The translations under genes were made by a program, and so were the position numbers. A stretch of DNA of 64,000 nucleotides, taken from contig NC_017770.1 in assembly GCF_000242635.2 (NCBI RefSeq), positions 1,240,001 to 1,304,000 on the forward strand. The letters run 5' to 3'. Positions 1 through 64,000 of the stretch are shown here, one piece after another; the stretch's first letter is position 1, and each line of letters opens with the position of its first letter. The notes beneath the pieces were generated by a model, which worked only from the letters and a program-made list of their open reading frames with translations, was not told the origin of the DNA and searched no databases. This DNA is from Solitalea canadensis DSM 3403 (GTDB taxonomy: Bacteria; Bacteroidota; Bacteroidia; Sphingobacteriales; Sphingobacteriaceae).

Positions 1-1
1 T

Positions 2-91
2 GAACCAACAATGGACGGAACGGCTTCATTAATTTATCTATTTGCATCAAAAGAATATGGATCACCGGAGGTATCCAAAAGAAAAAAGTAA
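2..91 (+). CDS. C-terminal end of a GH9-type glycosidase (5' part outside window)
   Basis: The frame starting at base 2 is open from the window edge to TAA at 89-91. It reads EPTMDGTASLIYLFASKEYG and ends in a basic KRKK tail. The EPTMDGTASL stretch resembles, from memory, the end of the catalytic domain of Bacteroidota GH9 glycosidases that carry a C-terminal NodB domain. Only about 29 codons are visible, so the family call leans on the NodB domain that follows in the -1 frame. The TAA directly follows an A_AAA_AAG heptamer, so this protein either stops here or continues into the deacetylase by frameshifting. Confidence 0.5.
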   Translation, partial: EPTMDGTASLIYLFASKEYGSPEVSKRKK

Positions 92-110
92 TTATTGATG
101 CTCAGGGAGC
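67..110 (+). promoter_or_regulatory. Candidate -1 ribosomal frameshift site
   Basis: In the GH9 frame the codons AGA AAA AAG TAA contain the slippery heptamer A_AAA_AAG at 82-88, correctly phased, with the stop directly after it. GGAGG lies at 67-71, ten bases upstream, like the internal Shine-Dalgarno stimulator of E. coli dnaX. A small hairpin (GCTC, AGG loop, GAGC) lies at 100-110. A -1 slip continues into the deacetylase frame at GTA, 88-90. A chance one-base deletion in an A-run, or a sequencing error, is the alternative. Confidence 0.45.
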
Positions 111-786
111 TATTATTAAAGGCGACACTTCAGCAGCTAAAATTGCATTAGTATTTACCGGTGATGAATTTGCCGACGGAGGAACTGTTATTCAAACAGC
201 TCTTCGCAGGCAAAAATGTAAAGCATCCTTCTTTTTTACCGGACGATTTTATCGCAATCCTGAGTTTGGCTCATTGGTTAAAAGGTTGAAAGCAAATGGG
301 CATTATTTAGGTTCGCACTCTGATGCGCATTTATTGTATTGCGACTGGAAGAAAAGGGACAGCTTGCTGGTTAGCAAAGAGCAGTTTATTGCAGACCTTA
401 ATAAGAGTTTTGCAACGATGGACTCATTGGGGATTGATAAAAATAAGGCCCTTTATTATTTACCTCCCTATGAATGGTATAATAAAACTATAGCCAATTG
501 GACACATGAACAGGGGTTAACGTTGATTAACTTTTCTCCCGGAACAAGGTCAGCAGCAGATTATACCTGGCCACAACTCGGCAAACAGTACCAAACTGCT
601 GATAAAATTTATAAGTCAATAATGGATAAAGAAAAAGTGGATGGTTTAAATGGTTTTATCCTCTTGTTACATGTTGGAACTGATAGTAGAAGAACAGATA
701 AGTTTTATGATCTGCTTGAAAAGCTGATTTTGGAGTTGAAAAACAAAAACTATCAATTCGTTTGCATTGATGAGTTACTCAATTAA
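88..786 (+). CDS. NodB-like polysaccharide deacetylase domain, in the -1 frame of the GH9 ORF
   Basis: This frame encodes a NodB-type carbohydrate esterase domain, which usually removes N-acetyl groups from glycans using a metal. Visible motifs are LVFTGDEFADGG (variant of TFDDGP; second Asp is Glu), the metal-binding pair in SHSDAH, LPPYEW, and LLLHVG near the end. The first possible start in frame is TTG at 274, which lies downstream of the first catalytic motif, and no ATG, GTG or TTG occurs between 88 and 274. An independently initiated complete domain is therefore unlikely, so it was probably made as the C-terminal part of the GH9 protein. It could be a pseudogene fragment if the frame break is a mutation. 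The protein ends in CIDELLN. Confidence 0.7.
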   Translation, partial: VIIDAQGAIIKGDTSAAKIALVFTGDEFADGGTVIQTALRRQKCKASFFFTGRFYRNPEFGSLVKRLKANGHYLGSHSDAHLLYCDWKKRDSLLVSKEQFIADLNKSFATMDSLGIDKNKALYYLPPYEWYNKTIANWTHEQGLTLINFSPGTRSAADYTWPQLGKQYQTADKIYKSIMDKEKVDGLNGFILLLHVGTDSRRTDKFYDLLEKLILELKNKNYQFVCIDELLN

Positions 787-787
787 G

Positions 788-898
788 TGCGGTTTTGTGC
801 ATTTTTTAATTTGCAAGTAGGAGTGTTTTTTTACCATTTTTTCATAAAACTTCAAGCTAACTTGCGGTTTTGTGCATATTTATTCCAATAGTGTGCAT
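788..898 (+). promoter_or_regulatory. Repeated putative operator TGCGGTTTTGTGCAT ahead of the MurNAc operon
   Basis: The 15-mer TGCGGTTTTGTGCAT occurs identically at 788-802 and 863-877. A partial third copy, TGTGCAT, lies at 892-898. All are in the 206-bp gap between the deacetylase stop and the next start at 993. No gene is visible in the gap. Repeated identical words ahead of an operon suggest a regulator-binding region; the DeoR-type protein encoded at 12207-12950 is one possible ligand, which is inference only. Confidence 0.4.
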
Positions 899-992
899 GA
901 AAACAAAATAAAGTTTTTATTTTAGGGAGCTCAAATGTTATAGAATCTGAAGCAAATGCAAGAGTTTGCGTTTTTTTAATAGTATAAGTATT

Positions 993-2855
993 ATGAATTT
1001 CAGAAAGTGTATTTCCCTGTTATTGGTATTAACAGCATTAAATGTTGCATGTTTCGGTCAAAATGCGTTTAAGTTTGCATTTGTAACCGACACTCATGTT
1101 GGTAATGGAACAGGTGCAGATGACCTGCGTCGTACTGTACAAGATATTAATGCTAATCCTTCTTTAGCTTTTGTAGTCGTAACCGGTGATGTTACTGAGT
1201 TTGGTGCCGACCATGAATTAAAACTTGCTAAGCAAATACTAGATAGCCTTAATAAAAAATACTATGTGATTCCTGGTAATCATGATGCCAATTGGTCAGA
1301 GAGTGGAAGTAACACTTTTAAAACCGTTTTTGGTGCTGAAACATTTTCATTTATTCACGAAGGTTATTTATTCGCCGCAACAAGTTCAGGTCCAAATATG
1401 AGAATGAGCCCAGGACAAATTCCTCGCGAAAATGTTGTATGGCTTGATTCTGTACTTAAAAACATGAAAAATGCCGAAATGCCTGTAATCTATCTGAACC
1501 ATTATCCACAAGACGATGGTCAGAATAACTGGTATGAGGCCATTAACCGTCTTAAGAAAAGAAATACGCAGTTAATCCTGTGTGGTCACGGACATAATAA
1601 TCATAAATACAATTTTGAGAATATCCCGGGTGTAATGGGCCGTTCTAACCTCCGTGCAAAAGACAGTATTGGCGGTTATAATGTGGTAACCATTAAGGAC
1701 GGAATTGCAACTTTCGAAGAAAGAAAACCAATAGTACAAACTCAAAAACAATGGCTGGAGGTTCCATTGGTTAATCATCACTTCAGCAAAGATACCACTC
1801 GATTTCCTCGTCCTTCTTTCGCTGTAAATTCAACCAATAGTGGATTGAAAGTAGTTTGGGAGTTCCAGGATAGGAGTGATGTCGGTGCAGGAATCGCAGT
1901 TACTAAAGATCTCTTGATCGCAGTAAATACCAGTGGCGACATTTATGCATTAAATAAGAAAACCGGTAAAGTAAAATGGACTTTTACCAGCAATGGTAAA
2001 ATATACTCTACTCCAGCAGTTGAAGGCAATTATTTAGTGGTAGGTTCTTCAAATCATAAGATCTATGGACTGAATGTGACTACCGGAAAACTGATCTGGA
2101 CAGTGCAGGCTGAAAAGGCTGTTGTGGCTTCGCCGGTTATAAAAGATCAGGTGGCTTATATCGGAGCTTCTGACGGACATTTCAGAGCCATTGATATCAA
2201 GACCGGAAATGTTGTTTGGGATTTTGACCAGGTTAAAGGATTTGTGGTTACAAAACCATTGATCTATGACGGTAAAATCTATTTTGGGTGTTGGGCTAAC
2301 GATTTTTACGCCCTGGATCTAAAAACAGGTCAACAAGTGTGGAAATGGAACAATGGTGCTACTAACCGGATGTTTTCGCCTGCTGCATGTTATCCTGTAG
2401 CTACCGGCGGTAGAGTGTTTATTGTTGCTCCTGATCGATACATGACTTCATTAAATTCAACTACAGGTGAAGTTATCTGGAGAAAGCAAATGAAAGATGT
2501 ACGCGCTCGTGAATCGATGGGCCTTTCAAAAGACAGCTCATTGGTTTACATCAAAACAATGGATGGTCAATTATATGGAGTTTCAACCAAAGCTGATTCA
2601 ATGGAAATTAGTTGGAAATCGGCATTACAGTTACCTTATGAATTGGCACCATCTGCAATTGTTGAGAATAACAACATTGTTTATGTGCCAAGTCATTCCG
2701 GAACGGCTTATGCAGTTGACAGAAACTCTGGTGCTGTTTTATGGCAGTACAAAGTGTCTAATTCATTAGTCAATACTATTACCCCTATAGATGATAAAAA
2801 GGCCATTGTAAGTACAATGGACGGTAAAATTACCTGTCTTGAATATACACGATAG
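993..2855 (+). CDS. Exported metallophosphoesterase fused to a PQQ/BamB-type beta-propeller
   Basis: This is a 620-residue exported protein with two domains. Residues 1-23 form a signal peptide (hydrophobic LLLVLTALNVACFG). Residues 25-265 are a calcineurin-like metallophosphoesterase with DTH, GDVTE, GNHD, NHYP and GHGHN motifs in order, so all metal ligands are present. Residues 285-620 contain repeats of the form YALNKKTGKVKWTF, GLNVTTGKLIWTV, AIDIKTGNVVWDF and ALDLKTGQQVWKW, typical of PQQ-like or BamB propeller blades. I start at ATG 993 because it sits directly before the signal peptide; TTG at 966 would add nine residues. It is 21 bp upstream of the NagZ-AmiE fusion gene and is probably co-transcribed. 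The substrate is unknown; the propeller may bind a wall or membrane partner. Confidence 0.8.
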   Translation: MNFRKCISLLLVLTALNVACFGQNAFKFAFVTDTHVGNGTGADDLRRTVQDINANPSLAFVVVTGDVTEFGADHELKLAKQILDSLNKKYYVIPGNHDANWSESGSNTFKTVFGAETFSFIHEGYLFAATSSGPNMRMSPGQIPRENVVWLDSVLKNMKNAEMPVIYLNHYPQDDGQNNWYEAINRLKKRNTQLILCGHGHNNHKYNFENIPGVMGRSNLRAKDSIGGYNVVTIKDGIATFEERKPIVQTQKQWLEVPLVNHHFSKDTTRFPRPSFAVNSTNSGLKVVWEFQDRSDVGAGIAVTKDLLIAVNTSGDIYALNKKTGKVKWTFTSNGKIYSTPAVEGNYLVVGSSNHKIYGLNVTTGKLIWTVQAEKAVVASPVIKDQVAYIGASDGHFRAIDIKTGNVVWDFDQVKGFVVTKPLIYDGKIYFGCWANDFYALDLKTGQQVWKWNNGATNRMFSPAACYPVATGGRVFIVAPDRYMTSLNSTTGEVIWRKQMKDVRARESMGLSKDSSLVYIKTMDGQLYGVSTKADSMEISWKSALQLPYELAPSAIVENNNIVYVPSHSGTAYAVDRNSGAVLWQYKVSNSLVNTITPIDDKKAIVSTMDGKITCLEYTR

Positions 2856-2876
2856 GATAAAAATCTTTAAAGTCAA

Positions 2877-5846
2877 ATGAATAACAGGTTTGTGAAGCAG
2901 TTAATATTGGTTGTATTAATTTGTGTTTCAACTGCTGCCTCCGGGCAGCAGTTTCTTCAACCTTCTGCAGGTGCAAAACATTGGACAGACAGTATTTTCA
3001 AACGTCTTTCTAAAAAGGAAAAAATTGCACAATTGTTTGTATTGCGAGCTTCTGAACGAAAAGGTAATGAGGCAGTTTTTTATGAAGAAGACATTAACAA
3101 GTATATCCGCAAGTATAATGTAGGTTCTGTTTGCTTGTTTCAGGGAACTTCGGAGCAACAAGCTGAATTCCTGAACAGAATACAAGCAAAAGCGGCTACT
3201 CCATTGATGGTATGTGTTGATGGGGAAACCGGTGTAGGAATGCGTTTTTCGGATGTTAAACCCTTTCCAGACCAGCTTACCATTGGGGCGGTTTCAGATG
3301 CTGCCATTAGCTATAAAGTTGGTAAAGCAATCGGTGAACAGTGTAAGCGTGTAGGAATTCATGTCAATTATGCACCTGTTGTCGACATCAATAATAATCC
3401 AAAAAATCCGGTGATCAATTTCCGGTCATTTGGAGAAGATAAATATAAGGTAGCATTACTGGGCACCCAGTTAATGAAAGGGATGCAAGACGAGGGGGTA
3501 ATGGCCTGTGCGAAACATTTTCCCGGACATGGTGATGTGGCGGTAGATTCACATTTTGACCTGCCTGTTATCAACAAATCAATCCAACAATTAGATTCTT
3601 TAGAACTGTATCCGTTTAAGCAACTTATTGCTCAGGGGGTAGGGAGTGTAATGGTTGCGCACCTTTTCATTCCTGCGATAGACACCACAACTAATCAGGC
3701 CACTTCATTATCAAAAAAGAATGTGACGGGCTTGTTGAGAAATGAACTTGGATTTAAAGGGTTAACTTTTACTGATGCCCTTGAAATGAAAGGTGTTGCC
3801 AAATTTTACCCTCAAGGACAAGCTTCGGTTCAGTCATTGATAGCCGGAAATGATATGTTGTGTTTGCCGGGTGATATTAAAAGAAGTATTAAAACCATTC
3901 GTAAATCAATTCGTCAGGGAAAATTAAGCTGGGTAGAGGTAAACGAAAAGGTTAACAAGGTTTTACTTGCAAAATATAATCTTGGATTAGATACACTGAA
4001 ACCATTAAAAGTCGAAGGTATCTCTGCCGACTTAAACTCGCAGGTGAGTACTCTTAAAAAAGAAGTTTATTTAAATGCAATTACGTTATTAAGTCTTCAA
4101 AAGCCTTCCTTATTGCCACTTGCAAAAGACAAAAAAGTAGCATTTGTAGGAGTTGGAATCAATGCTGAAAACAACTTTGCAAAACAATTAAAGGCAGAGT
4201 ACAATGCTGATTGCTTCTATTTTGATAATAAAGTAGAAGCTGATCAGGCCGCGAAAATCATTGCAAGTGTAAAAGCTGGTTATGATGTGGTAATTGTTGG
4301 TCTACATCAATATAAAAAGTATCCGGCAAATAATTTTGGAGTTAGTGCAGCCTCATTGGATCTGGTTCAACAGTTACAAAAGGAAGATAATACGATCAGT
4401 TTTGTATTCGGAAATCCTTACATGATTGCTAACATGAACGGTGCGGCAAACTTGGTAGCCTGTTACGAAGACGATAGCTTGATGCACCAGGTTGCTGTAG
4501 ATTTGTTAAAAGGATCTATTGCGGCCAAAGGAAAATTGCCTGTAACGGTTTCTCCTAAATATCCTTATGGTAGCGGTATTACGGGTAACTATTATTTTCC
4601 AGTTACTACAGCTGAAGCAGCCGGTTTAAACGGAATCACTCTTCAAAAAATCGATTCAATTGCTGCTAATGCTATTCAACAAGGAGCTACTCCAGGATGT
4701 GTGGTATTGGTTGCCAGAAATGGTAAAGTAGGTTTTCTGAAAGCTTACGGGCATATGAATTATGATGGGAAAGAAAAAGTAACTACAGAAACAGTATATG
4801 ATCTTGCTTCAGTAACTAAAATAACTGCTACTACAATGGCAGTTATGAAATTATATGAGGAAGGAAAATTAGATCTTGACAAACCTGTGGGTACTTATGT
4901 TCCATGGGTACGTGGTACGGATAAAGAAAACTTGAAAATCAGAGATATCTTGTTGCATCAGGCAGGACTTGTTGCATTTATCCCTTTTTATAAAGAAACA
5001 ATTGATGCGAACGGTAAACCAAAACCGGGTTATTACAGTACAACACCTGACGATACTTACAGCGTGCGCGTTGCTGATAAAATGTACATGCGTAAAAGCT
5101 ATATTGATACACTTTATAGCAGAATAGCCAAAAGTAAGTTAGGTCCGCATGGTAAATACATTTACAGTGATAATGATTTTATTTTCTTAGGAAAGATTGT
5201 TGAGCACGTTAGCGGTCAATCATTGAATGATTATGTACGTAATACATTCTATCTGCCGTTACACATGATGAGCACAACTTTTAAACCGCTGGAACACGGT
5301 GCAATTGAGAATATAGCACCAACAGAAAATGAAAAATATTTCCGCCTACAACAGATCCGGGGCGATGTTCACGATCCGGGTGCTGCAATGTTTGGTGGAG
5401 TAGCAGGGCATGCTGGTTTGTTTAGTAATGCATATGACCTGGCTCAGATCTACCAGTTATTATTGAATGGTGGTGAGTTAAATGGTATTCGTTTGTTTAA
5501 AAAATCTACTATCGATTACTTTACTGCTTATCATAGCGATATCAGTCGTCGGGGATTAGGTTTTGATAAACCTGAAAAAGAAAATGCAACAAGTAAGAGT
5601 CCTTATCCGTCATTAAGCGCATCGCCTTTAACCTATGGCCATACAGGTTTTACAGGTATCTGCGTATGGGTAGATCCTAAATTTGATTTAATATACATTT
5701 TCCTTTCAAATAGGGTTTGTCCGGATGGAGATAATAATAAGCTCGGAAAACTAAATGTTCGTCCGGATATTCAGGAGGTTATTTATAAGGCATTGACCAA
5801 TAAGGTTGAAAATACAATTAATAAAGGAGAGAAGGTAAATCAGTAA
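2877..5846 (+). CDS. GH3 beta-N-acetylglucosaminidase (NagZ-like) fused to a serine beta-lactamase-fold (AmiE-like) domain
   Basis: A 989-residue exported protein (signal peptide 1-24, cut near AASGQQ). Residues 30-370 are a GH3 domain with the NagZ signature KHFPGHGD near residue 213 (His/Asp acid-base loop) and the nucleophile Asp in FTDALEMKGV near 299. Residues 400-570 resemble the GH3 C-terminal domain. Residues 590-970 are a beta-lactamase/PBP-like serine hydrolase with SVTK (Ser near 644), YSDND near 763 and GHTG near 921. In Bacillus subtilis separate NagZ and AmiE proteins strip GlcNAc and the stem peptide from muropeptides, and AmiE belongs to this serine hydrolase family. The fusion would give MurNAc outside the cytoplasm, fitting murQ directly downstream. 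The amidase role is inferred; esterase or D-peptidase activity is possible. Confidence 0.88.
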   Translation: MNNRFVKQLILVVLICVSTAASGQQFLQPSAGAKHWTDSIFKRLSKKEKIAQLFVLRASERKGNEAVFYEEDINKYIRKYNVGSVCLFQGTSEQQAEFLNRIQAKAATPLMVCVDGETGVGMRFSDVKPFPDQLTIGAVSDAAISYKVGKAIGEQCKRVGIHVNYAPVVDINNNPKNPVINFRSFGEDKYKVALLGTQLMKGMQDEGVMACAKHFPGHGDVAVDSHFDLPVINKSIQQLDSLELYPFKQLIAQGVGSVMVAHLFIPAIDTTTNQATSLSKKNVTGLLRNELGFKGLTFTDALEMKGVAKFYPQGQASVQSLIAGNDMLCLPGDIKRSIKTIRKSIRQGKLSWVEVNEKVNKVLLAKYNLGLDTLKPLKVEGISADLNSQVSTLKKEVYLNAITLLSLQKPSLLPLAKDKKVAFVGVGINAENNFAKQLKAEYNADCFYFDNKVEADQAAKIIASVKAGYDVVIVGLHQYKKYPANNFGVSAASLDLVQQLQKEDNTISFVFGNPYMIANMNGAANLVACYEDDSLMHQVAVDLLKGSIAAKGKLPVTVSPKYPYGSGITGNYYFPVTTAEAAGLNGITLQKIDSIAANAIQQGATPGCVVLVARNGKVGFLKAYGHMNYDGKEKVTTETVYDLASVTKITATTMAVMKLYEEGKLDLDKPVGTYVPWVRGTDKENLKIRDILLHQAGLVAFIPFYKETIDANGKPKPGYYSTTPDDTYSVRVADKMYMRKSYIDTLYSRIAKSKLGPHGKYIYSDNDFIFLGKIVEHVSGQSLNDYVRNTFYLPLHMMSTTFKPLEHGAIENIAPTENEKYFRLQQIRGDVHDPGAAMFGGVAGHAGLFSNAYDLAQIYQLLLNGGELNGIRLFKKSTIDYFTAYHSDISRRGLGFDKPEKENATSKSPYPSLSASPLTYGHTGFTGICVWVDPKFDLIYIFLSNRVCPDGDNNKLGKLNVRPDIQEVIYKALTNKVENTINKGEKVNQ

Positions 5847-5911
5847 TCAATAACTGGTGTCACAATCAGTTAAATCAGCTGTTTATGGGTGTAATCACAA
5901 AAACTAGAGTA

Positions 5912-6715
5912 ATGGAAATAACAACAGAGAAAGATTCGAACTATAATAATCTTGAAAAAATGACCATGAAAGAACTCATGGAAAACATTAACAAGGAAGA
6001 TAAAACTGTTCCAAATGCTGTTGAATTAGCAATACCGCAAATAGAAAAACTGGCAACCGTCATTACAGAAAAAATGCTGAATGGTGGTCGTTTATTTTAT
6101 ATTGGAGCTGGTACAAGTGGTCGTTTAGGTGTTCTGGATGCATCAGAATGTCCTCCAACGTTTGGAGTACCCTTTGATTTGGTAATCGGAATTATTGCAG
6201 GAGGAGATGTGGCTATTCGGAAAGCAGTGGAATTTGCTGAAGATAATATTGAGCAAGCATGGATAGATTTGCAACAATATGACATTAATGACCAGGATGT
6301 GGTTGTTGGAATTGCTGCATCGGGTACTACACCTTATGTAATTGGTGGTTTAGAAAAAGCAAATGAAGCGGGTATTATTACCGGTTGTATCGTTTGCAAT
6401 TCGGGAAGTCCGGTGGCTGCTGTAGCCCAATATCCGGTTGAAGTGGTTGTAGGTCCGGAGTTTGTTTCGGGTTCAACACGCATGAAATCAGGTACTGCCC
6501 AAAAGTTAGTACTAAACATGATCAGTACCTCTGTAATGATCAAATTAGGCAGGGTAAAAGGCAACAAAATGGTCGACATGCAGTTCACCAACCAAAAATT
6601 ATATAACCGTGGTGTACTCATCATAATGAAAGAAACCGGAGTTGATAAACAAACTGCCTCTGAATTGTTGGAAAGATACGGTAGCGTTCGCCAGGCAGTA
6701 GAAGCAGCAAGTTAA
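5912..6715 (+). CDS. murQ: N-acetylmuramic acid 6-phosphate etherase
   Basis: A 267-residue SIS-fold cytoplasmic enzyme that cleaves the lactyl ether of MurNAc-6-phosphate, giving GlcNAc-6-phosphate and D-lactate. The diagnostic stretch YIGAGTSGRLGVLDASECPP and the later GPEFVSGSTRMKSGTAQK segment are typical MurQ motifs. The length is slightly under the 298 residues of E. coli MurQ, mostly through a shorter C-terminus. I prefer ATG at 5912 (MEITTEKDSNYNNLEKM), matching the usual start of Bacteroidota homologues, over ATG at 5885. It lies 65 bp after the NagZ-AmiE fusion and 36 bp before the transporter, so it is probably in one operon. Confidence 0.95.
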   Translation: MEITTEKDSNYNNLEKMTMKELMENINKEDKTVPNAVELAIPQIEKLATVITEKMLNGGRLFYIGAGTSGRLGVLDASECPPTFGVPFDLVIGIIAGGDVAIRKAVEFAEDNIEQAWIDLQQYDINDQDVVVGIAASGTTPYVIGGLEKANEAGIITGCIVCNSGSPVAAVAQYPVEVVVGPEFVSGSTRMKSGTAQKLVLNMISTSVMIKLGRVKGNKMVDMQFTNQKLYNRGVLIIMKETGVDKQTASELLERYGSVRQAVEAAS

Positions 6716-6751
6716 GTTAGAAATTATTGATTAAGTCAGTACCAAACCATT

Positions 6752-8266
6752 ATGTCGTCATTAGCTTTACTATCGTTTTTAATAGGCTACTTTGCCCTGT
6801 TAATAGTTATATCTTATGTAACCTCAAAAGGTTCATCAGATAATGAAACATTCTTTATTGCCAACAGAAATTCGAAGTGGTATTTTGTTGCCTTCGGAAT
6901 GATAGGTACCGCATTGTCGGGTGTAACATTCATTTCCGTTCCAGGAGCCGTACAAAATAGCAGTTTTGGTTATTTTCAGTTTGTTTTAGGTAATGCGGTG
7001 GGTTTCATTCTTGTTGCAACTGTATTGCTTCCGCTTTACTATCGCCTTAATCTTATTTCAATTTATACCTACCTCGAAAAGCGATTTGGTTTTTGGAGTT
7101 ATAAGTCGGGAGCAATGATTTTCCTGATTTCAAGGGTAATAGGTTCTGCATTTCGCTTGTACCTGGTGGTTATTGTACTACAAAAGTTCATTTTTGATGC
7201 ATGGAATGTTCCTTTTGCCATAACCGTTATTATTTGTTTGCTCTTAATTTGGTCTTATACCTTTAAGGGAGGATTAAAAACGATTATTATTACGGATACT
7301 CTACAAACAGTTTTCATGCTATTGTCGGTAGTTTTATCCATTTACTTTATTGCAACGAGCCTCGATTTGAACATCGTTCAAACGTTCGAAACTGTCAAAA
7401 ATAGTTCCTACTCAAAAATGTTCTTCTGGGAAGATTTCTTTGGAAGTAAGAACCATTTTATAAAGCAGTTTATGGGCGGTATGTTTGTTACCGTTGCAAT
7501 GGTAGGTCTTGATCAGGATTTGATGCAGAAAAATTTAAGCTGTAAAAACATAGGAGAAGCACAAAAGAATATGCTCACTTTTACTAGTGTATTTGTAATC
7601 ATGAATGTCTTTTTCTTAAGTGTTGGCGCATTATTGTATGCATTTGCTGGAGCTAATAATATCGATGTTAAATCTTTAGGAACACCTGATCATTTGTTCC
7701 CTGAAATCGCCCTTAATCATTTGGGTATATTTCCGGCAATCATATTTATGCTAGGATTAACAGCGGCAACATTTGCCACTACCGATTCAGCCTTAACTGC
7801 ATTAACCACTTCTTTTTGTGTCGACTTCCTGAACTTTTCTAAAAAAGAAAACCAGGCAGACGCCAAACTTGTAAGAACTCGTCATGGAGTGCATATTGGT
7901 TTTTCTTTTGTGATGTTATTGGTTGTTATTGGCTTTAAAATAATTAATGATGATTCAGTAGTTAACGCTATTTTTAAAGCTGCCGGGTATACTTATGGCC
8001 CATTACTGGGATTGTTTGCTTTTGGAATGATCACTAAAATGCAGATCAAGGATAAGCTAGTTCCTTATATTTGTGTTGCATCTCCAATACTTTCATTTAT
8101 AATTGATAAAAACTCATTATCATGGTTTGGATATACCATTGGATTTGAGTTAATTGTAGTTAATGCATTGATTACTTATCTGTTGTTGTTGATCTCTGCT
8201 AAACTTGTTAACCAACAAGATCATCAGACTGCTGCTGTTGCGAGCGAAAAGGTTGAAGTACAATAA
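6752..8266 (+). CDS. Sodium:solute symporter (SSS family), probable MurNAc or amino-sugar transporter
   Basis: A 504-residue polytopic membrane protein with about 13 hydrophobic segments and the SSS-family layout. The N-terminus has NETFFIANRNSKW before the first conserved segments, and the interior has GLDQDLMQKNLSCK and ATFATTDSALTALTTSF. In Tannerella forsythia an SSS-type protein (MurT) imports unphosphorylated MurNAc and is encoded with a kinase (MurK) and MurQ. Its position right after murQ makes the same role likely here. Substrate assignment is by context; sialic acid, GlcNAc or another sugar cannot be excluded. A sugar kinase is not seen next to it. Confidence 0.85.
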   Translation: MSSLALLSFLIGYFALLIVISYVTSKGSSDNETFFIANRNSKWYFVAFGMIGTALSGVTFISVPGAVQNSSFGYFQFVLGNAVGFILVATVLLPLYYRLNLISIYTYLEKRFGFWSYKSGAMIFLISRVIGSAFRLYLVVIVLQKFIFDAWNVPFAITVIICLLLIWSYTFKGGLKTIIITDTLQTVFMLLSVVLSIYFIATSLDLNIVQTFETVKNSSYSKMFFWEDFFGSKNHFIKQFMGGMFVTVAMVGLDQDLMQKNLSCKNIGEAQKNMLTFTSVFVIMNVFFLSVGALLYAFAGANNIDVKSLGTPDHLFPEIALNHLGIFPAIIFMLGLTAATFATTDSALTALTTSFCVDFLNFSKKENQADAKLVRTRHGVHIGFSFVMLLVVIGFKIINDDSVVNAIFKAAGYTYGPLLGLFAFGMITKMQIKDKLVPYICVASPILSFIIDKNSLSWFGYTIGFELIVVNALITYLLLLISAKLVNQQDHQTAAVASEKVEVQ

Positions 8267-8276
8267 TCGGTGTTGC

Positions 8277-8288
8277 CTATCGCGATAG
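8277..8288 (+). repeat. 12-bp perfect palindrome CTATCGCGATAG
   Basis: A perfect palindrome between the transporter stop and the start of the lactate dehydrogenase-like gene. It could be a protein-binding site or a scar. The gap is too short and lacks a T-run, so it does not look like a terminator. Confidence 0.3.
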
Positions 8289-8330
8289 CTTTCGTGATTG
8301 AAATTAATCGATGTAATCAAAAAAGAAATT

Positions 8331-11153
8331 ATGGATGTTGGAAAGCTTTTAGAAACTATTCTTCCACCTAAAAGAATAAAAAGCAGACTTATTGATCTGG
8401 TTGCTTACGCATCAGATGCGGGATTTTATCATTTACAACCAAAGGCGGTTGTGCTACCTGTTTCGGAGCAGGAGATACAGCAGTTGTTTGAGTTTTCTCA
8501 TCGCAACAATATCCCCTTAACTTTTCGTACGGGAGGAACAAGTTTATCCGGACAAGCAATTACGGATGGTATTCTGGTAGATCTTAGTCAATACTGGGAT
8601 CAGATAAAGATAGAGCAAGAGGGAGAAACCGTACGCGTTCAACCCGGTATTACTGGAGCGATCGTAAATGCGCACTTGAAAAAATATAAGAAGAAAATAG
8701 GACCCGACCCATCAAGTATAAATTCGGCAATGATGGGAGGGATCCTCTCTAATAATTCAAGTGGAATGTGTTGCGGAGTTATAAACAACTCTTACCACAC
8801 CACAAAATACATCCGTTTTATTTTACCTAACGGAAAGACATTTTCAACTGAACACAAAGAAGATTATATAAGGTTTAAAGAAGAATGCGTTGATATTCAT
8901 CAGAAACTGGCAGAGCTTCGTAACCGAATTATAAGTGATCCTCAGTTAACAGGACGCATCCGTAGTAAATATAAAACCAAGAATACAGTTGGTTATTCAG
9001 TAAACTCGTTTATCGATTATGAAGAACCTCTTGATATCCTTGCCCATTTGCTAATCGGAGCAGAAGGAACGCTTTGCTTTATAGCCGAAGCAATCATGAA
9101 TACCATTCCTGATTATCCTTCAAAAGCAACGGCACTTATTTACTTCCCTGATATTTATAGCGCATGTAAAGCTATTGTTCCGTTAACAGTTTCGGGTGCA
9201 GAAGCAGTTGAGTTAATGGACAGAGCATCTCTGCGTTCTATTGAGCATATTAAAGGAGTTCCGGATCTACTAAAATCCTTACCTGAACCTGCAGCAGCAT
9301 TGCTGGTAGAGTATCAGGGTAATACACAGGATGAGTTACAGCTTAAAATAGATAAATTCTTATCGCTATCGGCCGACCTTGTGCTGGTAAATCAACCTCA
9401 CTTTACAACTGATCCGGCAGAGCAGGATTTCTTATGGAAACTTAGGAAAGGCATGTTCCCTGCAGTAGGTGCTGTGCGTGCAAGCGGTACAACGGTAATA
9501 TTAGAAGATATTGCCTTTCCGGTAGATAAGCTGGGTGATGCGATTTTGGATCTGCAACAGTTATTCGCAAAATACAACTACACCAATGCTATCATCTTTG
9601 GTCATGCTAAAGACGGTAATATTCACTTTGTTGTAACACAAGCTTTCGATTCTCCCTCGGAAATTGAACGTTATGATCGTTTCTTAAATGAGGTGGTTAC
9701 CTTGGTAGTTGATCGCTATGACGGAACGCTTAAGGCTGAGCATGGTACCGGTCGAAATATGGCTCCGTTTATTGAAACCGAATGGGGAGGAGATTTGTAC
9801 CGTATCATGAAAGAACTGAAAGAGGTGATTGATCCTCGTCAGTTACTGAATCCTGGTGTAATTATTAATACCGACAAAAAAGCTCACATCAGAAATCTTA
9901 AGGATCTACCACAGGTAGAAGAAGAAGTTGATAAGTGTATTGAATGTGGTTATTGTGAGCATAAATGCCCGAGTCGTAATTTAACGCTTACACCTCGCCA
10001 GCGTATTGTTGTAAGAAGGAAATTGCAAGAGTTTAAAAAAGCAGGTGAGGGTAAAGCATATAAACAGTTATTGAAGCAATATCAGTATGATGGCATGGAT
10101 ACCTGTGCCGTTGATGGATTATGCGCAACTGCTTGTCCGGTAGATATTAATACGGGTATGCTGATCAAACGCCTTCGTCGCGAAAGTCATAGTGATACGG
10201 CTAACAGCATTGCTTTATTTACAGCACGAAACTTTAAAACCGTAAGCTCGGTTGTTAAAGTTGCATTAGAGGCGGGTAACGGGGTTAATCGTTTATTAGG
10301 ACCTTCCACTCTTATCAATTTAACAAGAGGTGTTAAAAAGGTTATTCCGGCCATGCCGTTATGGTCGAACCAGATGCATACGGCGCACGAGGTTTCTTAT
10401 AAATCACCTTTTGCTAATAAGACGGAAGCTCAGAAGGTTGTTTATTTCCCTACTTGTATTTCACGGGTAATGGGCGGTTCTGCCGATAATAAAAAGAGTA
10501 TCGTCGAAACCTTTATCAGTGTTTCGGAGAAATCAGGGATTAATTTCTTTATTCCTGAAAAGCTTCAGAACTCTTGCTGCGGACAAATCTATTCTTCAAA
10601 AGGCTACGCTAAGGCATATGAGTATACATCCAACGAGATCATTGACTCAATCTGGAAATGGACCGATGGAGGTAAATGGCCGGTAGTATTGGATATTACT
10701 TCATGTACGCATACACTGCAAGGATGCAGGGCCGTACTTACTGAAGAGAACAAGCGTCGTTTTGATGCACTGACCATTATCGACAGTGTTGACTACATCG
10801 CTGATTACTTATTACCTAAAGCAACCATTTTGCAAAAGAAAAGCAAGATCGTTTTACATCCGGTTTGTTCATTGCAGAAAATGGGGATTGAAAGTAAGTT
10901 CAGAAAGATTGCCAACCAATTAGCTAACGAGGTTACAGTTCCAATGCAAGCAGGCTGTTGTGGCATGGCTGGCGACAGAGGGTTCTTGTTTCCAGAGTTA
11001 ACACAGTCGGCAACCCACTTTGAGGCACTGGAAGTTAGAAGTTGCGAATATGAGGGTTATTATTCAAGCGGTAAAACATGTGAGATGGCCATGTCTGACG
11101 CTGTAGGCAAAAATTATGAATCAATCGTGTATTTGCTAGACGAATGCATTTAA
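8331..11153 (+). CDS. FAD / iron-sulfur D-lactate (2-hydroxyacid) dehydrogenase
   Basis: A 940-residue fusion of GlcD-type and GlcF-type modules. Residues 40-210 are a FAD-binding PCMH domain (TFRTGGTSLSGQAITDG). Residues 250-510 are the FAD-oxidase C-terminal domain (GHAKDGNIHF, AEHGTGRN). Two 4Fe-4S clusters follow: CIECGYCEHKC near 535 and CAVDGLCATACPVD near 591. Two CCG domains sit near 747 (SCCGQ) and 873 (AGCCGMAGDRG). This family oxidises D-lactate or related D-2-hydroxyacids and passes electrons to the quinone pool. Placement after murQ fits disposal of the D-lactate that MurQ releases. I choose ATG 8331; TTG 8298 would add 11 residues. Confidence 0.88.
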   Translation: MDVGKLLETILPPKRIKSRLIDLVAYASDAGFYHLQPKAVVLPVSEQEIQQLFEFSHRNNIPLTFRTGGTSLSGQAITDGILVDLSQYWDQIKIEQEGETVRVQPGITGAIVNAHLKKYKKKIGPDPSSINSAMMGGILSNNSSGMCCGVINNSYHTTKYIRFILPNGKTFSTEHKEDYIRFKEECVDIHQKLAELRNRIISDPQLTGRIRSKYKTKNTVGYSVNSFIDYEEPLDILAHLLIGAEGTLCFIAEAIMNTIPDYPSKATALIYFPDIYSACKAIVPLTVSGAEAVELMDRASLRSIEHIKGVPDLLKSLPEPAAALLVEYQGNTQDELQLKIDKFLSLSADLVLVNQPHFTTDPAEQDFLWKLRKGMFPAVGAVRASGTTVILEDIAFPVDKLGDAILDLQQLFAKYNYTNAIIFGHAKDGNIHFVVTQAFDSPSEIERYDRFLNEVVTLVVDRYDGTLKAEHGTGRNMAPFIETEWGGDLYRIMKELKEVIDPRQLLNPGVIINTDKKAHIRNLKDLPQVEEEVDKCIECGYCEHKCPSRNLTLTPRQRIVVRRKLQEFKKAGEGKAYKQLLKQYQYDGMDTCAVDGLCATACPVDINTGMLIKRLRRESHSDTANSIALFTARNFKTVSSVVKVALEAGNGVNRLLGPSTLINLTRGVKKVIPAMPLWSNQMHTAHEVSYKSPFANKTEAQKVVYFPTCISRVMGGSADNKKSIVETFISVSEKSGINFFIPEKLQNSCCGQIYSSKGYAKAYEYTSNEIIDSIWKWTDGGKWPVVLDITSCTHTLQGCRAVLTEENKRRFDALTIIDSVDYIADYLLPKATILQKKSKIVLHPVCSLQKMGIESKFRKIANQLANEVTVPMQAGCCGMAGDRGFLFPELTQSATHFEALEVRSCEYEGYYSSGKTCEMAMSDAVGKNYESIVYLLDECI

Positions 11154-11178
11154 AAATACTATACAATTAAATCAAACC

Positions 11179-11220
11179 AAGGGCCTCCCCGACTTTTTTA
11201 TGAGGAAGGGGCTCCCTTTT
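11179..11220. terminator. Imperfect bidirectional hairpin between convergent genes
   Basis: AAGGG..CCCC and GGGG..CCCTTT arms flank a T-rich loop, with an internal mismatch, ending in CCCTTTT. It sits between the convergent dehydrogenase and AlkD-like genes, where a terminator is expected. Pairing is imperfect. Confidence 0.4.
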
Positions 11221-11228
11221 AATGTAGA

Positions 11229-11936
11229 CTACTTCGCCATAGCTATTGTTTTCAGCTCTTTAGGTATCTTTTCGATTGCATATCTTAAAGCAGTGCGTGG
11301 CATTGTGGTCTTTTTGCTTATAACATATTTAAACACTTCTTTTTCATGTGCCTGGCTGGCCGCTTTCAGCATCCACCCATAACCTTTTTGTACAAGGTCA
11401 TCTTTGTCGTGTAACAACGTATCGGCAATTGAGAATATTTCATTTAGAAATAACCCTTTGCGGGCAGGAATAATGAGTGATACTGCTGCGGCACGTTTCA
11501 TCCACCTGTTATCAGATACTGCCCAGCTTTTTAATTTATTGACAGATTCGGGGTACTGTTCAATAAAAGATCCAACGGTGTGATTGCAAAAGGTATCACA
11601 CGAAGCCCAGTTACTAACATAAGAGTTGATCCATCTTTCAAATGTTAGCAGATCATCCGGTTCAAATTCTTTCTTTAGCTTATAAGACCATTCACATGCA
11701 ATGAATGATTCTTCCATATATCCTGATTGCCATAAGGCTTCGCATAAAGTAAAAATCTCCGCTTTGGATTTCGCCTTCAGATAGCTGAAGAACTCTTTAG
11801 CTATTTTTTGTACCACAGGCACTTTTACACCATAGCTGTTTATTTTCTCTTTAAAGAAACGCTGACTGTTCTTTTGGGTGTTTTCATCAACACCATCTTT
11901 CAGTGCTTGGCGGATGTTTGAGATAAGATCTTCCAT
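11229..11936 (-). CDS. AlkD-like DNA alkylation repair protein (HEAT repeats)
   Basis: A 235-residue all-helical protein of the AlkD family, DNA glycosylases that remove bulky or cationic alkylated bases without base flipping. Visible features are QRFFKEKINSYGVKVPVVQKI at the N-terminus, then helical repeats containing WQSGYMEESFIACEW, ERWINSYVSNWASCDTFCNH, DNRWMKRAAAVSLI and DDLVQKGYGWMLKAA. The WASCD, RWMKRAA and GWMLK segments correspond to the DNA-binding face of the family. I start at the internal Met of MEDLISN; an upstream ATG at 11975 adds 13 residues that are poorly family-like. It is a monocistronic gene, convergent with the lactate dehydrogenase gene. Confidence 0.85.
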   Translation of the reverse strand: MEDLISNIRQALKDGVDENTQKNSQRFFKEKINSYGVKVPVVQKIAKEFFSYLKAKSKAEIFTLCEALWQSGYMEESFIACEWSYKLKKEFEPDDLLTFERWINSYVSNWASCDTFCNHTVGSFIEQYPESVNKLKSWAVSDNRWMKRAAAVSLIIPARKGLFLNEIFSIADTLLHDKDDLVQKGYGWMLKAASQAHEKEVFKYVISKKTTMPRTALRYAIEKIPKELKTIAMAK

Positions 11937-12062
11937 TGGTAAAATAACTTTGTCAGGAATGAAAATCCATTTCAAACAAAGCTAATTATTAAAAGTATTT
12001 GAGGGATGATTGAAATCAGTAGATAGGATGTTCTGGTTGGGGTGCTACAATGAAAGATGTAC

Positions 12063-12156
12063 AACACACCCCTAGCCCCTCTCAAGAGGGGAATCTCTAC
12101 TGATATTTAACACACTCGATAGGCATTCCCCTCTTGAGAGGGGTTAGGGGTGTGTT
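12063..12156. repeat. Intergenic inverted repeat with 32-bp arms
   Basis: Arms at 12063-12094 and 12125-12156 are reverse complements apart from one G/T mismatch that would still pair in RNA. Each arm itself contains the smaller palindrome CCCCTCTCAAGAGGGG. They flank a 30-bp AT-rich loop. The sequence resembles the dispersed intergenic palindromes (CCCCTAACCCCTCT-type) common in Bacteroidota genomes. It lies downstream of the DeoR-type gene, so it may double as its terminator. The rest of the 11937-12206 gap shows no gene. Confidence 0.85.
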
Positions 12157-12206
12157 ACTTGTTATATAATCTCAAAAAGAGATGGTAATATTACCATACT
12201 CCTGCA

Positions 12207-12950
12207 CTAAATAGTTTCTACATAAGCAGAATAACCACTTAATGCACCGTGAGTAGGATCAAGATCGGTTATCAGGTAATGCACAGAGTTTAAGTCGCAA
12301 ACTTTTAAGTTCTGTGTTGATTCTAATTTCTCAGCAATACTAACAATAACAGTTTTACGAGCCGATTTGATCATCGCTTTTTTAACCTGAACAGCTTCCC
12401 AGTCAGAATCAGTTACTCCGTTTTCAAGCGAAAGGCCGTTTGTACCTAAAAAACATAAATCTACACGTATTTCTGAAAGTTGATTGATTACTTGTGAACC
12501 GATACTAATATGAGCCGCAGGTGATAACTGACCACCAATTAAAATAACATCACTGTTTGACGTTTCAACCAGCTCAAGAGCAACTAGCGGACTAATCGTA
12601 AAGAAGGTACACTTTAAGTTTTTAGGCATTGCTCTCGCAATTTCTATCATGGTTGTTCCTCCACCTGCAAGTACCACCATGCCATCTTTAATAAGATTCA
12701 CTGCTTTTTTAGCAATGATCTTTTTAGAGTCCTGAGCATACGTGTCATTATTAGCGAACGGGAAGTGGAATGACTTGGAAAGTGCGCCACCATAAACTTT
12801 GATGATCTGTCCGTTTTCGGCCAGCTCATTCAAATCTCTTCTTACGGTATCTTCAGAAACGTTTAATTGTCTGCTGAGATCAGCCGAGAGTACTTTGTTG
12901 TGCAGGTTAATTTGCTTTATGATAAAGGTCTGACGTTCTTCTTTGAGCAT
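12207..12950 (-). CDS. DeoR/GlpR-family transcriptional regulator
   Basis: A 247-residue repressor-type protein. Residues 1-60 are a DeoR winged helix-turn-helix (ERQTFIIKQI start; LSADLSRQLNVSEDTVRRDL recognition region; the VYGGAL turn at 54-59). Residues 75-240 form the DeoRC sugar-phosphate sensor domain, with VVLAGGGTTMIEIARAM and FLGTNGL segments. Family members respond to phosphorylated sugars. Its position between the MurNAc operon and the aspartase gene makes GlcNAc-6-P or MurNAc-6-P control of the former plausible, but the gene is on the opposite strand and separated by the AlkD-like gene, so this is inference. It is divergent from aspA. Confidence 0.88.
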   Translation of the reverse strand: MLKEERQTFIIKQINLHNKVLSADLSRQLNVSEDTVRRDLNELAENGQIIKVYGGALSKSFHFPFANNDTYAQDSKKIIAKKAVNLIKDGMVVLAGGGTTMIEIARAMPKNLKCTFFTISPLVALELVETSNSDVILIGGQLSPAAHISIGSQVINQLSEIRVDLCFLGTNGLSLENGVTDSDWEAVQVKKAMIKSARKTVIVSIAEKLESTQNLKVCDLNSVHYLITDLDPTHGALSGYSAYVETI

Positions 12951-13002
12951 TTTATTGGTTATTCAGGTCTACGTTATTGTTAAACTTTTCTGTAAAATCT
13001 CT

Positions 13003-13010
13003 CAAATTTA
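13003..13010 (-). promoter_or_regulatory. Possible -7 element of the DeoR-type gene
   Basis: On the minus strand the sequence TAAATTTG matches the Bacteroidota -7 consensus TAnnTTTG, about 53 bp upstream of the ATG at 12950. No clear -33 TTG is present, so the call is weak. Confidence 0.35.
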
Positions 13011-13065
13011 ATGGAAAACCTGAGATAATAAAGTTTGAAGAAAAATAATTCACTCAAGTTTTTAA

Positions 13066-13103
13066 CTGACCACAATCATTTGACCCCTGACCGCCATCAT
13101 TGA
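13066..13103 (+). promoter_or_regulatory. Two Crp/Fnr-like boxes in phase upstream of aspA
   Basis: CTGACCACAATCATTTGA (13066-13083) and CTGACCGCCATCATTGA (13087-13103) are direct repeats 21 bp apart, two helical turns. Each contains the TGA-N6-TCA core shared by CRP and FNR sites (13067-13078 and 13088-13099). From the predicted start site near 13136, their centres fall near -64 and -43, positions usual for activators. The Crp-like regulator at 16972-18030 is a natural candidate ligand. Confidence 0.5.
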
Positions 13104-13130
13104 GCAGGTACAATATCGCCCGTACTTTTG
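13100..13130 (+). promoter_or_regulatory. aspA promoter (TTG-N20-TACTTTTG)
   Basis: TTG at 13100-13102 and TACTTTTG at 13123-13130 match the Bacteroidota -33/-7 promoter consensus with a 20-bp spacer. Transcription would start near 13136, giving a leader of about 39 nt before the ATG at 13175. Confidence 0.65.
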
Positions 13131-13174
13131 CTGCTGTAATAATCAATTTATTAGATAGTTAAATAAATGACATT

Positions 13175-14587
13175 ATGAAACAGGAGTTTAGAACAGAGCA
13201 TGATTTTCTTGGAGAAAGAACTATTGCCAACCATTTATACTATGGAATCCAAACTTTACGGGCCATTGAGAACTTTAAGCTAACCGGGTTACCGATATCA
13301 AAGGAACCGGTTTTTATTAAATCGATGGCAATGGTTAAAAAAGCTGCGGCAATGGCCAATCTTGAATTGGGAGTATTAACACCAGAAGTAGCAAGTGCTA
13401 TTGTTGCTGCATGTAACCGGTTAATTAAAGGTGAATTTGCAGACCAGTTTCCCTCTGATATGATTCAGGGTGGAGCAGGCACATCAGTTAATATGAATGC
13501 AAATGAGGTTATTGCTAATATTGGTTTGGAGTACATGGGCCATAAAAAAGGCGAGTATGAGTTTTTACATCCTAATAATCATGTAAACTGCTCTCAAAGT
13601 ACCAATGACGCCTACCCAACAGCCTTTCGTATTGCTTTATATTTCAAAGTAAACGAACTATTGGAAGCCCTTGATCTACTGCAGAATTCTTTTGCAGAAA
13701 AAGGAGTTGAATTTGAGCGAGTGTTGAAAATGGGGAGAACTCAATTACAAGATGCCGTACCAATGAGTTTAGGTGCTGAGTTCAAGGCGTTTTCGGTAAC
13801 CCTTAAAGAAGATATAAAACGTATTCGCGAAGTACAGGTACTATTGTTAGAAGTAAATATGGGGGCCACCGCCATTGGTACCGCTATTAATGCCCCGGCT
13901 AATTATCCAAAAGTAGTTACCGATTACCTTGGTAAAATCACACACCTGCCTATAACTCTTGCTGAAGATCTTATTGAAGCCACTTCCGATACCGGAGCAT
14001 TTGTATTTCTTTCGGGAGTCCTTAAGCGTACTGCTGTTAAAATTTCTAAAATCTGTAACGACTTAAGGTTACTCTCATCTGGTCCGAGAGTTGGCTTGAA
14101 TGAGATTAATTTGCCACAATTGCAACCAGGTTCATCTATAATGCCTGGAAAAGTAAATCCTGTAATTCCGGAAATGGTGAATCAAACAGCCTATTATGTA
14201 ATTGGTGCCGATTTAACCATAACAATGGCTGCAGAAGCCGGTCAGTTGCAATTAAATGTGATGGAACCTGTAATAGCCTTCAGCTTGTTTAATATGTTGA
14301 GTTACCTTGCCAATGCATTTGTTTCCCTTAAAGAAAAATGTGTGGATGGTATCACTGCAAACGAGAAGGAGTGTTATGATATGGTGATGAATAGTGTAGG
14401 CATTGTAACCTCCCTGAATCCATTGTTAGGTTATGAAGAATGCTCGGCTATTGCAAAAGAAGCACTGAAATCAGGCAAATCTGTTCATCAGATTGTAGTT
14501 GATGAGAAAGGGTTACTATCTCAGGACAAATGGGACGAGATTTATTCGTTTGAGAATATGATCCATCCGCAATTTATCGCTAATTAA
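13175..14587 (+). CDS. aspA: Aspartate ammonia-lyase
   Basis: A 470-residue member of the fumarase/aspartase superfamily, converting L-aspartate to fumarate and ammonia in the cytoplasm. The N-terminal TEHDFLGERTIANHLYYGIQT, the GGAGTSVNMNANEVIAN segment, the NHVNCSQSTNDAYPT segment and the superfamily signature GSSIMPGKVNPVIPEM are all present. The NMNANE and SQSTND forms favour aspartase over fumarase. Length is usual (E. coli 478). The gene has a well-formed promoter with tandem Crp/Fnr-like boxes. With the Dcu-type carrier at 15591-16943 it could support aspartate uptake, deamination and fumarate respiration or exchange. Confidence 0.93.
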   Translation: MKQEFRTEHDFLGERTIANHLYYGIQTLRAIENFKLTGLPISKEPVFIKSMAMVKKAAAMANLELGVLTPEVASAIVAACNRLIKGEFADQFPSDMIQGGAGTSVNMNANEVIANIGLEYMGHKKGEYEFLHPNNHVNCSQSTNDAYPTAFRIALYFKVNELLEALDLLQNSFAEKGVEFERVLKMGRTQLQDAVPMSLGAEFKAFSVTLKEDIKRIREVQVLLLEVNMGATAIGTAINAPANYPKVVTDYLGKITHLPITLAEDLIEATSDTGAFVFLSGVLKRTAVKISKICNDLRLLSSGPRVGLNEINLPQLQPGSSIMPGKVNPVIPEMVNQTAYYVIGADLTITMAAEAGQLQLNVMEPVIAFSLFNMLSYLANAFVSLKEKCVDGITANEKECYDMVMNSVGIVTSLNPLLGYEECSAIAKEALKSGKSVHQIVVDEKGLLSQDKWDEIYSFENMIHPQFIAN

Positions 14588-14597
14588 CCCCGAGCAT

Positions 14598-14624
14598 CGG
14601 TGTCGCCGGATTACCGCGGCACCG
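14598..14624 (+). terminator. GC-rich hairpin after aspA
   Basis: CGGTGTCGC (14598-14606) can pair with GCGGCACCG (14616-14624) through nine pairs including one G-U. No T-run follows, so it may be an attenuator or mRNA-stabilising hairpin rather than a full terminator between aspA and the lipoprotein gene. Confidence 0.4.
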
Positions 14625-14654
14625 GTAACTACTCTTAGGTCAAAATTATTCACA

Positions 14655-15509
14655 ATGAAAAAGCAATATTTAATCATAACATTAACCACCTTAATGGTGT
14701 GGCTGCTGGCATCATGTTCGGCACCTAAAAAATTAAAACTTTCGGAAGCAAGAAATGCCGAATTACAAAATACGCTATCACAAACACAAGATCAGCTGAG
14801 AGATTGTCAAAATAAATCAGCTTTGTATCAGTCTAATATCAAATCGTTAAATGATCAGTTAAACAACCAAAAGACGAGTAACTATCAAATGCTTAATCAG
14901 TTGAGAGACCTTTCGGTTATTTCTAACGCTCAGGCAGAGAGTATTAAAAAATCCTTGGATAACATTGGAGCGAAAGATGCCTATATCAATGATCTTCGAT
15001 CAGCCTCGGCTCGAAAAGATTCCCTCAATATGGCACTGGTAATGAACCTAAAGGGTGTTATTGGTAACATGAATGATAAAGATATTGATATAAAGGTCGA
15101 TAAAGGGGTAGTTTACATTGATATATCTGATAAACTATTGTTTAAAACCGGTAGCTACGAAGTAACTAACCAAGCGCGTGAAGTACTAGGTAAGGTGGCT
15201 AAAGTATTATTAAATCAACCTCATATAGAGTTTATGGTTGAAGGTCATACTGATGCAGTGCCTTACCATAGAGGTGTACTTTTGGATAACTGGGACTTAA
15301 GTGTAAAAAGAGCCACCTCAGTCGTGAGAACCTTACATAATGAATATGGAATTCCTGCAGCACGTATGACTGCAGCAGGCAGAAGTGAATACATTCCGGT
15401 AACAACTAATGCCACAGATGAAGGCAGACGCTTAAACCGCAGAACGAGGATTGTAATTCTTCCTGAATTGGATCAGTTTTTCAAATTATTGGAAAAACCA
15501 GCCATTTAA
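14655..15509 (+). CDS. OmpA-family lipoprotein with N-terminal coiled coil
   Basis: A 284-residue outer-membrane-associated lipoprotein. The signal peptide ends in the lipobox LLASC, so Cys22 would be lipidated. Residues 28-125 are heptad-rich and polar (NTLSQTQDQLRDCQNK and SNIKSLNDQLNNQKTS), predicting a coiled coil. Residues 145-275 are an OmpA-C/MotB-like peptidoglycan-binding domain, with VEGHTDAVPYH, NWDLSVKRATSVVRTL and EGRRLNRRTRIVI. It likely tethers the outer membrane to peptidoglycan. It follows aspA by 67 bp but the functional link is unclear. A strong terminator follows. Confidence 0.9.
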   Translation: MKKQYLIITLTTLMVWLLASCSAPKKLKLSEARNAELQNTLSQTQDQLRDCQNKSALYQSNIKSLNDQLNNQKTSNYQMLNQLRDLSVISNAQAESIKKSLDNIGAKDAYINDLRSASARKDSLNMALVMNLKGVIGNMNDKDIDIKVDKGVVYIDISDKLLFKTGSYEVTNQAREVLGKVAKVLLNQPHIEFMVEGHTDAVPYHRGVLLDNWDLSVKRATSVVRTLHNEYGIPAARMTAAGRSEYIPVTTNATDEGRRLNRRTRIVILPELDQFFKLLEKPAI

Positions 15510-15536
15510 ACTTTTTTCATTCGTTTCTATAAAAAG

Positions 15537-15579
15537 AACGGCAAGTGAGAATATTCTCGCCTGCCGTTTCTATTTTTTT
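15537..15579. terminator. Bidirectional terminator between the lipoprotein and Dcu genes
   Basis: A stem pairs AACGGCA..GAGAA with TTCTC..TGCCGTT and is followed on the plus strand by a T-rich tract (TTTCTATTTTTTT). It lies between convergent genes. Confidence 0.8.
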
Positions 15580-15590
15580 AATAAAATAGG

Positions 15591-16943
15591 TTAAAGAAGT
15601 ATGCGTGCTAACAAAAATCCAGCGGCGACTGTAACACCTACGGCTACTATTCCCGGTCGCATGAAACTATGATTCAGCAAATATTTACCAATTTTAGTAG
15701 ACCCCGTTTTATCAAACTGAATAGCTGCCAGCAGTGTAGGGTAACCTGGTAAAAAGAAATCACCGTTAACAGCCGGATACATAGCAATTAAATGAGGAGT
15801 CGAAATGCCCAATGTTACGCCCAATGGCATTAATGCCCTGGTAGTAGCAGCCTGGCTAAATAACAGCATTGAAAGTACAAAAAGCGCAATGGCAAAGGTC
15901 CAAGGATAGTTGGTAACCATATTGCCTAAATTGCTTTCAATTAAGGCTGAATTAGCGGCCATAAAAGTGGCACTCATCCAAACAACCCCAAAAACAGAAA
16001 TAGTTGCCTGAGCTCCGGCACTGAATAATGAAGCTTTCGCAACTTCAGCAGAAGATGTTTTAGTAAGCATAATAATTAATGCTGTTACAGAAAGCATAAT
16101 GATCTGAATCATTGCCGCCATACGAATGCTGCCGTTCGCTCCAACCACCATATTCGGTTTAAAACCTTCTACATCAGCAAAATTTGGCATAATGGCAGGG
16201 AAAGCACCCACTATAATGATTAATAACACTCCCAATGCAAATAATAATACCGATAATTTTGCGCCAGGTTTTAAAGGTGCGGCAGAGGAGGTGTTGCTCT
16301 CTTCGAGTTGTTTTACAAATTCAGGATCTTTTAGTTTTTCCAGGAACTCAGGATCTTTATCAAGGTCTTTTCCCATCCGCAATACAGAAAGTATACCCGC
16401 AAAGATGCCTATGAGTGAGGCGGGAATAACAACCTTTAAGACATCGGTCATCTGAAAACCATTATCTCGCACAATAGCAACCATGGTAGCCGTTGCTGCA
16501 GATACCGGACTCGACGTAAGTCCTAAATGGGATGCAATTACGGATATACTAAGTGGCCTTTCAGGCCTGATCCTCTTTTTAGCTGCAACCTCTGCAATGA
16601 TCGGAAGGATGGAGTAGTTAATATGTGCCGTTCCTGCGAATAGGGTAAACGCAAAAGTACAAAGTGGTCCCAGGAAGGTGATTTTTTCCGGATTTTTTCT
16701 CAGGATCTTTTCTGCGATGTTTACAAGATAATCCATCCCCCCAGCTGCTTGTAATGCTGCTGCAGTAGATACAACAGAAAGAATAATCAACATCACCTCA
16801 ATCGGAGGCTCTGCCGGTTGCATGTGAAATAATAAAATAAAGATCAGCATGCCGATCATTCCCATCACGCCCAGTCCAATACCCTTAATGCGCGATCCTA
16901 TTAAGATTGCTACGATTAGAATCGTAAATTGTATCCAAATCAT
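15591..16943 (-). CDS. Anaerobic C4-dicarboxylate transporter (DcuA/DcuB family)
   Basis: A 450-residue polytopic carrier with about 10-12 hydrophobic segments, as in E. coli DcuA (433) and DcuB (446). Family stretches include FAGTAHINYSILPII, RPERPLSISVIASHLGLTSS, SPVSAATATM, SQAATTRALMPLG and PGYPTLLAAIQFDKTGSTKIG. These carriers exchange fumarate, aspartate, malate and succinate across the inner membrane. A hydrophilic loop near residue 205 (DPEFLEKLKDPEFVKQLEES) contains an internal DPEF repeat. The gene lies 28 bp downstream of the Crp-like regulator and is probably co-transcribed with it. Together with aspA it suggests aspartate:succinate-type exchange. DcuA versus DcuB cannot be decided here. 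Confidence 0.92.
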   Translation of the reverse strand: MIWIQFTILIVAILIGSRIKGIGLGVMGMIGMLIFILLFHMQPAEPPIEVMLIILSVVSTAAALQAAGGMDYLVNIAEKILRKNPEKITFLGPLCTFAFTLFAGTAHINYSILPIIAEVAAKKRIRPERPLSISVIASHLGLTSSPVSAATATMVAIVRDNGFQMTDVLKVVIPASLIGIFAGILSVLRMGKDLDKDPEFLEKLKDPEFVKQLEESNTSSAAPLKPGAKLSVLLFALGVLLIIIVGAFPAIMPNFADVEGFKPNMVVGANGSIRMAAMIQIIMLSVTALIIMLTKTSSAEVAKASLFSAGAQATISVFGVVWMSATFMAANSALIESNLGNMVTNYPWTFAIALFVLSMLLFSQAATTRALMPLGVTLGISTPHLIAMYPAVNGDFFLPGYPTLLAAIQFDKTGSTKIGKYLLNHSFMRPGIVAVGVTVAAGFLLARILL

Positions 16944-16971
16944 ATAGTTTAGTTTTAGATAAATATGGTTT

Positions 16972-18030
16972 CTATTTAGAGGCTATTGCCGAAAGTTTTT
17001 CGGTATTAGTAATTAAGATGTTTCCTTTTTTTATTGCGATCAATTTCTCAGTTTTAAAATCGCTTAATGTCCGGATCAAAGATTCAGTGGCCGTTCCGGC
17101 GATTGAAGCTAATTCGTCTCTGCTGATGGTAATTTCAAATGGTTTACTCTTATCCTGATGGTATTTGTTGTCAAGGTTAAGTAATGCTCTGGCCACTTTT
17201 TCACGTAAGGAGTCATAAGCAATTCCGACCATACGGTTTTCTTTCTCAGTGAGGTTTTTAGCCAGCATTCTCACAAATTTGTTGATAAGCAAAGGCGTGC
17301 GGTTAAATATATCCTCAGCTTCTTGTCGGGGGATCAAGGCCAGTTCAGCGTCTTCCATAACAACGGCCGTTGCCATGTAGCGTGTTTCCTGAAGCATAGC
17401 AACATACCCAAAGAAATCACCTGCATTATACAAGCCTAAAACAAGACTTTTGCCATCCTCATGCGTTTTAGTGGTTTTTATCTTTCCTGATAGAATGTAA
17501 TAAAGGAACTTTGGTGTGTTTCCCTCTTCATACACAACTTCTTTTGCAACAAGCCTGATCGTTTTTCTGTTTTTGATCAGGTTGTTGATTTCCTCTGTCA
17601 TATGATCATGAATGGCTACCAATGAATGCTCGCTTAACATCGATGCTTCTTTTTTATAGATCATATGTTTTTGAAGCCTATTTTCAACCACCATTATGAG
17701 CTCTTTGCTGTTAAATGGACGTAGTAAATAATCATCAGATCCCATAGTCATGGCCATTCTGAATTCCTTGGCATTGAATTTATCAGCAAGAAATACAAAT
17801 GGGGTTGTTTGAAGCTTTACTTCTTTACGAATCATGTGAAGTATGCCAAATCCGTCGATCACTTTTGTTTTAACCTCACATAAAATAAGATCGGGATGTA
17901 AGGTAGTGGCAATTTCAATAGCATCTTTTCCATTTTTGGCAATTGTAACCTTGTAATTTTCAAGAAGCAGAATGGTAGTAATAGTTTCATCCGTATCCTT
18001 TTGATTGGTTACAATTAAAATTTTATGCAT
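16972..18030 (-). CDS. Crp/Fnr-family regulator with N-terminal degenerate receiver domain
   Basis: A 352-residue cytoplasmic regulator. Residues 1-125 have a receiver fold, but the residues for phosphorylation are missing. The acidic pair reads TNQ instead of E/D-D (ILIVTNQKD), the phospho-acceptor position is Glu (LILCEVKTK), the conserved Thr/Ser is Ala (VFLADKF) and the Lys is Arg (DDYLLRPF). Residues 140-265 form a cyclic-nucleotide-binding-like domain (GNTPKFLYYILSGKIK, GLYNAGDFFGYVAML). Residues 275-345 are a Crp-type winged HTH (ISRDELASIAGTATESLIRTL). No Fnr-type N-terminal cysteine cluster is seen. It precedes the Dcu gene by 28 bp and probably controls dicarboxylate genes including aspA. 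Confidence 0.88.
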   Translation of the reverse strand: MHKILIVTNQKDTDETITTILLLENYKVTIAKNGKDAIEIATTLHPDLILCEVKTKVIDGFGILHMIRKEVKLQTTPFVFLADKFNAKEFRMAMTMGSDDYLLRPFNSKELIMVVENRLQKHMIYKKEASMLSEHSLVAIHDHMTEEINNLIKNRKTIRLVAKEVVYEEGNTPKFLYYILSGKIKTTKTHEDGKSLVLGLYNAGDFFGYVAMLQETRYMATAVVMEDAELALIPRQEAEDIFNRTPLLINKFVRMLAKNLTEKENRMVGIAYDSLREKVARALLNLDNKYHQDKSKPFEITISRDELASIAGTATESLIRTLSDFKTEKLIAIKKGNILITNTEKLSAIASK

Positions 18031-18149
18031 AATTAGAAAACTGCTAAATACAACAGAGAATTTTGCTACTGATTTTTTAAATTACAAATTTCTGGTCAAT
18101 AGTTTTGGTAGAAATTAAAATTGTATTGAAGGATATCTGCAACAGGTAT

Positions 18150-18168
18150 GGTCATTGGTTATGATCAG
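18150..18168 (-). promoter_or_regulatory. Possible autoregulatory site upstream of the Crp-like gene
   Basis: On the minus strand CTGATCATAACCAATGACC resembles the aspA-upstream repeat (CTGACCACAATCATTTGACC). It lies 120-138 bp upstream of the regulator start. Similarity is partial. Confidence 0.3.
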
Positions 18169-18216
18169 TCCTATTTTTAAATTGAGGCGCACAAAAACTC
18201 AATAATAAAATCGAAT

Positions 18217-18321
18217 ATGTTTAAATCGGTGTTGGTTATTTTAAGGAGTTATCGCAAACATTTGATAATAAAAAATAAGCTGATTATTGATGGCTTGTTG
18301 TGGTTATGGAATGGAAACTGA
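18217..18321 (+). CDS. Possible 34-residue small protein
   Basis: ATG to TGA encodes MFKSVLVILRSYRKHLIIKN and a hydrophobic end (LLWLWNGN). It is followed 12 bp later by a strong hairpin terminator. It is the only thing resembling a gene in the 359-bp gap 18031-18389. There is no clear promoter or ribosome-binding site, so chance is a real possibility. Confidence 0.2.
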   Translation: MFKSVLVILRSYRKHLIIKNKLIIDGLLWLWNGN

Positions 18322-18333
18322 CATTCATTTGAA

Positions 18334-18379
18334 ATTCAAAAACAAAGGCCAAACGAAAGTTTGGCCTTTGTTTTTGAAT
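18334..18379. terminator. Long perfect hairpin terminator
   Basis: A 21-bp perfect stem, ATTCAAAAACAAAGGCCAAAC paired with its reverse complement around a GAAA loop, including A- and T-rich ends. It lies directly downstream of the LTA-synthase-like gene on the minus strand and can work in both directions. Confidence 0.8.
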
Positions 18380-18389
18380 TAGGATTGGT

Positions 18390-20477
18390 TTATAATGAAT
18401 TGTATTTTCTGTTGGAAAGCATCCATGAAGCACATTGATAATAAGCAATTGTTTTCTTCAATGCTTCGTTATCAGTAATCTTTTTCCCTTTGCTGCCGTC
18501 ATTATAGTTTGGAATATATTGCTCCGAATGTTTAACGGGCTCTAATACCGATAGCGTATCGGTACTCATATAACCTAAACTTTGATAAGTACTTACGAAC
18601 GCGCGTGCTCTGCTCGGTGCCGTTTGGAAAATATCCTGACCAAAGAATTTGCTTCTGTAATCCATGTTCAGTAATCCTAAAATGGTAGGAGCAACATCAA
18701 TCTGTGCCATTAAACGATTTTCTTTTCGTGGTTCAACAAACCCTGGTGAATAAATCAGGCATGGAATATGATATTTATTGATCGGTAAATCAGTTTTTCC
18801 TGCACTCGATGCACAATGGTCGGCAACAATTACAAAAATGGTGTTTTTAAACCACGAATGTTTTTGTGCTTGTTTAATAAACGACCCAATCGCATAATCG
18901 GTATACTTTACACCACCTTCACGACTTTGTGAACTGGAAGGAATATCAATACGTCCATCAGGGTAAGTGAATGGACGGTGATTACTAACCGTCATAATGT
19001 GTGTGAAGAAAGGTTTGCCCTTTTGTTCATTCTTATCCAGTACATTTAATGCAAGGGTAAACAGATCTTCGTCGGCAACGCCCCAGATGTTTTCATAATG
19101 AATTTTTTCTGGTGGAATAGCACTTCTGTCAATTACTTCATAACCGTTATTTCCGAAGAACTCTTTCATGTTATCGAAATAACTGTAACCGCCATACACA
19201 TATTGAGTGGTGTAACCTTTACTTCTTAAAACAGACCCGATGGTAAACATATTACCATTATTAGGGCGTTTCACCATACTTTGTCCGGGAGTAGGGGTAA
19301 TACCCATTGAAAGCGCTTCCAGACCTCTTACTGTACGAGTTCCACTTGCATACAGATTGGTAAATACCAAACTATGACTTGCTAATGAATCAAGATTAGG
19401 CGTAATGTTTTGCGTATTGCCGAATGTTTTTAAAAATTCGGCACTTAAGCTTTCAACGCTTATTAATACAATATTTTTCTTGTTTTCAGGAGTATTATAA
19501 GTTATGTCACGCTCAATATTGAACACATCATCACTTATAAATTTTGCATTCGGAGCAGCTAATTCACCTCTCAAAATTGCAAAAGCTTCTTTATCCGGAA
19601 GTTGTTTGTAGAATTTGTTATAATCCAGTTCATTGTTCTGAAATGCAACTCCAAATTGATACAAACCATTCCCAGCTAGCTCATTTGCAAATGTGTTTGA
19701 ACTAAATGAACGCCAATCGCTGTTTACCAGAAAATAGGAAGCTAAAGGCCAAGCTAATAGGGCAACACCTATGAGGCTTCGTTTTAAAACAGTAGATGGA
19801 GCAGTAACGCTGCTTAATAATGGTTTGCGAATAAACCAGAAAATAGCCAAGCTGATAATGCTGATTCCTGTTACTAAGGCCGGTAGTGGGTATGATTCTT
19901 TTATATTTCCAACAACTTCGTTCGTATAGATCAAATAATCAACAGCAATAAAGTTGTAGCGAGTTCCGAATTCATTCCAGAAAAACCATTCACTTACTCC
20001 GTTGAAAACCAGTAGCCAGATAACAACAATAAAATCAATGGCTAAAACTGCTTTTCTCCACTTTATCCTAAAGCTTTCTCCTTTTTTCCATAGTAAAACA
20101 AAAATACCTAGTCGTACAACTACATACCCTACTACTATTTTGTAGAGTAATTTGTTGAAATCTGACGGAATCAAGTTGGTAAACAGCATAATTCCGATGA
20201 ATAAAAGAATTGCTCCCAGCAGTACATAGATGTAAGGTTTTTTGTAAACACTGTCATTGTAAAGCCATGTGTACAAAACAAAAGGAACGATGGCAAATGA
20301 AGCCATACATAAATCATACAACAAACCCCAGCCAAAAACTCCGAAAATGGAGCCACCGGAAGAAGATAAATCTGTAGTTGGATGAAAAATCAGAACCGTT
20401 CGGGTAATCATTGATATGACAACGATCAGCGTAACTAACAATAGAACGGGAGTGAAACGCTTGGATGATTTTAACAT
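18390..20477 (-). CDS. LTA-synthase-family membrane sulfatase / phosphoglycerol transferase-like protein
   Basis: A 695-residue protein. Residues 1-255 hold five hydrophobic segments. Residues 330-640 form an alkaline-phosphatase/sulfatase-superfamily periplasmic domain. NIVLISVESLSAEFL gives the first metal ligand (Glu), SGTRTVRGLEAL the Thr nucleophile region, and VIVADHCASS and GKPFFTHIMTVSNHRPF further ligands. In Gram-positives this family makes lipoteichoic acid; in Bacteroidota the product is unknown, perhaps head-group transfer of phosphoglycerol or phosphoethanolamine to a lipid or glycan. It is monocistronic, with a strong terminator and a possible direct-repeat operator upstream. 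Confidence 0.85.
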   Translation of the reverse strand: MLKSSKRFTPVLLLVTLIVVISMITRTVLIFHPTTDLSSSGGSIFGVFGWGLLYDLCMASFAIVPFVLYTWLYNDSVYKKPYIYVLLGAILLFIGIMLFTNLIPSDFNKLLYKIVVGYVVVRLGIFVLLWKKGESFRIKWRKAVLAIDFIVVIWLLVFNGVSEWFFWNEFGTRYNFIAVDYLIYTNEVVGNIKESYPLPALVTGISIISLAIFWFIRKPLLSSVTAPSTVLKRSLIGVALLAWPLASYFLVNSDWRSFSSNTFANELAGNGLYQFGVAFQNNELDYNKFYKQLPDKEAFAILRGELAAPNAKFISDDVFNIERDITYNTPENKKNIVLISVESLSAEFLKTFGNTQNITPNLDSLASHSLVFTNLYASGTRTVRGLEALSMGITPTPGQSMVKRPNNGNMFTIGSVLRSKGYTTQYVYGGYSYFDNMKEFFGNNGYEVIDRSAIPPEKIHYENIWGVADEDLFTLALNVLDKNEQKGKPFFTHIMTVSNHRPFTYPDGRIDIPSSSQSREGGVKYTDYAIGSFIKQAQKHSWFKNTIFVIVADHCASSAGKTDLPINKYHIPCLIYSPGFVEPRKENRLMAQIDVAPTILGLLNMDYRSKFFGQDIFQTAPSRARAFVSTYQSLGYMSTDTLSVLEPVKHSEQYIPNYNDGSKGKKITDNEALKKTIAYYQCASWMLSNRKYNSL

Positions 20478-20576
20478 TAGTGATTAATAGTTTTAAAGTG
20501 GTTATTGTATACCAACCTTTCAATTGGTAAAAGTGGTTTAAGATTATGAAGGAATACTGAAGTTGGTTAGTTATAA

Positions 20577-20593
20577 TGTCACATAATTGTCAC
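20577..20593. promoter_or_regulatory. Pho-box-like direct repeat TGTCAC-N5-TGTCAC
   Basis: TGTCAC at 20577-20582 and 20588-20593 are spaced 11 bp start to start, as in PhoB-type direct-repeat sites. They lie about 100 bp upstream of the minus-strand LTA-synthase-like gene. Orientation relative to that gene is opposite to the E. coli convention. Nothing else gene-like is visible in 20478-20849. Confidence 0.35.
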
Positions 20594-20849
20594 GTATACG
20601 CATTACAGGTAGGGATGTTACAAAAAGGTTAAATAATTGTATTCTTTTTATTAATTATTAAATAGCTGTATGGTAATAATTTAGGAAGGATTATTCGTAG
20701 AACGAATTGAATGTTTGACCATTTTGGTCAATTGTTATAACAATAACACTTAAAAATGATACTTCTATAAATGATAATTAGATAAAAGAACTTTTTTGAA
20801 TGGAACACTAACTGATTTTTCTTTATTATAAATGAAAATCTTAATACGA

Positions 20850-21647
20850 TTATTTTAAGTTAACAACAATGGTTGCTCCCAATGTATTGTTTTGATAAGT
20901 TGGTACAATAATAGTTTTGCCAGGTTTGTCTTTAAATAATGTGCGTTTTATACTTGGGTAAACCCAATAGGCCAATTTAGTAGAAAGTATGCCGATTCCG
21001 GCCCCGGCAACCACATCACTGAACCAGTGTTTGTTGTTATACATGCGAAACGTTCCTGTGGCTAACGCTACACTATAACCTGCGATACCATACCATGGCG
21101 ATTGATCTTTATATTCCTGGCGCATAAACTCAGCTGCGGCAAATGCGGTTGCTGTATGTCCTGATGGAAACGAATGAAAGTTGGATCCGTCGGGACGTAA
21201 TTCATGAGTTAATGATTTTACCGAATAAACCGTGGTGCTCATAAATGCAGTTGATAATAAATAGATCATTGTACGGTCCCTTAAAGTATTCTTGCCCTTT
21301 ATATTCATGGCGTTTAAACCATAAACAGCAACAGCCGGAGCAAACTGCATGTAATTATCTACTGAAGTGGCAAAATAGGGATGATGTTCTCCAATTTCTT
21401 CTTTTGTTTCTAAATTGATGCCTATCAACTGTTTATTTTCCAACGCATAGAATCCGTATCCTACCATTAAACCAGGTAATGCTATTGACATGGTTTTAGC
21501 GAGATGTGATGACTGTTTGGGTAATGGATTATTATTTGCTTCCTCCATTATACTTCTTTTAAATGCAGTTGTATCTGAAAACTGTGCAAAAGCTGTATTT
21601 ACTGCTGTCAGTATCAAAATCAGTTGAATGCTTAGGCTTTTTTTCAT
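20850..21647 (-). CDS. Exported PAP2-family lipid phosphatase
   Basis: A 265-residue protein with a signal peptide (LSIQLILILTAVNTAFAQ). The PAP2 catalytic triad is intact: KSLTHELRP (KX6RP), PSGHTATAF (PSGH) and RMYNNKHWFSD (RX5HX3D). Enzymes of this fold dephosphorylate undecaprenyl pyrophosphate, phosphatidic acid or lipid A phosphates at the outer face of the inner membrane. It follows the TonB-dependent receptor by 19 bp and is probably the last gene of an operon with the two-component system. Some PAP2 proteins alter lipid A phosphates under two-component control, which would fit, but the substrate is not shown by sequence. Confidence 0.9.
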   Translation of the reverse strand: MKKSLSIQLILILTAVNTAFAQFSDTTAFKRSIMEEANNNPLPKQSSHLAKTMSIALPGLMVGYGFYALENKQLIGINLETKEEIGEHHPYFATSVDNYMQFAPAVAVYGLNAMNIKGKNTLRDRTMIYLLSTAFMSTTVYSVKSLTHELRPDGSNFHSFPSGHTATAFAAAEFMRQEYKDQSPWYGIAGYSVALATGTFRMYNNKHWFSDVVAGAGIGILSTKLAYWVYPSIKRTLFKDKPGKTIIVPTYQNNTLGATIVVNLK

Positions 21648-21666
21648 TGTTACTATTTTTTAAAGA

Positions 21667-23835
21667 TTAAAAAGTTTTTAATCGTATGCTTAAATTGATA
21701 ACCCGTCCATCTATCGGGGCCCATAAAGGCTTAAAAACTGGGCTAGTTATTGTTCCTGTGTATAATGATTCGTAATTATCCTGACGGTAATCCAATAAAT
21801 TTTCTGCGTTTAATACAAGGCTTATCATGCTGCCAAGTTTTCGCTCAACCATTGCTGCCATGAACATATAACCAGGCGTCTTACTTTCATTATCCCGAAA
21901 TTGAGAACCAGTATAAGAACCTTCAATTCCGAACCTCCACTTGTGTTCAAACTCTTTCATTACTGTAAAGGCTAAGCGATTTTTGGGAGTTAATGGCATA
22001 GATTGGTTTTCCTCTAAATATTTGCGTTCGGCTATGGTGTATGTATAACCGGCATACACCTCCCAATCGTGTAAATTAAGCTGTACATATGTATCAATTC
22101 CTTGAGTTAAGATCGGCTTATGCATATTATTGAAAACAACATCATTATTTGGTTGAACTGTTGCTACAACGGGAGTATTTATCTGAGTTAGAAAGAATGC
22201 CTGGTTAATGAAAATCGATGAATGAGCACCCAATTCTTTTTTAAAATTAAATTCAGCATTATATCCGATTGACTTTTCTGCTTTGATCTCAGTGGGTAAT
22301 GGCTGGATATTTTGGATGGAATAATCAACGTTTTGAGGCGCGAGCGGATCCGGAGATTTGTAACTGAAACCCACACCTAATCGTGTGGCCCAAGCTTCAT
22401 TAAATCGATAGAAGAGCGCCATTCGTGGCAAAACGAAATTGCCATAGTTGTTTTGATGGTCGGCTCTTAAACCCACTTCAACAGTTGTGTTATTGCTAAT
22501 AAACGCTGTAAATTGAGCAAACCCACCAATGGTATTGTTTTGATAATCGTTTAATGCTATTTGGTCGGAAGGCAGCTTTTTGAATTGTTCGCTGGTAACA
22601 TTAATACCTGTAACCAAACTGTTTTTTTGCCATGGAATGAGTAATGAAGCTTCTGTATAATAGCTTAATTGTCTGCCTTTAAAGTAAAAATCAGGTTCAT
22701 GAATTCCTCGCGTAAACGAACTTAAACTGGCTTTTATGGTTAGTCGTTGATGATTGTTGAATAAATGTTCAAGTGAAAGCTCACCACTGTTCCGGCTGTT
22801 CTCATTCTGTTCATAGTATTGATGTAAAGCGTTTATGTTATTAGCGAGTACTTCCATATCGCCACCCATGCGATTTTCGATCGTTCCTGTATAGCCTGCA
22901 ATTAAGGTTGTTTTATCATTAGGATAGATAAATATCCTTGGATGCAGAACAATAGAATTGAGCTTGGGGACATCTGAAAATCCATCTTTACTTACATCTT
23001 TTGCAGCCTGATGATTAAGTCCAACGAAAAAAGTATAGCCAAACTTTCCGAAACGTTTAGCCGCATACATGTTCACATTGCTTTCTTGTAAAGTAGTGTG
23101 ATTTAGCGTAACTACAGCTTCCTGTTGTGTTAAAGGTTGTTTAGAGATAAGATTGATTAATCCTCCAATTGCGCCACTACCGTACAAGGTTGAAGCGCAG
23201 CCTTTAATCAGTTCAATCTGTTTAAGGTCGAGTGGGGGAATTTGCATTACACCAAATCCTCCTGAGAATCCGTCGTATAAAGGCATTCCATCTCTTAACA
23301 ATTGGGTATAACGACCATCTAGTCCTTGTATTTTTACATTAGAATTGCCCGTTACGGCCGAAGATTGTTGAATCTGGATACCACTTACATCTCCTAAAAT
23401 ACTGGCAATATTCCCTGGTTTAATTGTGTTTTCCTCATTCATCTCTTCTGGTCCCAACACTTCTACTTTTAATGGAGAGTTTTCAATTCTCGAATTAGTA
23501 CGGGTTGAAGCGATAACAACTACTTCTGCTAATTCTGTTTCTTTTACATTTAGTAAAATTTCATGTACGGTGGTGTCAGGTAAAGTAATTTGAAGGGTTG
23601 ATGATTCATATCCTTCATTCGTGAAAACAATCCTTTGATTTCCGGTTTTAAGATCACTGATGTAAACTAAACCACTATCGGTACTTAAAGTGCTTTTACC
23701 ACTATTGGTAGTTACCGATACATTTTCAATAGGCTGAAGCGTGCTTTTGCTCTTAATAATGGCTTTAAAAACGCACTGTGCTTTGCCACTTATGCTAAAT
23801 GCTACTAACGAAAGAAAAATGATCAGCCTTTTCAT
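21667..23835 (-). CDS. TonB-dependent outer-membrane receptor
   Basis: A 722-residue receptor with signal peptide (LIIFLSLVAFSISGKAQ). A carboxypeptidase-regulatory-like domain occupies 20-105 (LQPIENVSVTTNSGKSTLST). The plug spans 120-230 (GNIASILGDVSGIQIQQSSA, LLRDGMPLYDG, ELIKGCASTLYGSGAIGGLI). A 22-strand-type barrel ends in the terminal aromatic of LSIRLKTF. No SusD partner is adjacent, so it is more like a siderophore, metal or vitamin receptor than a SusC. It follows the histidine kinase by 80 bp and precedes the PAP2 gene by 19 bp, suggesting one regulated operon. The ligand cannot be told from sequence. Confidence 0.92.
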   Translation of the reverse strand: MKRLIIFLSLVAFSISGKAQCVFKAIIKSKSTLQPIENVSVTTNSGKSTLSTDSGLVYISDLKTGNQRIVFTNEGYESSTLQITLPDTTVHEILLNVKETELAEVVVIASTRTNSRIENSPLKVEVLGPEEMNEENTIKPGNIASILGDVSGIQIQQSSAVTGNSNVKIQGLDGRYTQLLRDGMPLYDGFSGGFGVMQIPPLDLKQIELIKGCASTLYGSGAIGGLINLISKQPLTQQEAVVTLNHTTLQESNVNMYAAKRFGKFGYTFFVGLNHQAAKDVSKDGFSDVPKLNSIVLHPRIFIYPNDKTTLIAGYTGTIENRMGGDMEVLANNINALHQYYEQNENSRNSGELSLEHLFNNHQRLTIKASLSSFTRGIHEPDFYFKGRQLSYYTEASLLIPWQKNSLVTGINVTSEQFKKLPSDQIALNDYQNNTIGGFAQFTAFISNNTTVEVGLRADHQNNYGNFVLPRMALFYRFNEAWATRLGVGFSYKSPDPLAPQNVDYSIQNIQPLPTEIKAEKSIGYNAEFNFKKELGAHSSIFINQAFFLTQINTPVVATVQPNNDVVFNNMHKPILTQGIDTYVQLNLHDWEVYAGYTYTIAERKYLEENQSMPLTPKNRLAFTVMKEFEHKWRFGIEGSYTGSQFRDNESKTPGYMFMAAMVERKLGSMISLVLNAENLLDYRQDNYESLYTGTITSPVFKPLWAPIDGRVINLSIRLKTF

Positions 23836-23915
23836 TTATTGTTTTAATTATCAATAAAATAAAGGCTCAATTCTGAAGAAATATTGGAGATTAAGCGAAG
23901 ATAAGGTTGAAGATA

Positions 23916-25175
23916 TTAACTAAAAGAGATATGAAAGACATGCTGATTATCAATAAAAGCATAGTTGTATTTTAATCCGGCTAGTTCACAAATTTGTTTA
24001 ACAATGGAAAGTCCCAGTCCATTTCCTTCTTTTACGGTGTTCTCATGCCTGTAGAATCGCTGAAATACCATCTGCTGGTTAAGTTTGCCAACTAATGAAG
24101 TATTGGAAATGATGAATGAAGCCTGATTCAATGTAATATTGATCTCACCCCCTTCATAATTATATCTTATGGCATTATTTAGCAGGTTGCTAATCAATAC
24201 TTCCGCAAGCAAAACGTGAAATTTTATTTCTACCGGTTCAATGGTGGTGGTTATTCTTATTGCACTGGCTTCAATAATATCACTCAGTTCAATCAACTTT
24301 TGAATTAAAATTATATCGAATTGAACATTCTCATTTAATTTAAAGCTGTTGTTTTCAATTTTTGTTAACAATAAAAGAGATTGATTGAGTCGTGTTAGCT
24401 TATTAACAAATTGTTCTATTTCAATTACGGGTTGAATGTTTTCTTTTAAAACGGTTTCATTTTGCATTAACACTTCTAATTTGGAGCGAATTACGGCCAA
24501 AGGTGTTTGCATTTCATGAGCAGCATTTCCGGTAAATTCTTTTAAAATTGTGTAATCATGTTGAACCCGGTCAGTCATATTACTTACACTGTTGTTTAGC
24601 AATGAAAATTCGTCAATGTCGGTTGTTGCTAGAGTTAATTTAGTATTAGTTGATAAGTCGTACTTTTTTATCTCCTCAATGCTTTGATAAAAAGGCTGCC
24701 ATAATCTTCTCAAAACGGTTCGGTTGATCAGATAGGCTGCAAGCAATATTAAGGCTATCATAACAAAAGTGACCAAAATGATAAGCCGAAGTAACTCTTC
24801 TGTTTCTACCTGGGACTTGCTAACAACCACCTGGTAATCCTTTTGAGCTATATTAATGCTAAAAATCAACTCTCGGCGGTGTTCGTGCTTGTCATTTTTG
24901 GGGTCATCAATTTTCACAGAACGAAATCCACTGAATGCTATCGGACCCTGTAATTCGGAATACACCACCGATTGATCATTTGCCTGTAAAACCTCCGGGA
25001 AATACTTATGTTCCCTGGCATACTGGATAATTTCTTGTTGCTCAGTAGTTAGTGTATTATCCAGCTGTTGAAGTAAAATGTAACTGAGTATAAAATAAAA
25101 AGATACACTGCCTGCAATGAAAATAAGAATCGTTACAGCAATGTTAATCCGGTTATATTTTTGTGCAAGTTTCAC
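23916..25175 (-). CDS. Sensor histidine kinase
   Basis: A 419-residue inner-membrane kinase. Two transmembrane helices (residues 10-32 and 130-152) enclose a periplasmic sensor of about 95 residues that contains an acidic/His-rich stretch (DDPKNDKHEHRRE). HisKA has the phospho-accepting His in NAAHEMQTPLAVI. The ATPase domain has the N-box NLLNNAIRYNYEGG and G-box GNGLGLSIVKQI; the usual DxG of the G1 box is NTS. The start is GTG, sharing its G with the TAG stop of the response regulator gene (TAGTG), so the two are translationally coupled. The His/acid loop could bind a metal, but that is inference. Confidence 0.9.
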   Translation of the reverse strand: MKLAQKYNRINIAVTILIFIAGSVSFYFILSYILLQQLDNTLTTEQQEIIQYAREHKYFPEVLQANDQSVVYSELQGPIAFSGFRSVKIDDPKNDKHEHRRELIFSINIAQKDYQVVVSKSQVETEELLRLIILVTFVMIALILLAAYLINRTVLRRLWQPFYQSIEEIKKYDLSTNTKLTLATTDIDEFSLLNNSVSNMTDRVQHDYTILKEFTGNAAHEMQTPLAVIRSKLEVLMQNETVLKENIQPVIEIEQFVNKLTRLNQSLLLLTKIENNSFKLNENVQFDIILIQKLIELSDIIEASAIRITTTIEPVEIKFHVLLAEVLISNLLNNAIRYNYEGGEINITLNQASFIISNTSLVGKLNQQMVFQRFYRHENTVKEGNGLGLSIVKQICELAGLKYNYAFIDNQHVFHISFS

Positions 25176-25849
25176 TATTCAATAAATTTGTAGCCCACAC
25201 CATAAACACTGTGTATGTAATCATTTGCCCCAGCCAGAATAAGTTTTTTGCGTAGATTTTTGACATGAGTATAAATGAAATCAAAGTTGTCGGCAATATC
25301 CATATCGTCGCCCCATAAATGTTCGGCTATGGTTGTTTTAGATAAAACTCTGTTTTTGTTAATAATAAAATAAAGCAAGAGGTCATATTCTTTGCGTGTT
25401 AATATTAGCTCCTGGTTGTTAATGTAGACCATACAAGATTGTGTGTCTAAGGTAATTTCATTAAAAGTGAGATTATTGCTGCCATTCATGCTTTTACGGC
25501 GAATAATAGCTGCTATGCGCATGCTCAGTTCTGATAGATGAAATGGCTTGGTAAGATAGTCATCCGCTCCTAATTGAAATCCGGTTAGTTTATCATCCAG
25601 TTCATTACGGGCAGAAATGATGATAACACCGTCGGTTTTGTTTTGGGTTTTCAAGTGCTGCAATAATTGTAAACCGCTACCTCCCGGAAGATTAATATCC
25701 AGTACTATACAATCATATTCATAGAAATTTATTTTCTCCAGTGCATCATGGTAGTTAGTGACGGTTTCACATAAATAGAATTGTGATGTTAAGAACTCCT
25801 TGATGCTCTGATTCAGGGCCGGCTCATCTTCAATAATCAATAATTTCAC
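25175..25849 (-). CDS. OmpR/PhoB-family response regulator
   Basis: A 224-residue regulator. The receiver domain (1-115) is complete: acidic pair in LLIIEDEPAL, phospho-acceptor Asp in CIVLDINLPGG, Ser in VIIISARNE and Lys in DDYLTKPF. Residues 130-222 are an OmpR-type winged helix (TRKEYDLLLYFIINKNRVLS, VYGVGYKFIE). It is the first gene of the run regulator, kinase, TonB receptor, PAP2 and probably controls the latter two. Confidence 0.93.
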   Translation of the reverse strand: MKLLIIEDEPALNQSIKEFLTSQFYLCETVTNYHDALEKINFYEYDCIVLDINLPGGSGLQLLQHLKTQNKTDGVIIISARNELDDKLTGFQLGADDYLTKPFHLSELSMRIAAIIRRKSMNGSNNLTFNEITLDTQSCMVYINNQELILTRKEYDLLLYFIINKNRVLSKTTIAEHLWGDDMDIADNFDFIYTHVKNLRKKLILAGANDYIHSVYGVGYKFIE

Positions 25850-25930
25850 TATGTGTCATTTTGTAGGAGATCAAATTAATAAAAACCACAGACTTGAAGG
25901 GCATATAAATTTAATGTAGGGTAAAAATTG

Positions 25931-25960
25931 AAAAAGCCATTTCCTGTGAAATGGCCTTTT
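25931..25960 (-). terminator. Terminator downstream of the reductase gene
   Basis: AAAAGCCATTTC and GAAATGGCCTTTT form a hairpin around CTGT; on the minus strand it is followed by a T-rich tract. It lies 147 bp beyond the stop of the 26107-27159 gene. Nothing else is seen in the 25850-26106 gap. Confidence 0.65.
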
Positions 25961-26106
25961 CGTTCCAATTAATGAATGAGCGTTAAAATGTTATACAATA
26001 GTTTTTATTTAATCGGCAACAAATATCGAAAAATTGAGTTCCTTGCTTTATTCGAAAATACCAGATTATTAACCAATTAGTTCTTTTTTATTGTGTTGTA
26101 GCTTAC

Positions 26107-27159
26107 TTAATAAACGATTGTTGTATTTTCTTGGGTCGGGTGTCCTACACAAACCAAAATTTTACCGTTTTTGATATCCTCATCAGTTAAAACCTCATTG
26201 TAATCAAATCGTACTCCGCCACTTGTACAAGTTGCCATGCATGTACTGCATACACCTCCACGACAACTGTAGGGTAATTCAATATTTTCTTCTAATGCAA
26301 CATCCAAAATAGTTTTGTAGTAAGGTACTTCAATTTCATGGATGTTTCCGTGTAGATCAATCTTAACTTTATAGGTGTTGGTATCCTTTACCAATTTTTC
26401 GGTATCGTCATCTTCATCACCTTCATCTTCTTCAATAAAAAATGTTTCCCTTCTTACTTGCGCTTTATCAAATCCAATACCCAGTAAAGTCATACGACAA
26501 ACATCCATATAATTCATTGGTCCACAAGTGTAAAATAAGGCATCTTCCTTATTAAAGGCTAAATGTTTGTGTACAATATCTTGAATAAGCATGGAATTTA
26601 ATCGCGCCATCATCAGGTTTTGCGACTCACTGAATAGAAATAGGATCTTTAACCGTTCAGGATACCTGGTCTCCCAATCCTTTAATTCTTCATAAAACAA
26701 AGTGCTTGTTACAGAGCGGTTACTATAGGTCAAAATGATTGTTGAACTACTTTCACTAGTAAGTGCTGTTTTAAGAATAGAAAATAAAGGGGTGATTCCA
26801 ACTCCGGCCGCAAATAAAAAAATGGTACGTTCTTTATCAGGAATAGGAGAGTAGGTAAATATTCCGTTCGGGTAAAGCGAAGTAACAATGTCGCCAACCC
26901 TTACTTTATGGTGCAAAAAGCTAGATAATTCACCATTGTCAACTCTTTTTATGGCTAATTGAATGGGTTCATCAATAGCAGGTGAACTTAAAATCGAATA
27001 TGATCTTCGAACTTCCTTACCTCCGATAGTAAAGATCAGTGATAAAAATTGTCCTGTAAAATAAGGTGGTTTTATACCATCAACTGGCTCAAGTGTGAGT
27101 AATACGATGTCGTTTTTTTGTTTGGAGACTTCAGTAATTCTGAATTGTAGTTTATCCAT
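26107..27159 (-). CDS. Ferredoxin-type oxidoreductase (PaaE/Hcr-like: FAD, NAD(P), 2Fe-2S)
   Basis: A 350-residue electron-transfer protein. Residues 1-100 are a FAD-binding barrel (RRSYSILSSP). Residues 105-235 are the NAD(P) domain (FAAGVGITPLFSIL, YTCGPMNYMD). Residues 265-350 are a plant-type 2Fe-2S ferredoxin with CRGGVCSTCMATC and the last Cys in LVCVGHP. A very acidic insert (IEEDEGDEDDDTEK) separates reductase and ferredoxin parts. Relatives reduce the PaaABC oxygenase, the hybrid-cluster protein or fatty acid desaturases. No partner is adjacent, so the acceptor is unknown; a desaturase role is possible in this phylum. Confidence 0.88.
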   Translation of the reverse strand: MDKLQFRITEVSKQKNDIVLLTLEPVDGIKPPYFTGQFLSLIFTIGGKEVRRSYSILSSPAIDEPIQLAIKRVDNGELSSFLHHKVRVGDIVTSLYPNGIFTYSPIPDKERTIFLFAAGVGITPLFSILKTALTSESSSTIILTYSNRSVTSTLFYEELKDWETRYPERLKILFLFSESQNLMMARLNSMLIQDIVHKHLAFNKEDALFYTCGPMNYMDVCRMTLLGIGFDKAQVRRETFFIEEDEGDEDDDTEKLVKDTNTYKVKIDLHGNIHEIEVPYYKTILDVALEENIELPYSCRGGVCSTCMATCTSGGVRFDYNEVLTDEDIKNGKILVCVGHPTQENTTIVY

Positions 27160-27178
27160 TCGTTAAAAATAAGAAAAC

Positions 27179-27215
27179 CTCACCCTAAATCCCTCTCCTA
27201 AAAGAGAGGGACTTT
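27179..27215. repeat. Short intergenic palindromic element
   Basis: CCCTCTC and GAGAGGG at 27191-27210 form a hairpin within a CACCCTAAATCCCTCTCC-type element, related in style to the 12063-12156 repeat. It lies just upstream of the reductase start on the minus strand, in its likely leader. Confidence 0.6.
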
Positions 27216-27353
27216 TGAGACAGTGCTTAATTGTTAATTTATAGCATTTAATTGATTCATGCACCTCACTAAATTAACTATTTCGAATACTTCTTCTACT
27301 ATTCCGTGTTTCCTTTATGCTCCAACATATTCACCATGCAAACATTCAGAGCG

Positions 27354-27396
27354 CTCCCTTCTCCTTCAGGAGAAGGGCCGGGGATGAGGTCCTTTC
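27354..27396. repeat. Second palindromic element of CCCTTCTCC type
   Basis: CCCTTCTCCT and AGGAGAAGGG at 27356-27377 form a perfect 10-bp stem, followed by GCCGGGGATGAGGT, a tail typical of dispersed Bacteroidota intergenic repeats. It directly abuts the stop codon of the membrane phosphoesterase gene and may serve as its terminator. Confidence 0.65.
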
Positions 27397-27397
27397 C

Positions 27398-28630
27398 TCA
27401 CCCTTTTTTCAACGTAATCACCGTAATTTCAGGCTTTATCCCAACTCTTCCGGGGAAGGCAAGGAATCCGAAGCCTCGGTTTACATATAAGTACTTTTCA
27501 CTTTTTTCGTATAAGCCAGCCCATTGAGGGTAAATATATTTGATTATGCTCCATTTAAACCAGGGAAGCTCTATGCCAAACTGCATTCCGTGCGTATGTC
27601 CGGAGAGTGTTAATTGTATTGATTTAGGATGAACAAGTGTTTCAGCCTCCCAGTGAGACGGATCATGAGATAGCAATATTTTAAAGTTTTCTTCTTCCAC
27701 ATTGGATAAGGCTTTATTTAAATCGCCATACTGATGAAAGCCACGGTTACCCCAATTCTCTACGCCAATTAGCGAAATTGAGTGCCCGTCTTTTTTGATT
27801 TCAATGTGTTCATTTAGTAATAGCTTGAATCCAATTTTCCTTTGAATTTCCTTTAAGCGAATGAGATTGTTGATTTTATCGGTTTTATTTTCCCAATGAA
27901 TATAATCGCCGTAATCATGGTTGCCAAGCACAGAATACTTTCCTAGTGGAGCGTTAAGCCTCGAAAAAGTACCTATCCACCTGTCGAGTTCTGAAGCCTG
28001 ATTATTAACCAGGTCACCAGTAAAGAGGATGACATCGCTATTTTGTTGATTCACCAGGTCGATGCCTTTTTCAACAGCTTTTTCGTTGTCGAAACTTCCT
28101 GCATGTATATCAGAAAGCTGAGTGATCTTAAAGCCATCGAAGGCTTTTGGTAGATTCTTAAACGTTAGGGTAACCTTTCTTACGGTATAATCATATTTCC
28201 CTTTTATCATTCCGTAAACGATGCTAAAGAAAGGTATGGATGAAATTCCTAATACCATCAGGCTGATAATATTTCTTCTTCCGGTAAACAAATACCCAGC
28301 ATCACCAGTCAATAAATTAATACCAGCACTAATCAGCCTTCCAACATCTTCCAATAACAATAGAGGCGATGCTATTAATTTAGGAATGAGTGACAGTACC
28401 ATCAAACCAATAGCCCAATGAATGTTCTTGGAATTGCCGGCCTTTAATTTTCCGGTAAACGCTATAAGCAGTATAAAGGAAATAAGTGTAGCCTCAAACA
28501 GCCAATACGTAGCGTAAATAATGTAGCTTAATGTTGAATCAAGAGGCACAGCAGCTGTATGCACAGCCTGAAAAAAGTAAATATCTATAAGCAGCCAAAG
28601 AAAAACAATTGGCAACAGTCGGTTAATCAT
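27398..28630 (-). CDS. Membrane-anchored calcineurin-like metallophosphoesterase (YaeI-like)
   Basis: A 410-residue protein. Residues 1-145 hold four hydrophobic helices. Residues 165-405 are a metallophosphoesterase with all ligand motifs: TQLSDIHAGSF, LFTGDLVNNQ, VLGNHDYGDY, LLSHDPSHW and LSGHTHGMQF. E. coli YaeI, a distant relative, acts on phospholipids or UDP-linked lipids. The membrane anchor suggests a lipid-linked phosphodiester substrate, but none is defined. The gene is monocistronic; both flanks carry dispersed palindromic elements. Confidence 0.88.
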   Translation of the reverse strand: MINRLLPIVFLWLLIDIYFFQAVHTAAVPLDSTLSYIIYATYWLFEATLISFILLIAFTGKLKAGNSKNIHWAIGLMVLSLIPKLIASPLLLLEDVGRLISAGINLLTGDAGYLFTGRRNIISLMVLGISSIPFFSIVYGMIKGKYDYTVRKVTLTFKNLPKAFDGFKITQLSDIHAGSFDNEKAVEKGIDLVNQQNSDVILFTGDLVNNQASELDRWIGTFSRLNAPLGKYSVLGNHDYGDYIHWENKTDKINNLIRLKEIQRKIGFKLLLNEHIEIKKDGHSISLIGVENWGNRGFHQYGDLNKALSNVEEENFKILLSHDPSHWEAETLVHPKSIQLTLSGHTHGMQFGIELPWFKWSIIKYIYPQWAGLYEKSEKYLYVNRGFGFLAFPGRVGIKPEITVITLKKG

Positions 28631-28796
28631 TTTGAACTATTTTTTAATCAATTTATTCAAGTTGTTAGTTTTTACATAAGATATCCCGGTTCATCAAATT
28701 CACAACTTAATCATTCAATAACGATTTAAGTACCATTAAGTTTTAAAAGAATCAGGTTATAAACAATTAAATCCACAATCAATAATTCAATATACG

Positions 28797-28847
28797 CCAA
28801 CACATAACCCGCAACTCTCAATCCGTAACCCGCAACCCGTAATCGGT
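28797..28847. repeat. Degenerate CCCGYAAC low-complexity repeat
   Basis: Iterated words such as AACCCGCAAC, ATCCGTAACCCGCAACCCG and TAATCGG form a degenerate tandem of about 7-9 bp period. It lies between the divergent phosphoesterase and DEAD-box genes. No gene is visible in 28631-28914. Confidence 0.5.
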
Positions 28848-28883
28848 CAAAATAAATCATAGCATTACTAGCAGCAAAAACTT

Positions 28884-28891
28884 TACTTTTG
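28884..28891 (+). promoter_or_regulatory. Possible -7 element of the DEAD-box-like gene
   Basis: TACTTTTG matches TAnnTTTG 24 bp before the GTG start. No TTG is found at the usual -33 distance. Confidence 0.35.
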
Positions 28892-28914
28892 TAATTCTCT
28901 TTAAAAACTGATCA

Positions 28915-30204
28915 GTGTCATTAGATAAATTAAAATTAAACAAACAACTGGTAACCGCGATGACCGAAGCGGGATTTTTGGCGCCAAAAGAAATGCAGCT
29001 GAAGGTTGTATCACGTATTATTGGCGGACAAGATGTTATTGCAATCGGTCCAGAAGGAAGCGGCAAAACCACAACCTATATTCTTGGTATTTTAATGCGT
29101 CTTAAATATGCGCATGAAGAAGCTCCACGTGCATTAGTTCTTGTTCCGGATGCCGACCGAATTGAAGCCGTAACCGATCAGTTTGCCTTGCTTAATAAAA
29201 GTAGTTTACGTGTAGTCGGCTTTTCACCTTTAGCAGGTATTCAATCGCAAATGGATGTACTTGCAGACGGCTGCGATATTGTAGTAACCACGCCCGATCG
29301 TGCCCGCGCCCTGTACATGAAATTAGGGCTGAATCTTAACCTGATTCAGACGTTTATTCTTGATGATGCCGATCTAATGATCAAGAATGGATATCAATTG
29401 CCTGTAAGCGAATTAGCAAGAAGTATTGTTAAATGCCAGCATTTAATATTTACCGAAGTGTTACATGGTAAATTGGAACAGCTGATAGAGCCGTTCATGA
29501 ATTTACCTGCTACAATAGAGATTACAGAGCTAAAGGAACCGGATGTTGCCATTATTCCGCAGATTTTGTACAAAGTATTAAACTTTAAAACAAAGCTCAA
29601 TTTGTTAAATCTATTGATGCGGGATGATGATTATTTTAACAAGGTTATTGTATTTGTAAATACCCGTTTAACAGCACAAAAATTATTTAAAAGTCTTGAT
29701 AAACGTTTGCATGACCAGGTAGCGCTATATAAACCTATGTTCTTTGATCAGCCAGGACTAAAGTCTGTGGACGAATTCAGGGAAAGTGATGCCCGAATCT
29801 TCATCATTGCTAATGAAGATGTAGAAAAAGTAGATTTGAGTGAAATTCCGTTTATCCTGAATTTTGATCAACCGGAAGAAAAAGAAGTTTATATTTCCCG
29901 TATAATAAAAAATGAAGGAAATGCAGAAACACTGGCCATCGCTTTCGCTACTGACATTGAATTAAGTTTGATTACAAAGATTGAACAAGCAACCGGACAA
30001 TTAATGGAAGAGGTAGAGCTTCCGCTTGGTCTGATTATTGAAAACAACCCTGATAAGGAAAAGGTGGCTCAGAAAAAAGCTAAAAAGGAAAAAGCCGTTG
30101 ACGAGCAAAGAGGGGCAGCGTTTCACGAGAAAAAAGCAGAAAACGCTAAAACTTATAATTATAGCTCAAAAGAAAAAGCAAAAATGAAGTATAAGAAGAA
30201 GTGA
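28915..30204 (+). CDS. Degenerate DEAD-box RNA helicase-like protein
   Basis: A 429-residue protein with the two-RecA layout of DEAD-box helicases. Motif I is intact (GPEGSGKTT), motif Ib reads TTPDRA and motif II reads DDAD rather than DEAD. Motif III, normally SAT, reads TEV (LIFTEVLHGK). Motif VI, normally HRxGRxxR, is replaced by SRIIKNEG, so the arginine fingers are missing. A Lys-rich tail (about 30 residues with KKAKKEKAV and SSKEKAKMKYKKK) probably binds RNA. ATP may bind, but coupled unwinding looks doubtful; it may act as an RNA-binding or ribosome-assembly factor. The start is GTG at 28915. Confidence 0.85.
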   Translation: MSLDKLKLNKQLVTAMTEAGFLAPKEMQLKVVSRIIGGQDVIAIGPEGSGKTTTYILGILMRLKYAHEEAPRALVLVPDADRIEAVTDQFALLNKSSLRVVGFSPLAGIQSQMDVLADGCDIVVTTPDRARALYMKLGLNLNLIQTFILDDADLMIKNGYQLPVSELARSIVKCQHLIFTEVLHGKLEQLIEPFMNLPATIEITELKEPDVAIIPQILYKVLNFKTKLNLLNLLMRDDDYFNKVIVFVNTRLTAQKLFKSLDKRLHDQVALYKPMFFDQPGLKSVDEFRESDARIFIIANEDVEKVDLSEIPFILNFDQPEEKEVYISRIIKNEGNAETLAIAFATDIELSLITKIEQATGQLMEEVELPLGLIIENNPDKEKVAQKKAKKEKAVDEQRGAAFHEKKAENAKTYNYSSKEKAKMKYKKK

Positions 30205-30338
30205 TAAAAGCTTAATTAGCGCTTTTTATAATTTTGGGAGTGTTAAGCATAAATTATAATATGAGCAAAAATCGCCTCGTTCAGTTCGGGAGAGATGATT
30301 TAAATACTAGCACTAACTGCGGGAGAACTGTACGTAGC

Positions 30339-30412
30339 GACGGCATTTTTTGCTTACTTTTTTTTGCTGAAGAAAAAAGTAAGTCTCGCTGAAAGCGACG
30401 GGAGAAGTTAAT
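30339..30412. repeat. Hairpin-bearing intergenic element
   Basis: CTTACTTTTTT (30353-30363) pairs with AAAAAAGTAAG (30373-30383). The hairpin is bounded by direct repeats of AGCGACGG (near 30337-30344 and 30393-30400). The arrangement of short flanking repeats and hairpin resembles a dispersed non-coding element. It lies between the helicase-like and trehalase genes, in the 308-bp gap 30205-30512, where no gene is seen. Confidence 0.5.
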
Positions 30413-30512
30413 TCACCAAAACTGCATTTATTGCATTAATCGGCCATTTAAGAGTTGTTAAATCGCAACACATTGTTAGTTGCATAGCAGTAAATAAAAA
30501 CAATAACTGATT

Positions 30513-32096
30513 ATGCTAAAAAGAAACTTCACTTTCATGAAGCGCATAGAAAACCGGCTTGCTATCCGGTTATTCTTTGCGCTTTTGTTTTTTGTCTCAA
30601 CAGTTGAAGCTCAATATAAACCAGATATTGAACTTAAGGAATTGTTTAAAGATGTGCAGTTGGGCAGGGTATTCAATGATTCGAAAACATTTGCTGATTG
30701 TACACCTCGTTTTGCAGTTGATTCGATCTTAAGTAGCTATCATCTTGAAAAACTGAAATCCGGATTTGATCTTAAGACTTTTGTTGAAGCGAATTTTATA
30801 CTACCTGTAAAACCACAGCCATCGATAGATAAAAAAGAGTTTCCTACAATTGATGATCACATAAATGATTTATGGAAACAACTGGAACGCCCGGCAAGTA
30901 ATTCGAAAGGTTCATTAATAGGGCTTCCTTATTCATACATAGTTCCGGGAGGAAGATTTGGAGAAGTGTATTACTGGGACAGCTATTTCACCATATTGGG
31001 ACTAAAGCAAGCTGGAAGAAATGACCTGATCAAAAACATGATTGATAATTTCACCTACCTAATACATCAATATGGTTTTATACCTAATGGTAACCGGAGT
31101 TATTATTTGAGTCGTTCACAACCGCCTTATTTTTCAATGATGGTTGAATTGTTGGCAGAAAGTGAAGGAGATACAATTTATACACATTACCTGCCGGCAT
31201 TATTAGTTGAATATAATTTTTGGATGAAAGGATCAGATCGGCTTAATTCACAAAAAAATGCGATTGATAGGGTGGTTCGGTTGTCGGATACTGAAATTCT
31301 CAACAGGTATTGGGATAATTCAGCAACTCCGCGTCCTGAGTCTTATAAAGAAGATGTAGAGACGGCAACCGGTAAGAAGAATCCTGAGCTGGTTTTCCGG
31401 AATATTAGGGCAGCTTGTGAGTCGGGTTGGGATTTTAGCGCCCGGTGGTTTAAGGATGGGTTAACGTTAGAAAGCATTCATACAACAGACATCATTCCTG
31501 TTGACCTTAATTGCCTGCTTTATATGCTGGAGAAAAATATTGCTAAAGCTTATAATTTGATGAATAATGCAAACGAATCTGGTGTCTATAATCAACGAGC
31601 AGCGAGAAGAAAAGCTGCAATCTTAAAATACTGCTGGAATGAAAAAATGGGTTTCTTTTTAGATTATGACTTTCTTGAAAGGAAGAATACAGCTATAGAA
31701 TCTCTTGCCACAGTTTATCCATTATATTTTAAAATTGCCACAACAGAACAGGCCGAAAAAGTAGCCCAAAAGATAGCACAACATTTTCTTTTTCCGGGTG
31801 GACTAATTACCACTTTAAAACTTACAACTCAGCAATGGGATGCACCCAATGGATGGGCTCCATTACAATGGATGACTTATAAAGCATTAAGAAATTACTC
31901 ATTTGATTCATCTGCAGATACTATCAGAAAGAGGTGGATGCATACAGTTGAAACTCAATACAAAAGTTCTGGAAAACTACTCGAAAAGTATAATGTATTA
32001 TATCCTGAAATTCCGGGTGGAGGAGGAGAATATCCTTCACAAGATGGTTTCGGGTGGACTAACGGTGTATATCTGCAAATGAAATCAGAGAAGTAA
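30513..32096 (+). CDS. treA: Periplasmic trehalase (GH37)
   Basis: A 527-residue exported enzyme hydrolysing trehalose to two glucoses. The N-terminus is a signal peptide (LFFALLFFVSTVEAQ). Both GH37 signatures are present: PGGRFGEVYYWDSYFT near residue 144 and QWDAPNGWAP near 441; the glycine-rich end PGGGGEYPSQDGFGWTNGVY is also typical. Length is close to E. coli TreA. ATG at 30537 (MKRIENR) is an alternative start that shortens the signal region. It is convergent with the ceramidase-like gene. Confidence 0.95.
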   Translation: MLKRNFTFMKRIENRLAIRLFFALLFFVSTVEAQYKPDIELKELFKDVQLGRVFNDSKTFADCTPRFAVDSILSSYHLEKLKSGFDLKTFVEANFILPVKPQPSIDKKEFPTIDDHINDLWKQLERPASNSKGSLIGLPYSYIVPGGRFGEVYYWDSYFTILGLKQAGRNDLIKNMIDNFTYLIHQYGFIPNGNRSYYLSRSQPPYFSMMVELLAESEGDTIYTHYLPALLVEYNFWMKGSDRLNSQKNAIDRVVRLSDTEILNRYWDNSATPRPESYKEDVETATGKKNPELVFRNIRAACESGWDFSARWFKDGLTLESIHTTDIIPVDLNCLLYMLEKNIAKAYNLMNNANESGVYNQRAARRKAAILKYCWNEKMGFFLDYDFLERKNTAIESLATVYPLYFKIATTEQAEKVAQKIAQHFLFPGGLITTLKLTTQQWDAPNGWAPLQWMTYKALRNYSFDSSADTIRKRWMHTVETQYKSSGKLLEKYNVLYPEIPGGGGEYPSQDGFGWTNGVYLQMKSEK

Positions 32097-32138
32097 GAAT
32101 CTGTGTCTCCAAATAACTTTGTCAAAAAGCAGTTATAG

Positions 32139-33491
32139 TTAGTTCTTAGGAGAAGCCGTTTTTACTAGCATTCCATTTACCACTTCCTTAAAATACCTTC
32201 CGTTATAAGGCCCAAACCAATTCATTTCACGTGTTTCGGCGCGTACACTGTCGTAATAAACATCGGGTGTTATGTAACCCACATACGCTCCGTTGAAAGA
32301 GGTAATAAATAAGTTCTTCTTCTTCGTGGAAGCAATAGAATCAGAAGAGCTTACCATTTCTCCAGAGTAATCACATGGTGTTCCTATCCAAACTATATCA
32401 CCAATTCTTAAGGAATTAATACCAGGCGATTGCTTACCCATCAGCCAATTAAATACCCATGGCCTAATTCTCAGATAGTCATTGATCCGTAATTGAGGAT
32501 CCCTTAATAACAAGGGCAAATAGCTTGATGATAAATAAGATGATGTATCTGTTTTTAATTGGTAAATGTTTTGACCAATTAAGCTGTCGAGATCACTGGC
32601 AATAACTTCAGCTCTTTTGAACTCATCATACTGATTAACGGTAGGTCGCATGCTTCCTACGGCACCTGCAAAAAATCCGGCAAAGTTGCATAAGCCTTCT
32701 TTTTCCAGGTTTTTAGCCAGCATTCCCGGATAATCACAACTAATGCTATTGTTTTGCTTGGAAATACAAGTTGCATGAGCAGAATAAGTTATCAAGAATG
32801 CAGACTCATTCTTCTCATTTTCAACCTTCATTACCCTTAAGTAAGGATCTTCAGGTGCTTGTTCGCCCCATAAACGGTTGGCTACATATTCGCCAGCATT
32901 GATTTTAAGGAAGCCTATTTTACATGGAGAGGCTTTTTCAAGAGCACTTTTAACGCTTTTAACGGTCGCATCTGCAATTTTTGTAATCATTTTAGGATTT
33001 TCAGGACCGGCCATTGCTCTTCCCCCCAATCCACCTGCCCAACCTCCAGCGCTACTATGAGAATGAGTAGCACCTAAATAAATATCTTCACGGTTAAATC
33101 CTAATTTTTTCAGTGCCGGAACAATTTTTTCAGTAACCAATGGAGGTACAATCAATAGATCCATGGCTATCATAGCCACTTTTTTCTTCCCATTATCGAA
33201 TACTATCGTTCTTACAAAAATACTATCATGAACCGAGTCAGCTTCATGTTTTCTGATCCCATAACCTGCAATATAAATATCAAAGTCGGGTGAAATGTTT
33301 TCTTTGCTCCAGCCACTTTTCAGGTTGTTTCCATATCCTCCGTTAACTTTTAAGTTATTTAGCGCCTTAATAGTTTTGGGGTAAAAATGGGTTTCTTCTA
33401 AAGGACGATGATCATTAACAGTTAATAGGCAAACGGCTAATAGTAAAAGTATGAATGTAACTATCGAGAGTATTTTAATGAGTTTTTTCAA
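32139..33491 (-). CDS. Neutral ceramidase-like hydrolase, membrane-anchored
   Basis: A 450-residue protein with one N-terminal hydrophobic anchor (ILSIVTFILLLLAVCLL), no clear cleavage site, and a domain of the neutral/alkaline non-lysosomal ceramidase family. Landmarks are GWSKENISPDFDIYIAGYG, VAMIAMDLLIVPP, LGATHSHSSAGGW (metal-binding His pair), TYSAHATCIS and GTPCDYSGEM. True ceramidases exceed 650 residues; this short form lacks the C-terminal Ig-like domain, so the substrate may not be ceramide. Sphingolipids are made by many Bacteroidota, so a role in their turnover is plausible but unproven. Confidence 0.8.
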   Translation of the reverse strand: MKKLIKILSIVTFILLLLAVCLLTVNDHRPLEETHFYPKTIKALNNLKVNGGYGNNLKSGWSKENISPDFDIYIAGYGIRKHEADSVHDSIFVRTIVFDNGKKKVAMIAMDLLIVPPLVTEKIVPALKKLGFNREDIYLGATHSHSSAGGWAGGLGGRAMAGPENPKMITKIADATVKSVKSALEKASPCKIGFLKINAGEYVANRLWGEQAPEDPYLRVMKVENEKNESAFLITYSAHATCISKQNNSISCDYPGMLAKNLEKEGLCNFAGFFAGAVGSMRPTVNQYDEFKRAEVIASDLDSLIGQNIYQLKTDTSSYLSSSYLPLLLRDPQLRINDYLRIRPWVFNWLMGKQSPGINSLRIGDIVWIGTPCDYSGEMVSSSDSIASTKKKNLFITSFNGAYVGYITPDVYYDSVRAETREMNWFGPYNGRYFKEVVNGMLVKTASPKN

Positions 33492-33572
33492 GTCGAAAAG
33501 AGTGATCTTGTGTAATTACTATGAAACGCAAAGATAACTTTTATGTTTGAGCGACATAAGTCAATGGGAATA

Positions 33573-33613
33573 TAAAAAGCCGCTAACCATTATTCACCAT
33601 TTTAGTCAGCGGC
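33573..33613 (-). terminator. Minus-strand terminator in the leader of the ceramidase-like gene
   Basis: On the minus strand GCCGCTGAC and GTTAGCGGC form a nine-pair stem followed by TTTTTA. It lies upstream of the ceramidase-like start (33491), in a divergent gap, so it would end a short transcript or attenuate the gene. The rest of 33492-33853 shows no convincing gene. Confidence 0.5.
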
Positions 33614-33782
33614 CTGGCTTCTAACCTATGAGATCTTCTATGCTTTTTGTAAGTTAACGTTAGAAGAGAGCGATTAGAATAATAACAATTTACGAAAAAA
33701 AAGCGATTTTGGATGTATTGTAAGGCTAAATCCACGCCAGTTATTAAAATGTTACAAATGTCGTCTTTATCGTTAGATGATT

Positions 33783-33810
33783 TTGGAATAAAAGAATTTG
33801 GGTAAATTTG
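33783..33810 (+). promoter_or_regulatory. Promoter of the acetyltransferase gene
   Basis: TTG at 33783-33785 and TAAATTTG at 33803-33810 match the Bacteroidota consensus with a 17-bp spacer, slightly short. The element ends 43 bp before the ATG. Confidence 0.5.
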
Positions 33811-33853
33811 CCTTATTACAAAATTGAATCATTGTATTTATTATAATTGATTA

Positions 33854-34417
33854 ATGAGCAATAACTATAGCTATCCGGAGCTAATTCAGGAAAAAACTAC
33901 ATTAATTCTCCACACGAAAAGGTTGATCTTAGCACCTTTTACATTGGAACTTGCTCAAGCGGTTGATGAAGGTTATTATGATGAACTTATTAAAGCCGGG
34001 TATAATTTAGGATTTGGCTGGCCTGATGAAGAAACGTTAGAGACTATCCCTAAAATCATTAAGAATATTGAGGTAGTGGGGGAGCCTACCGGATTTGAAT
34101 CATGGATGATTATTAGGAAAGATAATAATTCGATTATTGGAGATATAGGATTTAAAGGTATACCAGCTGATGATGGAGTTATTGATATTGGATATGGAAT
34201 CATTGAAGCAGAACGCAAAAAAGGCTTTGCGGTTGAAGCTGCTCATGCTTTGATAGAATGGGCGATAGAACAACCTCAGGTAAGGCTAATTACTGCCAAA
34301 TGCCTAACCCATAATTTTGCCTCACGCAAAATACTAACACGTGTTGGCTTTATTGAAATAAAAAAAATTGATGGAATCATTTATTGGGAATGGAAGGGAA
34401 AAGGGATTAGCAAATGA
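33854..34417 (+). CDS. GNAT-family N-acetyltransferase
   Basis: A 187-residue acetyl-CoA-dependent transferase of the RimJ-like type. TKRLILAPFTLELAQAVDEG is the typical N-terminal strand-helix. IIGDIGFKGIPADDGVIDIG and YGIIEAERKKGFAVEAAHAL contain the acetyl-CoA-binding loop (ERKKGFA in place of R/Q-xxG-x-G/A). NFASRKILTRVGFIEI is the C-terminal signature. Members acetylate ribosomal proteins, antibiotics or small amines; the substrate is not evident. It appears monocistronic. Confidence 0.85.
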   Translation: MSNNYSYPELIQEKTTLILHTKRLILAPFTLELAQAVDEGYYDELIKAGYNLGFGWPDEETLETIPKIIKNIEVVGEPTGFESWMIIRKDNNSIIGDIGFKGIPADDGVIDIGYGIIEAERKKGFAVEAAHALIEWAIEQPQVRLITAKCLTHNFASRKILTRVGFIEIKKIDGIIYWEWKGKGISK

Positions 34418-34452
34418 GAAAAGGGATTTAGCAAATAGTACATCCTCTCAAA

Positions 34453-34593
34453 TCCGTTGGTTGAAACCAACGGCAATGAAGTCTTTTCTAATTTGTTATC
34501 ATGCAAAAACTTTATTGCCGTCAGCTTTAGCTGTATTATACTATTGTTATTTTATCATGCAAAGACTTCATTGCCGTCAGCTTCAGCTGACGG
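34453..34593. repeat. BIME-like hairpin repeat cluster, three copies
   Basis: An inverted copy at 34453-34487 (stem CCGTTGGTT/AACCAACGG) is followed by direct copies at 34503-34534 (AGCTTTAGCT, decayed) and 34559-34593 (CCGTCAGCTTCAGCTGACGG). All share the flank GCAAAGACTTCATTGCCGT. The stems differ in sequence but keep pairing. The same family forms the array at 54312-54656. The remaining sequence to 34995 is AT-rich with no gene recognised. Confidence 0.85.
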
Positions 34594-34995
34594 AGAGATA
34601 GATAATTCTCCTCATAAATATTATTCCTCACAAACATTACTCTTCATAAATAATTCTCCCCACAACTATTCCCATTTAATAATATCGTCAATCCATAAAC
34701 TAATCTTTTCATAGTATTCAATTTATAATTCATGATTTTTTTCTGAGAGATGGGTTTATCTCTGTTTTACTTGGTGGTAATGATTAATATGTTGGTACAG
34801 AGCGATCTGTGGTGATTTTTTGCCTAACGGATAGTATTTCAGGAAAAGGTTAGTGTATATGCTACACTTTTGTTACCTTGACAATCTGATATTCTCAAAA
34901 AATCAATTTAAAATTACAGCAGTAATATCAGGTAACGACCAATTTAAGCAATGACACCTGAACTGTCGTTGTTAACACTAATTCTACTACACGTT

Positions 34996-36441
34996 ATGAA
35001 TAAAAGAGTAACTCTTGCGGCTATTTTTGCAGTAACCTGTCTTACGACGCAGGCTCAGCAAAAATTTAACTCAAATGGTAAAAAAGTAACTGTCTACACC
35101 ACTGCTCAGCAAACGGATCTTCGTCTATCAGAAAACGGTAAGCTTGATTTTCAGACATTCCCTCAACCGTTGGAAACACAAGTTTTTGTATTGTTAGATC
35201 CTTCAAAGACTTTTCAAACAATTGAAGGAATTGGAGGTGCATTAACGGATGCTTCTGCGGAGACGTTTGCAAAGCTTCCTGCTGCTGTTCAAAAAGAGTT
35301 CCTAACCGCATATTACGATAAGGATAAAGGAATTGGTTATACCTTGGCACGAACCAATATTAATAGCTGTGATTTTAGTAGTGGAAGTTACACTTACGTA
35401 AAAGATAATGATACTGAATTAAAAACATTCGATATTGCTCACGATAAACAATATAAAATTCCCCTGATCAAACAAGCTACTGTAGCAGCAGGAGGTACAT
35501 TAAAATTATATGTAAGTCCGTGGAGTCCACCTGCATGGATGAAAGATAATAACAATATGCTGCAAGGAGGAAAGCTACTTCCTCAATACCGACAGTCATG
35601 GGCAAACTATTTTGCAAAGTTCATCAAGGCTTATGAAGCACTAGGGATTCCTGTTTGGGGATTAACCGTTCAAAACGAACCTATGGCAAAACAGACATGG
35701 GAATCATGCATTTATACAGCAGAAGATGAACGTGATTTCATCAAAGGATATTTAGGCCCAACTTTGCATAAAGAAGGATTAGCAAGTAAAAAATTAATTG
35801 CCTGGGATCATAACCGCGACCTTATTTATCAGCGAGCAAGTACTATTTTAAATGACAAAGCTGCTGCAAAATATGTTTGGGGAATTGGGTTTCATTGGTA
35901 TGAAACATGGAACGGTGGGGTAATGCAGTTTGATAATGTTAAAAAAGTGAATGAGGCCTATCCTGATAAACAGTTAATTTTTACAGAAGGATGCAAAGAG
36001 CTGTTCGATATTACGAAAGTGGACGACTGGACACTGGGTGAACGCTATGGCTATTCAATAGTTAACGACTTTAATAGTGGCACCGCTGCGTGGACAGACT
36101 GGAACGTTCTTTTGGATGAAACCGGTGGTCCTAACCATGTAAAGAACCTTTGTTTTGCACCAATTCATGCTGATACCAAAGCAGGTAAACTTATTTATAC
36201 TAACGCATATTACTACTTGGGGCATTTTTCAAAATTTGTTCGTCCAGGGGCGAAACGCATTGCGAGTTCATCCAATCGTGATCAGCTGTCGACTACAGCT
36301 TTCATCAATCCTGATGGGAAAATAGCCGTAATTGTTTTAAATCGCTCAAATGACCAATTGGCTTACAATTTAGCCATAGAGGGTAAAGCAGTGGCTACAA
36401 CCAGTTTACCGCATTCAATAACAACATTTGTAATCGAATAA
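34996..36441 (+). CDS. GH30 glycosidase (glucosylceramidase / beta-1,6-glucanase type)
   Basis: A 481-residue exported enzyme with a (beta/alpha)8 barrel and side beta-domain. The signal peptide is LAAIFAVTCLTTQAQQ. The acid/base Glu is in LTVQNEPM near residue 227 and the nucleophile Glu in IFTEGCKE near 329; FQTIEGIGGALTDASAE and VSPWSPPAWMKDN are standard GH30 landmarks. GH30 subfamilies include endo-beta-1,6-glucanases acting on fungal walls. I start at ATG 34996, directly before the signal peptide; ATG 34951 adds 15 residues. It is first in a GH30-GH30-GH5 run. No SusC/SusD pair is adjacent. Confidence 0.93.
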   Translation: MNKRVTLAAIFAVTCLTTQAQQKFNSNGKKVTVYTTAQQTDLRLSENGKLDFQTFPQPLETQVFVLLDPSKTFQTIEGIGGALTDASAETFAKLPAAVQKEFLTAYYDKDKGIGYTLARTNINSCDFSSGSYTYVKDNDTELKTFDIAHDKQYKIPLIKQATVAAGGTLKLYVSPWSPPAWMKDNNNMLQGGKLLPQYRQSWANYFAKFIKAYEALGIPVWGLTVQNEPMAKQTWESCIYTAEDERDFIKGYLGPTLHKEGLASKKLIAWDHNRDLIYQRASTILNDKAAAKYVWGIGFHWYETWNGGVMQFDNVKKVNEAYPDKQLIFTEGCKELFDITKVDDWTLGERYGYSIVNDFNSGTAAWTDWNVLLDETGGPNHVKNLCFAPIHADTKAGKLIYTNAYYYLGHFSKFVRPGAKRIASSSNRDQLSTTAFINPDGKIAVIVLNRSNDQLAYNLAIEGKAVATTSLPHSITTFVIE

Positions 36442-36529
36442 TTTTTCTTGCTATTGAGCAGGTGAAATTCATATAAGAAGTTTAATTTTTTGCATGAAAG
36501 CTATGAGGCTTTCATAGGAAGGTTCAAAA

Positions 36530-37933
36530 ATGAAAGTAATTATTAAAGCATGTTTGGCAACCGCAGTCTTAACAAGTGTTGCAACGTTAGGTTTTAGTCA
36601 GAAGAAAGGTATTGAAAGCTGGATTACCAGCCCCGAGAAATCCATTTTGTTTGAGAAACAAAAGGAAAATGTAAGTTTTGGAAAAAATACCAATGATTAT
36701 CCGACGATTGATGTAAACGCTAAACAAACCTATCAATCGATGGATGGGTTTGGTTACACTTTAACAGGAGGAAGTGCCGGACATTTTTTGAAAATGAGCC
36801 AATCTGCGCGGACAGCCTTGTTAAAAGAACTTTTTGGTACGGATGGTCATAATATTGGTACTAGTTTTCTTCGTGTAAGTATTGGAGCATCCGATTTAAA
36901 TGAAAAAGTCTTTTCATATAACGATTTGGCAGCAGGAGAAACAGATCCGGCAATGAAGAAATTTGATTTAGGGCAAGATAAAAAAGATGTAATTCCGGTG
37001 CTGAAGGAAATCCTGGCTATTAATCCTAAAATTAAAATATTAGGCTCGCCATGGTCGCCACCTACATGGATGAAAACCAATAACGATACTCGCGGTGGCA
37101 GCTTAAAACCGGAATGGTATCAGGCCTATGCTTTGTACCTCGTTAAATATGTGCAGGCCATGAAAACGGAGGGAATTAATATTTATGCGATTACCGTTCA
37201 GAATGAGCCATTGCATCCGGGAAATAATCCAAGCTTGTTGATGTTAGCTCCTGACCAAGCCATCTTTGTTAAAACCGCTTTAGGCCCTGCATTTGAGAAA
37301 GCCGGAATTAAAACAAAAATTATTTTGTACGATCATAATTGTGATCGCCCAGACTATCCGATTTCTATCATGAACGATCCTGAAGCAAAAAAATATGTAG
37401 ACGGATCAGCATTCCATTTGTACGGGGGTAAAATTGACGCGTTAACAGAGGTACATAATGCACACCCTGATAAAAATCTCTACTTCACGGAACAGTGGGT
37501 AGGTGCGCCAGGCAATCTGAAAGAAGAACTTGATTTTCATATAAAAGATATGATTATCGGAGCCCCTCGTAACTGGAGTCGTACAGTTTTAGAATGGAAC
37601 ATTTCCAATAACCCTCAAAATACACCTTATACCGACAGAGGTGGTTGCGACAGGTGCTTGGGGGCAGTAACAATTGATAATGATAAAGTGACTAGAAATC
37701 CGGCATATTATACCATCGCGCATGCAGCTAAATTTGTTCGTCCGGGATCGGTTCGTATTGCTTCAAATACATCTGAAGAACTTCCGAATGTGACCTATAA
37801 AACTCCGTCAGGAAAATATGTAGTGATAGCATACAACAATAAATCGGAGGCTCAAACATTTAATATCAGGTTTAATAATCAGATTGCTACCTTAACCCTG
37901 GATGGAAAAGCTGCCGCAACGTATGTTTGGTAA
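36530..37933 (+). CDS. GH30 glycosidase, second paralogue
   Basis: A 467-residue exported enzyme (signal peptide cut near LGFSQ). The acid/base Glu is in ITVQNEPLH near residue 223 and the nucleophile Glu in YFTEQWVG near 318. YQSMDGFGYTLTGGSAGHFL and LGSPWSPPTWMKTN confirm the family. It is clearly diverged from the gene upstream (HLYGG against HWYETWNGG around the barrel centre), so the two probably differ in specificity rather than being a recent duplication. It is 88 bp after the first GH30 gene and 6 bp before the GH5 gene. Confidence 0.93.
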   Translation: MKVIIKACLATAVLTSVATLGFSQKKGIESWITSPEKSILFEKQKENVSFGKNTNDYPTIDVNAKQTYQSMDGFGYTLTGGSAGHFLKMSQSARTALLKELFGTDGHNIGTSFLRVSIGASDLNEKVFSYNDLAAGETDPAMKKFDLGQDKKDVIPVLKEILAINPKIKILGSPWSPPTWMKTNNDTRGGSLKPEWYQAYALYLVKYVQAMKTEGINIYAITVQNEPLHPGNNPSLLMLAPDQAIFVKTALGPAFEKAGIKTKIILYDHNCDRPDYPISIMNDPEAKKYVDGSAFHLYGGKIDALTEVHNAHPDKNLYFTEQWVGAPGNLKEELDFHIKDMIIGAPRNWSRTVLEWNISNNPQNTPYTDRGGCDRCLGAVTIDNDKVTRNPAYYTIAHAAKFVRPGSVRIASNTSEELPNVTYKTPSGKYVVIAYNNKSEAQTFNIRFNNQIATLTLDGKAAATYVW

Positions 37934-37939
37934 CAGTTT

Positions 37940-39706
37940 ATGAAAAAATCCTTATTCAAAATAATGGACAGCAACAAGAAACTAATGAGCATGGTATTTA
38001 TCATGCTCTTTTTTATTCCTTTCTGTGGATATACCCAAGGCTTCCTGAAAGCCAATGGAAAAATCATAGTAAACGAAGGTGGTAATAAAGTAATCCTTCG
38101 AGGAATGGGTTTGGGAGGATGGATGTTACAGGAAGGCTATATGTTTCGGCTTTCCTCTTTTGGACAACAATATAAGATCAAGGAAAAAATTGAAGAACTG
38201 ATCGGGAAGGAAAAAACAGAGGAATTTTACAATAAATGGCTGACTAATCACACTACAAAGGCTGATATTGATTCATTAGCTAAATGGGGATTTAACTCTG
38301 TTCGGTTACCGATGCACTACGGATTGTATACTCTTCCTATTGAAAAAGAGCCTGTAGCAGGACAGAATACATGGATTGAGAAGGGTTTTACTGTGACAGA
38401 TAGCCTTTTAAGCTGGTGCAAGGCAAACAAACTTTACCTGATTCTTGATTTGCATGCCGCTCCGGGTGGACAAGGTCATGATCTTGCTATTTCCGACAGG
38501 GAGCCTGAAAAACCTTCTATTTGGGAAAGTGAAGCTAATCAGCAAAAAACCGTGGCTCTTTGGAGAAAACTTGCCGAACGTTATGCTAATGAAACATGGA
38601 TAGCGGGTTATGATATAATCAATGAACCCAACTGGGGCTTTACCGATCCTAAGGATAAAATTGGCAACCTTGAAAAAGAGAATAAACCCCTCCGAAAATT
38701 ATTGATTGATATCACAAGAGCAATCCGCGAGGTTGATCAAAAGCATATTATCATTATTGAAGGCAATGCTTTTGGTAATAACTACAATGGTATCATGCCT
38801 TTATGGGATAATAATTTAGTGGTGAGCTTTCATAAATATGGAAACTTCAATAATCTGGAGAGTATTCAGGGATTTCTCAATTTACAAAAGGAAAATAACA
38901 TGCCACTTTGGTTAGGTGAATCTGGCGAAAACTCGAATACTTGGTTCACTGAATTGATTTCAATGGTTGAAAGTCATGATATCGGTTGGGCATGGTGGCA
39001 ATTGAAAAAGATGGGTGTTAATAATCCTTTGGAAATAAAGATCACCTCCGGTTACCAGCATTTATTGGATTATTGGTCAGGAAAAGCAGCCAGACCTACA
39101 CCAACTGAAGCTCTTGCCGCAATAGAAGAATTGGCTGAGAATCTGAGAATTGAACATAATATTTATCATAAGGACGTTATTGATGCGTTGTTCAGGCAAG
39201 TCAAGACTACTGAAACCAAGCCTTTTCAGCATATACTGATCAAAACAGGAACAGTCGTTAATGCGGTTGATTATGACTTGGGACGACAGCGTTTTGCCTA
39301 CTATGATACCGATACGGCAAGTTATCATTATACACCCGGAGTTAATACAGTAGGTAATAAGGGGCGTTCATATAGGAATGATGGTGTCGACATTCAGAAA
39401 AGGGAAGATGGTTATTATGTTTATTCAATAGAAAGCGGCGAGTGGTTGCAATATACACTGAATGTTGAAAAAGGAGGCGTATACACTGTTAAACTAATTG
39501 TTTCTGCTGGTGTGGATAGTGGTGAAATTACCATTAATCATAACGGAATAATTGAAAAAGCCATTTCAATACCAAATACAAACGCGAGATGGACAAACGT
39601 CACTTTTAAATATATAAAATTAAAAGCCGGCAGCAATAAGCTTGTGGTAATGGCAAATAAGGGTGGTTACGATTTTAAAGGCATTCAGTTTGATCGGATA
39701 AAGTAA
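37940..39706 (+). CDS. GH5 endo-glucanase with C-terminal CBM6-like domain
   Basis: A 588-residue exported enzyme. The signal region is MVFIMLFFIPFCGYTQG. A GH5 barrel spans about 40-390 with VILRGMGLGGWML, the acid/base Glu in DIINEPNWG near 227 and the nucleophile in LWLGESGENS near 325. Residues 440-588 are a beta-sandwich with EWLQYTLNVEKGGVYTVKL and GSNKLVVMANKGGYDFKGIQ, typical of CBM6. Relatives include exo-beta-1,3- and beta-1,6-glucanases. Grouping with two GH30 genes suggests fungal or yeast glucan breakdown. Six bases separate it from the upstream stop. Confidence 0.9.
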   Translation: MKKSLFKIMDSNKKLMSMVFIMLFFIPFCGYTQGFLKANGKIIVNEGGNKVILRGMGLGGWMLQEGYMFRLSSFGQQYKIKEKIEELIGKEKTEEFYNKWLTNHTTKADIDSLAKWGFNSVRLPMHYGLYTLPIEKEPVAGQNTWIEKGFTVTDSLLSWCKANKLYLILDLHAAPGGQGHDLAISDREPEKPSIWESEANQQKTVALWRKLAERYANETWIAGYDIINEPNWGFTDPKDKIGNLEKENKPLRKLLIDITRAIREVDQKHIIIIEGNAFGNNYNGIMPLWDNNLVVSFHKYGNFNNLESIQGFLNLQKENNMPLWLGESGENSNTWFTELISMVESHDIGWAWWQLKKMGVNNPLEIKITSGYQHLLDYWSGKAARPTPTEALAAIEELAENLRIEHNIYHKDVIDALFRQVKTTETKPFQHILIKTGTVVNAVDYDLGRQRFAYYDTDTASYHYTPGVNTVGNKGRSYRNDGVDIQKREDGYYVYSIESGEWLQYTLNVEKGGVYTVKLIVSAGVDSGEITINHNGIIEKAISIPNTNARWTNVTFKYIKLKAGSNKLVVMANKGGYDFKGIQFDRIK

Positions 39707-39735
39707 GTTAGATTCAGGTTTTAAACGGTAATCCT

Positions 39736-39756
39736 CAATTCGCGATTCGCGAATTG
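39736..39756. repeat. Perfect palindrome after the GH5 gene
   Basis: CAATTCGCGA, a central T, and TCGCGAATTG form 10-bp arms. It lies 30 bp after the GH5 stop at the edge of the pseudogene, so it could be an RNA hairpin ending the operon or a remnant of an insertion event. Confidence 0.5.
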
Positions 39757-39758
39757 AA

Positions 39759-40270
39759 ATATCGCCAGAAGTTCGCCATACTGAGGATGTTGATGTTGTA
39801 ATTGAACTTGCCAGTTATGCAGATTATTCCATTTTAGATGAAAAGCTTAGAGCTATTGGATTTATTAATGATATAGAATCTGGTATAATTTGCAGATACC
39901 GGATACAGGGCATCTATCATGCCAACCACTCCCGATGCAATTGGTTTTAGTAATAAATGGTATCCAGATGGACTCAAACATGCAATCCAAAATACGCTCT
40001 TGATGAAGGTAACTAGATATCAATTTTTTCGTTGCCATATTTTATAGCAGCAAAATTAGAAGTGTATTGGAAAATGCAGAGAACTTGTTTGAAAAATTGA
40101 ATGATGTCTCTGAAAAATTAAGTAGCTATTTAATAGATGAATTCAAAAAGTTACTAAATGATCCTGATTTTGAGGAAGGTTTATATGCACACTTAGAGTT
40201 TAAAACTGCCCAATTTAAAAGTCAGGAGATTATCAATATTCTATCTAAACTCATAACTGCCTCCAATTAA
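39759..40270 (+). pseudogene. Decayed AbiEii-type nucleotidyltransferase-like gene
   Basis: Three frames carry pieces of one protein family. Frame at 39759 reads ISPEVRHTEDVDVVIELASY through LRAIGFINDIESGIICRYRI. A frameshift near 39917 continues at 39919 with IMPTTPDAIGFSNKWYPDG. The third piece (40061-40270) reads VLENAENLFEKLNDV and a helical tail; the middle of the domain (AKLE to VLEN) appears deleted. The DVDV motif corresponds to the metal-binding Asp pair of nucleotidyltransferases related to AbiEii/AbiGii toxins. The N-terminus is absent. It is a broken, non-functional gene; family assignment is from memory of homologues. Confidence 0.6.
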
Positions 40271-40397
40271 ATAACTATTTTAGTTTGTTGAAGATTTTCT
40301 ACATTCTTTAACTTTAAAGAATATGCTTTCCGGATAAAGAAGCGTTATCAGTTTTTAGCATATAATTTGCCTGAACTACCTAAAAGAATAAGCAATT

Positions 40398-43300
40398 TTG
40401 AAAAAAGTGTTACGCTTTCTCTTAAAAACACTGCTATGGGTTTGTGCCCTAGTTGCTTTTCTATTGCTTTTGGTTTGCTTGGTTTTGTACGTTCCTGCTG
40501 TTCAAGGTTTTGTTAAAGACAAAGCTGTGGCTTTTCTGAAAAAAAAGACCAATACAGAAATACGTATTGAAAGTATTCATCTCAAATTTCCTAAATCAAT
40601 TGAACTTAAAGGTTTTTATGTTGAAGACCTGAAAAAGGATACACTGCTTTATGCCGGAAAACTGAAGGTGAATATTGGAATGTTGCAACTCTTGAATAAT
40701 AAAATCGATGTCCAACATGCTTCGTTAGAAAACCTAACAGCTCACGTTTACCGTAAACTACCCGATACAGCTTTTAACTTTGCCTTTATCACCAAAGCTT
40801 TTTCTTCGGCAGATACCGCTAAGAAAGAAACCGATACTTCCGAAAGTACGCCATTAACTTTTTCACTAGGGAAGATAGAACTGAAGAATATTTACCTTAC
40901 TTATGATGATGATGTTACAGGTAATGATGCCTTGCTTTATTTGGGTAAGCTGGAAACAACTATCAAAGACTTTTACCTGGAAAATCCAACCTATAGGATT
41001 GGTAAAATCCAATTAGAGAATGTTTCCGGACATTTATTTCAACGAAAAGGGTTGGAGGCAACTAAAGCAACTGAAAATGTGAAGGAGGATAATACCCCGA
41101 TGCCTGAAACCGGATTAGAGAAAATTGCGCTGTCAAATATTAACCTGTTGTATAAAGATGATGTATCAGGATTGGCTTCTGCTTTAAAAGTTGGTGATTT
41201 GACTGCTGATTTCAAGGAAATAGATCTTCAAAAACAAGTCGTTAGCATCAGGGATATAGCATTGAATAACGCATCGGCAATTGTTTCTTTGGATAAAGTT
41301 GACTCAACAGAAACGAAAAAGCCGGATAAACCAGAAACTTCTACAGCGACTAATTGGCAAGTCGGAATAAATAAACTTTCGGTGAAAAACACAGCACTGA
41401 AATATGATAACAATCCGGTAAAGCCAGTAACTCAGGGCATGGATTTTAATCACTTGCAGGTAACTGGTTTGTTGATTGATGTGGACGATATTCAGTATAG
41501 TTCAAATGCAATCAGTGCAGCGATTAATAACATCTCGTTTAATGAAAAGAGTGGGATTCGATTGCAGAGGTTGTCGGCCAATGCAATGTATGATAATCAA
41601 CATGCTGCATTGCATAATTTTAAACTGGTTACTAATTATACACAGATCGATAATTCATTGGAAGTTTCTTATCCTTCAATAGAAGCTGTTTCAAAAGACA
41701 TTGGTTTGTTAGGAGTAAATGCAGACATCAGGAATTTGAAGTTGGGTATTCGTGATGTGCTATATTTTCAACCACAACTTGCAGCAAATCCAGATTTTAA
41801 GAAAATTATCGACCAAGTAATTGTTATAAAAGGTTCGGTAAAAGGTAAGGTTAGTGATTTAACTGTGAGGGATTTTCTTCTCAATGCCGGAACACAAACC
41901 CAACTTTCGTTAAATGCCAATATAAAAGGCATGCCCAAAGCAACAAAAGGTGTTTTTGATATTGACCTGAAACAGTTTACCACCAGTAAATCAGATATTG
42001 ATCGCTTAGTTCCTGCTCATTATATATCTTCATCGGTACGAATTCCGGATAAACTTTCTTTAAGTGGAGATTTTAAGGGTTCAATGGAAAACTTTAAAAC
42101 CCATCTTCAGCTGCTGACCACTTCCGGGAATGCAAAACTTAACGCATTGATGCTGAATGGAAAAGCTGAAGGAGCTGAACGCTATACTGCCCATGTTGTT
42201 CTGGATCATCTCAATGTTGGCCAATTGCTCAAAAATGAAGAAACATTAGGAAGCATATCATTAGAGGCTTCATTGGTTGGAATCGGTACCACCGTCAATA
42301 CAGCTGATACGCAATTGAAAGGGATCATAAAAAGTGCCGGATTAAAAGGATATGACTATCGTAATTTAGATTTAGAGGCTTCTTTTAGAAACAAGGAATT
42401 GCAGGCTCAAGCGCAAATCGCAGATCCGAATGTGAGTTTTAATTTTAGAGGTTTGGTGAGTTTGCAGCAAAAATATCCAGCAATAAAGCTAAGCGGTATT
42501 ATTGATAGCATAAATCTTACTGCATTAAACTTAAGTGATAAAAATATTAAGTTCAGAGGTGAAATTAATGCTGATTTACCTTCAGCAGATGTCGATTATT
42601 TAAATGGCCGGGTAGATCTTTTTAACTTCCTGGTGTTAAAAGAAAAACAATCGTTTCCAATTGACTCTATTCAACTGGTGGCAAAAAGCACTGCAGATAG
42701 CAACAGGATCGATCTTCAATCACCCATTATTACAGCTACACTTAAAGGAAAATACCAACTCTCAAAACTGGGAGATGCTATTGATCAAATAGTAAGTAAG
42801 TACATTAATCAGTCGTCTACAGTTGAAGCTCAAAAAGGAAAAACAGAACCCCAGATTGCTGAGCTGAATGCTGTTTTAGTATATCCTAAGTTCCTAAAAG
42901 AACTGCTTCCGTCGCTCTCTCGTTTTCAAACAGGCTATATTAAGGCCAATCTAAATTCACAGCAAGGTCAGCTAAGTGTAAATGCCAATTTCCCGATGAT
43001 TACTTATAGTAATATTGCTATAGATAGTTTGAAACTTAATATAAAAACAGATTCAGCGAAGCTTTCTTATAATCTTTCGTTAGAACAATTGACTCATCCC
43101 GAAATTACTATTCATGCAACTCAGATTTCTGGCGATGCAAAAAATAATATGGCAACAATCAATTTGAGTGTCAAGGATGATAAAGATAAAGAAAAGTATT
43201 TCATGGAGGTGCAATTAAAGGCATTGAAGAGTAAATACGAGTTTGTATTGGGCAAAAAGCTATTGCTCAACTATGAAAACTGGCAAGTGTCTGAAGATAA

Positions 43301-45500
43301 CAAGATCAACTACGCTCCCACCAGTTTAATTGTTAATAAGCTCAAAATCGCTCAGAACGAAGAATCACTAACCATTGATTCACAAGAGGGAACTGCTGGT
43401 ACGCCATTAACGGTTACATTTAATCAATTTAATCTGGAAACGCTTTCTAAAATAGCTGAACAGGATAGTGCTGCTGTAAGTGGTGTTTTAAACGGGAATG
43501 CATTGATTGAAAATGTAATGAGTAGTCCTGTTTTTGTTGCGGATTTAAAGGTGGAGACGTTCAGGTTTAAATCCAGCAAGGTGGGTGATATAACTATTAA
43601 AGTAAATAATAAGCAAGCCAATGCGTATGTTGCTAATGTGAGTATAACCGGAGAAGGCAATGATGTGCAGCTGGATGGAACTTACTTCACACAACCTCAA
43701 AGCTCATTTGATTTGAATCTTGCCATTAACAAGCTCAACATGAGTTCGGTGGAGAGTTTTACTTTCGGACAGCTACGAAATGCCACCGGGACAATTAATG
43801 GAAACCTTTTGGTAAAAGGTACCGTTGATCAGCCGGATGTTAATGGATCGGTAACATTTAATCGGACCGGTTTTATCCTTTCTTATCTCAATTCTTACTT
43901 TACACTGCGTAATGAGCGTATCCAATTTGATGATCAGGGAATCAAATTTGATCAGTTTACTATTAGTGATTCTGCCAGAAATGATGCTGTAATTGATGGT
44001 TATGTATACACCAGAACGTTCCGTGATTATAAGTTCGGACTCCACGTTACAACTGATAATTTTAGGGCTTTAAATACAAAGCAAAATAACAACGACTTGT
44101 ATTATGGTCCGGTTTACATTGATAGTGATATTAAAATAACCGGTACGATTGATCAGCCTAAGGTAGATGTTAACGCTAAACTTCGTGAAAAATCAATACT
44201 TACTGTTGTATTGCCAACCGGCACTCCAAGTGTTGTTGACAGAGAAGGTGTTATTGAATTTGTAGATATGGATCTTATCCGAAAGGGTATTTATTTAACC
44301 TATGAAGATCCGGATACAACCGTTGCCAGAACAACCTTTAAGGGTTTTGAGTTGAGCGCCAATATCGAAGTTGATAAAGATGCTGAACTAGTGCTCATAA
44401 TTGATCAGCAAAGCGGAGATAATCTTCGTGTTAAGGGTACAGCGTTGATGAATGCCACCATGGACTTAAGTGGCAAACTAAGTCTGACTGGCACTTACCA
44501 GATCAGCGAAGGTGCTTATAATCTGTCAATTTCCGGAATCGTAAGGCGAAAATTTGATATTAAAGAAGGTAGCAGCATCACGTGGACCGGAGAGCCGACT
44601 TCAGCAAACGTTGATATAACAGCTGTTTATAAAACAGAAACCTCTGCCATGGAACTATTTGAAAGTCAGGTGGCATCAGGAACTGCCGAAGATAAAAACA
44701 AGTATAAGCAAAAGCTTCCATTCGAGGTTGAATTGTACATCAAGAATGAATTAATGCATCCTGAAATTTCCTTTGCGCTAGATATTCCTGAAGAGGAACG
44801 TACTCGTTACGCTATCAGTACCAATGTTTACAATCGTATTAAGCAGATCAACCTCGATGAGTCGGAATTAAATAAACAGGTTTTGGGGCTGTTGGTGATG
44901 AACCGATTCATCGCGTCCAATCCGTTTAGCAGCTTAGAAGGTGGGGGAAGTGGTGTAGAAGGCATAGCACGCCAAAGCGCCAGTAAATTACTGAGCCAAC
45001 AACTGAATAATCTGGCCGGCGACCTCATTAAGGGAGTTGACCTGACTTTTGATTTGCAGAGTGAGGAAGACTACTCTAGTGGTCAGCTTGAAAACCGGAC
45101 AGATTTAAATGTAGGTGTATCTAAGCAATTGTTTGGAGGGCGTACCACTGTGTATGTAGGAAGTAATTTTGAATTGGAAGGCGAAGAAGTTTCTAACCGT
45201 AAAACTACCAATATTGCCGGCGACGTATCTATCGAGTACCTTATTTCCAGAGATGGCAGATATAAACTGCGGGCTTATCGAAAAGATGAATATGAAAGTA
45301 TTATTGAAGGCCAGGTAATTGAAACGGGACTTAGTTTTATATTAACAATGGACTATGATAAGTTTAAAGAGCTTTTTCAAAAGAGTAAAGACAAATCGAA
45401 AAAGAAAGGAAAGCGTTCGGGAAGAAAAAGAAATGAGGCTACAGAGATAAAATCAGATACATTAAAAAGTCGGCAGTCAAATTCTGGGGGTAATAACTAA
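40398..45500 (+). CDS. tamB: TamB-like inter-membrane protein
   Basis: A 1700-residue protein anchored by one N-terminal helix (FLLKTLLWVCALVAFLLLLV). The long middle is AsmA/TamB-like beta-rich repeats (such as LKVNIGMLQLLNNKIDVQHA). The C-terminal 350 residues form the TamB/DUF490 domain (VDVNAKLREKSILTVVLP, LSLTGTYQISEGAYNLSISG). TamB-type proteins bridge inner and outer membranes as a lipid or autotransporter conduit with an Omp85 partner. The tail (SKDKSKKKGKRSGRKR) is unusually basic. The start is TTG at 40398. It overlaps the Omp85 gene by one base (TAATG), so translation is coupled. Confidence 0.9.
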   Translation: MKKVLRFLLKTLLWVCALVAFLLLLVCLVLYVPAVQGFVKDKAVAFLKKKTNTEIRIESIHLKFPKSIELKGFYVEDLKKDTLLYAGKLKVNIGMLQLLNNKIDVQHASLENLTAHVYRKLPDTAFNFAFITKAFSSADTAKKETDTSESTPLTFSLGKIELKNIYLTYDDDVTGNDALLYLGKLETTIKDFYLENPTYRIGKIQLENVSGHLFQRKGLEATKATENVKEDNTPMPETGLEKIALSNINLLYKDDVSGLASALKVGDLTADFKEIDLQKQVVSIRDIALNNASAIVSLDKVDSTETKKPDKPETSTATNWQVGINKLSVKNTALKYDNNPVKPVTQGMDFNHLQVTGLLIDVDDIQYSSNAISAAINNISFNEKSGIRLQRLSANAMYDNQHAALHNFKLVTNYTQIDNSLEVSYPSIEAVSKDIGLLGVNADIRNLKLGIRDVLYFQPQLAANPDFKKIIDQVIVIKGSVKGKVSDLTVRDFLLNAGTQTQLSLNANIKGMPKATKGVFDIDLKQFTTSKSDIDRLVPAHYISSSVRIPDKLSLSGDFKGSMENFKTHLQLLTTSGNAKLNALMLNGKAEGAERYTAHVVLDHLNVGQLLKNEETLGSISLEASLVGIGTTVNTADTQLKGIIKSAGLKGYDYRNLDLEASFRNKELQAQAQIADPNVSFNFRGLVSLQQKYPAIKLSGIIDSINLTALNLSDKNIKFRGEINADLPSADVDYLNGRVDLFNFLVLKEKQSFPIDSIQLVAKSTADSNRIDLQSPIITATLKGKYQLSKLGDAIDQIVSKYINQSSTVEAQKGKTEPQIAELNAVLVYPKFLKELLPSLSRFQTGYIKANLNSQQGQLSVNANFPMITYSNIAIDSLKLNIKTDSAKLSYNLSLEQLTHPEITIHATQISGDAKNNMATINLSVKDDKDKEKYFMEVQLKALKSKYEFVLGKKLLLNYENWQVSEDNKINYAPTSLIVNKLKIAQNEESLTIDSQEGTAGTPLTVTFNQFNLETLSKIAEQDSAAVSGVLNGNALIENVMSSPVFVADLKVETFRFKSSKVGDITIKVNNKQANAYVANVSITGEGNDVQLDGTYFTQPQSSFDLNLAINKLNMSSVESFTFGQLRNATGTINGNLLVKGTVDQPDVNGSVTFNRTGFILSYLNSYFTLRNERIQFDDQGIKFDQFTISDSARNDAVIDGYVYTRTFRDYKFGLHVTTDNFRALNTKQNNNDLYYGPVYIDSDIKITGTIDQPKVDVNAKLREKSILTVVLPTGTPSVVDREGVIEFVDMDLIRKGIYLTYEDPDTTVARTTFKGFELSANIEVDKDAELVLIIDQQSGDNLRVKGTALMNATMDLSGKLSLTGTYQISEGAYNLSISGIVRRKFDIKEGSSITWTGEPTSANVDITAVYKTETSAMELFESQVASGTAEDKNKYKQKLPFEVELYIKNELMHPEISFALDIPEEERTRYAISTNVYNRIKQINLDESELNKQVLGLLVMNRFIASNPFSSLEGGGSGVEGIARQSASKLLSQQLNNLAGDLIKGVDLTFDLQSEEDYSSGQLENRTDLNVGVSKQLFGGRTTVYVGSNFELEGEEVSNRKTTNIAGDVSIEYLISRDGRYKLRAYRKDEYESIIEGQVIETGLSFILTMDYDKFKELFQKSKDKSKKKGKRSGRKRNEATEIKSDTLKSRQSNSGGNN

Positions 45501-47812
45501 TGTATTTAAGGAGACATACATATCATACCATTGGTCCAGTTGCCTTAATTAAAGTTTTATTATTGCTGATGGGAGGGATACTGTTCGTTGGGTGTAGTAA
45601 TACACGTTATTTGCCCAAGGGAGAAAAGCTTTTTACTGATTTGAATGTAAAGTTTGAAAAACACACTAAAAGTAAAGTAAAAACTTCCACCTTAGCGGAA
45701 ATGGTGCGTCCCCAGCCTAATAGTAAAATATTAGGAATGCGGGTAAAATTATACGCCTACAACATTGCCAAAGAACCCAAAGGCAAAGGGCTCAATTATT
45801 TTTTAAAGAAGAAGTTTGGAGAACCTCCTGTTTTATTTAGCAGCGTTAACTTAAAACGTAATATCGATGTGTTAACCAATTACCTGGAAAACCAGGGCTA
45901 TTTTAATGCAACTGTTAATGCGGATACAGTAGATAGACGTAAGCGGGTAACGGTTACCTTTACCGTAAACCCCGGAGACCGGTATAAAATTAAAGAAGTA
46001 GTATTTCCGAGCGATTCAGATTCATTGAATACCTATATCCGTGAAACTGCAAAACAAACGCTGCTGAAAAAAGGTGACCCATTTATTTTTGAGATTATTA
46101 AGGAAGAACGTGTTCGGATTGATGCTGAGCTTAAGGAAAAGGGATATTTCTACTTTGGTCCGGATTACCTGATTATGCAGGTCGACAGTTCTCACCGGAA
46201 TAATACCGTTAACATTTATATAAAAGTAAAAAAGGATGCTCCCGACAAAGGGCTGCATACCTATCGCATTAATAATATTAATATTTTTCCGAACTATTCT
46301 GCAGATCAAGATAGTTCCGTCGATTTAAAAAATGCCACCGTATATGAGGGCTATAACATAGTTGATCCCAACAAAACGTTTAGACCCATAACCTTTGATC
46401 GTTCCATTTTCCTGGAAAAGAACAAACTTTATACACGTAAAGATCACAATCTGTCGTTAAACAGATTGGTTAACCTAGGTGCATTCAAATTTGTAAAACT
46501 GCAACTTACAGATGTCGACAGCATTTCACGCTTGCTTAACGCTGATTTCTATCTTACTCCTTCACCTAAAAGATCATTGCGTTTTGAAGTAACAGGAACC
46601 TCAAAATCTAACAGCTATGTGGGGTCCGAACTTAAAGTGGAAGCCCGTAACCGAAACTTTTTACGTGGTGCAGAGCAATTTAATTTAAGTGTTGCAGGAG
46701 GTTTTGAAACACAGGTAAACGGTAGCGCCCCGGCATTAAATTCTTATTCATTAACTACTGAAGCAAGTTTGTTTTTTCCTCGGTTTATAACACCTATTCC
46801 TAGAATTAATGAAGCGGGTGCTTTTGCACCCAAAACGAAAGTATCAGCCAGTTATCAAATCTTAACCCGACAAGAGTATTATACCCTTAATTCGGCCAGT
46901 TTAATTTTTGGCTATAACTGGAAAGAGTCGACCCGTAAAGAGCATACATTTAATCTCGTTTCTATAAGCTATGTGCAGCCGTCAAATACCACTGCAAAGT
47001 TCGATAGTTTGCTGCTAACTGATCCCACCTTGCAGACGAGCTTTATGAAGCAGTTTATTATTGGGACCAATTATAATTATATTCTTACCAATCAGTTAGA
47101 AACAAGAAGAGTTAATAATTTTTACGTGAATGCCAATATTGATCTGGCTGGTAATCTAATGGGGTTACTGATAGGTGGTAAGGAATCTGCTGAAAACCCG
47201 GGAAAGATTTTTGGCACTCCATTCTCTCAGTATGCACGGGCATATGTTGATGGTCGGTATTATTGGAACTTCCGCCCTAATGTTACCTGGGCCAATCGTA
47301 TGTTTATGGGCTTTGGTTATGCTTATGGCAACTCATCGGCCATGCCTTACCTAAAACAGTTTTATAGTGGAGGTAGTAATAGCGTGCGTGGTTTCAGAGC
47401 CCGAACCTTGGGGCCGGGTACTTTTCCGCCTGAAACCGATGCTACTTTTCCTGATCAGGCTGGCGATATAAAATTTGAGTTGAATACTGAGTTAAGGGCA
47501 AAGCTGTTTAGTGTTGTCAGAGGAGCTGTTTTTGTGGATGTAGGTAATATCTGGCTGGTAAATGAGAATCCGCAAATACCCGGAGGCAAGTTCAGGGCTG
47601 GTCAATTCTTTAATGAGCTGGCTGTAAGTGCAGGCGCCGGTTTACGTATTGATGTATCTGTTTTTGTATTACGGTTTGATGGAGCTTTTCCGCTTCGTAA
47701 GCCTTATTTGCCCGATGGACAACGGTGGGTAATTGATGAAATCGATTTTGGTAGCAAGCAATGGCGAAATGATAATTTGATCTTGAATATTGCTATTGGT
47801 TATCCATTCTAA
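45500..47812 (+). CDS. tamA: Omp85-family outer-membrane protein (TamA/BamA-like), lipoprotein-type N-terminus
   Basis: A 770-residue outer-membrane protein. The signal region ends in GGILFVGCSNT, a probable lipobox. POTRA-like domains span about 60-380 (YLENQGYFNATVNADTVDRR, LKEKGYFYFGPDYL). The barrel has the Omp85 loop-6 motif in GGSNSVRGFRARTLGPG near 623 and ends in the terminal Phe of IAIGYPF. Coupling with the TamB gene marks it as the TamA-like partner rather than the essential BamA. The symbol is a functional analogy, since Bacteroidota Omp85 subfamilies differ from proteobacterial TamA. Confidence 0.9.
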   Translation: MYLRRHTYHTIGPVALIKVLLLLMGGILFVGCSNTRYLPKGEKLFTDLNVKFEKHTKSKVKTSTLAEMVRPQPNSKILGMRVKLYAYNIAKEPKGKGLNYFLKKKFGEPPVLFSSVNLKRNIDVLTNYLENQGYFNATVNADTVDRRKRVTVTFTVNPGDRYKIKEVVFPSDSDSLNTYIRETAKQTLLKKGDPFIFEIIKEERVRIDAELKEKGYFYFGPDYLIMQVDSSHRNNTVNIYIKVKKDAPDKGLHTYRINNINIFPNYSADQDSSVDLKNATVYEGYNIVDPNKTFRPITFDRSIFLEKNKLYTRKDHNLSLNRLVNLGAFKFVKLQLTDVDSISRLLNADFYLTPSPKRSLRFEVTGTSKSNSYVGSELKVEARNRNFLRGAEQFNLSVAGGFETQVNGSAPALNSYSLTTEASLFFPRFITPIPRINEAGAFAPKTKVSASYQILTRQEYYTLNSASLIFGYNWKESTRKEHTFNLVSISYVQPSNTTAKFDSLLLTDPTLQTSFMKQFIIGTNYNYILTNQLETRRVNNFYVNANIDLAGNLMGLLIGGKESAENPGKIFGTPFSQYARAYVDGRYYWNFRPNVTWANRMFMGFGYAYGNSSAMPYLKQFYSGGSNSVRGFRARTLGPGTFPPETDATFPDQAGDIKFELNTELRAKLFSVVRGAVFVDVGNIWLVNENPQIPGGKFRAGQFFNELAVSAGAGLRIDVSVFVLRFDGAFPLRKPYLPDGQRWVIDEIDFGSKQWRNDNLILNIAIGYPF

Positions 47813-47882
47813 CTTCATTCTACTTGCTTAAGTTGTAGGCAGTTGAGTTTGGGGGTGGTATGTTTTTTGAAACTATTACCTT

Positions 47883-48701
47883 ATGAAACAAGTGCCTGAT
47901 AATAAAGCGATAAGCACAGTTGAGATGGTCTTACAATATGTGCCGTTAACGTTTCAAAATTTCCTTACCGAACTTGGAGGTATGCTTCAGTTCACAGGGT
48001 ACTTTTTGAAGAATACCTTTAAAAGGGGATTTGAATGGACGGAATTTTTACGGCAGAGCTATGAGATCGGCTACCGCTCTATTGGTTTAGTTTCTCTAAC
48101 AGCCTTTATCATGGGGTTGGTTCTCACACTTCAATCACAACCTACATTATCAGATTTTGGAGCTGAATCTTGGCTTCCGGGTATGGTATCTATTTCTATC
48201 GTTCGGGAGATTGGTCCTGTAATAACTTCTTTGATTTGTGCTGGACGAGTAGCCTCCGGTATTGGGGCTGAATTAGGTAGTATGAAAGTAACAGAACAGA
48301 TTGATGCCATGGAAGTTTCAGGTTCTAATCCGATGAAATACCTGGTTGTAACACGTATTTTGGCCTCTACAGTAACTATTCCTTTATTGGTCATACTTTC
48401 TGATGCGATCTCATTTGTTGGTGGTTATGTGGCGGTCAATATCAATTCAGATATGAGTGCGATTCTTTTCTTTAGCAAAGCCTTTGATTCACTTGATTTT
48501 ACTGATTTAATCCCGGCCTTTATCAAAAGTGTGTTGTTCGGGTTTACCATTGGTTTTATCGGTTGTTTTAAAGGTTATAACGCCAATAGTGGTACCGAAA
48601 GCGTTGGTGCCGCCGCAAATTCTGCAGTGGTAACTTCTTCCATCTGCATATTTTTAATAGACATGATAGCGGTACAAATAACCAATGTATTGTATGCATA
48701 A
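47883..48701 (+). CDS. mlaE: MlaE-type ABC transporter permease
   Basis: A 272-residue inner-membrane permease of the MlaE family, with five to six hydrophobic segments. Landmarks are LTAFIMGLVLTLQSQPTLSD, SISIVREIGPVITSLICAGR, IGAELGSMKVTEQIDAMEV and IGFIGCFKGYNA. In E. coli MlaFEDB moves phospholipids between the inner membrane and periplasmic carriers. The stop overlaps the next start by one base (TAATG). It is 70 bp after the Omp85 gene. Confidence 0.93.
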   Translation: MKQVPDNKAISTVEMVLQYVPLTFQNFLTELGGMLQFTGYFLKNTFKRGFEWTEFLRQSYEIGYRSIGLVSLTAFIMGLVLTLQSQPTLSDFGAESWLPGMVSISIVREIGPVITSLICAGRVASGIGAELGSMKVTEQIDAMEVSGSNPMKYLVVTRILASTVTIPLLVILSDAISFVGGYVAVNINSDMSAILFFSKAFDSLDFTDLIPAFIKSVLFGFTIGFIGCFKGYNANSGTESVGAAANSAVVTSSICIFLIDMIAVQITNVLYA

Positions 48702-49504
48702 TGAGCAGTAGTAAGCAACATATTGAACCAAAAGTAAGTCCACAGGCGGAAGATACTCTTGAAAAAGTATTGGAGATCAAACATCTTTCAAAGTCTTTTG
48801 GAGAAAAAGTAGTGCTGAAAGACATCAATCTTGAGCTTTGGAAAGGAGAAAATTTGGTAATGTTGGGGAAATCTGGCCACGGTAAGTCGGTGTTAATCAA
48901 GTGTATAGTTGGTTTGTTGACTCCCGAAAGTGGTGTGCTTAAGGTTTTTAATCAAGAGGTAACTGACTTAAATGAAGATGAACTGCTCGCTTTAAGAAAA
49001 AGAATCGGCTTTCTGTTTCAAAATTCGGCTTTGTATGACTCCATGTCGGTTCGGGAAAATCTTGAATTTCCTTTACAGCGGCAGAAGGAGAATCTTAATA
49101 AAGAAGAAACCGATTCATTGGTCAAAGAGGTGTTGGATGCAGTAGGATTAACGGATGCAATTGATAAAATGCCGGCCGACCTATCAGGAGGGATGCGAAA
49201 GAGAGTGGCCCTTGGCAGAACGCTTATACTTAAACCGGAGATTATGCTTTATGACGAACCAACAACAGGCCTTGATCCGATCACAGCTGCTGAAATAAGT
49301 GAGCTGATACTTGAGGTGCAAAAGAAATACAACACATCTTCCATTATCATTACGCATGACCTGGCTTGTGCACGTACAACGCATAATCGTATTGTGGTGC
49401 TTAAAGAGGGTGAATGCATAGCTGAAGGGTTATTTGAAGAATTGGAAAAATCAGATGATGAATTTGTGCATTCATTTTTTGATAACGTTAGATCATATGG
49501 ATAA
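48701..49504 (+). CDS. mlaF: MlaF-type ABC transporter ATPase
   Basis: A 267-residue cytoplasmic ATPase. Walker A is GKSGHGKS, the Q-loop region FLFQNSALYDSMSV, the signature LSGGMRKRVALGR, Walker B IMLYDEPTTGLDP and the H-loop ITHDLACAR. About 25 extra N-terminal residues (EPKVSPQAEDTLEK) precede the core. Overlaps both neighbours: by one base with mlaE and by eight bases with mlaD, so the three are translated together. Confidence 0.94.
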   Translation: MSSSKQHIEPKVSPQAEDTLEKVLEIKHLSKSFGEKVVLKDINLELWKGENLVMLGKSGHGKSVLIKCIVGLLTPESGVLKVFNQEVTDLNEDELLALRKRIGFLFQNSALYDSMSVRENLEFPLQRQKENLNKEETDSLVKEVLDAVGLTDAIDKMPADLSGGMRKRVALGRTLILKPEIMLYDEPTTGLDPITAAEISELILEVQKKYNTSSIIITHDLACARTTHNRIVVLKEGECIAEGLFEELEKSDDEFVHSFFDNVRSYG

Positions 49505-50237
49505 TGTAAAGAAAATAAAACTGGGCTTTTTTGTGCTTTTAACATTCCTGTTAATTGTTGTGGCTGTTTTTATGATTGGTCGTAATCAAAAGTTGTTTAG
49601 CAGTACTTTTTACGTTACAGCTTTCTACAAAAATATTGGAGGGTTACAGGTTGGCAATAATGTGAGATTTTCGGGAATTACCGTAGGTATTGTAGAACGG
49701 ATAGAACTGGTAACTGATAGCACAGTGCGGGTGGACATGCAAATTGAGGAAAAAGTGAGAAAGTTTATTAAAAGGGATGCCGTTGCAAGTATAGGATCGG
49801 AAGGTTTAATGGGCGACAAAATGATCGTTATTACTCCCGGTAAAATTTCTTCGCAACCGATTCAGCCCGGAGGAAGATTGATAAGTGCAGAACCCATGGA
49901 TATGGACAAAATCATCAACCAAATTGGAGATATAGCTGGAAATGCATCGCAAATTACAAATGATTTGGCGGCAATAACTGGGCAAGTCACCAAAGGAAAA
50001 GGTTCTCTTGGCCGTTTGATTTATGATGATGAAATAGCAGATGATATAAAGGGAACGATGAAGAATGTAGAAAAGGGTACTAAAGGATTTGAGGAAAATA
50101 TGAATGCCCTAAAAAGTAATTTTTTACTCAGAGGATATTACAGGAAAAAGGAAAAAGAAACTCAAAAACAAAAAGAAAGAAAAGTTGATAGTCTACAGAA
50201 ATCAAAAGAAAATGACAACGAAAAGAACCGGGATTGA
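49497..50237 (+). CDS. mlaD: MlaD-type MCE-domain protein
   Basis: A 246-residue periplasmic protein anchored by an N-terminal helix (LGFFVLLTFLLIVVAVFMIG). An MCE domain at 38-118 reads FYKNIGGLQVGNNVRFSGIT, VGIVERIELV and GSEGLMGDKMIVI. After it comes a helical, charged tail (QKQKERKVDSLQKSKE). MCE proteins form the lipid-binding ring of Mla complexes. I start at ATG 49497, which overlaps the mlaF stop by eight bases; an upstream in-frame TTG at 49434 would run through the mlaF gene. Confidence 0.92.
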   Translation: MDNVKKIKLGFFVLLTFLLIVVAVFMIGRNQKLFSSTFYVTAFYKNIGGLQVGNNVRFSGITVGIVERIELVTDSTVRVDMQIEEKVRKFIKRDAVASIGSEGLMGDKMIVITPGKISSQPIQPGGRLISAEPMDMDKIINQIGDIAGNASQITNDLAAITGQVTKGKGSLGRLIYDDEIADDIKGTMKNVEKGTKGFEENMNALKSNFLLRGYYRKKEKETQKQKERKVDSLQKSKENDNEKNRD

Positions 50238-50328
50238 GTCCAAAAAGTTAACCGTTATTTAGAGTCGCTCTAATAATGCTTTTTATTATAAAACGTGTTC
50301 GATAGTTTATTACCAAATCAATAATAAC

Positions 50329-50703
50329 ATGGAAGAGGAAAAAATATTTCAGTTACATAGTTTAACCGACAAATTGAAACGACAATTGGAATTGAAGATT
50401 GATCTTTTGACACTTCAGGTTAACGAAAATGTAGCCAAGGCGGCAGCAACCATTATCACAAGAGGTATTTTGATAGTAATAATGCTTTTGTTCGTGGTAT
50501 TTGCTACCATAGGGCTTGCATTTTACTTAGGCACACTATATAATAGTCTATGGCAAGGTTTTTTGGTAGTGGCAGCAGGTTACCTACTAATAGGGTTAAT
50601 CACTTTCTTCATAAAGGACGGTATCGTAGAAAAACCGTTGGTCAATGTGTTTATAAGAATATTATTTAAATCAAAAAATGATGAGCAGGCTAAGCAAAAT
50701 TGA
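50329..50703 (+). CDS. Small membrane protein, phage-holin-like (DUF1469-type)
   Basis: A 124-residue protein with an amphipathic N-terminal helix (LHSLTDKLKRQLELKIDLL) and two transmembrane helices (ITRGILIVIMLLFVVFATIGLA and WQGFLVVAAGYLLIGLITFFI), separated by a short polar turn. This is the layout of proteins annotated as putative Actinobacterial Holin-X or phage holin family. In a non-phage setting such proteins are of unknown role. It overlaps the next gene by 26 bp, so the two are a unit. Confidence 0.7.
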   Translation: MEEEKIFQLHSLTDKLKRQLELKIDLLTLQVNENVAKAAATIITRGILIVIMLLFVVFATIGLAFYLGTLYNSLWQGFLVVAAGYLLIGLITFFIKDGIVEKPLVNVFIRILFKSKNDEQAKQN

Positions 50704-51019
50704 ATCCTTGCAGGATCTCTATGAGGAACGAAAAAGATTAGAAGTGTTAAAATATCAGAATGAGCTATTGATTAAGGAAGAGTTGAACGATCTTAAACAA
50801 CATATTAAGCCATTAACTAATATTTTGGGTGCATTTTCGGGTAATAAAGATGGAAAATTAAGCACAGTTGGGTTATTGGCAAAGGGTGCAAAGGCTGCCT
50901 TGCCGTTTGTAGCTTCAACTGTTATTGGAGGACCCAAAGTAGGTGTGCTAAGTGTGGCAGCTTCACTTGTTTCCAGATTGTTTCGAGGGAAATCAAAAGG
51001 CAGTAAGGAGAAAAAATAA
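50678..51019 (+). CDS. Small coiled-coil and Gly/Ala-rich protein of unknown function
   Basis: A 113-residue protein not recognised by family. The first 45 residues form a charged helix (LYEERKRLEVLKYQNELLI). The rest carries a hydrophobic Ala/Gly stretch (ALPFVASTVIGGPKVGVLSVAA) that could be one membrane segment, then a basic tail (FRGKSKGSKEKK). ATG at 50681 is an equally good start. It overlaps the holin-like gene and probably works with it. Bacteroidota pairs like this often follow stress or envelope genes. Confidence 0.65.
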   Translation: MMSRLSKIESLQDLYEERKRLEVLKYQNELLIKEELNDLKQHIKPLTNILGAFSGNKDGKLSTVGLLAKGAKAALPFVASTVIGGPKVGVLSVAASLVSRLFRGKSKGSKEKK

Positions 51020-51040
51020 AAGGCCGTAAAAACGACCTTT
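51019..51040 (+). terminator. Weak terminator after the envelope operon
   Basis: AAAGG-C-CGT and ACG-A-CCTTT pair with one internal mismatch around AAAA. It overlaps the stop codon of the 50678-51019 gene; the T-run is short. Confidence 0.4.
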
Positions 51041-51101
51041 AAAAACCAATTAAAACTAAAGTGTTTAACTTTTTACTCTTCTGCTAACAGAAGAATCGAA
51101 A

Positions 51102-51203
51102 CTACCATTCACTAAAGGAACTTACCATAAAAAAGATGGTAATGATGGCAAAAATGATAAGGTGTTTCAGCTTAAATTCGAATTCTTTTTTCTTCCTTTT
51201 CAT
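51102..51203 (-). CDS. 33-residue small membrane protein
   Basis: ATG to TAG encodes MKRKKKEFEFKLKHL, then a hydrophobic segment IIFAIITIFFMVSSF and SEW. A basic N-terminus plus one helix is the usual form of Bacteroidota mini-membrane proteins. Conservation is unknown. It lies within the 626-bp gap 51020-51645. Confidence 0.45.
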   Translation of the reverse strand: MKRKKKEFEFKLKHLIIFAIITIFFMVSSFSEW

Positions 51204-51269
51204 AAGTATGGATTAAGAGTTAGAAAAAATGTCCGGTAAATAAGAACTTATTATTGAGAGCATTTTTAG

Positions 51270-51419
51270 TTACGGTGTTTTGTGAAACAAACTAAGAGCA
51301 ACAGAAATAATCGATAAAATCAAAAGTAAGTGTATTACTTTTCCGGTACCTTCTACTGTTATTCCCAGAATCCAACCAATCAGCAAAATTGCTGCAATGA
51401 GATTTAGCGTCGTTTTCAT
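51270..51419 (-). CDS. lmo0937-family mini-membrane protein
   Basis: A 49-residue protein, MKTTLNLIAAILLIGWILGI followed by a GTGKVIHLLLILSIISVAL segment. This is two short helices around a Gly turn, as in the lmo0937 family (role unknown, often stress-induced). A paralogue is encoded at 58065-58220. Confidence 0.7.
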   Translation of the reverse strand: MKTTLNLIAAILLIGWILGITVEGTGKVIHLLLILSIISVALSLFHKTP

Positions 51420-51645
51420 AAATTCAAATCCTTAACAACACTATTGAAATATTTATGCCACTGCCAATAAAAAAGTATAATAAACGGTAACCGGGGGGTA
51501 TTGTTGTGAAAAGCAGTATTTTATTTCGATATAAAATAAAAAAGTGTTGTGGAATTTGTTTCTCAACTGATTGCATAATAGTACGATATTCAGTACAAGG
51601 TCACGTACTTATGTATTTAAGCAGTTTAATGATCTTAGCATTGTA

Positions 51646-52677
51646 ATGAAAAAAAACTCACTGTTAACTTTTAACTCAAAAAGCATTTATTGCCCCCAGG
51701 CAAATATTCATATAGATCCATGGGTTCCGGTCGAACGAGCCATTATAACTCATGCTCATAGTGACCATGCTAGATGGGGGTGTAAGCATTATTTGGCCCA
51801 TAAAGACTCTGAAGCTATTCTGCGAATGAGGTTGGGAGAAACCATCTCAATTCAAACGGTGGAGTATGGAGAAGAATTTACGATTAATGGAGTTAAATTC
51901 TCCCTACATCCGGCCGGACATATTATTGGTTCAGCACAAGTTAGGGTTGAGCATCAGGGAAATGTTTGGGTGGCAAGTGGGGATTATAAATTACAGGACG
52001 ATCATTTTTCAGCACCTTTTGAATCTGTAAAATGTAATGCCTTTATAACTGAATCGACATTTGGATTGCCGATTTATAAATGGCAACCACAACAAATGGT
52101 AATGGATGAAATAAAAGAATGGTGGCAACAAAATCGTTTACAAGGGAAAACAAGTGTGCTGATGGGGTATGCCTTGGGTAAGATGCAGCGGTTGATTAAA
52201 AATTTACAGCCTTTTGAAGCGCCTGTTTTTGCTCACGGAGCCATATTTAATGTGAATGAACGACTACGTGAAGCCGGATATGATCTTCCATTTGTTCCAC
52301 TTGTTACCCCTGATATGGATAAAAGAAGGTTTAATGAGGCACTCATATTTTCAACGGGTTCTGCCATGAATTCGGGGTGGATGAAAAAGTTTGAACCTTA
52401 TTCTATTGGATATTGCTCTGGATGGATGGCTATTCGTGGTGCTAAAAACAGAATGGCCATTGATCGCGGTTTTGTACTTTCAGATCATGCCGATTGGAAT
52501 GATCTGAATACAGCCATTGCAGCATCTGGTGCTGAAAAAGTATTTGTAACACATGGATATACAGATGTTTTTACACGTTGGTTAAATGAGCAGGGTATTT
52601 CCGCTAAAGAGGTGAAAACGATGTATGGCGACGAACAAGAGGAAATCGCAGAAACCTTAAAGGAGCAACAGTCATGA
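51646..52677 (+). CDS. Ligase-associated DNA exonuclease (metallo-beta-lactamase fold)
   Basis: A 343-residue nuclease of the SNM1/CPSF-like metallo-beta-lactamase superfamily. The metal site motif HAHSDHARWG is near residue 38; ASGDYK, TESTFG and the late FVLSDHADWND and VTHGYTD motifs follow. This is the exonuclease of the ligase-associated DNA damage response cluster. I start at ATG 51646; an upstream TTG at 51571 adds 25 residues without family character. The stop overlaps the ligase start by four bases (ATGA). Confidence 0.92.
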   Translation: MKKNSLLTFNSKSIYCPQANIHIDPWVPVERAIITHAHSDHARWGCKHYLAHKDSEAILRMRLGETISIQTVEYGEEFTINGVKFSLHPAGHIIGSAQVRVEHQGNVWVASGDYKLQDDHFSAPFESVKCNAFITESTFGLPIYKWQPQQMVMDEIKEWWQQNRLQGKTSVLMGYALGKMQRLIKNLQPFEAPVFAHGAIFNVNERLREAGYDLPFVPLVTPDMDKRRFNEALIFSTGSAMNSGWMKKFEPYSIGYCSGWMAIRGAKNRMAIDRGFVLSDHADWNDLNTAIAASGAEKVFVTHGYTDVFTRWLNEQGISAKEVKTMYGDEQEEIAETLKEQQS

Positions 52678-54269
52678 AATTATTTACCAACCTGTTTCTT
52701 CAGCTTGATCGTACCAATAAAACGAATGAAAAAGTAGCCTTGCTTAAGGCTTATTTCCTGATAGCCCCTGATAAAGATAAATTATGGGCATTGGCACTAT
52801 TTACTGGTCGTCGTCCGCCGCGAAAAGTTAAAACTACGCAGGTTCAGCACTGGGCCATGCAACAGGCAGGTATTCCTGAGTGGCTATTTCGTGAAAGTTA
52901 TAATAGTGTTGGTGATTTGGCTGAAACCATTTCATTGATTTTACCCGAATCAGCATCTGTTGCAACTAAAACCATGAGCGAATGGTTTGATTATCTGTCG
53001 AAATTAAACTCAGCATCAGACGAAGAAAAGGAAAAATTGATTACAGATGCATGGAAACAACTTGGAACTTTTGAAACCTTTGTTTTCAATAAATTGCTGA
53101 TGGGTAGTTTTCGGATTGGCGTTTCACAAACTTTGGTTATTAGGGCTATAGCCGAAGCTTTTGAAATAGAGCCTGCCGTTGTTGCTCATCGCATTATGGG
53201 ACAATGGAATGCTTTTGAAACTTCATTTGAAGGGCTTATTCATGCTGAAAATAGTGCAGATGAATTATCCAAGCCGTATCCTTTCTATTTGGCTTATGCT
53301 ATCGAAAGTGATATTGAAAATTTGGGTGCTGTCGAAGAATGGTTTGCCGAATGGAAATGGGATGGTATTCGCTCGCAATTAATCTACCGAAATAATGAAT
53401 TGTACATCTGGTCGAGAGGGGAAGATCTGATGACCGACAAGTTTCCTGAGTTGCATGTGTTAAAGGATTATCTTCCGGCAAACGTAGTTATTGATGGCGA
53501 ATTGGTTTGTTTTGCTAATGACAAACCACTGCCCTTTAATCTGCTTCAAACACGAATTGGGCGTAAAAACCTAACAAAGAAAATACTGACGGAGGCTCCT
53601 GTTGTAATATTGGCTTATGACCTTTTGGAGTACGAGGGGAATGATATTCGGGATAAACCTCATGCAGAACGTCGTGCATTACTTGAAACTGTAGTTCAGC
53701 AAGTAAACATGCCTTATTTATTACGATTATCGCCTTTAGTTAATTTCAATGAATGGAATGAGCTAAAGCTGTTGCACCTACAATCGCGGGAATTGGCTGC
53801 GGAAGGCTTTATGTTAAAAAGAAGGAGTGCAACTTATCAGGTTGGTCGTAAAAAAGGCGACTGGTGGAAGTGGAAAGTTGATCCATTAAGTGTTGACGCA
53901 GTATTGGTGTATGCCCAAAAAGGGCATGGAAGAAGGGCCGAGCTATATACAGATTATACATTTGCTGTTTGGGATGAAGAAGGGAAATTAATTCCATTTG
54001 CAAAAGCTTATTCCGGATTAACGGATGAAGAAATAAAAATAGTCGATCGTTTTATCAGGCAAAATACACTTGAGAAATTTGGTCCTGTTAGAACCGTAAC
54101 ACCTGAATTGGTTTTTGAAATTGGTTTTGAGGGTATAAATGCTTCGAGCCGACATAAATCAGGTATTGCTGTACGATTTCCCCGTATCTTAAACTGGAGA
54201 AAAGATAAACCTGTTGAAGAAGCGGATACATTAGAAAACCTTCGAAATATGCTATATCAATTTAAATAA
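52674..54269 (+). CDS. ATP-dependent DNA ligase
   Basis: A 531-residue ligase. The N-terminal 200 residues are the helical DNA-binding domain of LigI-like enzymes (FNKLLMGSFRIGVSQTLVIRA). The nucleotidyltransferase domain has motif I KWDGIR near residue 228, motif III DGELVCF, motif IV EGFMLKRR and motif V WWKWK. An OB-fold domain follows (VLVYAQKGHGRRAELYTDYTF). It is the second gene of the ligase-associated repair cluster and overlaps the exonuclease gene by four bases. It is distinct from the NAD-dependent replicative ligase. Confidence 0.94.
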   Translation: MKLFTNLFLQLDRTNKTNEKVALLKAYFLIAPDKDKLWALALFTGRRPPRKVKTTQVQHWAMQQAGIPEWLFRESYNSVGDLAETISLILPESASVATKTMSEWFDYLSKLNSASDEEKEKLITDAWKQLGTFETFVFNKLLMGSFRIGVSQTLVIRAIAEAFEIEPAVVAHRIMGQWNAFETSFEGLIHAENSADELSKPYPFYLAYAIESDIENLGAVEEWFAEWKWDGIRSQLIYRNNELYIWSRGEDLMTDKFPELHVLKDYLPANVVIDGELVCFANDKPLPFNLLQTRIGRKNLTKKILTEAPVVILAYDLLEYEGNDIRDKPHAERRALLETVVQQVNMPYLLRLSPLVNFNEWNELKLLHLQSRELAAEGFMLKRRSATYQVGRKKGDWWKWKVDPLSVDAVLVYAQKGHGRRAELYTDYTFAVWDEEGKLIPFAKAYSGLTDEEIKIVDRFIRQNTLEKFGPVRTVTPELVFEIGFEGINASSRHKSGIAVRFPRILNWRKDKPVEEADTLENLRNMLYQFK

Positions 54270-54311
54270 AAAGCATTATTAGGCTGAAGCCAATAAATAA
54301 ATAAATCTATT

Positions 54312-54656
54312 GTTCCATTCGCTAAAGCGGAACGGCAATGAAGTCTTTTTGAGACTGATAATTTAAGGGATTAGCAAAGACTTCATTGCCGTTGGCTTTA
54401 GCCAACAGAAGAGAGAATAAATAACTCTTTTTGCGACCGAAAATTTAAGGAGTTCGCAAAGACTTCATTGCCGTTGGCTTTAGCCAATAGAAGAGAGAAT
54501 AAATAACTTTTTTTGAGACCGAAAATTTAAGGGGTTAGCAAAGACTTCATTGCCGTTGGCTTTAGCCTATAAAAGAGAGGATAAATAACTCTTTTTTAGA
54601 CTGAAAATTTAAGGGGTTAGCAAAGACTTCATTGCCGTTGGCTTTAGCCAACGGAA
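54312..54656. repeat. BIME-like array: one inverted copy and four 82-bp direct units
   Basis: An inverted hairpin copy (54312-54349) is followed by four units starting at 54374, 54456, 54538 and 54620, exactly 82 bp apart. Each has GCAAAGACTTCATTGCC, a hairpin GTTGGCTTTAGCCAAC-type, and an AT-rich linker (AATTTAAGG). The last copy has the full palindrome CCGTTGGCTTTAGCCAACGG; earlier copies have small arm decays. Short remnants of GGCTGAAGCC appear at 54280-54292. It occupies nearly all of the 409-bp gap between the ligase and helicase genes. Confidence 0.9.
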
Positions 54657-54678
54657 GAAAATAAAAAGAAATAAGGAA

Positions 54679-57153
54679 TTGACTAAAGGGGAGAAAATAA
54701 TTAATGGTTGGTTAAAATCCAAAGAGTGGAAGTTGGCGAAATTCCAGCGGGATTCTCTTGTGGCTTATCTACAAGGAAAGAATGGATTAGTAAATGCACC
54801 CACAGGCTCAGGGAAAACATATGCCTTGTTTCTTCCAGTGCTGATTCAATACATTAATGAAAATCCGGATTATAAAACAAAAAAGAGCTCAGGTTTGCAG
54901 GTCCTCTGGATTACTCCCTTGCGAGCTTTAACCAGAGATTTGCAGCGTAATATGCAATTGGCTTGCAATGAATTAGAGATTCCATGGACAGTAGGAGTGC
55001 GTACAGGAGATATGAGCTCAAAGGAAAAGGCACTTCAAAAGAAAGAGCTTCCCCATGTTTTACTAATTACACCTGAAAGTATTCACCTACTCTTTACTCA
55101 AAAGAATAACTCACAGTTCTTTAAAAAGCTCAAAGTCGTAGTCGTAGATGAATGGCATGAATTGTTAAGCACTAAAAGAGGAGTTCAAGCAGAGTTGGCA
55201 TTGGCTCATCTTCGCGCACTACAGCCTGGAGTTCAAACCTGGGGTATGTCGGCAACTATCGGAAATATAGAACAAGCACTCCAGGTAATTATAGGAATGC
55301 ACAACCTGGTGGATGAAGCCATCATTATCAGGTCCGATATTGTCAAAAAAGTTGCGGTTGAATCTGTGTTGCCGGATCATATTGAGAAAATGCCTTGGGC
55401 CGGATATCTCGGAATTAATCTATTGGATAAAGTGATGCCCATAATTCACGAAAGCAGAACAACACTACTTTTTACCAATACCCGTTCACAAACTGAAATA
55501 TGGTATCGAATCATGATGGAACGATACCCTGAACTAGCCGGACTAGTTGCTTTGCATCATGGTTCTTTAGATAGAGATCTTCGGAATTGGGTAGAAGAGA
55601 ATCTTCATCTCGGCAAACTTAAATTAGTCATTTGTACCTCCAGCCTGGATTTAGGTGTCGATTTTCGTCCCGTTGAAACAGTAATACAAGTTGGTAGTCC
55701 TAAAAGTATATCCCGCTTTCTGCAACGTGCGGGTCGTAGCGGGCATCAACCTGGAGCTGTAAGCCGAATCTATTTTGTTCCAACCCATTCATTGGAACTA
55801 ATTGAAGGAGCCTCTTTAAGAGTAGCCGTTAAAAATCAGGTACTCGAAGAACGGATTCCTATTGTTCAGGCGTTTGATGTGCTTGCACAGTTTATGGTAA
55901 CCTTGGCAGTAGGTGATGGTTTTGAGGAGAAAAACCTATTTAAGGAAATCAGTTCTACTTATTCTTATCAATACATTAATAGAAATGAATGGGAGTGGCT
56001 ATTAGGGTTTATTACAACAGGTAGCGCTTCTTTACTTGCCTATGATGAGTTTAAAAAAGTAGAAAAACAGGATGAAATATACCGTGTTACAGATAGGAGA
56101 GTTGCATTACGTCATCGCTTGAGCATGGGAACTATTGTCTCCGAATCATCGGTTCGTATTCAAACGCTAAATGGTAAATACATTGGTGCAGTAGAAGAAA
56201 GTTTTATTACCTGGCTTAAACCGGGAGATGTGTTTTCTTTTGCAGGAATGCATCTGGAACTAATTCGGGTGCGAGATATGACCGCTCAAGTGAGGAAAAC
56301 AGTTGCAAAAAAAGCATTGGTGCCTCGTTGGGCTGGTGGACGAATTCCTCTTTCTTCTCAATTAGCTGCTTTTATACGAGAGCGATTGGATGAAGCTATT
56401 GACCATTCGGCCAAAGAACCAGAAATGAAGAAGCTCGAACCGCTGATGAGTTTGCAACAAGAGCGTTCTGCTATTCCTAATCATAACGAATTGCTAATTG
56501 AAGAATGCCAAACTACAGAAGGGTTTCATTTGTTCTTTTTCCCTTTTGAAGGCCGGTTGGTCCACGAGGGAATGGCCTCGCTTATTGCTTATCGTATTGG
56601 TCGGATAAGGCCAATTACCTTTTCGATGGCTATGAACGATTATGGTTTTGAATTGCTTTCAGATACCAAAGTAGCTATTCAGGAAATTTTGGAAGAGCAT
56701 GACCTGTTTTCAGTTGACGATCTTTTAAACGATATTTACCACAGTGTTAATGCTAATGAAATGGCACGGCGTAAGTTTCGGGAAATTGCGGCTATATCAG
56801 GATTGCTGTTCCAGGGCTATCCGGGCCGGTCAGTTAAAACTAGTCATCTTCAGGCTTCATCTTCTTTATTGTTTGAAGTGATGAGGGATCATGAACCCAA
56901 TAATCTTTTGCTGAAACAAGCTTATCAGGAATCGCTTGATCAGCAATTAGAAGAAAAACGGCTCAGGCAAGCATTGGAAAAAATAAGGCAACAAGAGGTC
57001 ATTATTACCTATCCAGACCGACCAAGCCCGTTTTCATTTCCTATTATGGTCGACAGGCTAAGGGAAGAGATGTCGTCAGAAAAATTGGAAGATAGAGTAA
57101 ATAAATTGATCGAACAGATAGAAGTACAAAGTGAGAATAACAATAAAGGATAA
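54679..57153 (+). CDS. Ligase-associated DEXH-box helicase (Lhr-like)
   Basis: An 824-residue SF2 helicase. Motif I APTGSGKT, motif II VVDEWHEL, motif III GMSATIG, motif IV region LLFTNTRSQTE, motif V CTSSLDLGVDF and motif VI QRAGRSGHQPGA are all intact. A C-terminal Lhr-type winged-helix/DUF4145-like part (residues 450-800) follows. It is the helicase of the ligase-associated damage response cluster. The start is TTG at 54679, preceded by AAGGA. Its 3' end overlaps the pdeM start by 23 bp. Confidence 0.93.
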   Translation: MTKGEKIINGWLKSKEWKLAKFQRDSLVAYLQGKNGLVNAPTGSGKTYALFLPVLIQYINENPDYKTKKSSGLQVLWITPLRALTRDLQRNMQLACNELEIPWTVGVRTGDMSSKEKALQKKELPHVLLITPESIHLLFTQKNNSQFFKKLKVVVVDEWHELLSTKRGVQAELALAHLRALQPGVQTWGMSATIGNIEQALQVIIGMHNLVDEAIIIRSDIVKKVAVESVLPDHIEKMPWAGYLGINLLDKVMPIIHESRTTLLFTNTRSQTEIWYRIMMERYPELAGLVALHHGSLDRDLRNWVEENLHLGKLKLVICTSSLDLGVDFRPVETVIQVGSPKSISRFLQRAGRSGHQPGAVSRIYFVPTHSLELIEGASLRVAVKNQVLEERIPIVQAFDVLAQFMVTLAVGDGFEEKNLFKEISSTYSYQYINRNEWEWLLGFITTGSASLLAYDEFKKVEKQDEIYRVTDRRVALRHRLSMGTIVSESSVRIQTLNGKYIGAVEESFITWLKPGDVFSFAGMHLELIRVRDMTAQVRKTVAKKALVPRWAGGRIPLSSQLAAFIRERLDEAIDHSAKEPEMKKLEPLMSLQQERSAIPNHNELLIEECQTTEGFHLFFFPFEGRLVHEGMASLIAYRIGRIRPITFSMAMNDYGFELLSDTKVAIQEILEEHDLFSVDDLLNDIYHSVNANEMARRKFREIAAISGLLFQGYPGRSVKTSHLQASSSLLFEVMRDHEPNNLLLKQAYQESLDQQLEEKRLRQALEKIRQQEVIITYPDRPSPFSFPIMVDRLREEMSSEKLEDRVNKLIEQIEVQSENNNKG

Positions 57154-57781
57154 TACTTTTCAATTATTTGCTCAAAAAGCAGCCTATTGGGTTGAACAAG
57201 AAACATTAGTAATCGGAGATTTACATATTGGCAAAGTCTTCCACTTTCGTAAAGCAGGTATTGCTGTTCCCGCACAGGCTATTCAGAATAACTTTGACCG
57301 CTTAAATGAACTTATGGAACTTTCAGCCCCACAACGGGTGATTTTTATAGGTGATCTTTTTCATAGTGATATAAATAAAGAATGGGAGTTGTTTTGCGAT
57401 TGGCGGAAAAAATATAAAGAAACTGATATGCAAATTGTTTTAGGTAATCATGATCTCCTGCCTAACGATTTTTGCGAGCAATTTAATATCACCGTTCATC
57501 AAAATCCAATCACTATTTACCCGTTTACATTTTCTCATCATCCGTTTAAAAATTTTTCTCATGAAAATGAATATGTCATATCGGGTCATATACATCCCAC
57601 AATTCAGCTTATCGGTAAAGCCAATCAGCGCTTAAAGCTTCCCTGTTTTTTGTTTGGAGCGCAACAAGCATTATTTCCTAGTTTCGGATATTTTACGGGC
57701 GGACATGCCATAAAACCAATGGAAAATGATAAGATAATTGCAGTTGTAAATAATGAATTGATATGGCTCCCAAATCCATAG
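57131..57781 (+). CDS. pdeM: Ligase-associated endonuclease/phosphodiesterase PdeM
   Basis: A 216-residue calcineurin-fold phosphoesterase. The motifs are VIGDLHIGK, FIGDLFHSD, VLGNHDLLP, SHHPF and ISGHIHPT in order, a complete dimetal site. The early DLHIGK and FRKAGIAVP segment is typical of PdeM, the endonuclease of the ligase-associated cluster. The start is GTG at 57131, within the helicase gene's end. It completes the four-gene set. Confidence 0.92.
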   Translation: MRITIKDNTFQLFAQKAAYWVEQETLVIGDLHIGKVFHFRKAGIAVPAQAIQNNFDRLNELMELSAPQRVIFIGDLFHSDINKEWELFCDWRKKYKETDMQIVLGNHDLLPNDFCEQFNITVHQNPITIYPFTFSHHPFKNFSHENEYVISGHIHPTIQLIGKANQRLKLPCFLFGAQQALFPSFGYFTGGHAIKPMENDKIIAVVNNELIWLPNP

Positions 57782-57977
57782 AAAATGCTTAAATTACACA
57801 AGGAAGATACCATTAATAGTTAAGCCATTTTTGTACCATATTCATTATAAGTAAAATAACCCTGTTATAATGAAACAACATTCTTTCACCATCATATTTT
57901 TTGCTTTTTAATTAGTAATAAATCTGACATTTTTTATTTAATTCTCTAAAAGTCAACGTATTGTAGAATTAAAGCCC

Positions 57978-58006
57978 TTGATTTCTCTTTCAAAGCTGTT
58001 ATTTTG
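57978..58006 (+). promoter_or_regulatory. Possible promoter of the small-protein genes
   Basis: TTG at 57978-57980 and TTATTTTG at 57999-58006 resemble the -33/-7 consensus with an 18-bp spacer and one mismatch. It ends 58 bp before the ATG at 58065. Confidence 0.4.
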
Positions 58007-58064
58007 TAGCTAAAAGATTGTGGCACAGTAATTTCACTTATTACGTGTACCAAAAAAACATATT

Positions 58065-58220
58065 ATGAGAAATTTATTGTATGTAGTCGCAGTTATTTTA
58101 ATAATAGCCTGGCTATTAGGACTTACAGTTTGGAATGCTGGTTCTATTATACACATATTACTAGCATTGGCTATCATTTCTTTCTTACTTACTTTTTTGA
58201 GATCTAATACAAATGTTTAA
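58065..58220 (+). CDS. lmo0937-family mini-membrane protein
   Basis: A 51-residue protein, MRNLLYVVAVILIIAWLLGL, then a turn and IIHILLALAIISFLLTFLRS. Two short helices with the WLLGL and IHILL patterns match the lmo0937 family. It is a paralogue of the protein encoded at 51270-51419. Expected in a general stress regulon; function unknown. Confidence 0.7.
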   Translation: MRNLLYVVAVILIIAWLLGLTVWNAGSIIHILLALAIISFLLTFLRSNTNV

Positions 58221-58238
58221 CAGTTAAAAAATAAAGTC

Positions 58239-58412
58239 ATGGCAACACCTCAAGGCCGAAATGCTTCACGTGATCCTAAAGGAACAATGAAGTCAACTGC
58301 TCATAAGATGATGCAGGATAAAGAAACTGATAAAATGAAAAAAGAATCAGAAAAAATGGAAAAGAGGAAAAAATCGATGAAGGAAGATCGCAAAAATAAT
58401 AAAGTGAACTAA
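58239..58412 (+). CDS. 57-residue highly charged protein
   Basis: ATG to TAA encodes MATPQGRNASRDPKGTMKST and a Lys/Glu/Met-rich helix (KMKKESEKMEKRKKSMKED). No family is recognised. It is 18 bp after the lmo0937-type gene and followed by a hairpin terminator, so the two form a small operon. Similar lysine-rich small proteins are seen in stress islands of Bacteroidota. Confidence 0.55.
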   Translation: MATPQGRNASRDPKGTMKSTAHKMMQDKETDKMKKESEKMEKRKKSMKEDRKNNKVN

Positions 58413-58466
58413 AAGTAATCGATAATAGCTTTTTTAAACAAAAAACTAAATCAAAAACCAATCTGT

Positions 58467-58498
58467 ATAATGGTCCGCTTTATTTAACGGGCCATTAT
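58467..58498 (+). terminator. Terminator after the small-protein operon
   Basis: ATAATGGTCCG (58467-58477) pairs with CGGGCCATTAT (58488-58498) over 11 positions including one G-T pair. The tail is AT-rich (ATTATTAATAG) rather than a clean T-run. Confidence 0.55.
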
Positions 58499-58568
58499 AT
58501 TATTAATAGTAATAAGCGGGTATTCACTATAAAATGATTTGCCGGCTATTAACAGAAGGGAAAAAATC

Positions 58569-59666
58569 ATGAGAATAGCTCAAATAGCACCGCTCTATGA
58601 AGCCACACCTCCGTTAAAGTATGGAGGAACCGAGCGGGTGGTTTCCTACCTAACCGAAGAATTGGTTAGGCAAGGACATGAAGTTACTTTGTTTGCCTCA
58701 GGCGATTCGATAACGAATGCAGAGCTGATCTCTTGCAGTCCGAAAAGTTTAAGAACCGACAATTCATGTATTGATCCATTGGCCAGGCATTATGTGATGC
58801 TCCAAAAAGTTGCAGAACAATCGGAGCGTTTTGATATGCTTCATTTTCATATTGATTACCTCCATTTTCCGTTTTCAGTAAATAATAACTATAAACACCT
58901 TTCCACCTTACACGGACGCCTGGATTTGCCCGATTTAAAGCCGTTATATGAACAATTTTCCTATGTTCCGGTGGTTTCAATTTCTGATCATCAACGAAAA
59001 CCTTTGCCTTTTGCAGGGTGGGTAGAAACGGTATATCACGGTATTCCTGCTGATTTGCATACAATTGGAAACGGGGGAGGAAATTATCTTGCATTTTTGG
59101 GTAGAATTTCACCTGAAAAAAGAGTTGACAGAGCGATTGAAATAGCAAAACGTGTTGGCATGAAAATTAAGATCGCCGCCAAGATCGACAAGGTGGATGA
59201 AGAATATTTTAATAAGAATATTTTCCCATTACTTGATCATCCTTTAGTTGAATTTATCGGCGAAATTACCGAAATTGAGAAAAGAAATTTCTTGAGAGAT
59301 GCTGTAGCTCTATTGTTTCCGATTGATTGGCCGGAACCATTTGGAATGGTAATGATTGAGTCGATGGCTGCCGGAACTCCGGTAATCGCTTTTAATAAAG
59401 GCTCTGTTCCGGAGATAATTGATAATGGGCTTACCGGGTTTATCGTCGAAAATGTTGATGATGCAGTAAAGGCAGTAAATGCTTTACCTACATTATCGAG
59501 AGCCGAGTGCCGAAAGGTATTTGAACATCGTTTCAGTGCAGAGCGGATGGCCAATCAGTATCTTAGTATTTATTGCCGATTAATAGAAAACAAGAATCCC
59601 ATAAATAGAACCAACCAACAACAAATACTAAATTCCCTCAAGTCTAATATAAATGTATGCGGGTGA
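58569..59666 (+). CDS. GT4-family glycosyltransferase
   Basis: A 365-residue GT-B glycosyltransferase. The N-terminal domain has IAPLYEATPPLKYGGTERVV (donor/acceptor loop with KYGGTE) and TLFASGDS. The C-terminal domain has FLGRISPEKRVDRAIEIAKR and the GT4 nucleotide-sugar motif EPFGMVMIESMAAGTPVIAF. ATG at 58569 has AAGGG upstream; TTG 58539 adds ten residues. It is 74 bp before the debranching enzyme gene, a pairing that suggests handling of an alpha-glucan or storage glycan. Confidence 0.9.
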   Translation: MRIAQIAPLYEATPPLKYGGTERVVSYLTEELVRQGHEVTLFASGDSITNAELISCSPKSLRTDNSCIDPLARHYVMLQKVAEQSERFDMLHFHIDYLHFPFSVNNNYKHLSTLHGRLDLPDLKPLYEQFSYVPVVSISDHQRKPLPFAGWVETVYHGIPADLHTIGNGGGNYLAFLGRISPEKRVDRAIEIAKRVGMKIKIAAKIDKVDEEYFNKNIFPLLDHPLVEFIGEITEIEKRNFLRDAVALLFPIDWPEPFGMVMIESMAAGTPVIAFNKGSVPEIIDNGLTGFIVENVDDAVKAVNALPTLSRAECRKVFEHRFSAERMANQYLSIYCRLIENKNPINRTNQQQILNSLKSNINVCG

Positions 59667-59740
59667 TTGTTGAATAAATCACCTGCACGATCTCTTTCGA
59701 ATTCAATATAGTGTTGCTCACCCCCCAAATCAACCTAGAA

Positions 59741-61930
59741 ATGAGTCCAGATACAATTATTCTACTTGAAAATAAATTCTATATCTCGGCAAATTCATCC
59801 TATGCCGATGACCGGACTAAAATCTTAAATCAAACAGATACGTTTGGGATTTTTGACAGGTGGGGAGATATAAAACAATTGGGAGAAGAAGTGCAAGGTA
59901 TCTACCACCAGGGGACAAGATTTATCAGCGACCTTGAGTTTAAGGTTAACAATATGCGCCCTCTATTGCTGAGTTCAGCTGTAAAAGAAGAAAATGAGTT
60001 GTTGTCGGTTGACCTTACAAATCCGGTCATATTATTTGTTGAAAAAGACAATAAATTATCAATCCCCAAAGGAGAGATTTACATAGGCAGGAGCAAATTT
60101 CTCCGTGATGGATTTTGCTATGAGACCATTACCTTGACTAACTATGGAGCTGATAAATATGAGTTTCAGGCATCTTTGAAATTTCAGGCCGACTTTAAGG
60201 ATATTTTTGAAGTAAGGGGTATAAGGAGAGAAAAAAGAGGTGAAATATTTGAACTAAAACACACTGCTAATAATGAGATTATCATTAGGTATAAAGGCCT
60301 TGATAAAATCGTAAGAACTACCATAATCACTCTTAATGCAAAACCTCATGACTGGGAAAATCAAACCACGGCAATATTTCACATTAAATTAAAACCTCAT
60401 CAGTCGTTTATCATTCAATACGCAATAAAGTTTATTGTTGGAGAAAAAGATTACCATCATGTAATGTCATTTGATAAGGCTCAAAATCAATTAATGGGTG
60501 ATATTGACAGGTACAGGAATCTTTTTGCCTATATTACTACTTCTAATGAGCAGTTTACGCATTGGATCAATCGGTCGCTAATGGATCTGAAATCCTTACT
60601 TGCGCAAACAAAGTTTGGTGTTTATCCATATGCCGGAGTTCCATGGTATAACACGGCGTTTGGGAGAGATGGTATTATCACCGCATTGGAAACCTTATGG
60701 ATAGCTCCGGATATTGCACGAGACACCTTATTGTTTTTGGCCCATAATCAGGCAAAAGTCGAAAACGCCTATCAAGATGCCGAACCAGGCAAGATTTTAC
60801 ATGAAACACGTGGTGGCGAATTAGTAGAATGTAATGAAATACCATTTAAACAATATTATGGCTCGGTTGATTCAACACCGTTATTTATTGTGTTATGCGG
60901 GGCCTATTATAAACGTACTGCTGATCTGGAGTTCATTAGTGAAATGTGGCCATATATTGAAAAGGCATTAATGTGGATCGATAAATATGGAGATAGCGAT
61001 GATGATGGATTTGCCGAATATAGCCATAAAAGCGTAAATGGTTTATTTAATCAAGGATGGAAAGATTCTCATGATTCAATTTCACATGAAGACGGTGAGT
61101 TGGCTAATCCGCCGATTGCCTTATGTGAGGTTCAGGGATATATTTATGATGCAAAGATAAAAGCAGCAGAATTGGCATACGCTCTGGATAAAGATAAACT
61201 AGGCGAAAAATTACATAATGAAGCTACAGCGCTGAAAAAAGCATTTAATGAACGATTCTGGGATGAAGAGATGGGGTGGTTTGTATTAGCCCTGGACGGT
61301 GAAAAAAAGCCATGTAAAGTAAAATCATCGAATGCCGGACATGCGCTTTTCTCCGGTATAGCTGATAAGGACAAAGCCGAGCGTTTGGCAGCTAACCTTC
61401 TTGCAGATAAAATGTTTTCAGGATGGGGAATTCGCACCCTTGCTGCGGATGAAAAAAGATACAATCCGATGTCTTATCATAATGGGTCCGTTTGGCCCCA
61501 TGATGTGGCAATTATTGCATCAGGCTTTTCGAAATATGGATTTCAACAGGAGACAATGAAATTAACAGGGGCACTATTTGATGCTTCCATTTTTATTGAC
61601 CTGCAACGTTTACCTGAGCTTTTTTGTGGTTTTGCAAGGCGCAAAGGAGAGGGGCCGACAGCTTATCCTGTCGCCTGCTCGCCTCAGGCATGGGCCGTAG
61701 GTGCTGTATTTATGTTACTGGAAGCTTGCTTGCATATGGAAATCAACGCACTTGAAAAGAAGATCGTATTTAAGCGACCTATAGTGCCTGAATTTCTACA
61801 TAATATCATCATAGAGAATATAAAGTTGGGCAATAAAAGGGCTTCGTTTGAGCTTCATAAATACAAACATGATGCGGGTATAACTGTAAAAGAAAAACCT
61901 TCCGATTGGGAAATTTATATCATTAAATAA
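59741..61930 (+). CDS. Amylo-alpha-1,6-glucosidase / glycogen debranching-type enzyme
   Basis: A 729-residue protein. Residues 1-230 are a GDE_N_bis-like N-domain (FDRWGDIKQLGEEVQGIYHQ and GTRFISDLEF). Residues 290-690 are an (alpha/alpha)6 catalytic domain of the GH133-like type (YAGVPWYNTAFGRDGIITAL, HETRGGELVECNEIP, MSYHNGSVWPHDVAII, GPTAYPVACSPQAWA). Cytoplasmic, no signal peptide. I start at ATG 59741; GTG 59711 adds ten residues. Glycogen debranching is the conventional call; members of this family with the N_bis domain may act on other oligosaccharides, and the neighbouring GT4 gene could supply them. Confidence 0.88.
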   Translation: MSPDTIILLENKFYISANSSYADDRTKILNQTDTFGIFDRWGDIKQLGEEVQGIYHQGTRFISDLEFKVNNMRPLLLSSAVKEENELLSVDLTNPVILFVEKDNKLSIPKGEIYIGRSKFLRDGFCYETITLTNYGADKYEFQASLKFQADFKDIFEVRGIRREKRGEIFELKHTANNEIIIRYKGLDKIVRTTIITLNAKPHDWENQTTAIFHIKLKPHQSFIIQYAIKFIVGEKDYHHVMSFDKAQNQLMGDIDRYRNLFAYITTSNEQFTHWINRSLMDLKSLLAQTKFGVYPYAGVPWYNTAFGRDGIITALETLWIAPDIARDTLLFLAHNQAKVENAYQDAEPGKILHETRGGELVECNEIPFKQYYGSVDSTPLFIVLCGAYYKRTADLEFISEMWPYIEKALMWIDKYGDSDDDGFAEYSHKSVNGLFNQGWKDSHDSISHEDGELANPPIALCEVQGYIYDAKIKAAELAYALDKDKLGEKLHNEATALKKAFNERFWDEEMGWFVLALDGEKKPCKVKSSNAGHALFSGIADKDKAERLAANLLADKMFSGWGIRTLAADEKRYNPMSYHNGSVWPHDVAIIASGFSKYGFQQETMKLTGALFDASIFIDLQRLPELFCGFARRKGEGPTAYPVACSPQAWAVGAVFMLLEACLHMEINALEKKIVFKRPIVPEFLHNIIIENIKLGNKRASFELHKYKHDAGITVKEKPSDWEIYIIK

Positions 61931-62038
61931 ACCTGGTTGTCATCTATTAAGTGAATACGTTATTGGTGTAATAAAAGGTTGATAGTAAGAGAATGGCATC
62001 GTTTTTCTATTTAATTATTTACCTATTAGTAATCATTT

Positions 62039-62292
62039 ATGATTAAATCAAATAGTGGATTAGATGCTGGCAAGGCTGGTAATGATCAACAACGCAAATA
62101 AAAGACACTAAAGATGCTAAGATCAGGCAAGGAGAGAAAAATTATCCATTGAGTGAAGAGGAAAACCCTCAAAAGAAAAGGGAAGAAAGTGAGTTTCCCT
62201 CAAAGGAGGATCCGGAAATTGTACCTGATAAAGATCAAAACAAAGAAGATATTAAAAATATAGATCCTGACCGAGATGAAAGAACCTTTTAA
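62039..62292 (+). pseudogene. Small hydrophilic protein gene with a frame break
   Basis: Frame at 62039 reads MIKSNSGLDAGKAGNDQQRK and stops at TAA 62099-62101. The -1 frame is open from 62086 and continues KDTKDAKIRQGEKNYPLSEE to a DPDRDERTF end at 62292, with no start codon of its own before a TTG near 62150. Together they look like one disordered, charged protein of about 85 residues broken near an A-rich AAATAAAAG. The family is not recognised. The rest of the 61931-62346 gap shows nothing else. Confidence 0.4.
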
Positions 62293-62294
62293 GC

Positions 62295-62324
62295 AAAACG
62301 CCGATAGCTGCTATCGGCGTTTTT
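62295..62324. terminator. Strong bidirectional terminator
   Basis: AAAACGCCGATAG (62295-62307) pairs perfectly with CTATCGGCGTTTT (62311-62323) around CTG, with a T-run. It separates the small broken gene from the convergent DUF2383-type gene. Confidence 0.88.
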
Positions 62325-62346
62325 AGTAACAGATGATGTTTTAAAA

Positions 62347-62811
62347 TTATTTTGTCGTATCCCTTAACCGCTTAATAGCATCATGGCCATGTTCAACACG
62401 TTGTTTTTGGTTTACTAAAATGGTATTTGTTGCATGATCTAGATTAAGATCCTCATCATTTTCTACTTTTTTATAAGCATCTAAAGCCATATCCTCACCG
62501 TATTCACAGTCCACCAACAGTGAATGTTTGTCGTTACCGGTAAATGCGGCTTTTACGTCCATCCACGTGCGGTAAAACTTGCCACCCATGGTGGTAGATT
62601 CCTGCGGCTTACCGTTAATCTTGAAAATTTGATCGGAAAGCTCATTGATATTTTTAGAACTGTCGAATGCTAATTGTTGAAATAATGTTTTTAAATTTTC
62701 GTCTGAAGTAAGCTCTATTGCTTTTTGATAGCCCTGAACACGATCGTTGTTAATTTTTAATAAATCGTTTAATGCAGAAACTACTAATGATTGATTTTTT
62801 ACATTTTCCAT
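62347..62811 (-). CDS. PA2169-type four-helix-bundle protein (DUF2383)
   Basis: A 154-residue all-helical protein, ferritin-like in fold, with LNDLLKINNDRVQGYQKAIE, FQQLAFDSSKNINELSD, GGKFYRTWMDVKAAFTGND and ECEY-like CEYGEDMALDAYKKV segments. Members are annotated PA2169 family or DUF2383 and often sit in stress-response islands. Metal or function is not established. ATG at 62811 gives the family-like MENVKNQSLV; an upstream start at 62835 adds eight residues. Confidence 0.85.
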   Translation of the reverse strand: MENVKNQSLVVSALNDLLKINNDRVQGYQKAIELTSDENLKTLFQQLAFDSSKNINELSDQIFKINGKPQESTTMGGKFYRTWMDVKAAFTGNDKHSLLVDCEYGEDMALDAYKKVENDEDLNLDHATNTILVNQKQRVEHGHDAIKRLRDTTK

Positions 62812-62975
62812 GATCTTACCTAATAAGTTTAACAAATGATTGGTTTACTTAAAGAGTAGAAATATCATGCCTCTTAATAATCCTTGCTAATAGGTTGGTT
62901 TGTAAATATAAATAGTTGTAATTCATGGTTTTAATTGCTCGAACTGTAGAATGTGTGGCAATAACAGGCCGGAAC

Positions 62976-64000
62976 TCAGGAATGAGTAAGTTTCACATTT
63001 TCAATCGGTTTGATTGATATGACACGACTCCGGTAAATCAGGTATAACCCAACGGTAATTAAAGCAATTAAACCTTCTGCCAATACCGCATAGCGAGGAC
63101 CGATATGCTGAGCAAGTAAACCAATTAATAAACTTCCAATAGGAATCATTCCTTGGTACGCCATCACAAAATAACTGATAGCCCGTGCCCTCATGGCTGG
63201 TATCGAGTGTGTCTGGATATAAGTATTAATGGACGAAGTTTGCGCCATCATGCCAACACCTGCAAGTGTCATGAAAAGAAGGGCCAGTGGTAACCATCCT
63301 GATAATGATAAGAATAATAAACTGACGCCTAATATAATACAGGCTGTAATCATAATTTTGATCAGGTTTTTACTTGATTTTAAGGTGGCCATATAAATGG
63401 CGCTTAAAATAGATCCTAACCCGGCGGCACTCTCAAACCAGCTGAAGGTTTTAGCATCTCCATTAAAAATGTCCTTCGCAAAAATGGGCATTAACGTATT
63501 AAATGGAATAACAAACAAACTGCTGATTGTAAGCATTAAGATCAGGCTGCTCAATTCTTTATCGCGTGAAACATATTTAAAACCTTCTTGTAATTCATCC
63601 CAGATACTGGCTTGTGAAGTAGTATGCGGTGTTAAAGATAGTTTCATCATGGATAAGCAAATTAATACAGGCAGATAACTGAAAAAGTTAATGGCAAAGC
63701 AGAAATCTTCACCCAATGTGCTTAAAATAATACCTGCAACAGCCGGACCTGCAATACGGGCAAAATTGGTCATTGTTGAATTCAATGCGATCGCATTTGG
63801 TAAGTCATCTTTATTATCAACCATGTCAACCATCATTGATTGCCTACAGGTAACATCAAATGCATTAATGATACCTTGTGCAAGACTGAGGAGTAGGATG
63901 GTTGGAATGTTGTAAAACTTAAAGAAGATAACAGCCGCTAATGCTCCGGCTTGCAGCATCGAAACAACTTGTGTGGTTATTAAAACTTTAAACCTGTTGT
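62976..64000 (-). CDS. MFS transporter (MFS_3 / EntS-like), 5' end outside window
   Basis: The minus-strand frame stays open to the window edge, reading NRFKVLITTQVVSMLQAGAL upstream of the first Met (63959), so the N-terminal two or three helices are missing. About 341 residues are present with some eight hydrophobic helices. AFDVTCRQSMMVDMVDNKDD and NARIAGP-type NSTMTNFARIAGPAVAGI are typical of the MFS_3 exporters related to the enterobactin exporter EntS. The substrate is unknown. Confidence 0.85.
   Translation of the reverse strand, partial: NRFKVLITTQVVSMLQAGALAAVIFFKFYNIPTILLLSLAQGIINAFDVTCRQSMMVDMVDNKDDLPNAIALNSTMTNFARIAGPAVAGIILSTLGEDFCFAINFFSYLPVLICLSMMKLSLTPHTTSQASIWDELQEGFKYVSRDKELSSLILMLTISSLFVIPFNTLMPIFAKDIFNGDAKTFSWFESAAGLGSILSAIYMATLKSSKNLIKIMITACIILGVSLLFLSLSGWLPLALLFMTLAGVGMMAQTSSINTYIQTHSIPAMRARAISYFVMAYQGMIPIGSLLIGLLAQHIGPRYAVLAEGLIALITVGLYLIYRSRVISIKPIENVKLTHS

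Follow-up and report, generated by a model that had tools for sequence, protein, structure and literature searches.

What kind of element is a short hairpin that recurs at two distant places of one bacterial chromosome, with a similar flank and changing stems, and what spreads it? The question arises from a 64-kb stretch of Solitalea canadensis DNA (the window, by which we mean the whole stretch analyzed), in which the original prediction saw paired hairpins that are comparable to the BIMEs mobilized by RAYT transposases in Escherichia coli. Here we describe a repeat family that is scattered between genes in S. canadensis and related Bacteroidota, that adjoins a gene for a small single-strand DNA transposase, and that is probably spread by this enzyme.

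Two hairpin clusters in the window

The window holds eight copies of the repeat, some of them decayed, grouped into one intergenic cluster near 34.5 kb and another near 54.5 kb. Each unit consists of a foot, CTTCATTG, and, directly after it, a hairpin whose stem is 8 bp long and whose loop is TTYA. In the window copies the stem opens with CCGT and, when intact, closes with ACGG, and the loop is TTTA or TTCA. In window coordinates, the features are:

34454..34481, minus strand: REP-like copy; foot CTTCATTG and perfect 8-bp stem CCGTTGGT/ACCAACGG, loop TTCA; folding z -4.82
34510..34537, plus strand: decayed copy; CTTTATTGCCGTCAGCTTTAGCTG, 3'-side stem base gone
34566..34593, plus strand: REP-like copy; foot and perfect stem CCGTCAGC/GCTGACGG, loop TTCA; folding z -4.79
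54315..54343, minus strand: imperfect copy; foot and CCGTTCCGC TTTA GCGAATGG, one surplus stem base
54344..54665, plus strand: 82-bp tandem array; four copies, one plus-strand hairpin in each
54381..54408, plus strand: REP-like copy; CCGTTGGC TTTA GCCAACAG, one stem-base change
54463..54490, plus strand: REP-like copy; CCGTTGGC TTTA GCCAATAG, two changes
54545..54572, plus strand: decayed copy; CCGTTGGC TTTA GCCTATAA
54627..54654, plus strand: REP-like copy; perfect stem CCGTTGGC/GCCAACGG, loop TTTA; folding z -5.36

That hairpins recur beside a common flank at two distant loci is borne out: with up to three mismatches, GCAAAGACTTCATTGCCGT matches nine times in the window against 0.01 expected, eight of the nine matches lie inside the two clusters, and stems and flank are as first described. 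The constancy of the flank holds in part. Its recurrence is far above chance, but the exact 19-mer is unchanged in only five of the eight copies, and the four plus-strand copies between 54.4 and 54.65 kb share the 82-bp tandem repeat and so are not independent evidence. What is common across genomes is about seven bases, approximately TTCATTG, with variants including TTAATTG, TCCATTG, and TTTATTG, in a base profile that was built on stretches retrieved with CTTCATTGCCGT and is biased toward it. Pairing at both loci needs a similar qualification: the three perfect copies form 8-bp stems as single-stranded DNA (z -4.8 to -5.4), but in two plus-strand copies the 3' side has decayed, another two carry one or two changes, and the minus-strand copy at 54315-54343, with its extra base, gives no significant fold when folded minus its last base (z -0.32). 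The head-to-head order was seen correctly, since a minus copy precedes plus copies in each cluster, with their feet facing each other.

A difference in gene content was noted between the clusters. In the congener G003, only about 320 bp separate the genes matching 34951-39706, which begin with a GH30 glycosidase gene, from the Lhr-type helicase gene that comes next (54679 in the window), so that the 15-kb stretch from 39700 to 54300 is missing at that place. This stretch holds TamB, Omp85, MlaE, an ABC ATPase, an ATP-dependent DNA ligase, and a weak metallo-beta-lactamase-fold match; at its right-hand end, between the ligase and helicase genes, lies the second hairpin array.

Copies across the S. 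canadensis genome

Far from being confined to two loci, the element recurs throughout the 5.2-Mb genome, where exact CTTCATTGCCG occurs 40 times; five of these 40 sites (337, 1027, 1029, 1277, and 3058 kb) have no hairpin. With one mismatch allowed, the 11-mer matches 165 times, compared with 71 for its reversed control, while exact ACTTCATTGCCGT matches 16 times and its reversed control not at all. Copies lie at 1274, 1294, 1943, 2496, 2541, 2708, 3012, 3219, 3389 (11 in tandem), and 4200 kb. The array at 3388.9-3390.2 kb (L057:2001-3263) consists of 11 head-to-tail copies spaced 116-126 bases apart; the 3' stem half is damaged in ten of them, and the last is perfect.

Nearly all hairpin-like copies that were scored are intergenic (39/40, outside ORFs of at least 120 residues), a count that covers nine stretches, namely the window itself plus eight others retrieved at sites of the exact 11-mer. 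Hairpins so placed, some of them within same-strand gene runs in which they would be transcribed, might be regulatory RNAs or terminators under selection on the transcript, with no part for a transposase. We regard such a role as very improbable: terminator-like sites, taken as a stem followed by a T-run, number zero in a scan of the first cluster (34400-34960), and the conserved unpaired foot, the bursts of copies, their inverted pairing, the tandem arrays, and the link to one transposase clade would all go unexplained.

No clean empty site was found for either window locus in three congeners and in the comparison of L257-L259; aligned identity with the congeners is only about 65-73% and intergenic DNA is unaligned, such that no insertion junction is readable. 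A scan for a phage or virus origin turned up 26 stretches among 2.9 million viral contigs, and a 34-base sequence had no match in phages.

Covariation, loop, and arrangement

The claim that compensatory changes reveal selection for pairing is upheld by other genomes. The search pattern imposed no sequence on the four inner stem pairs or on the third position of the loop. The 173 copies from named genomes contain 33 distinct inner stems, in which 106 of 132 cells are paired, compared with a shuffle mean of 47.9 (sd 6.5, maximum 73 in 5000). Thirteen of the 33 pair at all four inner positions, and a further 15 at three. S. canadensis alone, where 23 of 24 cells pair against a shuffle mean of 13.1, is not decisive because it offers only six distinct stems and shuffles also reach 23. 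Loop sequences are TTTA in 134 named copies, TTCA in 37, and TTAA in two, hence TTYA in 171 of 173.

Neighboring copies also keep a preferred orientation. At the named loci, copies within 200 bp of each other are inverted in 130 of 151 cases, a count in which two are a single palindrome read on both strands and which includes long arrays in Mucilaginibacter psychrotolerans. Most feet-inward spacers (61/71) measure 22-65 bases, and the feet-inward pairs often combine two stem types, for example CGGT with CCCA. Within S. canadensis the inversion bias is weak (7 of 13 neighboring pairs).

Two variants deserve mention. One subtype, CCGTCTGC TTTA GCTGACGG, has a T-T mismatch at stem pair 6; it makes up 18 of the 173 named copies and two of 11 in S. 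canadensis, and recurs in L086, L175, L210, L225, and L054, which hints at a mismatch that is either tolerated or read. Separately, an element of about 300 bases, around 80% alike in three Mucilaginibacter genomes (L072:3851-4156, L109:5463-5759, and L171:6542-6857), carries a copy of the hairpin in L072 and L109 at least, and may represent a larger mobile element.

A Y1 transposase beside the repeats

Two Y1_Tnp genes are present in the S. canadensis genome. The first, a Y1 (HUH) gene at G000:C1:2708911-2709303, lies just downstream of a cluster of six repeat copies that includes a 272-bp duplication, so that the look-up proposed at the outset did yield a candidate enzyme. Its H53-x-H55 and Tyr113 are invariant across 25 aligned proteins, and 24 of the 25 read Y---Q--HH; the resident protein reads Q--HP where an off-frame tail begins. 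Relative to its homologs, the gene is off-frame after KHP (Y---Q--H), and the conserved C-terminal tail, missing from the product, is visible in another frame, which suggests that the resident transposase may be impaired or inactive at present.

Family models and predicted structure place the enzyme. The resident protein passes the NCBIfam model NF033573 transpos_IS200 (62.6 bits, cut-off 55) and fails NF047646 REP_Tyr_transpos (32.6 bits, cut-off 80). A predicted model of the Mucilaginibacter rigui relative, built from a six-row alignment (mean pLDDT 78), scores Z about 12-13 against IS200-type structures, ISDra2 and IS608 among them. Against 4ER8, the REP transposase of E. coli, the score is Z 10.2, from an alignment that is longer but looser. 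Judged by its sequence, the transposase belongs with TnpAY1 subclass 1.2, an IS200-like group of which Quentin et al. 2018 (PMC6006769) give Y---Q--HH as the signature, and not with the E. coli-type RAYTs.

The second Y1 gene (L059:2792-3256; G000:C1, near 5116.8 kb) is 33% identical to the first. Several GC-rich, CTCCGGAGC-like palindromes lie downstream of it, possibly as its own repeat family.

Insertion sequences of the IS200/IS605 type carry a single subterminal hairpin at either end, both on one strand; IS608 and ISDra2 are autonomous elements of this design. The transposase and its nearest hairpins could likewise form an ordinary insertion sequence, with the dispersed hairpins as solo or non-autonomous ends. 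The IS200 model match and the fold of the relative would fit, and for a number of genes the hairpins do stand at fairly similar distances on either side. Flanks are often inverted, and at some genes they point the same way. Several genes, though, have inverted hairpin pairs on each side instead of a single end; most adjacent dispersed copies at the named loci are inverted; and each of the ten genomes with a gene at least 59% identical has one close copy, the second S. canadensis gene being too divergent to count as another. We therefore think an ordinary insertion sequence quite unlikely.

Co-occurrence of gene and repeat

The hairpin pattern, with at most one mismatch, was scanned in 395 Bacteroidia genomes. 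It occurs in seven of the ten genomes with a gene at least 59% identical to the resident one (S. canadensis included), compared with 17 of the other 385 (Fisher 1.3e-7), and the five repeat-richest genomes of the class (20, 24, 46, 30, and 16 matches) are all among those ten. The association is imperfect in both directions. The 17 other genomes comprise eight with a relative at 36-53% identity, one (G036) with a broken relative, and eight with none at E<=1e-20; three of the latter (G232, G365, and G404) have six to seven matches and no relative at that threshold, which speaks against strict dependence on the gene. Conversely, G159, G123, and G041 have a relative and zero pattern matches, G159 with a variant beside its gene. 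A reversed control pattern gave single matches in four of the 395 genomes, so some single matches reflect chance. Neither gene nor repeat was found in the three congeners.

Among named genomes, a scan returned at least 119 stretches, at least 75 from Mucilaginibacter and the rest from Adhaeribacter, Pedobacter, Cytophaga, Emticicia, various MAGs, and others. Among the matches listed, the gene lies within 500 bp of the repeat in seven of 119 stretches, compared with about 0.2 expected if there is one gene per 4.5 Mb. In Adhaeribacter soli, the transposase gene (L086:4437-4868) is inside a hairpin cluster; in the syntenic place of Adhaeribacter terrigena (L175), hairpins are present and the transposase is absent.

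Some of the copies, in the window as at 3389 kb, are explained by tandem duplication, and one could suppose that the repeats now multiply by host processes only—slippage, or template switching at hairpins—and that the association with the transposase is a relic. The 82-bp and 11-copy arrays, the 272-bp duplication beside the gene, the off-frame resident gene, and the copies in genomes with no detectable relative all lend themselves to such an account. We consider it unlikely as a whole, since 16 or more pattern matches occur only together with a close relative of the gene, and open-frame genes in Mucilaginibacter and Adhaeribacter adjoin near-uniform hairpins. It overlaps with spread by the transposase as far as the past is concerned, and our odds for the explanations accordingly do not sum to one.

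Hairpin type follows the transposase tree

We analyzed the flanks of 58 fetched Y1 genes, these being the best matches, with the duplicates L064, L068, and L111 (of L209, L211, and L180) dropped, and scored hairpins with a 4-base TTYA loop and at least seven pairs within 400 bp. Among the 42 relatives that are at least 40% identical, 33 have such hairpins: 22 of the 27 genes at 40-57% and 11 of the 15 at 58% or above. Below 40% identity, one gene of 16 does. These identity groups were set with the data already in view. Seventy-three lie near the genes and three far from them, in about 45 and 105 kb, respectively. With the loop left free, TTYA still makes up 146 of 170 near entries (both strands counted). 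Relaxed pairing raises the gene counts to 15/15, 26/27, and 3/16, with 14, 14, and 7 far hairpins as background; because of this higher background, we prefer the strict count.

The stem base differs by clade—CCGT near the window's enzyme, and CAGT, CCAC, CCCC, CTCC, or CCTC elsewhere—and it follows the transposase tree. On a tree of 39 proteins, 38 of them labeled, from which the short or broken L213, L095, L206, and L196 and all genes below 40% identity were left out, the stem base changes 16 times, compared with 21-25 in 300 shuffles and a minimum possible of 13 for 14 label types. The foot is more restricted: ATTG is commonest in 11 of 13 CCGT, two of three CAGT, and two of four CCAC genes, and in none of eight CCCC or CTCC genes, and thus belongs to part of the family only.

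Genes below 40% identity have strong hairpins nearby in seven of 16 cases, nearly all of other designs, at 1.36 per kb compared with 0.04 per kb further away. Two of the more distant relatives, L208 and L191, are flanked by far longer perfect palindromes with 13-19 bp stems and a TCATAGC-like core.

A proposed mechanism

The reading that we favor, at a probability of roughly 80%, is that the repeats are REP-like elements: non-autonomous hairpins with an ATTG foot, an 8-bp stem, and a TTYA loop, often in inverted pairs, which are spread in single-stranded form by a dedicated Y1 (HUH) transposase of subclass 1.2 type encoded elsewhere in the genome. The hairpin would fold on single-stranded DNA, where the enzyme would recognize the loop (T1, T2, and A4) together with the stem base, and the ATTG foot would act as a guide selecting a nearby cut site. 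The strand would then be cut by Tyr113 and rejoined elsewhere, moving either single hairpins or inverted pairs. Inner stem positions 5-8 would be recognized as pairing and not as sequence, free to drift as long as they stay paired, which would account for the compensatory changes.

There is a precedent for both halves of this recognition. Corneloup et al. 2021 (PMC8266576) found that a REP transposase from Marinomonas depends on the first, second, and fourth bases (T, T, and A) of a TTTA loop but not on the third, and that cut sites shifted predictably when its GTAG guide was changed. Natural loop variation in the present family (TTNA) is the same as that TnpA-Mb requirement. Applied to ATTG, the published GTAG guide scheme would predict cleavage guided to a CA dinucleotide under both pairing schemes.

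Relation to known systems

Subclass 1.2 was described without a repeat partner, for which REP mobilization is now a likely role. Table 1 of Quentin et al. 2018 enters REP as "no" for this subclass; its section 12 names just subclasses 2.1 and 2.3 as having been searched for REPs in vain, which leaves the depth of the search behind the "no" uncertain (PMC6006769). Our search of the open-licence PMC literature found no paper on subclass 1.2 REPs or on this repeat. The present enzymes resemble the subclass as that source portrays it in their Y---Q--HH motif, length of about 140-150 residues, low copy number, and occurrence in Bacteroidetes—S. canadensis has its two Y1 genes, and relatives were found across the class. 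They differ in that a large same-motif clade is flanked by hairpins, which recur through the genome in the closest relatives.

Tentatively, and at a little short of even odds, we suggest that, in Bacteroidota, a class 1 lineage of IS200-like transposases independently acquired the mobilization of repeats. The subclass 1.2 enzymes would then constitute a second kind of REP transposase with its own code (an ATTG-type foot in the window's clade, a TTNA loop, and a clade-linked stem base), and IS200 and REP systems would be linked by a natural series. Seven of the 16 relatives below 40% identity have strong hairpins nearby, so REP association may turn out to extend to the subclass as a whole. The family suggests that REP-type systems can do without a GTAG foot. 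Its clade-varying foot and stem base, kept loop, and free inner stem amount to a natural experiment in hairpin reading and cut-site choice by Y1 enzymes, a matter that bears on retargeting single-strand transposases.

Among characterized systems, IS608 and ISDra2 TnpA provide the closest solved folds, and the resident protein passes the IS200 family model, but as autonomous elements with one hairpin per end IS608 and ISDra2 differ from the usual arrangement here. The atypical structures of TnpAY1 subclass 2.6, in the account given in PMC6006769, likewise occur in Bacteroidetes, lack a GTAG foot, and have copies elsewhere in the genome; their transposases are of a different class (YIH[QN]NP). 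REPtron Mb of Marinomonas sp. MWYL1 (PMC8266576) shares a perfect palindrome and the TTTA loop, but has a GTAG foot where ATTG stands here, and a group 3 TnpAREP (Y---NP class by the 2018 table) where our proteins read Y---Q--HH.

The parallel with E. coli BIMEs and their TnpAREP (subclass 2.2) survives in outline. Both families are short, dispersed intergenic palindromes in many copies, with inverted pairs (strongly so at the named loci, weakly in S. canadensis), often two stem types, and a Y1 gene flanked by the same repeats. Mobilization by that gene's product is probable here. The E. coli system differs in its GTAG foot, its long bulged stem, and its Y---NP enzyme. We looked for the GT[AG]G 5' foot that marks REP/RAYT systems and for the class 2 Y---NP motif, and found an ATTG foot, with other feet in more distant clades, and Y---Q--HH; for these reasons we do not file the family as a canonical RAYT system. 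It is instead a REP/RAYT kind of system that differs by its class 1 enzyme, its ATTG-type foot, and its TTNA loop.
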